A stretch of 21,966 bases of DNA from a virus. The stretch spans positions 1 through 21,966 of IMG/VR virus record IMGVR_UViG_3300024267_000035; one strand, 5' to 3'. Positions within the stretch are counted from its first letter, which is position 1. Each line of letters opens with the position of its first letter. Under the pieces are notes generated by a model. It did no database searches, was not told the origin of the DNA, and saw nothing but the letters and a program-made list of their open reading frames with translations. The position numbers and the translations under genes were made by a program. Positions 1 through 21,966 of the stretch are shown here, piece by piece.

Positions 1-40
1 CAAATGCTTCAAACAATTTTACGTGTTTCATTTTTGCCAT
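1..40 (-). CDS. Partial gene: N-terminus of a predicted capsid-targeted internal head protein
   Basis: Only the first 13 codons lie in the window; the gene continues beyond base 1. They read MAKMKHVKLFEAF. From the second Met (ATG at 31) the start is nearly identical to that of the next gene upstream (MKHVKLFKQY) and close to the one at 1177 (MKHIKLLESF). These match the T4 internal-protein capsid-targeting pattern of Met-Lys followed by spaced hydrophobic and aromatic residues. The leader is A-rich with no Shine-Dalgarno sequence, and an ATATATAATA box lies 17 bases upstream of the first ATG. Start at 40 or 31 is undecided. The function of the mature protein cannot be seen. Confidence 0.6.
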   Translation of the reverse strand, partial: MAKMKHVKLFEAF

Positions 41-57
41 TTTAATTGTTTTGTTTT

Positions 58-67
58 TATTATATAT
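58..67 (-). promoter_or_regulatory. ATATATAATA box, candidate late promoter
   Basis: Minus-strand ATATATAATA, 17 bases before the ATG at 40. The same ten bases occur upstream of several other genes in this window. It resembles the single-box late promoters of T4-like phages (T4 consensus TATAAATA), but the assignment is inference. Confidence 0.4.
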
Positions 68-75
68 CTTTAAAA

Positions 76-519
76 TCAATCTAATGATCCGTGCTTTCCT
101 GATGACATTGCTTTTCCAAAATTATCGCTACGTTCAGTTCTATATGAAATATATGCAGGATCAGAGTTGTGGTTTTTACCACCTGCCCCATAATAAGACG
201 ATAACAAATACGTGTGTATTTTTTCATCTTGTTTACCAAATGATTTATCTGCGTCTTTGACTAATTTAATTATTTTATTTATTTTAGAAGAATTAAATGG
301 TCCATTGATTTCTGTTGATTCTGGATTAAAAGAACTAGTTCCAGTTTGAACTTTAATAGATTGTAAAGTTTCAGGTATCCCTTTTATTAGTTTGATAAAA
401 TCTTTAAGGGAATCTGCACTACCTGACCATGAAGATTCTATCTTTTTACCATTAACCGTAGAATATGAATATTCTATTTTCTCATTAATATATTGTTTAA
501 ATAACTTTACGTGCTTCAT
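76..519 (-). CDS. Predicted capsid-targeted internal head protein (147 aa)
   Basis: The 147-residue product begins MKHVKLFKQYINE-K. This fits a T4-type capsid-targeting sequence ending in an (I/L/V)-x-E prohead protease site (INE, residues 11-13), so residues 14-147 would be the mature protein. The remainder is soluble, rich in Ser, Lys and Asn, with no membrane segment, signal peptide or recognised catalytic motif. The ATG follows the stop codon of the upstream gene after one base, so translation is probably coupled. The neighbours share the same N-terminal peptide, which implies a common fate, namely packaging in the head. The mature function is unknown; injection into the host at infection is inferred from T4 internal proteins. 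Confidence 0.7.
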   Translation of the reverse strand: MKHVKLFKQYINEKIEYSYSTVNGKKIESSWSGSADSLKDFIKLIKGIPETLQSIKVQTGTSSFNPESTEINGPFNSSKINKIIKLVKDADKSFGKQDEKIHTYLLSSYYGAGGKNHNSDPAYISYRTERSDNFGKAMSSGKHGSLD

Positions 520-520
520 T

Positions 521-1177
521 TTAGTGATTGTTCATTATATCTATTAAACTGTTAGCTGTTCCATTATTAAAAGAATAGCTTGAGTTTGCTAATCCAATTG
601 TACTATAATTAGTACCTGATGAATGATCAAACATAATTCCACCGTCTGATGAATTATATTCATCTAATACAAACATTAATTCGTAAATTTCTTGAAACAT
701 TTTATCTTTAACCTTTGAGTCAATTCCACCGCCACATGTAACTGCGATTAAAAATGTTCTTCTACCTCCTGGATTAAAGTTTGCTCTTCCTTCAATTTTG
801 CCGCCAACAGTAGATCTCATTGTACCTGACCATCCACCTGCTGCAGGAACTGAAGATTGTTCAATTTCATATTTCTTATATTTCTTAATTACTTTAGAAA
901 TAGCTTCTGCAAGTTTTACAGCATTTCTTCCTTGAAATATATCGTAAGAATCTTTTGCAGTATCACCTTGTACCATTAATGGTTCTTTATAACTTGGTAA
1001 TTTGCCTGATTTTAAAATAGATTCAACGTCGTTTAAAACTCCGCTATATGAATCTCCCCATTTTTCTACTGCTATTTTGGCAAGTCTAAGTTTGTCTTCT
1101 AGTTTAACTTTAATTCCTTTTTTATTAAAAGAAATTGATTCATTTAAAAAAGATTCAAGTAATTTAATATGTTTCAT
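521..1177 (-). CDS. Predicted capsid-targeted internal head protein (218 aa)
   Basis: The N-terminus MKHIKLLESFLNE-S is a second clear capsid-targeting-like peptide with a possible cleavage after LNE (residues 11-13). The rest is a soluble 200-residue protein with a Gly-rich central part (AAGGWSGTMRSTVGGKIEG, then TCGGG) and a Ser/Asn-rich C-terminus ending in NNH. I do not recognise a family. The start at 1177 is supported by the peptide and by an AT-rich leader that is repeated, 22 bases identical including the first Met-Lys codons, at the start of the next gene downstream. This suggests the two genes arose by duplication of a leader-plus-targeting cassette. Confidence 0.7.
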   Translation of the reverse strand: MKHIKLLESFLNESISFNKKGIKVKLEDKLRLAKIAVEKWGDSYSGVLNDVESILKSGKLPSYKEPLMVQGDTAKDSYDIFQGRNAVKLAEAISKVIKKYKKYEIEQSSVPAAGGWSGTMRSTVGGKIEGRANFNPGGRRTFLIAVTCGGGIDSKVKDKMFQEIYELMFVLDEYNSSDGGIMFDHSSGTNYSTIGLANSSYSFNNGTANSLIDIMNNH

Positions 1178-1207
1178 TTTTATAAATGTTTTTATTTTTA
1201 GTTAGAG

Positions 1208-1525
1208 TTATTTAGTCAGGATCCAGCCAATAGCCACATCACCAATAGTCTCTTCAATGTCTGCACTATTTTCCCAGAATTTTGGATCTGCTATACCATG
1301 GCGAGTACCTGATAAATACGTAATCACATATACTGGATATGAACCGTCTTTAACTAATTCCCATTGATATTCTTTTTTATAGTCAAGATCTTCTAGTTCT
1401 TCACCGATTTCTTCAAAAGAATCTGCTTTCTTTACTACCTTCTTTAAGGCCTTGAGCATTTTCGTAGTTTCTACGATTGTAGAATACTCATTTACAAATG
1501 ACTCAAATGTTGGTATGCGTTTCAT
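1208..1525 (-). CDS. Predicted capsid-targeted internal head protein (105 aa), start moved to 1525
   Basis: The open frame extends upstream to an ATG at 1552, but that start would overlap the preceding gene and put nine extra residues before the targeting peptide. The ATG at 1525 gives MKRIPTFESFVNE-Y, a capsid-targeting-like peptide with a VNE cleavage site, and has the same leader as the gene starting at 1177. I therefore choose 1525. The mature part (about 92 residues) has a Lys/Glu-rich helical stretch (residues 20-50) followed by a short beta-like segment, YPVYVITYLSG, and ends GWILTK. No family is recognised. It is probably packaged in the head with its neighbours. Confidence 0.7.
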   Translation of the reverse strand: MKRIPTFESFVNEYSTIVETTKMLKALKKVVKKADSFEEIGEELEDLDYKKEYQWELVKDGSYPVYVITYLSGTRHGIADPKFWENSADIEETIGDVAIGWILTK

Positions 1526-1545
1526 TTTTATAAATGTTTTTTTGA

Positions 1546-3147
1546 TTACCAAGCGTAATCGAAGGTTTTGATTTTATTAATTCTATCTTTGATATTCTTA
1601 GCGTAGTTTTTAGTTTCTCTTTCGTACCAACTCTCAGCTGAACCATATCTTTCTTTAGATTCTTCACCTTGTCTAACATAATCACAATATCTAGAATAGT
1701 CATCTAATATATTTGACATGTGATTAGAAGCATCTCTTAATTTAACAACAGATCCTCTTTTGTTTGTTCCGATCATGATTTCACCATATTTGGTTTTCTC
1801 ACCTTTTTTTAATCCATTTTGAATTTGTGCAGTTAATTCGTCAATTGCATCCGAGACCATTTTATCTAGTGGTAATTTAGCTGCGTTGTTCGCTAAAATA
1901 GTTTCGTATCTTTTCTTGTTTTCAGATTTAAAATCATCATGTGATTTAAATGCTGTAGCTCCTGATTTTGCAGCGTGTCTATCATTTCTTTTGTTTACAG
2001 TTGAATACTTTTGTTGTAATAAATCAACATTAATGACAATAGCTCTATCCGCAACTTCTGCAATTCTCTTTACGTTATAAAGTCCAGTTGCATCCCATCC
2101 TTTGTATTTTTTACCAATACCTATTGAATCTGTTGGGTTATTATCTACTTGTTTAAGATTTCTATCCCTGTTTTTTGAGCGGCCATATCTACTAGATGAA
2201 GACCAAACTTGATCATAGAATTTATTACCACCAGAAGTAACAGCTAATAAATAACCTCCACCTGGAATAACTTTATTGCCTTGATATGCATCATAAGGTG
2301 CATGTGGATTTTCTTTTTCATTGTCTGAAATATAGAAAATAATAGAATTTGATTGTTTTGCTTTATACGCGGTTTGTGGATCAGTAGTAATAAGATCTTC
2401 ATCTTGTACTTTATCTAATGCTACTTTAGTAGAACCATAAAATGCGCTTGCTAAGTGTTTGTCTAATTTACCAGATTTTCCTCTAAATAGCTCAGCAAGT
2501 CTTTGTGAACCAAATGCTTCAGTAACTAATTCGTTAGATAATGAATTTACGAATTCACTAAAGCTTTCATAAATAAATATTGTTTTGTTTTTTGGTGTTT
2601 CCATTTTTATATTTGATGTATTTTCTTTTACTAATTTTGGATTTTTATTCAAAAGCTCTTCCATGTCTATTTCAGTTAATGACATAAAACTATTTTCTCC
2701 ATACTTTTTAGATAATTTATCTGCTTTTTTAATATCTATCACTCTAGTTAAATCATCGTAATCTAAAGTTGCTACTCCAAATTCTCCAAACATTTCTTCT
2801 GCCATTGCATTTGCAATTTTAAAAGGAGTTGCCTTTTCATTAAGTGTAACTTCTGTTGATGGAGTAATTGATTTTAAGATTCTCATACCTGTTTTAGAAA
2901 GAGAGATACCATCTTCGCTTACATTAAAATATGGTGTGTTTCTTCTTAACCATCTTGTAGAATCAGTTGTCATTTCCTTAACAATACTTTTAAATTCTTC
3001 TTGGGAAATTTTACCATCTTTAATAGCTTCTAATACTTTATTTCTAATTTTAGCTGCTTTACCAACAGTTTTTGCAGGATGGTTTTCAGTATATTTTCTC
3101 TTAACTGTGATGTTTCTTTCTTCTAATGGTTCTTCGTTAATATCCAT
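1546..3147 (-). CDS. Composite protein with an internal capsid-targeting-like segment (533 aa)
   Basis: The protein appears to be two parts in one frame. Residues 1-181 are a charged helical region with an LSKTGMRIL stretch and no targeting peptide at the N-terminus. Residues 182-533 begin at an internal Met and read like another internal head protein: a hydrophobic/aromatic segment (IFIYESFSEFVNSL) followed by ELVTE-A, a prohead-protease-like site after residue 210. The C-terminal part contains a Gly-rich segment (VIPGGGYLLAVTSGG, about 291-305) and a conserved-looking KSGATAFKSHDD stretch (about 393-404), reminiscent of uncharacterised virion proteins of large phages. No enzyme motif was identified. 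The ATATATAATA box 20 bases before the first ATG supports the long form; the A-rich leader before Met182 supports a second start. Confidence 0.6.
   Translation of the reverse strand: MDINEEPLEERNITVKRKYTENHPAKTVGKAAKIRNKVLEAIKDGKISQEEFKSIVKEMTTDSTRWLRRNTPYFNVSEDGISLSKTGMRILKSITPSTEVTLNEKATPFKIANAMAEEMFGEFGVATLDYDDLTRVIDIKKADKLSKKYGENSFMSLTEIDMEELLNKNPKLVKENTSNIKMETPKNKTIFIYESFSEFVNSLSNELVTEAFGSQRLAELFRGKSGKLDKHLASAFYGSTKVALDKVQDEDLITTDPQTAYKAKQSNSIIFYISDNEKENPHAPYDAYQGNKVIPGGGYLLAVTSGGNKFYDQVWSSSSRYGRSKNRDRNLKQVDNNPTDSIGIGKKYKGWDATGLYNVKRIAEVADRAIVINVDLLQQKYSTVNKRNDRHAAKSGATAFKSHDDFKSENKKRYETILANNAAKLPLDKMVSDAIDELTAQIQNGLKKGEKTKYGEIMIGTNKRGSVVKLRDASNHMSNILDDYSRYCDYVRQGEESKERYGSAESWYERETKNYAKNIKDRINKIKTFDYAW
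2602..2604 (-). other. Candidate internal start codon (Met182) of the 533-aa gene
   Basis: The ATG at 2604 is preceded by AAATATAAAA, much like the ATTTATAAAA before the starts at 1177 and 1525, and lies seven codons before the targeting-like segment. Starting here would give a 352-residue protein with a near-N-terminal targeting peptide, the usual layout for this gene family. Confidence 0.4.
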
Positions 3148-3167
3148 GTGATAATATTATTGTTTTT

Positions 3168-3177
3168 TATTATATAT
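3168..3177 (-). promoter_or_regulatory. ATATATAATA box, candidate late promoter
   Basis: Minus-strand ATATATAATA, 20 bases upstream of the ATG at 3147 and overlapping the stop codon of the ligase-like/NMNAT gene. Spacing is like that of the box at 58-67. Promoter function is inferred from recurrence and position. Confidence 0.4.
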
Positions 3178-5017
3178 TCTTGATAAATTGATCGAATGTT
3201 AATGTTGCTATTTCAGCCTCTTCTAAAACCCCCATAGAATCTTCCAGTTTAGATTTTAATTCATTATACATATCATGTACTGGCTTAGGCGTTAGCTTCT
3301 TAAATAGCTTCTCATCGCCATCTAACATTGCGTTTCTTACTTGTGTTGCTGATATATTCTTACCAGTTCTTGGTATTTCATAAAGTCCAAAATCAGTTCT
3401 AACACCAAGATCTTCTCTATATTCTGGTTTATCTACTTGGAATCCATAAGTTTTCATTCTATCGCTTCCGGTTCCCCATAATACTGGTTCATATTTTGGC
3501 CTCATTGCATTAAACATAGTGTCAATACCACCTGTTGGAATTACGAAAACTTCTTCAATTGGATATTTAGATTTTAATCTATTGATCATTTCAACTTGAG
3601 TTTCCTCATCATAAGGTCTCTTAAATGCATCTTCTTTTTTCTTGTTCTTGGCTTTTACTAATAAGATTACAACTGGGTGGCCATTTTGCTTATGAATAGT
3701 TTCAACTACTTTAGCATGACCCAATGTAAAGGGCTGGAATCTACCAACAAACATATTTACTAATTTCTTACCATGTTCTGGATAATCTACCTTTAACGCT
3801 TCTAAAACAGGAGATTCATTATATTGTAATTTTTGATTTAACAAATATGATTTAAAGTTAAGAACATCATTTTCATTTGTTTTTGCCATTACTATTGCAT
3901 CTATACTATCAACTATTTCATTGATCTGTGACATTAAATCTTTATTAATAATATCTGTTTCTTTGTTTCTCTTTTTTCTAAAACTACCTAAAGCTATTTT
4001 ATACAATTCTGATAAAACTTTATTTTGTATTAATGATAGTGTTTTTTCATTTGTGATAAAGGCTGGGTTTAATTTAAAACCTTTGTTTTCTGAAAAATCT
4101 GCAGAATTAAAGCTAGCTCCTACATATTTAGAAGCATTCTTTTCAATGTATGCATTGAAGATGTGTGAAATTAATTCAATATACCTTTCTGCTGAATCTT
4201 CTGATTCTAAAGAAATTTCTTCAAGATTAAACTCTGTAATATACTCTACTAAATCTAATATAGCGATCTGATACATGTCAGATGGCTCTCTTTTTTGAAT
4301 ATCCTTTCTGTCAAATCTTTCAAGTTTAAAACTTTTTGGATTTTTACCTTCATAGAAGTTTACTATTAAACCGTCTATGTCATTATCTAAATTAGAATTT
4401 AAAGTTGGATTATTAAGACCTATGTTGAATATATTAAATATGGCTCTTGTAAAAGATTGATCTTTGAATTTGATTTTAAAATCAGAATCAGAAAGTTCTA
4501 GTAATCTAATTAAGTCATCTTTTTGATTTGATTGTAAAACTCCTTGAAATATAACAGGTGGTTTTTGTACCCCTAATAATTCTGCCCACTTATTTAAGAT
4601 CTGTGGATCTCTAATAACTTTTTTAATTTGTGTAGGGTTTTTAGGATTTAATATTTGTATGTGTGTTAGTATTAGATGGTTTTTAGGAAGACTTTCGTAT
4701 TCGATATCTACTGTTTTGTTGTCTATCATGTAGTCAAATCCGAATTTCCAATCATGTGGCATATCTTCTTTTACATCTTTAGGAATAGCCTTAAAGTAAT
4801 TAATACCATTTTCATAGTATCTTACCATAGTTCTATCTACTTTATCCATTTTATGTTTAGAACCGCTTTTAAAATATTCATAACCGGTACTAGTACTTTT
4901 AACATGAAACGAAGATGCTTGTATTTTTTCCGATACAACACATGTTAATTTCAACATTGAATTAAAGTCATTAATGTTAGTTGATTGAAAATATGTTCTT
5001 AAATTTTGTAATGCCAT
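3170..5017 (-). CDS. Ligase-like domain fused to nicotinamide-nucleotide adenylyltransferase domain (615 aa)
   Basis: The C-terminal third (about 418-590) is a nucleotidyltransferase of the NadM/NadR NMN-adenylyltransferase type. GRFQPFTLGH (425-434) is the adenine-nucleotide-binding GRFxPxHxGH-like motif and ISATQVR (555-561) is the family's ISxTxxR motif. It probably makes NAD from NMN and ATP, though another substrate is possible. The N-terminal part resembles the DNA/RNA ligase nucleotidyltransferase fold: IDGLIVNF (214-221) looks like motif IV and SFKLER (229-234) like motif V, but I find no clear KxDG motif I, so it may be degenerate. The C-terminus, LTFDQFIKNI after VLEEAE, looks like the neighbours' N-terminal capsid-targeting peptide. 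The start overlaps the upstream stop as TAATG, so the two genes are probably translationally coupled. Confidence 0.65.
   Translation of the reverse strand: MALQNLRTYFQSTNINDFNSMLKLTCVVSEKIQASSFHVKSTSTGYEYFKSGSKHKMDKVDRTMVRYYENGINYFKAIPKDVKEDMPHDWKFGFDYMIDNKTVDIEYESLPKNHLILTHIQILNPKNPTQIKKVIRDPQILNKWAELLGVQKPPVIFQGVLQSNQKDDLIRLLELSDSDFKIKFKDQSFTRAIFNIFNIGLNNPTLNSNLDNDIDGLIVNFYEGKNPKSFKLERFDRKDIQKREPSDMYQIAILDLVEYITEFNLEEISLESEDSAERYIELISHIFNAYIEKNASKYVGASFNSADFSENKGFKLNPAFITNEKTLSLIQNKVLSELYKIALGSFRKKRNKETDIINKDLMSQINEIVDSIDAIVMAKTNENDVLNFKSYLLNQKLQYNESPVLEALKVDYPEHGKKLVNMFVGRFQPFTLGHAKVVETIHKQNGHPVVILLVKAKNKKKEDAFKRPYDEETQVEMINRLKSKYPIEEVFVIPTGGIDTMFNAMRPKYEPVLWGTGSDRMKTYGFQVDKPEYREDLGVRTDFGLYEIPRTGKNISATQVRNAMLDGDEKLFKKLTPKPVHDMYNELKSKLEDSMGVLEEAEIATLTFDQFIKNI
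3173..3202 (-). other. Targeting-like peptide at the C-terminus of the NMNAT fusion
   Basis: The last ten residues, LTFDQFIKNI, resemble SFDQFSTE and TFESFVNE, the N-terminal peptides of the products starting at 8609 and 1525. They follow an acidic VLEEAE segment. A C-terminal packaging signal is inferred, not established. Confidence 0.35.
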
Positions 5018-6291
5018 TATCTTCCGTATTTTATGATACCCATTAATTGATTAATGGCTGCAAACGTACCTGTTAATTTCATTGTTTTTCCTTTGTACAC
5101 AAAAACTATTCCTTCAGTTGGTATAATAGATTCTATTCCTCCAATTCTATCTAATCTGGCAAGTTCAGCTTCTACTCTTGCAATTTGAGCTTCACCTCCG
5201 GTTTTTTTAATAGCTTCAGCTTCTGTTCTTATTTGATTATGTAATCTTTGCATTTCCTTGTCTGGATTTGCTGCTACAAAATTAGAAGCATTTTTAAGAA
5301 TTATAGATCCTAGTTCTAAGAATAAATCTTCAAACGGTCTAATGTTTTCTTTATATTTCTTTTTAACATCTTCTTTGTCAAATTTCTTAATAAGAGATGC
5401 TTTATCTTTACCTAACGATTTGTCTAAAGATCTCATGTTTAAAGTCTTCTTATCACCATAAGCCCATCTTAATAATAAACCTTCTTTATAATCTTGTTCT
5501 GTATCTGGAAAGTTTCTATCTATAGTTTCTCTCCACCACATTTCGTGATATCTTGAAACTGAATCAGTATCTAATAAACCATAACGATCTCTTAGTGCTT
5601 CAATCTTTTTGATGAATTTAGATTGATTTTTTTCGAAATCAATATCTTTTCCTAATTTTAATATTTGAGGGGGAATTATTGTAAATGTTTTTTGAACATC
5701 AGCATCAACTTCTTTTAATGCGGAAACCAGCTCTCCTGCTATTTTTTGCTCTCCAATAATATTTCCATTTCCATCAGTTTCCTTAATATCATGGAATTGT
5801 AAAACATCTCTTTCATAATAAATAACATTAGGATTCTTAGAGTAAATTAATTCCATATTAATAAAGTTCTTACCTTCATTAAATATAGACTGATCCTTCA
5901 TCTTTGGAAGAGCTTCATTTAGGTCTTTAGCAGCAAACACGTATGTTTCTCTTACTAAGGGAACTTCATGCTGTTCAAACATTTTTATAATACCGGCTAA
6001 ATCGACTGGGCTAATTAATTGGCCTTTATTTCTAGAAAATAGAGTAACTCCGTTTCTTACGGTGGCAAATAAATTTTGGCCGTCTGTTTTTTCTGTTGCA
6101 ACCTCTTCAAAGTTTAATTCTCCTTGAAGACCAGCTTCAACAATTTTTTTAAAGTCACCGAATGTTAAATCTTTTTCATCAAATGGATGTGACATATGGC
6201 CCGCTGCTCCACCTTCTAAAATAAGGGACTCAGTTGTACTAGTACGTACACTCTCAGTTATAAATTCATTGAAATTAGTAAAGATCTTCAT
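5017..6291 (-). CDS. Ligase-superfamily nucleotidyltransferase with capsid-targeting peptide (424 aa)
   Basis: K68-T-D-G fits motif I (KxDG), whose lysine is adenylylated in ATP-dependent DNA/RNA ligases and related enzymes. INMELIY (about 144-150) is a plausible motif III, EGIVF (393-397) motif IV and the Lys pair in KTMKLTG (402-408) motif V. Together they indicate a DNA/RNA ligase-superfamily nucleotidyltransferase. Whether it seals RNA or DNA cannot be told. The N-terminus, MKIFTNFNEFITE-S, is a clear capsid-targeting-like peptide with a possible cleavage after ITE (11-13); a second possible site is LILE-G (26). The enzyme is therefore probably packaged and injected. GGAAGHMSHPFD (27-38) recalls uncharacterised proteins of T4-like phages. 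It is followed at once by the ligase-like/NMNAT fusion gene, suggesting joint function. Confidence 0.65.
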   Translation of the reverse strand: MKIFTNFNEFITESVRTSTTESLILEGGAAGHMSHPFDEKDLTFGDFKKIVEAGLQGELNFEEVATEKTDGQNLFATVRNGVTLFSRNKGQLISPVDLAGIIKMFEQHEVPLVRETYVFAAKDLNEALPKMKDQSIFNEGKNFINMELIYSKNPNVIYYERDVLQFHDIKETDGNGNIIGEQKIAGELVSALKEVDADVQKTFTIIPPQILKLGKDIDFEKNQSKFIKKIEALRDRYGLLDTDSVSRYHEMWWRETIDRNFPDTEQDYKEGLLLRWAYGDKKTLNMRSLDKSLGKDKASLIKKFDKEDVKKKYKENIRPFEDLFLELGSIILKNASNFVAANPDKEMQRLHNQIRTEAEAIKKTGGEAQIARVEAELARLDRIGGIESIIPTEGIVFVYKGKTMKLTGTFAAINQLMGIIKYGR

Positions 6292-6311
6292 AAGGTATTT
6301 ATCTTATTTTA

Positions 6312-8609
6312 TTATTGTCCTAACGAGCTAGTTAGCATACCAACTGCAGTACCATAATCTCCATCTGCTTTAGATAAAATACCGTCTATAACTTTTTTAG
6401 ATTTAGCTTCGTCAAAATCTTCTCCAAATGCTTTTTGTAAAACAGTTACCGCATATTCTTCAAATTCTTCATCTGAATTAACTTCAGCTTCAGTAACTAC
6501 TGATTCTGCAACGTTGCTTTCCCACCATGATTCAAGTTTTTCAAATTCTGAAGTGCCCATATTAGATCTCATAAAATCTTCCACATCATCATAATCATCT
6601 TTTTCATCTTGATAATAACCAGGAGTATCGATATAATCTTTACCCATTATCTTTTTAATTTGAGCTTCTCCCATTCCATCAATTTCTATTAAGAATTTTT
6701 CGAAATCTGTTGTGTTTTTAAAGCCTTTAGCTTCAGTAACTACTGATTCATTATATAAGTGAACATAGTTACTGTTTTTTTCAGAATAAATTGACTTGAT
6801 TTCAAATTCTTTTTGTCCTTTGGTATAATATGCTTTAAAGAATAAATTTTCATCAAACTCTCCAAAGAAATGATCTGATTTGCCAATAAAGAATTCTGCG
6901 TTTGGATAAATTTCAAGAACCTCTTCTTGTGTAGTTGCTTTTAAAACAGCCTCGTCAAACTCTTTAACAAATTTAGCTTCAGTAACCTCTGATTCACTTA
7001 ATGAATTTCTTAAACCACAATATTCACATTCTACAGTTCCGTCTTTGTCAATTTCTTTGTATGCATGTCCTTTTTTATTTGAACATTTTGGGTGTGATTC
7101 AGTAACTACTGATTCTTCAATATATTCTTCTAGACCAGCGTCGTCCCAACCATCTTCAGATGCTAAAACTGCTTGCAGATCTTCTCTTGAACCTGTCATT
7201 TCAACCTCTGGCCAACCACTTGGTCCACTAGGATCTAAAACTTTCATTTTAACGTTATGTTTCTTTAAAAGTTTTTTAAGTATCTTTGATTTAGGATCCA
7301 TTGCATCCATTACTACAGTAGCTTCATTATAACTTACAATGTCAGAATATTTAATCTCATGTTCTTCTCCGTCTTGATCTAATCCAAAGATTGTTTTATC
7401 TCCCCACATATCATCATTGTTATCGTTGCCATTACCATATGCATAAATAACATACTCTTGTCCATTTCCTAATTGAATCATGCCATCATCTGCTTTCATA
7501 GCTTTCATTAAAGACTTTTTATCATATGATTTCTCATTGATAGCATCTCCTTCGTCATACGCAAATGACTCAAACATGTTAAACGCATTTAATAAAGCTT
7601 GACCTGAAGCTTCTTCTTTAATACTCTCTAAATAAAGAGCAGTACCTTCAACAATTCCGATTCCTGACCAACCAGCTGCATTTGCAAGGTCACTATAATG
7701 TTTATCTAAAATTCTTTTTGTAGTAGTAGCACCTATTGTTAAAAAGTGATTACCTAAACCTGCTACTTTTAATTCAAATGAACCTATTCTACCTTTAATA
7801 TTCTTAGATATAACTTTCTCTCTGTGGAAATTAGCATCTGTCATCGCTTCTTCAAAAAGATACTTAATACAACCTAATGTACCTACTTTGTCCATTGCAC
7901 CAAAATCTGTTAGTTTCTTAGTAAATAAATTTTTATAAACTGTCAAAACTTTTTTTGCGTCTCTTTTATATTGAACTGAAATAGCCTCATTTACTGAAGT
8001 AGTTAAAGATTCAAACGCTGGATAAACATCATCATATCCTTTACCGTAAATGTCTGCCATTAACCATTCTTTGTTGGCTTCATCCCATAAGTATACGAAT
8101 TCAGCACCGCCGCCATCAGCAACATCCCTTAGATATTTAGATATATTAGCAACTTTACCCTTAGACGCTGTAAAGTTCCCGTAGAAATTAATCTTCTTAA
8201 CATCTTTATCTAAACCCGAACTGTCTCCATTCTTAAGAATAAAATCTACATTTTTACCATCTTTAAAAGTTGAAGTTATAATAGGTAATATGTTTTCAGG
8301 ATATGAATCATAATGCATATATACAGAAGTGATATTTCCTTTTTTATCGATTTTACCAATTTGTCCTCTAGTTCCTTCTTCAATTAAAACAGTTGCTTCG
8401 TTAATCTCAGCGCCTCTTAACTTAGTAAAAAATTCGATTCTTTGCTCTTCAGTTAATTCTTTGATAGAAGTAACTTTAAATTCACCAAGTAAATTTTTAT
8501 ATGTTTCTGCTTCAGTACTTCTTTTAGTAGAGTTTTCTTCTTCTACTTGTCTAGATCTATTGATTTGTGATTCAGTAGAAAACTGATCAAAAGATTTTAA
8601 TTTATACAT
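6312..8609 (-). CDS. Predicted capsid-targeted modular polyprotein (765 aa)
   Basis: The N-terminus, MYKLKSFDQFSTE-S, is a capsid-targeting-like peptide. The protein is punctuated by sequences matching the (I/L/V)-x-E prohead-protease rule: INE-A (71), VNE-A (208), INE-K (359) and VTE-A/S (504, 544, 626, 708). The last four lie in a nearly invariant ESVVTEA linker. Cutting there would release modules: a large region containing VYMHYDSYPENI (97-108, like a phage/bacterial family of unknown function), a small zinc-ribbon-like piece (505-544, with C509, H515, C528, C531), two 82-residue acidic modules that are not obviously homologous, and a 57-residue C-terminal module. No enzyme was identified. 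It lies between the recombination genes and the ligase-like gene, with an ATATATAATA box 31 bases upstream. Confidence 0.65.
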   Translation of the reverse strand: MYKLKSFDQFSTESQINRSRQVEEENSTKRSTEAETYKNLLGEFKVTSIKELTEEQRIEFFTKLRGAEINEATVLIEEGTRGQIGKIDKKGNITSVYMHYDSYPENILPIITSTFKDGKNVDFILKNGDSSGLDKDVKKINFYGNFTASKGKVANISKYLRDVADGGGAEFVYLWDEANKEWLMADIYGKGYDDVYPAFESLTTSVNEAISVQYKRDAKKVLTVYKNLFTKKLTDFGAMDKVGTLGCIKYLFEEAMTDANFHREKVISKNIKGRIGSFELKVAGLGNHFLTIGATTTKRILDKHYSDLANAAGWSGIGIVEGTALYLESIKEEASGQALLNAFNMFESFAYDEGDAINEKSYDKKSLMKAMKADDGMIQLGNGQEYVIYAYGNGNDNNDDMWGDKTIFGLDQDGEEHEIKYSDIVSYNEATVVMDAMDPKSKILKKLLKKHNVKMKVLDPSGPSGWPEVEMTGSREDLQAVLASEDGWDDAGLEEYIEESVVTESHPKCSNKKGHAYKEIDKDGTVECEYCGLRNSLSESEVTEAKFVKEFDEAVLKATTQEEVLEIYPNAEFFIGKSDHFFGEFDENLFFKAYYTKGQKEFEIKSIYSEKNSNYVHLYNESVVTEAKGFKNTTDFEKFLIEIDGMGEAQIKKIMGKDYIDTPGYYQDEKDDYDDVEDFMRSNMGTSEFEKLESWWESNVAESVVTEAEVNSDEEFEEYAVTVLQKAFGEDFDEAKSKKVIDGILSKADGDYGTAVGMLTSSLGQ
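6487..7115 (-). repeat. Four dispersed 20-bp repeats encoding ESVVTEA linkers
   Basis: The plus-strand sequence gcttcagtaactactgattc occurs exactly at 6487-6506 and 6730-6749. One-base or two-base variants are at 6976-6995 and 7096-7115. On the coding strand each encodes E-S-(V/E)-V-T-E-(A/S). Identity at DNA level between modules that are otherwise unrelated suggests recent duplication or recombinational shuffling at the linkers. Confidence 0.85.
7014..7097 (-). other. Zinc-ribbon-like module within the polyprotein
   Basis: Residues 505-532 contain C509, H515 and a C528-x2-C531 knuckle (ECEYCG). The module is flanked on both sides by VTE cleavage-like linkers, so it could be released as a free peptide of about 40 residues. 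Zinc binding is inferred. Confidence 0.45.
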
Positions 8610-8640
8610 AGTGTTGTTATTTTTTTGTATGTTATTATTT

Positions 8641-8650
8641 TATTATATAT
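8641..8650 (-). promoter_or_regulatory. ATATATAATA box, candidate late promoter
   Basis: Minus-strand ATATATAATA, 31 bases upstream of the polyprotein start at 8609. It overlaps the last codons of the uvsW-like gene (GAT ATA TAA). Its position at the border between the recombination genes and the presumed late head genes fits a class switch in transcription. Confidence 0.45.
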
Positions 8651-10151
8651 CTCCTTCAAAATCTACATTTTTTATATCATACTTAAACTTCTGTTCCTTG
8701 TAGATCCTTTGTCTTTCTTTGGAGTGTCTTATTAGATAGTTGTCCCAATCAGGAGAACTTAAATCATCTACAAAATCTATAATATTGACCGAGTCTTTAG
8801 AGCTGTGTTGCCTTAAACCTCTACCGATAGATTGTCTAATAATTACTTCCGATTTAAATGATTCTGTGAAGAATATGTTGTGGATTTTCTTGATGGATAT
8901 ACCAGTTGAGAATGTACCATATGAAGCGACAATGACGACTTGGTTTCCAGCTTCCATTTTCTTTTTGTGTTCTTCCCTAATATCTTTATCAATTCCACCA
9001 TCAACATAATAAACAGATTTATCACTCTCTTGTCTGAGTTTTTCATATATTTTTTTACCATGTTCAATTCTATGAAAAAGAACTAAACTATTACCCTTAA
9101 CCCTGGAGATAATACTTGTTATAAAATTAAGTCTTCCAGGTGAATTGATCACATAGTTTTGCTCAAATTTAAAAACGTCTTTACTTTCATATCTATTCTG
9201 GGACATTTCTCTAAATGCGTCTTTTGTAGATTGAGGTGCATAGTCCATTTTAATTACCTTTACTTTACAACCTGCTATATGCCCTTCGTTTTGTAAATAA
9301 TGTGCACTTATTTCTGTAATTAATGGACCAGTATATGCCATTAGAGTTAATCTATCTAATGTGCCTTCTTTTGGAATAGTTCCAGATAAACCATATTTAT
9401 AATCTGCATTAATACACTTTTGTAAAATAGTTTTAATAGAGGCTGATTTTGCTTTGTGTGTTTCATCAACAATTACTGCATCAAATTCTGCAAAATATGC
9501 TTTATCTTTTTTAACAAGTGATTGATATGTTCCAATAATAACATTCCTACCTGGCCTTAATTTTTGACCACTGTATATTTGCTGTACCTTAATATCTATT
9601 GCATTTCTATAATTATAGTCTAGAAAATCTTCACTCGCTTGTACAACTAATGATACATTGGGTACAATAAATAAAATCTTTTTTGCTTTTTGTTGTTCTA
9701 GTAAATATGATACTGTTAAGAATGATATCAGTGTTTTACCCGCAGAAGTTGCAAGCTCACTTAAGCATCTTCTAAATTTTAGTATATTAAATGCTGCCTC
9801 TATTTGATAATCTCTTGGAGTTATCTCTGACTTTTCGAAAAAGTCTAAAGCCCATTTTGTAAATTTTTCTTGATTAATATTGGTATCAAACATGTCAGTA
9901 ATACCATTGAGTTTAAACTCAAATTTATATTCTTTACATATCTGCATGACTTCTCTCCATAATCCTGAAGGAATCCATTTATCATCTTTTATATATGAAA
10001 CATATCCATCCCATAAACCCTTTTTAACCAAAGGATTAAATCGCCATGAATCAATTCTTCTATTTAAAGAAATATTGAGTTGTTCCAGTTCTAATTCAGT
10101 TGCTTCATCAATACGTAGCAACTGTTTATTTTCAGTTAAACTAAGCTCCAC
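8643..10151 (-). CDS. uvsW: UvsW-like ATP-dependent DNA helicase (502 aa)
   Basis: This is a superfamily 2 helicase. RDYQ (113-116) is the adenine-recognition element, ATSAGKT (134-140) Walker A, VDETH (228-232) Walker B, LSGT (255-258) motif III and QSIGRGLRQ (440-448) motif VI. The length equals that of T4 UvsW (about 500 residues), and the T4 protein has the same unusual TSAG P-loop. In T4, UvsW unwinds R-loops and branched DNA, ending origin-initiated replication and favouring recombination-dependent replication. The next gene upstream looks like UvsY, as in T4. The start is GTG at 10151; the in-frame stop lies only six codons upstream and there is no early in-frame ATG. An out-of-frame ATG overlaps the GTG. 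Confidence 0.9.
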   Translation of the reverse strand: MELSLTENKQLLRIDEATELELEQLNISLNRRIDSWRFNPLVKKGLWDGYVSYIKDDKWIPSGLWREVMQICKEYKFEFKLNGITDMFDTNINQEKFTKWALDFFEKSEITPRDYQIEAAFNILKFRRCLSELATSAGKTLISFLTVSYLLEQQKAKKILFIVPNVSLVVQASEDFLDYNYRNAIDIKVQQIYSGQKLRPGRNVIIGTYQSLVKKDKAYFAEFDAVIVDETHKAKSASIKTILQKCINADYKYGLSGTIPKEGTLDRLTLMAYTGPLITEISAHYLQNEGHIAGCKVKVIKMDYAPQSTKDAFREMSQNRYESKDVFKFEQNYVINSPGRLNFITSIISRVKGNSLVLFHRIEHGKKIYEKLRQESDKSVYYVDGGIDKDIREEHKKKMEAGNQVVIVASYGTFSTGISIKKIHNIFFTESFKSEVIIRQSIGRGLRQHSSKDSVNIIDFVDDLSSPDWDNYLIRHSKERQRIYKEQKFKYDIKNVDFEGDI

Positions 10152-10176
10152 ATTGTTAGAGCATTTTTATTTTTCG

Positions 10177-10599
10177 TTATAGATCTTTTAATGCTAGTCT
10201 ATTACGAATGGCAAATCCCATATTATCTAGGGTTTTTACCGAATCTTTAAAAAACTCAACTTGATTTTCTAGATGAGACAATATCATGTTTTCGTCTGCT
10301 AAGTCTGTCTCTATAAATCTTTCTTTTTGTTTTTCTCCGAGTTTATAATCATATTCATAGTATCTAATATAGGCTTCTCTATATCTAATAGCTACTTTTG
10401 CTTTTTGTTCTTTTACTTTCATATTTAAATACGACATTTGTTCTACTAGAGATTGACGCGAAGATAAAACTTCAGCAATTGTTTCTTCCATTAAATTTAA
10501 GTTTCTCAAACTCTGTGCCAACTTTTTTATATTGTTTGTCCACTCAGTTCTTTGTCTACTTAATTTTCCGTCTAATGCTAGTATGTTTTCTTTAGTCAT
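10177..10599 (-). CDS. uvsY: UvsY-like recombination mediator (140 aa)
   Basis: The 140-residue, all-helical, charged protein matches T4 UvsY in size (137 residues). Its C-terminal pattern, ending VKTLDNMGFAIRNRLALKD, parallels the T4 ending around RGFAIK. The middle (KAKVAIRYREAYIRYYEYDY) parallels the basic Tyr-rich helix of T4 UvsY. UvsY loads the UvsX recombinase onto gp32-coated single-stranded DNA. Its place between gp32/primase and UvsW supports the call. The start ATG lies one base after the upstream stop codon. Identification rests on recalled similarity and gene order, not on an alignment search. Confidence 0.7.
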   Translation of the reverse strand: MTKENILALDGKLSRQRTEWTNNIKKLAQSLRNLNLMEETIAEVLSSRQSLVEQMSYLNMKVKEQKAKVAIRYREAYIRYYEYDYKLGEKQKERFIETDLADENMILSHLENQVEFFKDSVKTLDNMGFAIRNRLALKDL

Positions 10600-10600
10600 A

Positions 10601-10822
10601 TTAAAATAATGATTTCTTGTTAGGATTTGGTTTAATAAATTTTGATGTTATTTGCCTCTTCTTAAATTTAGGTTTTGGCATTTCCATTTCTGGAGAATTG
10701 ACGCTAAGATCTAATGGCTTGAAATCTATCAAAAGTTTCATACCCTTAAATCTATCACTGTCTTTTTGGAACTCATCAAAGTTATCCTCAACCATGTTGT
10801 TAATCGTTTCTATACATACCAT
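10601..10822 (-). CDS. Small protein of unknown function between primase and UvsY (73 aa)
   Basis: The 73-residue protein has an acidic N-terminal half (MVEDNFDEFQKDSDRF) and a basic, proline-containing C-terminal half ending NPNKKSLF. The frame starts within the last codons of the primase gene (13-base overlap) and ends one base before the uvsY start, so it is embedded in the operon. An alternative start is Met10. The C-terminal SLF recalls the end of bacterial sliding-clamp-binding peptides (QLSLF type), and T4 gp33, gp43 and gp55 also bind the clamp through C-terminal peptides. With so short a match this is only a suggestion. No family is recognised. Confidence 0.6.
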   Translation of the reverse strand: MVCIETINNMVEDNFDEFQKDSDRFKGMKLLIDFKPLDLSVNSPEMEMPKPKFKKRQITSKFIKPNPNKKSLF

Positions 10823-11892
10823 AAATCTAATTGATTAGAAGTGAAATAATTATCGATCTTTTTGTGAGCATCGATTTTAAGCTCAAAACACTTCAATATT
10901 AAATCATTTAGATCCTTAATATTATATGTATCTAGTTTATTTTCGCTAAGAAATTTAGTCCACATAAAAACGGGACGTCCTTTCTTTAACTTTTCTGCCA
11001 TTTTCTTTTTACCCGTTGCGTCATTATCAAACATATACCTAACAGTTGGTATCTCATCAAAATCATCAGTTGATCTACCTGCAGTTGCTAAGGCCAACGA
11101 GTTATTCATGAATTTAGCATCTAAAGGACCTTCGAACATTGTTATTGGTCTTTGGAAATTTAATTGCATAATTCCAAAAAGTGTTGATATCTTTGTAAGT
11201 GTGTTTAGTTCCTCATTGCTCATTTCTAATGGCTTACCCATTTCTTCATATAATTTTGGCAAATCATAAGTTAAATATCTCTGTCCATACCCTTTCATTC
11301 TACGTGTCTGTGCACCTATAATTTTGCCATCTGTACTATAATTAAGAATCCACAAACGAAACTCTTTATCTGAATATAGAAATTCTTCAGATCGATTATG
11401 TAATAACCTATCTTTTAATTGAAACCAAATCCAATCACCTGGTTCTATTACTTTAGCTTTAAAATGTTTCTTGAATTCTTCAACATCAATTGCTAGATTA
11501 TGTATCTTTTCTAGCGCCTGGTGTTTCAATACAGACTCTGGGTTTACCTGTATTTTATTTTGTTTGATGTAATCGATAACCATAAAAGAGTCATTAGATG
11601 TGTCCATCTTAACATCATGATCCTTTAAAAAAGAATATAGATTAGTATGATAACTACAATTATAACAATGATACTGTAGTGTATCCCAAAATATATTACC
11701 TCTTTTCTTGGTATCGTCCGAGTGAGAATCGCCACAATAGGGACATGCACAGGTTATTCGCCCATGCATGTCCTTTAGTAGCTTCTTATTAGGAGTAGAA
11801 TGTATTTGAGATACTACTTGCTTAAGTGCATATCTTATTTTATCCTTTAACTCTTCAGTAAGTTCTATATTGTTATTAGATGTCGAGGTCAT
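10810..11892 (-). CDS. T4 gp61-like DNA primase (360 aa)
   Basis: The N-terminal zinc ribbon is C50-x2-C53 then C76-x2-C79 (CPYCG and CYNCS), typical of DnaG/gp61 primases. A TOPRIM domain follows: EGPLDA (254-259) carries the catalytic Glu, and FDNDATG (288-294) the Asp-x-Asp metal-binding pair. Length is close to T4 gp61 (342 residues). It would make RNA primers for lagging-strand synthesis together with a gp41-type helicase, which is not in this window. The start overlaps the end of the gp32-like gene by 17 bases and the stop overlaps the 73-aa gene, so the three are translated from one message. A helicase-fused primase is excluded by length and the lack of a Walker motif. Confidence 0.85.
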   Translation of the reverse strand: MTSTSNNNIELTEELKDKIRYALKQVVSQIHSTPNKKLLKDMHGRITCACPYCGDSHSDDTKKRGNIFWDTLQYHCYNCSYHTNLYSFLKDHDVKMDTSNDSFMVIDYIKQNKIQVNPESVLKHQALEKIHNLAIDVEEFKKHFKAKVIEPGDWIWFQLKDRLLHNRSEEFLYSDKEFRLWILNYSTDGKIIGAQTRRMKGYGQRYLTYDLPKLYEEMGKPLEMSNEELNTLTKISTLFGIMQLNFQRPITMFEGPLDAKFMNNSLALATAGRSTDDFDEIPTVRYMFDNDATGKKKMAEKLKKGRPVFMWTKFLSENKLDTYNIKDLNDLILKCFELKIDAHKKIDNYFTSNQLDLWYV

Positions 11893-12796
11893 TCAAGAAA
11901 GAATCTAGATCATCATCTGTTGATACACTTGAAGTTGATTCCGACGTTGAAGTCACTGGTGCTGCCGCTGGTTTTTCTTTTACTGCTGTTGCAGTTTTAG
12001 TTGCTGCCTTTGGAGCACTTGATGTCATCGATGCAATTGAATCACCCGGATTAAGATACATTCTTAATACATCATTTACAAATGATCTTGTATCTTCGTC
12101 CCATGCTTGATAATCATATCCTTTTAATGAAGGAGCTGCTTCTAACTCTTCTTTGATAGTAGTCATAGTTTCTTTACTACGTTCTGCCGGGGCATCGCCC
12201 ATAATAATAGCTGACTTACTAGAAGAAAATTTAGATGTATCGTAGTTATTATATTCACCTTGTCTAGTGATAACTAACTCAAAGTTTTTACCTTCGAATA
12301 AATCGAATACTTGTGTTGGCTCACCAAAGTTTGGTTTTAATTCTGCGTCTATCTTTTCTTTAATTTTATATCCAAATTTAAATACTTTGTAAGTACCTTC
12401 TAGTTCTGGATTTTGTGGATCTTTTACGATCTTTACTAAAGAATAGTATTGTTGGCGTCTTTTTAGTTTATCTGAAGATTTTCTATCTACAGCTGAATCT
12501 GATTTACGCAACTTCCAAAATACATCTGCGATAGGGCATTTTTCTCCGATTGTTGCTGGAGAATCAACTAATTTACCATCGCCACTAGAGTTTGTTAACC
12601 AGTGTACATATTTTTGGATTAGGGAATTACGAGGGTTTTCTGGATTTGGCACAAAACGTATTAATGCTTTGTAAGTTCCGTCTTTACCATCGTCTGCTGT
12701 TGGTTTGTAGATCTCGTTAGTAGAACTACTTGCTTGTACTTGGTGCGTTTCTACGTCTTCCACGCCCAAGTTAAAAATGTCAAATGAATCACTCAT
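11876..12796 (-). CDS. gp32-like single-stranded DNA-binding protein (306 aa)
   Basis: Length (306 against 301 in T4), position next to primase, uvsY and uvsW, and layout support gp32. The core KALIRFVPNPENPRNSLIQKYVHW (43-66) resembles the gp32 OB-fold region. A low-complexity Ala/Thr/Ser linker (about 250-290) leads to an acidic tail, DDDLDSFLNDLDI, like the T4 C-terminal acidic domain that recruits partner proteins. An oddity is that the zinc site of T4 gp32 (one His, three Cys) is not conserved: the whole protein has a single Cys (C87), and H65 alone has a counterpart. The protein is therefore probably zinc-free. Autoregulation through the A/U-rich leader is possible. Confidence 0.85.
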   Translation of the reverse strand: MSDSFDIFNLGVEDVETHQVQASSSTNEIYKPTADDGKDGTYKALIRFVPNPENPRNSLIQKYVHWLTNSSGDGKLVDSPATIGEKCPIADVFWKLRKSDSAVDRKSSDKLKRRQQYYSLVKIVKDPQNPELEGTYKVFKFGYKIKEKIDAELKPNFGEPTQVFDLFEGKNFELVITRQGEYNNYDTSKFSSSKSAIIMGDAPAERSKETMTTIKEELEAAPSLKGYDYQAWDEDTRSFVNDVLRMYLNPGDSIASMTSSAPKAATKTATAVKEKPAAAPVTSTSESTSSVSTDDDLDSFLNDLDI

Positions 12797-12840
12797 ACCT
12801 TTAAATTGTTTAGTTTGTTAAAATTGTTAATTGTTTACCT
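12797..12840 (-). promoter_or_regulatory. A/U-rich, G-poor gp32 leader, candidate autoregulatory site
   Basis: The 44 bases before the gp32-like ATG read as repeated AACAAT/TTAA-type words (AACAATTAACAATTTTAAC and AAACAATTTAAAGG), almost free of G and so unstructured. T4 gp32 represses its own translation by binding cooperatively to such a leader. Operator function here is inferred. A poorly spaced AAAGG touches the start codon. Confidence 0.35.
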
Positions 12841-12868
12841 TGAAATTACTTTAATGTTCTTTCGTTTC

Positions 12869-12898
12869 CTTATATTGTATAATAATAAATAGTTTCAA
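12869..12898 (-). promoter_or_regulatory. Possible sigma70-like promoter for gp32
   Basis: On the minus strand TTGAAA (12893-12898) is followed after 18 bases by TATAAG (12869-12874). It overlaps the stop of the 56-aa gene. It does not fit the typical flavobacterial TAnnTTTG element, so confidence is low. Confidence 0.2.
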
Positions 12899-13065
12899 TT
12901 AATTGTTAAGATTGCTCCAGAAGGTTCCTTCCATTTATTCTCCTTTAACTTAATCAGTCCTGATTTGTGAAGTAACTCTGACGCTTGCTTTTCAGTAAGC
13001 TGGTTCGCTATCACCATTTTTTGTAGGATGCTTAATAAACGAAGGTAATCTGTTGTAACTAACAT
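12895..13065 (-). CDS. Small protein upstream of gp32 (56 aa)
   Basis: A short frame begins MLVTTDYLRLLSILQKMV and ends SGAILTIN. It is predicted helical in its first 35 residues (LTEKQASELLHKSGLIKLKE), then carries a short beta-like tail. Support for a real gene: an A-rich leader without Shine-Dalgarno, as for the other genes here; an ATATATAATA box 26 bases upstream; protein-like composition; and a tight fit in an otherwise empty gap of about 415 bases. T4 has small genes (59, 33) near gene 32, but I see no specific similarity to either. Function unknown. Confidence 0.55.
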   Translation of the reverse strand: MLVTTDYLRLLSILQKMVIANQLTEKQASELLHKSGLIKLKENKWKEPSGAILTIN

Positions 13066-13211
13066 GTAATTAATACTTTTGTTATTATACTTATTATATA
13101 TCTAACCTTTAATTTGTTTCACCTGGGATTAATTTTAATTTTTTTTAAAATAAAATGAAACAGTTTTTCGGCAAGTGCATATAACAAATGTTAGTTAAGC
13201 CAGAAGTTAGA
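13066..13211. other. Non-coding gap between RuvC-like and 56-aa genes
   Basis: These 146 bases hold no credible frame (the longest ATG frame in the minus strand gives 11 residues). They contain the ATATATAATA box at 13092-13101 and a very AT-rich block with a weak inverted repeat (gtttca at 13116-13121 and tgaaac at 13156-13161). The inverted repeat is too loose and too far apart to call a terminator. It probably serves as a promoter region for the gp32 cluster. Confidence 0.5.
13092..13101 (-). promoter_or_regulatory. ATATATAATA box, candidate promoter of the gp32 cluster
   Basis: Minus-strand ATATATAATA, 26 bases upstream of the 56-aa gene, in a true intergenic gap. In T4 gene 32 is served by both middle and late promoters, so a late-type box here would not be surprising. 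Confidence 0.45.
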
Positions 13212-13862
13212 TTAGGCTTGGAGGTTTGAAACGTATGCTGCGAGAAAATAAGCGTCAACTAAGTCATCCAAAGGCTTCGGGATCTTCTTCCCAATTTCTA
13301 GGTCTTTAACTATTTTCCACAAAGGGCTTTTAGCCAAGATTTGGTCTTCGTTCACATTTTTTTGGTAAGCTTCAAATAATTGTAGTTTATTCATATTACC
13401 TTTACCTGCAAACTTCTTAATTGTGGTAGGAGCAACAGTAAGTAAATCTTCTGGATTTAAGGTCTTTAAAAGTTTAAGCTTTAAGATTGCGGCTCCTGCT
13501 GCCATGTCAATCATATTATTAGTTCCCATCTTAGAACCATAAGAAGTACCTTCAAATGCTATAGTGAAACCATCACCTTCAAAAGAATTTTGTAATATTA
13601 GGTTGATTAAATCATCAGCCATTTTATCATATCTCTTTACCTTTAAGAGTTCGGCACTTGAGAAAGATTCATTGTTTGTAAAATCAGGTTGATTAACTAA
13701 AGTAACATCTTCTAATAAAGAAATCTCTTCTTGAAGTCTTTGTTCTGCTTTAGTTCCTGTTTTTGGTTTTATGTAACTAATAAAATGATAACTCTTTTTT
13801 TTATCATTATATATGGCTAAACCTGGAGAATTTAAAGAAAAATCTACTGCTAAGTAATTCAT
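13212..13862 (-). CDS. RuvC-like Holliday junction resolvase (216 aa)
   Basis: The RNase H-fold nuclease signature is visible: D7 in NYLAVDFSLNSPGLAIY (first beta strand), E104 in IAFEGTSYG, and a C-terminal DDLVDAYFLAAY (199-210) with D200/D203 as the third acidic site. A RuvC-like KKFAGKGNMNKLQ segment (149-161) lies between. It would cut four-way junctions made during recombination-dependent replication and packaging, a job done in T4 by the unrelated gp49. The start abuts the stop of the glycine-zipper gene (TAAATG), so the two are coupled. Other RuvC-fold nucleases are possible, but size and motif order fit RuvC. Confidence 0.8.
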   Translation of the reverse strand: MNYLAVDFSLNSPGLAIYNDKKKSYHFISYIKPKTGTKAEQRLQEEISLLEDVTLVNQPDFTNNESFSSAELLKVKRYDKMADDLINLILQNSFEGDGFTIAFEGTSYGSKMGTNNMIDMAAGAAILKLKLLKTLNPEDLLTVAPTTIKKFAGKGNMNKLQLFEAYQKNVNEDQILAKSPLWKIVKDLEIGKKIPKPLDDLVDAYFLAAYVSNLQA

Positions 13863-14231
13863 TTACAGTTTTTTACCTAGAGCTGCACCTAATGCGGCAC
13901 CTACAAGTCTAGAAGTTAATAAATCGTAAAACACACCTTTTTGAATACCAAGAACTTTTGCTAGCATTTTACCAATAGATTTCCCTAAAGCAAAACCGGT
14001 AAGTCCACCAATAATTGATCCAAAGAAACCTTCATTAGTCATCTCTTCATTAAGTCTCTCAATATCATAAGAACCATCTTCATTTTGATATTCTGAAGCA
14101 AAAGATTCTAATGCTGCATCTATTTTCTCTTCTAACTCCGGAGTCCAAGTTTCTTGAAGACCTTCATTAATAAGTTCCAAATCCTGTTCGTTAACAGCGT
14201 TTTCAATTAAATATGTATTAAATGTTTTCAT
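13863..14231 (-). CDS. Glycine-zipper protein with capsid-targeting-like N-terminus (122 aa)
   Basis: The N-terminus MKTFNTYLIENAVNE recalls the T4 targeting sequence (MKTYQEFIAE) more than any other gene here. Possible prohead-protease sites are VNE-Q (15) and INE-G (23). An acidic middle (25-65) is followed by GFFGSIIGGLTGFALGKSIG (68-87) and GAALGAALGKKL (111-122), glycine-zipper segments that form tightly packed or oligomeric membrane helices. The protein could be packaged and then insert in the host membrane on injection, or be a structural or holin-like protein. The ATATATAATA box is only one base before the ATG, too close for an ordinary leadered promoter. Confidence 0.65.
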   Translation of the reverse strand: MKTFNTYLIENAVNEQDLELINEGLQETWTPELEEKIDAALESFASEYQNEDGSYDIERLNEEMTNEGFFGSIIGGLTGFALGKSIGKMLAKVLGIQKGVFYDLLTSRLVGAALGAALGKKL

Positions 14232-14232
14232 G

Positions 14233-14242
14233 TATTATATAT
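14233..14242 (-). promoter_or_regulatory. ATATATAATA box adjoining a start codon
   Basis: Minus-strand ATATATAATA separated from the ATG at 14231 by one base. If it acts as a promoter, the message would be leaderless or start inside the gene and mainly serve the RuvC-like gene downstream; alternatively it is simply an A-rich translation start context. Confidence 0.3.
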
Positions 14243-14248
14243 CTTATT

Positions 14249-14803
14249 TTATTCTAATTCTAATCTAAGGTTTAATCTATTATAAAAGAACGTAACTTCA
14301 AATGTTTGAAAAGATGCAACGTTTTCTGCAAAATTTAAATTTAATTCATTAATAGAGTTCATGATACAATCTGTGAATTCCATATATGCTACTGATGCTC
14401 CTTCTGCATCTAATATTCTTAAAGTTAATGGAGATTCTATATGAGATTGCTTAGTAGATCTAGCGTAATACCATAAAAGTGTATCCATCATAATCCAATA
14501 ATTAATAAACCCATCTAGTAATTGCATACTAACTGTAAATTCTCTATTAATTGTGTTTTGTATTGGAATAGCACCCCTGTGATATCTTATAGAACCGTCA
14601 TTATCTTCTTGTGTTAACGGATTAAAAGAAACACCAGGTATATTAATACCTTGAATGCTATAATTTATAAAATCTACAGGTTCAGATAATAAACCACCTG
14701 GCACATTATTAATATATTTTTTATATTTATCAGCAACTTCTTTAGGTACAAATCCTCTAGGAAACCTAAAGTCGAATGAATTATTTCTACTATTTAAGAT
14801 CAT
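14249..14803 (-). CDS. gp19-like tail tube protein (184 aa)
   Basis: The C-terminal half reads like T4 gp19 and its homologues. INELNLNFAENVASFQTFEV (151-170) parallels the T4 stretch VGELQLDWDSNNEIQTFEV, and REFTVSMQLLDGF (87-99) parallels the T4 strand around DDWTVTVMND. Length (184) is slightly above T4 gp19 (163). gp19 polymerises into the inner tube of the contractile tail, through which DNA and internal proteins pass. Neighbouring structural genes support a tail role. A gp48/gp54-type tube-baseplate adaptor or a hub protein with the same tube fold is an alternative. Confidence 0.65.
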   Translation of the reverse strand: MILNSRNNSFDFRFPRGFVPKEVADKYKKYINNVPGGLLSEPVDFINYSIQGINIPGVSFNPLTQEDNDGSIRYHRGAIPIQNTINREFTVSMQLLDGFINYWIMMDTLLWYYARSTKQSHIESPLTLRILDAEGASVAYMEFTDCIMNSINELNLNFAENVASFQTFEVTFFYNRLNLRLELE

Positions 14804-14812
14804 TGTTTTTTA

Positions 14813-16876
14813 TTATTTCTTAAATTTACCAGACATGATCATATTCTCGTCAATGCCATTATTAACACTAATATAAAACTTATTGTTTTTCATACCTCTA
14901 ATAGTATTAGCATTAGCTTCACTTATTTTAAACAAAACTTCACCTTCACCCATATCAATATCCTTGTTTGATATATGATTAAATTTTAATTTTTGTTTTC
15001 CATCACCGAATGTTAATATTACATTTTCTGCATTTGTAAAAGAAATAAATTCTACATCATCACCTTTTCTTTTAGCAATCACAAATTTATAATATGAAGT
15101 AAATGGAGGTATATCAATATTTAGTTTAGTTTCATTCACAAACTCAGAAGTATCTACCTCAGTAATACTCTGTGTCATTATATTTTCATTAGAAGAATCA
15201 AACACTATTTTTGATTTTGATGCAATAACATTGTGTCTTTCTATAAATGTAGGAACATATTTTATACTTTTGGGCAAGTTGTCTGTGAATATTCCTTCTA
15301 TAATTTTATTAGAAGATAATTCAGGTAAAACATTATAAACTTCAGTTAACTGATTTGGGGAATTAATTTTTAACTTGTTTAATCTTTTACCATACTTTGC
15401 AGCCTGTGTTAAAGTTAAACTAGCTCTTTTTACTATTTGTGTATTATCAGTTTGATTCCAAATTCTCATAGTTACATCTACTGAAAAACTAGAAGCAGTA
15501 TTACTATTAATAATCACTGGTCTAAAAACAATAGGTGTATTGAAATCTTCATATTGTGTATACGATGTTTGGAATGTTTTAATATCAACACTTCCTATAG
15601 TTTCGAAAACATCAACATCAAACATTACAACTATATCATCTGAAGTCTTAGTTATTTGATTTAGTATGTACGCTTCAAAGGCTCCTATAGAATTATCTTT
15701 TTCTCCGTATATCTTAAAGTAATCACCATCAGTAGCATCTTCTACTACCACAGTAAAATCTTGAAATTCATCTTCTCTAGAAATAGTAAAACTATTCTCT
15801 TCACCTGTAAGGAAATAATCAAATCCATTAATAGTTTGTAATGTATCTATTAATTTAAATGTCATTTCATAATTAGAAGTTGGATCTAAATCACTAGAAC
15901 CTACACTTCCATCTCCATAAAATAAATCATTAAACTCTTCATTCTGTTCTACAAGAGTAGGAATTTTAATATCAATAAATTTACTATATAATGTCTCACC
16001 TAAAATAAAAGGTTTAGGATTAGCGTATTCATAGTTACTAGTATTTAAGTATACTAATTGTGTTAAATTGTTCCTGACACCTGAATTTCTTTTAGTTGCT
16101 ATTTCGAATAAAAACCCTTCATATCCTCTGGCAGCAAAACTATACCCACTTCTAAGATGTAACCTAATACTATCGTATTTGATATAATTAATATTTGCAG
16201 TTGCATTAGTTTGGTTGTTTAAAAGATCAGTTTCATTTCCACCGGCCCACTCAACGTTATTATTAACGTAATTAAACATTTCATAATCTCCTGTCGAATC
16301 ATAGCCTAGTAGTGCATATTTAGTACCAGTATTACCAGATTTTATAGCGTGATATCTTCCAATAGTTTGATTAATATCGTTTCCTGTATTTTCATCTGGA
16401 TTTGCAAATAATGGATTTGCTCTTGTGTCTACTATTATTTTACCTCCAATTAAACCTTCGTAAGAATATTCAATTATCCCATTTTGATTAGGTGTAAATT
16501 GAGCAATCTTAGTTACATCAGAATAAGAGTATATCCCTAAAGCTCCACTGATTTGAAATAAACTAGGATCTGTTAATAAACTTAAATTAAATTTATAAGT
16601 TTTTCCGTTTTGTAAAAGTAAAGTTCTTGATGCAAAGTTTTCAACTGATAAATATCCTGAAGTTTCTGTTACATCAAAGTTTACAACAGCACTACCTAAT
16701 TCATTAATTAAGTGTCTTTTTTCTGAAGTAATTCCTTTTACTGTGTCTAAGAATTTTACCTCACTACCATTATCGTCAACTTCTATTTGATATTTAGAAG
16801 GATTTCCTTGGTCATGATAAATAAATTCTAATAAAATATCAGAATCTAAGTAAAAATATCTGCTTGATTGAGCCAT
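14813..16876 (-). CDS. Large beta-rich virion structural protein, probably tail or baseplate (687 aa)
   Basis: This 687-residue protein is rich in Asn, Thr, Ser and aromatic residues. It contains many short alternating hydrophobic strands, no Cys, no membrane segment and no signal peptide. It looks like a multi-domain beta protein; VDVTMRIWNQTDNTQIVKRA (about 480-500) is reminiscent of an Ig-like or jelly-roll sandwich. The final 40 residues (KFYISVNNG ... MSGKFKK) form a compact ending. It sits directly between the tail tube-like gene and the membrane-anchored coiled-coil gene with gaps of only a few bases, so a tail/baseplate role is inferred. No specific T4 counterpart is recognised. Confidence 0.6.
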   Translation of the reverse strand: MAQSSRYFYLDSDILLEFIYHDQGNPSKYQIEVDDNGSEVKFLDTVKGITSEKRHLINELGSAVVNFDVTETSGYLSVENFASRTLLLQNGKTYKFNLSLLTDPSLFQISGALGIYSYSDVTKIAQFTPNQNGIIEYSYEGLIGGKIIVDTRANPLFANPDENTGNDINQTIGRYHAIKSGNTGTKYALLGYDSTGDYEMFNYVNNNVEWAGGNETDLLNNQTNATANINYIKYDSIRLHLRSGYSFAARGYEGFLFEIATKRNSGVRNNLTQLVYLNTSNYEYANPKPFILGETLYSKFIDIKIPTLVEQNEEFNDLFYGDGSVGSSDLDPTSNYEMTFKLIDTLQTINGFDYFLTGEENSFTISREDEFQDFTVVVEDATDGDYFKIYGEKDNSIGAFEAYILNQITKTSDDIVVMFDVDVFETIGSVDIKTFQTSYTQYEDFNTPIVFRPVIINSNTASSFSVDVTMRIWNQTDNTQIVKRASLTLTQAAKYGKRLNKLKINSPNQLTEVYNVLPELSSNKIIEGIFTDNLPKSIKYVPTFIERHNVIASKSKIVFDSSNENIMTQSITEVDTSEFVNETKLNIDIPPFTSYYKFVIAKRKGDDVEFISFTNAENVILTFGDGKQKLKFNHISNKDIDMGEGEVLFKISEANANTIRGMKNNKFYISVNNGIDENMIMSGKFKK

Positions 16877-16879
16877 GTT

Positions 16880-17683
16880 TTAAAATTGTAAAAATTTAGG
16901 TGACCAATAAAGTCCTACACCAATAGATGGTCCAGTACTAATCACTTGGTTATTGTTTAAATTAATTCCATATCCAACACCAAAACCAACTAGCCATCTA
17001 GATTTCTTTTGGTCTTTTCTATTTAATCTGCTATTAACTAAGTTTATATTTTCAATATCTTTAATCTCTAATCCAGGATAGCTTGTCGATAACTTTAATC
17101 TATCGGCTCCATTTACGTTCTCAATTGCAGCCATTAAACTTAAAGTTTGTGTCAATTCAAACTTAGTTTCCAATACTTTAAATTTTTCAAATTCATATTT
17201 AAAGGTAGAAAACCCTGTTAGTTTTCTAGAGTTACCATTACCAAAATCTTCTGATGATGCAAACGTAACTTTAGTAGTTGTTGTGTCAATGGTCTCAGTT
17301 GTAGTAGTTACATCTAAACTATCTGTAATTTCTAGGTTAGCCGAAATTAATGAGTTAACTTCTTTTAAGTCATCATTAAGTGCTAGCACTTTCTTATATT
17401 TTTTAGTCAACTTAGTTTGGCTAGATTCCATATTTGATAAATCAAATTCATAAGATCTAATCTGAGCAAGCTGATCACCATTATCATTTCTTAATATAGT
17501 AACAGAATCTTGAGCCGCTTTAAAATTATTAAGCTGTCTACCAGCATCTTCTTGTGCTAATTTAACGTCTTGTTTCAAAGAAGATATACTGTCACATTGT
17601 TTTAAAAACATTAAAACAAAAAGAGCACCCAACACAAAAGTGAGGGTGTTCTTATTACTAATAATTTTATTTATAATACTCAT
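16880..17683 (-). CDS. Inner-membrane anchor + coiled coil + outer-membrane-like C-terminus: candidate spanin-type lysis protein (267 aa)
   Basis: A single N-terminal membrane segment (about 13-27) lacks a signal-peptidase or lipobox site; Cys30 is preceded by LKQ, which is not a lipobox. A long Gln/Asp/Leu-rich coiled coil (31-115), a Thr-rich stretch (126-138) and then a basic segment (220-229) follow. The end, RWLVGFGVGYGI ... GPSIGVGLYWSPKFLQF, has two alternating strands and a terminal Phe like an outer-membrane beta-barrel signal. Similar endings occur in envelope-spanning phage proteins of Bacteroidota as I recall them. The topology would bridge inner and outer membranes, as spanins do, but in reverse of the known unimolecular spanins. 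A virion component is the alternative. The start directly follows the upstream stop (TAAATG). Confidence 0.5.
   Translation of the reverse strand: MSIINKIISNKNTLTFVLGALFVLMFLKQCDSISSLKQDVKLAQEDAGRQLNNFKAAQDSVTILRNDNGDQLAQIRSYEFDLSNMESSQTKLTKKYKKVLALNDDLKEVNSLISANLEITDSLDVTTTTETIDTTTTKVTFASSEDFGNGNSRKLTGFSTFKYEFEKFKVLETKFELTQTLSLMAAIENVNGADRLKLSTSYPGLEIKDIENINLVNSRLNRKDQKKSRWLVGFGVGYGINLNNNQVISTGPSIGVGLYWSPKFLQF
17611..17652 (-). terminator. Terminator-like hairpin with U-run inside the coiled-coil gene
   Basis: On the minus strand AAGAACACCC (17652-17643) pairs with GGGTGCTCTT (17630-17621), with one A-C mismatch. An inner CAC/GTG stem closes a TTTT loop, and TTTGTTTT follows. The form is that of an intrinsic terminator, yet it encodes residues 11-25 (the membrane segment) of the 267-aa protein. 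It may attenuate transcription, or be a chance result of the codons. Confidence 0.4.
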
Positions 17684-19048
17684 TTATTGCATAAATTGTT
17701 TTTCGCGATCCTCTTCAAGATTCTCAACGTTGTGTACTATTATACCATTTGCAAAATAAACATCAGCCTCTTCTACGTTAAAGGAATATGTTGTAAATCT
17801 CTCAGGTACCGCTATCAATTCTATAGATGTAATATCTACCCATTCATTGTCTTCATTTAAGAGCCAATCAGAATTAACAATATCTCTTACTTGTTTGAAG
17901 TAAATATCTCCTACAGTATCTTTTACTAGGACAGGATGTTCTTCTGTGATTTTTAATAATCCATTATTGAAGTCATAATATTTATCGAATTCTAAAACAG
18001 TAACATTAGTAACAGTCGTGTTTGTATACACAGATCCAAGAGTTTCTTCTCTTCTTTTCCATGATTTCCACTCTCCATCTAAACTAAATCCATCAAAATT
18101 AACAGATAATAAGTTATCTCCTACAACTACATCTTCTACTAATTTAGTTTCACCATTAGCTAACGTAAGTAATTCTCCAGCTACGTGACATCCGCCTCCG
18201 CCTCCGCCGCCACTATACGATGGCGTTGAAGATGGAACTGGTGTTGCAGTTGGATTAGGAATTGGTGTTGCAGTTGGTCCCGAACCTGAACCAGAGCCTG
18301 AACTATTAGTTGGACTTGGCGTAGCTGTATTTTTAGGACCTGAATCTGCTTCAAGCGTACAATACCAAGTATCTGATGTGCCATATGGTGCACTTACTGT
18401 ACAGTTAACATTCAGATCAGCAATTGGTGAAAAAGTTTTTGTAAACCTATAAGTTCCAGTAAATACGTTCGAATTGTTTGTTACAGTTGGTCCAGTTTGA
18501 TTTGAACCACTAACACCATTGGTACTAAAATTACTTGGCGCAGCTGGACTAGTGTTACCATCTGCTACGATTGTATATGATACATCAGTATTAAGACTAC
18601 TAGGTGCAAATATAAATCTATTACCAGACGTTGTATTAGTTGCAAATGTAAACGTTGGGTTTGGACCAGGTGTTGGTTGAACAGTTGGAACTGGCGTTGC
18701 AGTTGGTGGAACTGGCGTTGCAGTTGGTGGAACTGGCGTTGGATTTGGTACGTTCGTCGGAGCTGGCGTTGCAGTCGGAACCGAAGTCGGAACTGGCGTT
18801 GCAGTTGGATCAGGCACACCTACACCCTCAGCTTGATTCACAGTTATAGTGTCAACCGTTGTTGAATTAGCATGTCTAACAGTAAGTGTCGCACTACGTG
18901 CATCACCTGTGTTTTCTTGAAGTGTAATTGTCCAGTCATCGGAGTTAACAGAAACTCTTGTTATAGTAATCCAATTAGGAGTAGCATCCCATGAATAGGA
19001 TGTACTTACCGGTGTAATTGAGACAGTTCTTGTATAATCGTAGCTCAT
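17684..19048 (-). CDS. BACON-domain / Pro-Thr-repeat / Hint-domain virion protein (454 aa)
   Basis: Residues 1-75 are a BACON-type domain: strand pattern with W20, W26, W39, the NTGDARSATLTV stretch and a closing ITVNQ. BACON domains occur in Bacteroidota surface enzymes and in crAss-like phages and may bind glycans or mucin. A PTATPVP-type linker (78-130), a beta region with two Cys (131-240), a second Ser-Gly/PTATP linker and seven Gly (280-286) follow. The C-terminus is a Hint domain: C287 opens block A (VVVGDNLLS closes it), ITEEH371 is block B and FANGIIVHN440 block F. Residue 441 is Val, so protein splicing is unlikely, whereas cleavage at C287 or N440 is possible. The next gene upstream is a collagen-like fibre with the same linker repeats, so both are probably tail-tip or fibre proteins. 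Confidence 0.75.
   Translation of the reverse strand: MSYDYTRTVSITPVSTSYSWDATPNWITITRVSVNSDDWTITLQENTGDARSATLTVRHANSTTVDTITVNQAEGVGVPDPTATPVPTSVPTATPAPTNVPNPTPVPPTATPVPPTATPVPTVQPTPGPNPTFTFATNTTSGNRFIFAPSSLNTDVSYTIVADGNTSPAAPSNFSTNGVSGSNQTGPTVTNNSNVFTGTYRFTKTFSPIADLNVNCTVSAPYGTSDTWYCTLEADSGPKNTATPSPTNSSGSGSGSGPTATPIPNPTATPVPSSTPSYSGGGGGGGCHVAGELLTLANGETKLVEDVVVGDNLLSVNFDGFSLDGEWKSWKRREETLGSVYTNTTVTNVTVLEFDKYYDFNNGLLKITEEHPVLVKDTVGDIYFKQVRDIVNSDWLLNEDNEWVDITSIELIAVPERFTTYSFNVEEADVYFANGIIVHNVENLEEDREKQFMQ
17729..18190 (-). other. Hint (hedgehog/intein-type) autoprocessing domain
   Basis: It runs from Cys287 to Asn440 of the 454-aa protein. There is no homing endonuclease insert (154 residues only), it stands at the end of the protein and leaves only 14 residues after Asn440. 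This matches bacterial intein-like (BIL) domains rather than an intein interrupting a conserved gene. Confidence 0.8.
18681..18812 (-). repeat. 21-bp tandem repeats encoding PPTATPV linker
   Basis: The plus-strand unit ctggcgttgcagttggtggaa begins at 18691 and recurs at 18712, with a diverged copy at 18733 and related PTATP-coding units on either side. The encoded Pro/Thr/Ala chain is a stiff disordered spacer between BACON and the central domain. Copy number is likely to vary between relatives. Confidence 0.8.
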
Positions 19049-19086
19049 TTTATTATTTATGTTTTTATATTTATCTTGTTTTTATT

Positions 19087-20427
19087 TTAATAACTATTAG
19101 TTCCCGAACCTGTTCCAGAGCTAGTTCCTCCGCTTCCAGTTCCCGAACTAGTTCCTCCTCCGCCTAAGCTTTCACCATCATCTTCGATAATTTCGTTATC
19201 ACCACCTGAACCTGTTCCTGATCCTGTTCCTGAACCACCACCACTAGTTGGCGTTGCAGTTGGATTTGGCCCTGATCCACTGCCTGATCCACTAGTTGGC
19301 GTTGCAGTTGGATTTGGCCCTGATCCACTGCCTGATCCACTAGTTGGCGTTGCAGTTGGATTTGGTCCCGAACCACTACCCGATCCACTAGTTGGGGCTG
19401 GGGTTGGTTGTGCCGTTGGATTTGGTGTTGCAGTCGGATTAGGCACACTTGAACTTGGTGACCCGTCACTATTTGCATTAATGTTTCCACCTCCAATAGA
19501 AATAGTGTCAGTTACTACTGGACTTCCATCAGCATATGCATCAATGTTTCCACCTATAATTCCAATACTATCTGCTACTCCGCTACCACAATCTGTACAC
19601 AATTCTCTCCACTCTGGTGAACCACCGTTGTAATAATAAGCTTCAGCGATATCTAAATCACTATTAAATCTTATCATACCTACTTGTGGATTTAATGGTC
19701 TTTGTCCAGTTCCACCATAAGGCAACCTTACGTAACCTTTAAATTCAGCATTTATATCTACATCCAATATACCATTACCAGAAGTTTCTAAACTAAGGTT
19801 ATTTGATCCAGTTGTTTTAATTGTTACGCCTTCACCTTGAAAATAAGCATTAGAACTTGTAGCAACTAAAGATATCTTATTAGTAGTTGCGCCGAACTCT
19901 ATGTTACTGCTACCAAAATTATTTTTAAAAGCAAATCTTTTATAAGCTCCACTTTCTTCACTAGTTAATACTAAACCATGAACAGAGTCATGAAATAATT
20001 TTAGATAATTTGCAAAAACACCATCGGTTGCTATTGTTAATCTTGCATTTGTTGAAATATCACCGTCATTAGAATCTTCTTCAAATGTAGAATCCCCTAA
20101 CCAAATTATAGGAAGTTGTAAATCAGTTCCTCTTTTTGGTTTTAGAATAGTAACCTCATTTTGGCCATCTGAATTAGCATCTAATTCAACTTTATACCAT
20201 GGACTATCAGTTGCCCCTGAATCTCCTTTTAAACCAGTATTACCAATCTCACCTTTTTCTCCTTTTTGTCCAGTAGAACCAACTTGACCTTGATCTCCTT
20301 TTTGTCCCTTGGGACCGACAGGTCCACCTCCATTTGCCAATATTTGGTCAAAGTTATAGTTGATTTTTTCAAACTTAATAGAGTTCGAATCACTCGGGTG
20401 TAGTATCTCTTGAATGTTAATTGCCAT
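19087..20427 (-). CDS. Collagen-like tail fibre / fibritin-like protein (446 aa)
   Basis: The N-terminus MAINIQEILHPSDSNSIKFE, followed by NYNFDQILANGGG, is a virion-attachment-type segment that I recall from tail fibre proteins of T4-like phages. Thirteen Gly-X-Y triplets (35-73) follow, predicting a trimeric collagen-like rod. A beta region (about 77-270) holds LPYGGTGQRPLNPQVGMIRF and a CTDCGSG motif, typical of fibre tips. Two imperfect copies of an 18-20-residue unit (around DSIGIIGGNIDAYADGSP) come next. Finally there is a low-complexity tail of NPTATP/SGSGSGSGP repeats and Gly-Ser-Thr ending GTNSY. The tail resembles the linkers of the BACON-Hint protein encoded just downstream, suggesting that the two co-assemble or exchange sequence. 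Confidence 0.7.
   Translation of the reverse strand: MAINIQEILHPSDSNSIKFEKINYNFDQILANGGGPVGPKGQKGDQGQVGSTGQKGEKGEIGNTGLKGDSGATDSPWYKVELDANSDGQNEVTILKPKRGTDLQLPIIWLGDSTFEEDSNDGDISTNARLTIATDGVFANYLKLFHDSVHGLVLTSEESGAYKRFAFKNNFGSSNIEFGATTNKISLVATSSNAYFQGEGVTIKTTGSNNLSLETSGNGILDVDINAEFKGYVRLPYGGTGQRPLNPQVGMIRFNSDLDIAEAYYYNGGSPEWRELCTDCGSGVADSIGIIGGNIDAYADGSPVVTDTISIGGGNINANSDGSPSSSVPNPTATPNPTAQPTPAPTSGSGSGSGPNPTATPTSGSGSGSGPNPTATPTSGSGSGSGPNPTATPTSGGGSGTGSGTGSGGDNEIIEDDGESLGGGGTSSGTGSGGTSSGTGSGTNSY
19243..19386 (-). repeat. Three 48-bp tandem repeats in the fibre gene
   Basis: Units begin at 19243, 19291 and 19339 on the plus strand (each actagttggcgttgcagttg...), with a partial fourth from 19387. 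Each encodes the 16-residue NPTATPTSGSGSGSGP. The first two are identical; the third has a few silent changes. They are in frame and so are part of the protein. Confidence 0.9.
20209..20325 (-). other. Collagen-like Gly-X-Y rod, 13 triplets
   Basis: Residues 35-73 of the 446-aa protein follow an unbroken G-x-y periodicity (GPK GQK GDQ ... GLK GDS GAT), with Lys-Gly-Asp/Glu-rich triplets that favour a trimer without hydroxyproline. Confidence 0.85.
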
Positions 20428-20428
20428 T

Positions 20429-21966
20429 TTATGACTTTATTTTTATCATAGGTTTAATGTCGTAAGAATATCCTAATCTTTTATTATATATCAATCTAAA
20501 ATTCATAGGCTTTTGTTTATGAGATTTAAATCTAAAATTGTTGTCTGGTGTAAACCCACCAGCACGAATATCTTCACCTATATTTATTATTGATGAAGGT
20601 CTTCCTTTAAAGTCTCTAGTATATAACGATATAGAATCTACTACAAATTTTTCAATAATATTATTATTAATATAGAAATTTGCGTCATCGATCAAAGTTG
20701 TTTTATCCCCAGCTGAATCTTCAGCATTCACATACTTATTTATTACATCAAACACTCCGTCATTTCTTAGTAATCTAGTAGCAGCATCAGTAATATAAAA
20801 ATCTGCAACTATTTGTTTTTCATCCTCAAATACAGTTACTTCAGCCTTATTTATACCATTCTTTAAAATAAAATCTAAATCTTCTTGACTATCTACATTT
20901 TCATATGTAAAAGAAGTAACATCATACTCGTTTTTAATCTTCATCGTAGTAGATCCAAGATAAGATTTTTCCTCTGTATTATCTAATGTACCTGGTATAT
21001 CTTCAGATTTTCCACCTGATAATGCTCTAGTATAATAATTTGCATCCCATGAAGATCTAAATACGTTTACATCTTTTTTAGAAATAGCGATTTCATTAAT
21101 ACGAGGGTACAATGGTAATTTATCAGAAGATTCTGAGAGTTTGGTAATACCGTTTGGATTTATTTCATTTACTTTATGATAAAAATGATTTTTTATAATG
21201 CCCCAATTAGAATCATGTATATCATTATCTATAATAAGACCTACATTGAACGTAGTACCACATCTATTATATCTATTATAATATGATTTGGCAGTTTTTA
21301 ATTCATATGAGTTATTCATGGCATGTTTGTATAAAAATGACTCAAATACAGACTCTCTGTTATCTACAGTGGCTTGTACTCTATTAGATTTAAAATGAGC
21401 ATACATGTCAGTAAATGTAACAACTGGTTTAAATCCTACAGTATATGATCCACTGTGTCTTATTAAGAATGGATAATATTCAGCCTCACTTGATTTAATT
21501 AAATTATAACCAATAATACCTTTAAACAATTTAAAACTTTTCGGTTTATCATTATCTTCTTCTACAGAAAGTGTTGCATATTTTACAATTTCATTTCCAT
21601 CTTCAAAATTAATAGTAAATCTATTTGCATTTATTTCTCCATTTTCTTCTACCGTAGTATACTTAACACTATCATCATTTAAGTTTATCATTTCAGCAAC
21701 ACTGTTAATAGATAACTTTTCTAGAAGAGCTTTGTGTATGTTTGTACCTCCGTCCTTATAGTAATACTTTATTTTACTTTGTAAATAGTTAGGTAAAAAC
21801 TCAACATCTAAAACATCATATGGATCATTTACGTTTACAGGTTTCCCTTGTACTTTAATTGAATTATCATCTTCTACTGTATAAATTGAAAACTTATAAA
21901 TTGTATTTCCAGGTGTTTCAGGATATAAATCCATTAAAACCTCACCATATAACCCATTCTCTCCCA
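20429..21966 (-). CDS. C-terminal part of a large virion structural protein (5' end outside the window)
   Basis: An ATG at 21934 would give 501 residues, but the same frame stays open to the window edge (GENGLYGEVL before the Met). That stretch is G-containing and codon-like, unlike the A-rich, G-poor leaders of the other genes here. I therefore treat the gene as 5'-partial. The visible part is Asn/Asp/Tyr-rich, mixed alpha-beta, with no membrane segment and one Cys in RYNRCGTTF, and it ends in Lys-rich PMIKIKS. No catalytic motif is seen. The position before a collagen-like fibre gene suggests a tail, baseplate or fibre-base component. No family is recognised. Confidence 0.6.
   Translation of the reverse strand, partial: GENGLYGEVLMDLYPETPGNTIYKFSIYTVEDDNSIKVQGKPVNVNDPYDVLDVEFLPNYLQSKIKYYYKDGGTNIHKALLEKLSINSVAEMINLNDDSVKYTTVEENGEINANRFTINFEDGNEIVKYATLSVEEDNDKPKSFKLFKGIIGYNLIKSSEAEYYPFLIRHSGSYTVGFKPVVTFTDMYAHFKSNRVQATVDNRESVFESFLYKHAMNNSYELKTAKSYYNRYNRCGTTFNVGLIIDNDIHDSNWGIIKNHFYHKVNEINPNGITKLSESSDKLPLYPRINEIAISKKDVNVFRSSWDANYYTRALSGGKSEDIPGTLDNTEEKSYLGSTTMKIKNEYDVTSFTYENVDSQEDLDFILKNGINKAEVTVFEDEKQIVADFYITDAATRLLRNDGVFDVINKYVNAEDSAGDKTTLIDDANFYINNNIIEKFVVDSISLYTRDFKGRPSSIINIGEDIRAGGFTPDNNFRFKSHKQKPMNFRLIYNKRLGYSYDIKPMIKIKS

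Follow-up and report, generated by a model that had tools for sequence, protein, structure and literature searches.

Capsid-targeting-type tags on candidate head cargo and core proteins of a T4-related phage

A cluster of genes in the window, the 21,966-nucleotide stretch of DNA from a marine bacterial virus analysed here (IMG/VR record IMGVR_UViG_3300024267_000035), very probably encodes T4-type capsid-targeted, protease-trimmed proteins. This reading is based on the enrichment of a short address tag, the retrieval of ipI, ipII and ipIII of T4 by a profile of that tag, the head genes of contig G014, an exchange of cargo behind a kept leader, and the virion proteome of the distant T4-like cyanophage S-CREM2. 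It is highly likely that the genes encode head cargo and core proteins of a T4-related phage, marked by an address and cut by gp21. Many head-delivered proteins of T4-like phages lack recognisable homologues and so escape identification; with a short address tag, candidates would be listed directly from the sequence, and packaging tags may become available beyond T4.

Occurrence of the address tag

The first-pass annotation had described six N-terminal peptides (one of them partial) and one internal peptide as T4-like capsid-targeting sequences, and all of them were located on the minus strand of the window. It had overlooked an eighth tag, beyond the coordinates that it covered, and a C-terminal copy of the tag, LTFDQFIKNI, in the 615-aa product (within 3173–3229). 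The genes that start with a tag are:

1–40, minus: 5' part of a tagged gene that runs past the window edge (partial; MAKMKHVKLFEAF...)
76–519, minus: 147-aa tagged protein, basic; tag MKHVKLFKQYINE at 481–519
521–1177, minus: 218-aa tagged protein; tag MKHIKLLESFLNE at 1139–1177
1208–1525, minus: 105-aa tagged protein; tag MKRIPTFESFVNE at 1487–1525
5017–6291, minus: 424-aa tagged protein; tag MKIFTNFNEFITE at 6253–6291
6312–8609, minus: 765-aa tagged predicted polyprotein; tag MYKLKSFDQFSTE at 8571–8609
13863–14231, minus: 122-aa tagged glycine-zipper-like protein; the overlooked tag MKTFNTYLIE at 14202–14231

Written as the motif [FYL]xx[FY][ILVMS]xE within the first 17 residues, which was picked post hoc on data already seen, the tag starts 6 of the 22 called genes of the window (the 122-aa gene included), where 0.19 would be expected from internal windows (P = 2.5e-8); 500 shuffles gave a mean of 0.15 and a maximum of 3. 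Three long relatives show enrichment of the motif as well (9 of 170 genes with 0.66 expected, 8 of 207 with 1.45 and 7 of 206 with 0.83). A profile of the peptide over more genes, as the first-pass annotation had proposed, likewise found N-termini enriched: 198 of 1,798 N-termini (unique proteins of the window and its relatives) reached a score of at least 5 versus 35 of 7,520 internal windows, a count that is not independent because those same relatives supplied the 50 tags in the profile. A chance origin of the peptides is ruled out by the motif enrichment together with the profile counts.

T4 and S-CREM2 provided independent tests of the profile. In a T4 stretch of 34 annotated genes, 3 of which are cut by its ends and were omitted, ipII and ipIII scored 13.8 each and ipI 5.5, and the remaining 28 of the 31 scored genes, a set without Alt, fell below 0, a separation that supports the T4-like reading of the first-pass annotation. 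The leader in the T4 record, MKTYQEFIAE, has Y4 and F7 together with I8 and E10 at the positions conserved in the window's tags, and T4 genetics, according to excerpts of PMC9026906, assigned importance to CTS residues 4 and 7 for targeting and to residues 8 and 10 for processing. A literature text search with the letters of this leader returned no paper.

Virion presence of tag-bearing proteins has been demonstrated by others in S-CREM2 by mass spectrometry (PMC10665884, Table 3). A tag score of at least 3 occurs in 6 of 52 virion-detected versus 2 of 167 undetected proteins (P = 0.0026), an over-representation that also speaks for capsid targeting, and the detected Cas9-like ORF12 bears the best C-terminal tag of the genome. 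Of the 52 detected proteins, the other 46 stay below 3, which shell and tail proteins would be expected to do; some detected function-unknown proteins are untagged as well, and two undetected proteins score 6.8 and 3.5. Tags are not universal: the first 100 of the 225 kb of Tenacibaculum phage PTm1 contain one tag start, which is borderline (score 5.0). A DNA-level search of a phage collection with the first 8,000 bases of the window found no relatives. The tag cluster of the window comes after uvsW.

Behind the tags, the mature parts from the window and its relatives form 40 clusters, a few of which are probably chance matches. Contrary to the first-pass annotation, these parts are not all unrelated to each other, the product of the partial gene and the C-terminal domain of the 533-aa product being paralogues: a longer form of the partial gene in G013, a contig of the window's virus, starts with MAKMKHVKLFEAFVASQKLNE/AFSSQILRDLF (a slash marks a predicted cut) and matches that domain at 41% over 198 positions (E 3e-44). 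The tag is kept in 72 of 72 members of the 122-aa family; the 105-aa protein has no relative among the loci compared. Some tagged products are enzyme-like, with Nudix and ATP-grasp matches above Pfam cut-offs and a HAD-like match below cut-off. DUF3008-like proteins from a start-pattern search carry a C-terminal tag in 3 of 10 cases, although one of the ten (L033) may not belong.

Predicted polyproteins, a mirror tag and enzyme-like cargo

Their sequences suggest that the 765-aa and 533-aa products are polyproteins whose modules have been shuffled, and the 615-aa product carries the tag in mirrored order at its C-terminus, with the address behind a predicted cut site:

1546–3147, minus: 533-aa two-part product, start MDINEEPLEE
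2518–2577, minus: internal tag and predicted cut site FIYESFSEFVNSLSNELVTE/A in the 533-aa ORF
3170–5017, minus: 615-aa product, ligase-like N-terminal part and cytidylyltransferase/NMNAT-like C-terminal domain
3173–3229, minus: C-terminal mirror tag of the 615-aa product, predicted cut site VLE/E followed by the address
6489–6491, minus: predicted cut site after E707 of the 765-aa product, ESVVTE/AEVN
6732–6734, minus: predicted cut site after E626, ESVVTE/AKGF
6978–6980, minus: predicted cut site after E544, ESEVTE/AKFV
7098–7100, minus: predicted cut site after E504, ESVVTE/SHPK
7533–7535, minus: weaker predicted cut site after E359, GDAINE/KSYD
7986–7988, minus: weaker predicted cut site after E208, TTSVNE/AISV, near a homology-block border

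Across 50 polyproteins, 34.9% of homology-block borders lie at most 8 residues from a cut-like site versus 10.7% at random. The strict internal-site pattern has 0 occurrences in the polyproteins of both G001 and G002, where looser sites are found, and some members of the 765-aa family retain the aromatic pair of the tag and not the cut Glu. In the window's phage the 533-aa product has no N-terminal tag (profile score -9.6), its relatives begin with METFNEFLGE-type tags, and in G001 the domain after the internal tag is a separate gene starting with a similar tag. The structure model of this C-terminal domain (pLDDT 78) matches only helical-bundle look-alikes. A Pfam search of the 533-aa and 765-aa products found no peptidase above cut-off.

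In the 615-aa family, 78 of 79 members, with 30 distinct ends among them, have the C-terminal aromatic pair, and 77 of 79 have a cut site ahead of it, mostly [VLM]xE/S in the relatives. When the N-terminal tag profile was run on 905 C-termini, this family took ranks 1–8 and 10; two high-scoring C-termini of another family (G003 107240–108169 and G019 2466–3398, sugar-epimerase-like by eye) look like chance. The LR756500 homologue lacks the C-terminal tag, and the HTVC008M and Mel-JY01 cytidyltransferases have no tag at their start. The C-terminal domain itself is, by sequence comparison, cytidylyltransferase/NMNAT-like: it matches PF01467 above cut-off (E 1.9e-9), as do 20 of 20 members, in all of which T-L-G-H and I-S-A-T-x-x-R are invariant, corresponding to the (H/T)xGH and ISxTxxR motifs of the CTP_transf_like domain. 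The N-terminal half may be ligase-like on the strength of motifs recognised by eye (EK31-x-x-[AG]-S, in which the G of motif I is often replaced by A, G-F-[DE]-Y, DGLI-x-N-F and K-L-E), an assignment that no domain library searched supports.

The adjacent 424-aa product has a nucleotidyltransferase-like domain at about residues 62–211, in which K68-T-D-G (motif I KxDG with the catalytic lysine) is invariant in 20 of 20 aligned members. Its structure model (pLDDT 65) places RNA and DNA ligases, by title, at ranks 1–25 of the VIA list at Z values of only 5.1–6.5, and the alignment ranges make K68 consistent with the lysine given in the 8uch and 5tt6 titles; the best Foldseek E value is 0.046. 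Pfam, PHROG and PDB sequence searches with this product gave no meaningful match, and a profile comparison between the ligase-like parts of the 424-aa and 615-aa products gave none. Going by the model, the cargo would include an RNA-ligase-like protein.

Head genes, cargo exchange and alternative readings

Contig G014, which is 94–97% identical to the window over the shared part, encodes gp20 (PF07230, E 3e-72), a tagged core protein, a gp21-type protease and gp23. All 11 relatives searched first have both the protease (PF03420) and gp23 (PF07068), and the protease also turned up in 3 of 12 additional contigs, G014 being one of them; a search of the 22-kb record found no gp21. The core protein directly upstream of gp21 carries the tag in G001, G002 and G014, which together with the head genes of G014 lends weight to the capsid-targeting reading, and in G001 a coiled-coil protein after gp23 is also tagged. 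Between G013 and G014 the leader MKHVKLFEAFVASQKLNE is kept, with 97.2% DNA identity to its end, and the downstream proteins differ; the DNA alignment ends within one base of the predicted cut site.

In the mechanism that these observations suggest, the aromatic pair of the tag would address a protein to the prohead core, the [I/L/V]-x-E site would then be cut by the gp21-type protease, freeing the mature protein inside the head, and the freed proteins would enter the next host along with the DNA. Address and cut site would be modular, both being N-terminal in most tagged proteins, the cut site standing alone between modules of the two polyproteins, and the 615-aa product having a C-terminal cut site with the address behind it. 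That the window's own phage cleaves, packages and injects these proteins is what we infer from this, and the cargo enzymes could be active when infection begins, with RNA or nucleotide repair or counter-defence as conceivable roles.

Alternatively, the tagged proteins could mainly be scaffold or core parts shredded by gp21, like gp22, gp67 and gp68 of T4, few or none of which reach the next host, the sites in the 765-aa and 533-aa products then serving destruction. T4 core proteins are cut to many fragments that leave the head (excerpts of PMC9026906), the same tag is borne by the core protein of the relatives and by the G001 coiled-coil protein, and the 765-aa product (pI 4.7) is acidic, as are the core protein and the gp21-scaffold fusion; some tagged products may indeed be core parts rather than effectors. 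As a general account, however, shredding is unlikely, for block borders cluster at cut-like sites, modules have been exchanged and reordered among proteins, in contrast to a fixed-shape scaffold, some tagged products resemble enzymes (RNA-ligase-like, Nudix, ATP-grasp and, below cut-off, HAD-like), and tagged enzymes were detected in S-CREM2 virions.

A shared element upstream of the genes bears on a further alternative:

6296–6303, minus: GATAAATA, late-promoter-like, 4 nt before the 424-aa start codon, common to other tagged genes
14236–14243, minus: GATATATA, late-promoter-like, 4 nt before the 122-aa start codon

The pattern GAT[AT][AT]ATA-N4-ATG stands ahead of 20 of 76 tagged versus 18 of 1,023 untagged genes (P = 6e-15, with orthologues that are not independent). 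The T4-type late promoter TATAAATA was rejected, showing no over-representation in four relatives or in the whole window; GATATATA turned up in its place. The frequent placement of the GATATATA element 4 nt before tagged genes, the near identity of some tags in DNA (e.g. MKHVKLFEAF in G001) and the exchange of cargo behind a kept leader would also fit a shared N-terminus without capsid targeting, such as a region around the translation start that is conserved, or a seed for recombination before late genes. That explanation is very improbable given that the peptide also occurs internally and C-terminally, away from start codons, that codon usage differs among tags, and that the profile retrieves ipI–III of T4 and virion enzymes of S-CREM2.

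Capsid targeting being preferred, a more far-reaching version of it can be put forward tentatively, at somewhat less than an even chance: address and cut site would be independent, movable parts of one sorting code, followed alike by tags at the N-terminus, mirrored tags at the C-terminus and the linkers of polyproteins. The tag is similar to a repeat in the gp21-scaffold fusion of the phage, and mimicry of this fusion's aromatic heptad repeat might be what makes the address work, so that any protein with one repeat would co-assemble into the core and then be cut loose. T4 gp22 has no repeat of that kind, and scaffold imitation is therefore confined to the window's clade. If true, virion-delivered enzymes would be exchanged like cassettes behind a kept leader, and the ligase and NMNAT-like pair among them would form a ready-made RNA or nucleotide repair kit.

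Comparison with known systems

S-CREM2 has virion-detected enzymes that begin with the tag, namely a SAM hydrolase, a kinase and a cytidylyltransferase (PMC10665884). Its cytidylyltransferase is the third gene after uvsW, which the window's cluster likewise follows. It and the 615-aa product match the same PHROG families, but at 286 aa it is much shorter and too diverged for a BLASTP match. The available text of PMC10665884 reports no cleavage of the tagged proteins and offers no targeting signal for these enzymes ("capsid targeting" and "N-terminal" have 0 occurrences in it); the tag would account for such puzzling enzymes in virion proteomes.

Going by the excerpts available, the ejection proteins of phiKZ and SPN3US are alike in being inner-head proteins with propeptides removed after x-x-E by a gp21-related protease, whereas their motif is S/A-x-E or A-x-E rather than the [ILV]-x-E of the window's phage, and the SPN3US propeptides are mostly far longer and N-terminal in all except the protease's. 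Polyvalent proteins such as DarA and DdrB of P1 (excerpts of PMC5512222) are similarly large and multidomain, some being packaged in the head and processed; release by embedded peptidase domains was proposed for them, while the sites between modules here would fit the prohead protease.

A close likeness is also seen to IPI, IPII, IPIII and Alt of T4, otherwise unrelated proteins with a short N-terminal peptide, cut by gp21, that combines an aromatic pair with an [IL]-x-E site. The leader is the only part shared by Ip1–3 (excerpts of PMC12373910), and the C-terminus of Alt is processed too (excerpts of PMC9026906). Unlike in T4, the mature parts here fall into 40 clusters with enzyme-like cargo, predicted polyproteins and a C-terminal mirror tag, and C-terminal tags and cut-apart polyproteins would be two new rules beyond T4.

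Tagged products and their relation to T4 internal proteins

The genes judged real in this IMG/VR virus record (21,966 bases) lie on the minus strand. Since the tagged cluster is surrounded by uvsW, a primase, a gp32-type single-strand binding protein and a RuvC-like resolvase, the window is from a T4-related phage.

8643-10151: uvsW helicase (phrog_16, E 8.6e-82)
13863-14231, minus strand: 122-aa tagged product found at 72 loci, weakly matching a glycine zipper
17684-19048: 454-aa protein of the tail region, combining a BACON domain and proline-threonine repeats with a weak C-terminal match to intein-splicing/Hint-like domains
19087-20427: 446-aa fibre-like protein with G-x-y repeats of collagen type plus a PNPTATP/SGSG repeat tract at the C-terminus

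When bases 1-8,000 were compared with 50,697 phage records, none matched at the DNA level; relatives of the 615-aa product are encoded at 78 IMG/VR loci. Contigs G013 and G012 represent nearly the same virus as the window's, both at 99.9% identity, the former covering the full window and the latter all except its first 1,337 bases, and the related contig G014 is 94-97% identical over shared parts. By its capsid protein gp23, G014 comes closest to a 462-kb metagenomic phage (49%), to the Prevotella Lak phages and to Tenacibaculum phages; these relationships suggest a host among the Bacteroidota.

Every peptide listed in the first-pass annotation is present in the sequence. A tag motif, written after the peptides had been seen, occurs within residues 1-17 of 6 of the 22 window genes (0.19 expected), and in 9/170, 8/207 and 7/206 genes of three long relatives (0.66, 1.45 and 0.83 expected). 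A nine-column profile, trained on 50 distinct tags taken from eleven contigs, reaches a score of at least 5 in 198 of 1,798 unique N-termini versus 35 of 7,520 internal windows, a comparison that is partly circular because these contigs also supplied the tags. Six tagged window products score 15.1 to 22.6, and the N-termini of the remaining products never exceed -3.5. Two items had been missed: a C-terminal tag copy on the 615-aa product, and the 122-aa product (MKTFNTYLIE, score 18.4), whose family retains the tag in 72/72 members and which could act at a membrane while DNA enters. The mature parts of tagged proteins form 40 clusters, a few of them probably chance matches. That these parts are unrelated to each other, as first proposed, has to be narrowed, since the gene cut by the window edge, read further in G013, encodes a paralogue of the 533-aa product's C-terminal domain (41%, E 3e-44).

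The same profile was applied unchanged to a 16-kb stretch of T4 that spans the internal-protein loci; of its 34 annotated genes 31 were scored, the three truncated by the stretch ends being left out. Only ipII and ipIII (13.8 each) and ipI (5.5) scored above zero, which supports the original assignment of the tags to the T4-like capsid-targeting type. In T4, the prohead protease gp21 cuts after L/I-x-E, ten residues of IPIII are enough to package, and in the leader residues 4 and 7 are important to targeting, residues 8 and 10 to processing (PMC9026906). Residues 4 and 7 are the aromatic pair, 8 and 10 are the I and E of I-x-E, and the same positions are conserved in the marine tags. In the related contigs G001, G002 and G014 the gene immediately 5' of gp21 encodes a small acidic core protein that bears the tag at its start (MKIIKTFEDFITE, MKIIKTFEDFLTE, MKIIKTFNDFISE), with a weaker start in G003 (MKHLKTFKNYSNLTE), and a coiled-coil protein encoded after gp23 in G001 is also tagged at its start. 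All 11 relatives searched first have the gp21 and gp23 families; of 12 further contigs 3 have gp21, among them G014, whose gp20 matches Portal_T4 at E 3e-72.

Apparent cargo exchange, predicted polyproteins and a C-terminal tag

Leader MKHVKLFEAFVASQKLNE stands on the gene after the 147-aa gene in G013 and G014 alike. Up to this leader the two are 97.2% identical over 686 DNA positions, and the alignment ends within one base of the end of the predicted cut Glu codon. Past this point the two diverge: G013 continues with the paralogue of the 533-aa domain, G014 with an unrelated product of 257 aa that has no significant match to the 533-aa product and no Pfam match. In addition, the window's 105-aa gene is absent from G014, where the DNA that precedes it in the window lies 5' of the 218-aa gene; ACATTTATAAAAATGAAAC stands 5' of both genes in the window. 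Based on these arrangements, cargo appears to be exchanged behind a retained leader.

Cut-like sites also occur inside the 533- and 765-aa products, both predicted polyproteins. The last third of the 765-aa product holds four sites of the form ES(V/E)VTE followed by A or S. A strict pattern, ES[VIL][VIL][TN]E[ASGK], is found 3 times in the two window polyproteins (1,298 aa) and 0 times in the other 5,851 aa, and in G003 3 times in 2,224 polyprotein aa and 0 times in 54,125 other aa; G001 and G002 have none anywhere. Shuffled versions of the 765-aa sequence give a mean of 0.001 and a maximum of 1. In the two polyprotein families (50 non-redundant members), homology-block borders number 1,741 and are not independent of each other; 34.9% of them fall no more than 8 residues from a [VIL][TN]E[ASGK] site, versus 10.7% for random positions (highest share 12.7% over 200 draws). 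Residues 33-209, 206-347 and 491-548 of the 765-aa product have matching segments in reversed order at the compared locus L067, and the internal tag of the 533-aa product is the counterpart of an N-terminal tag on a separate G001 gene (MKHKFLFESFEEFTESLNE/SFAS; here and below a slash marks the predicted cut). The simplest reading of these sequences would be that the modules are freed by the protease after packaging. Alternatively, the polyproteins are possibly a scaffold destined for shredding.

The 615-aa product has no N-terminal tag and ends in GVLEEAEIATLTFDQFIKNI. When C-termini were ranked with the N-terminal profile minus its last two columns, its family took ranks 1-8 and 10 of 905. 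An aromatic pair is retained at the C-terminus of 78/79 family members (window counted; 30 distinct ends), and 77/79 have a cut-like site lying 6-16 residues from the end, the exceptions being L012, without pair and site, and a second copy in L019, with the pair and without the site. The tag's own Glu is absent and the cut site precedes the address, an order that would fit what a C-terminal leader needs. Similar ends occur in DUF3008-like proteins of G014 (KTFEAFSFDIVKKRK) and of the 462-kb phage LR756500 (KTFNEFKTEYK), and T4 Alt is likewise trimmed at its C-terminus (PMC9026906).

Enzyme-like cargo and expression

The structure model of the 424-aa product (pLDDT 65) retrieved T4 RNA ligase 1 as the top Foldseek rank, a weak match (E 0.046). 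In a second look with VIA, the best 25 rows were RNA or DNA ligases matching residues about 62-211 at Z 5.1-6.5, where the tool's note calls Z under 8 weak. K68, within an invariant K-T-D-G, has a position consistent with the lysine named in entries 8uch and 5tt6. With moderate confidence, the modelled product is ligase-like. A cytidylyltransferase/NMNAT-like domain is clear in the 615-aa product; the ligase-like motifs in its N-terminal half were seen by eye only. As the cytidylyltransferase domain and a ligase-like domain of the 424-aa type are fused in Microcystis phage Mel-JY01 (L163:7302-9221) and LR756508 (L164:6483-9230), the two are linked in function. Among tagged proteins of relatives, Nudix and ATP-grasp domains exceed Pfam cut-offs, and there are also HAD-like and AAA-like matches that fall short of them. 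Our guess is that the cargo serves early RNA or nucleotide repair, or counter-defence.

The element GAT[AT][AT]ATA stands exactly 4 nt 5' of the start codon in 20 of 76 tagged versus 18 of 1,023 untagged genes (P 6e-15, orthologues included). Two such late-promoter-like elements lie in the window, and they also stand 5' of many genes in relatives.

6296-6303 and 14236-14243: late-promoter-like elements GATATATA/GATAAATA, 4 nt 5' of start codons

Being so near the start codon, the element may give an almost leaderless mRNA. As it also stands 5' of the core gene, the tagged genes are probably co-expressed with head genes.

Virion evidence and comparison with known systems

Independent experimental support for the tag reading comes from cyanophage S-CREM2, in which 52 virion proteins were identified by mass spectrometry (PMC10665884, Table 3). 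With annotated starts, 6/52 detected versus 2/167 undetected proteins have a tag score of at least 3 (P 0.0026) and 4/52 versus 1/167 a score of at least 5 (P 0.012); if any start within the first 40 residues is allowed for undetected ORFs, 3/174 reach 3 (P 0.0055). The virion proteins include a SAM hydrolase, a kinase, a cytidylyltransferase and a Cas9-like nuclease, which the authors termed non-structural and possibly encapsulated (PMC10665884). The best-scoring detected tags are on the cytidylyltransferase (MKNFSSFLTE/AD), the kinase (MKRFDAFLTE/EE) and the SAM hydrolase (MKDFDSFLEE/FD). In the C-terminus scan of S-CREM2, rank 1 went to the virion-detected Cas9-like ORF12, ending KTFRDFLN and, by eye, with LRFASFMAE close to its N-terminus; ranks 2 and 3 are proteins undetected in virions. 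The S-CREM2 cytidylyltransferase, encoded by the third gene after uvsW, as the window cluster also follows uvsW, shares PHROG families 395 and 3041 with the 615-aa product, while BLASTP between the two was not significant (E 0.12).

Several observations speak against the tag reading. The first 100 kb of PTm1 hold one borderline start only, the cytidyltransferases of HTVC008M and Mel-JY01 are untagged, part of the 765-aa family has lost the cut Glu, and the 615-aa homologue in LR756500 (L162:9298-11259) lacks the C-terminal tag. This homologue has N in place of the motif I lysine and is possibly a decayed enzyme. Other genes near the cytidyltransferases of HTVC008M and of phage C48C1 have tag scores of 7 to 16.

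The gp21 of this clade forms a fusion with a long, acidic region resembling a scaffold; the G014 fusion (L126:14393-16474) joins a gp21-type protease to a repeat-bearing region of this kind, roughly 500 residues long. The fusions carry 3 to 6 copies of [FY]xx[FYH][IL]xE, often spaced 14 residues, and top the repeat count in 7/7 contigs, every other protein having at most 1 (first 20 residues excluded). Shuffles of four fusions give means of 0.05-0.07 and a maximum of 2, and the nine-column profile scores the repeats modestly (best mostly 2.4 to 4.1). Perhaps the tag imitates the scaffold repeat, a proposal limited to this clade because T4 gp22 has no such repeat.

Leader mining and cargo diversity are already known for T-even phages, which have at least ten internal proteins, many of their ip genes having been discovered through the leader, the only part shared by T4 Ip1-3 (PMC12373910). 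Literature searches limited to open-licence papers turned up nothing, judged by title and abstract, on this group, on polyproteins cut by the prohead protease or on C-terminal tags. N-terminal tags here combine aromatic pair and cut site, inter-module linkers have the cut site only, and the C-terminal tag has the aromatic pair only, with a cut site preceding it. This split between address and cut agrees with the separation mapped in T4.
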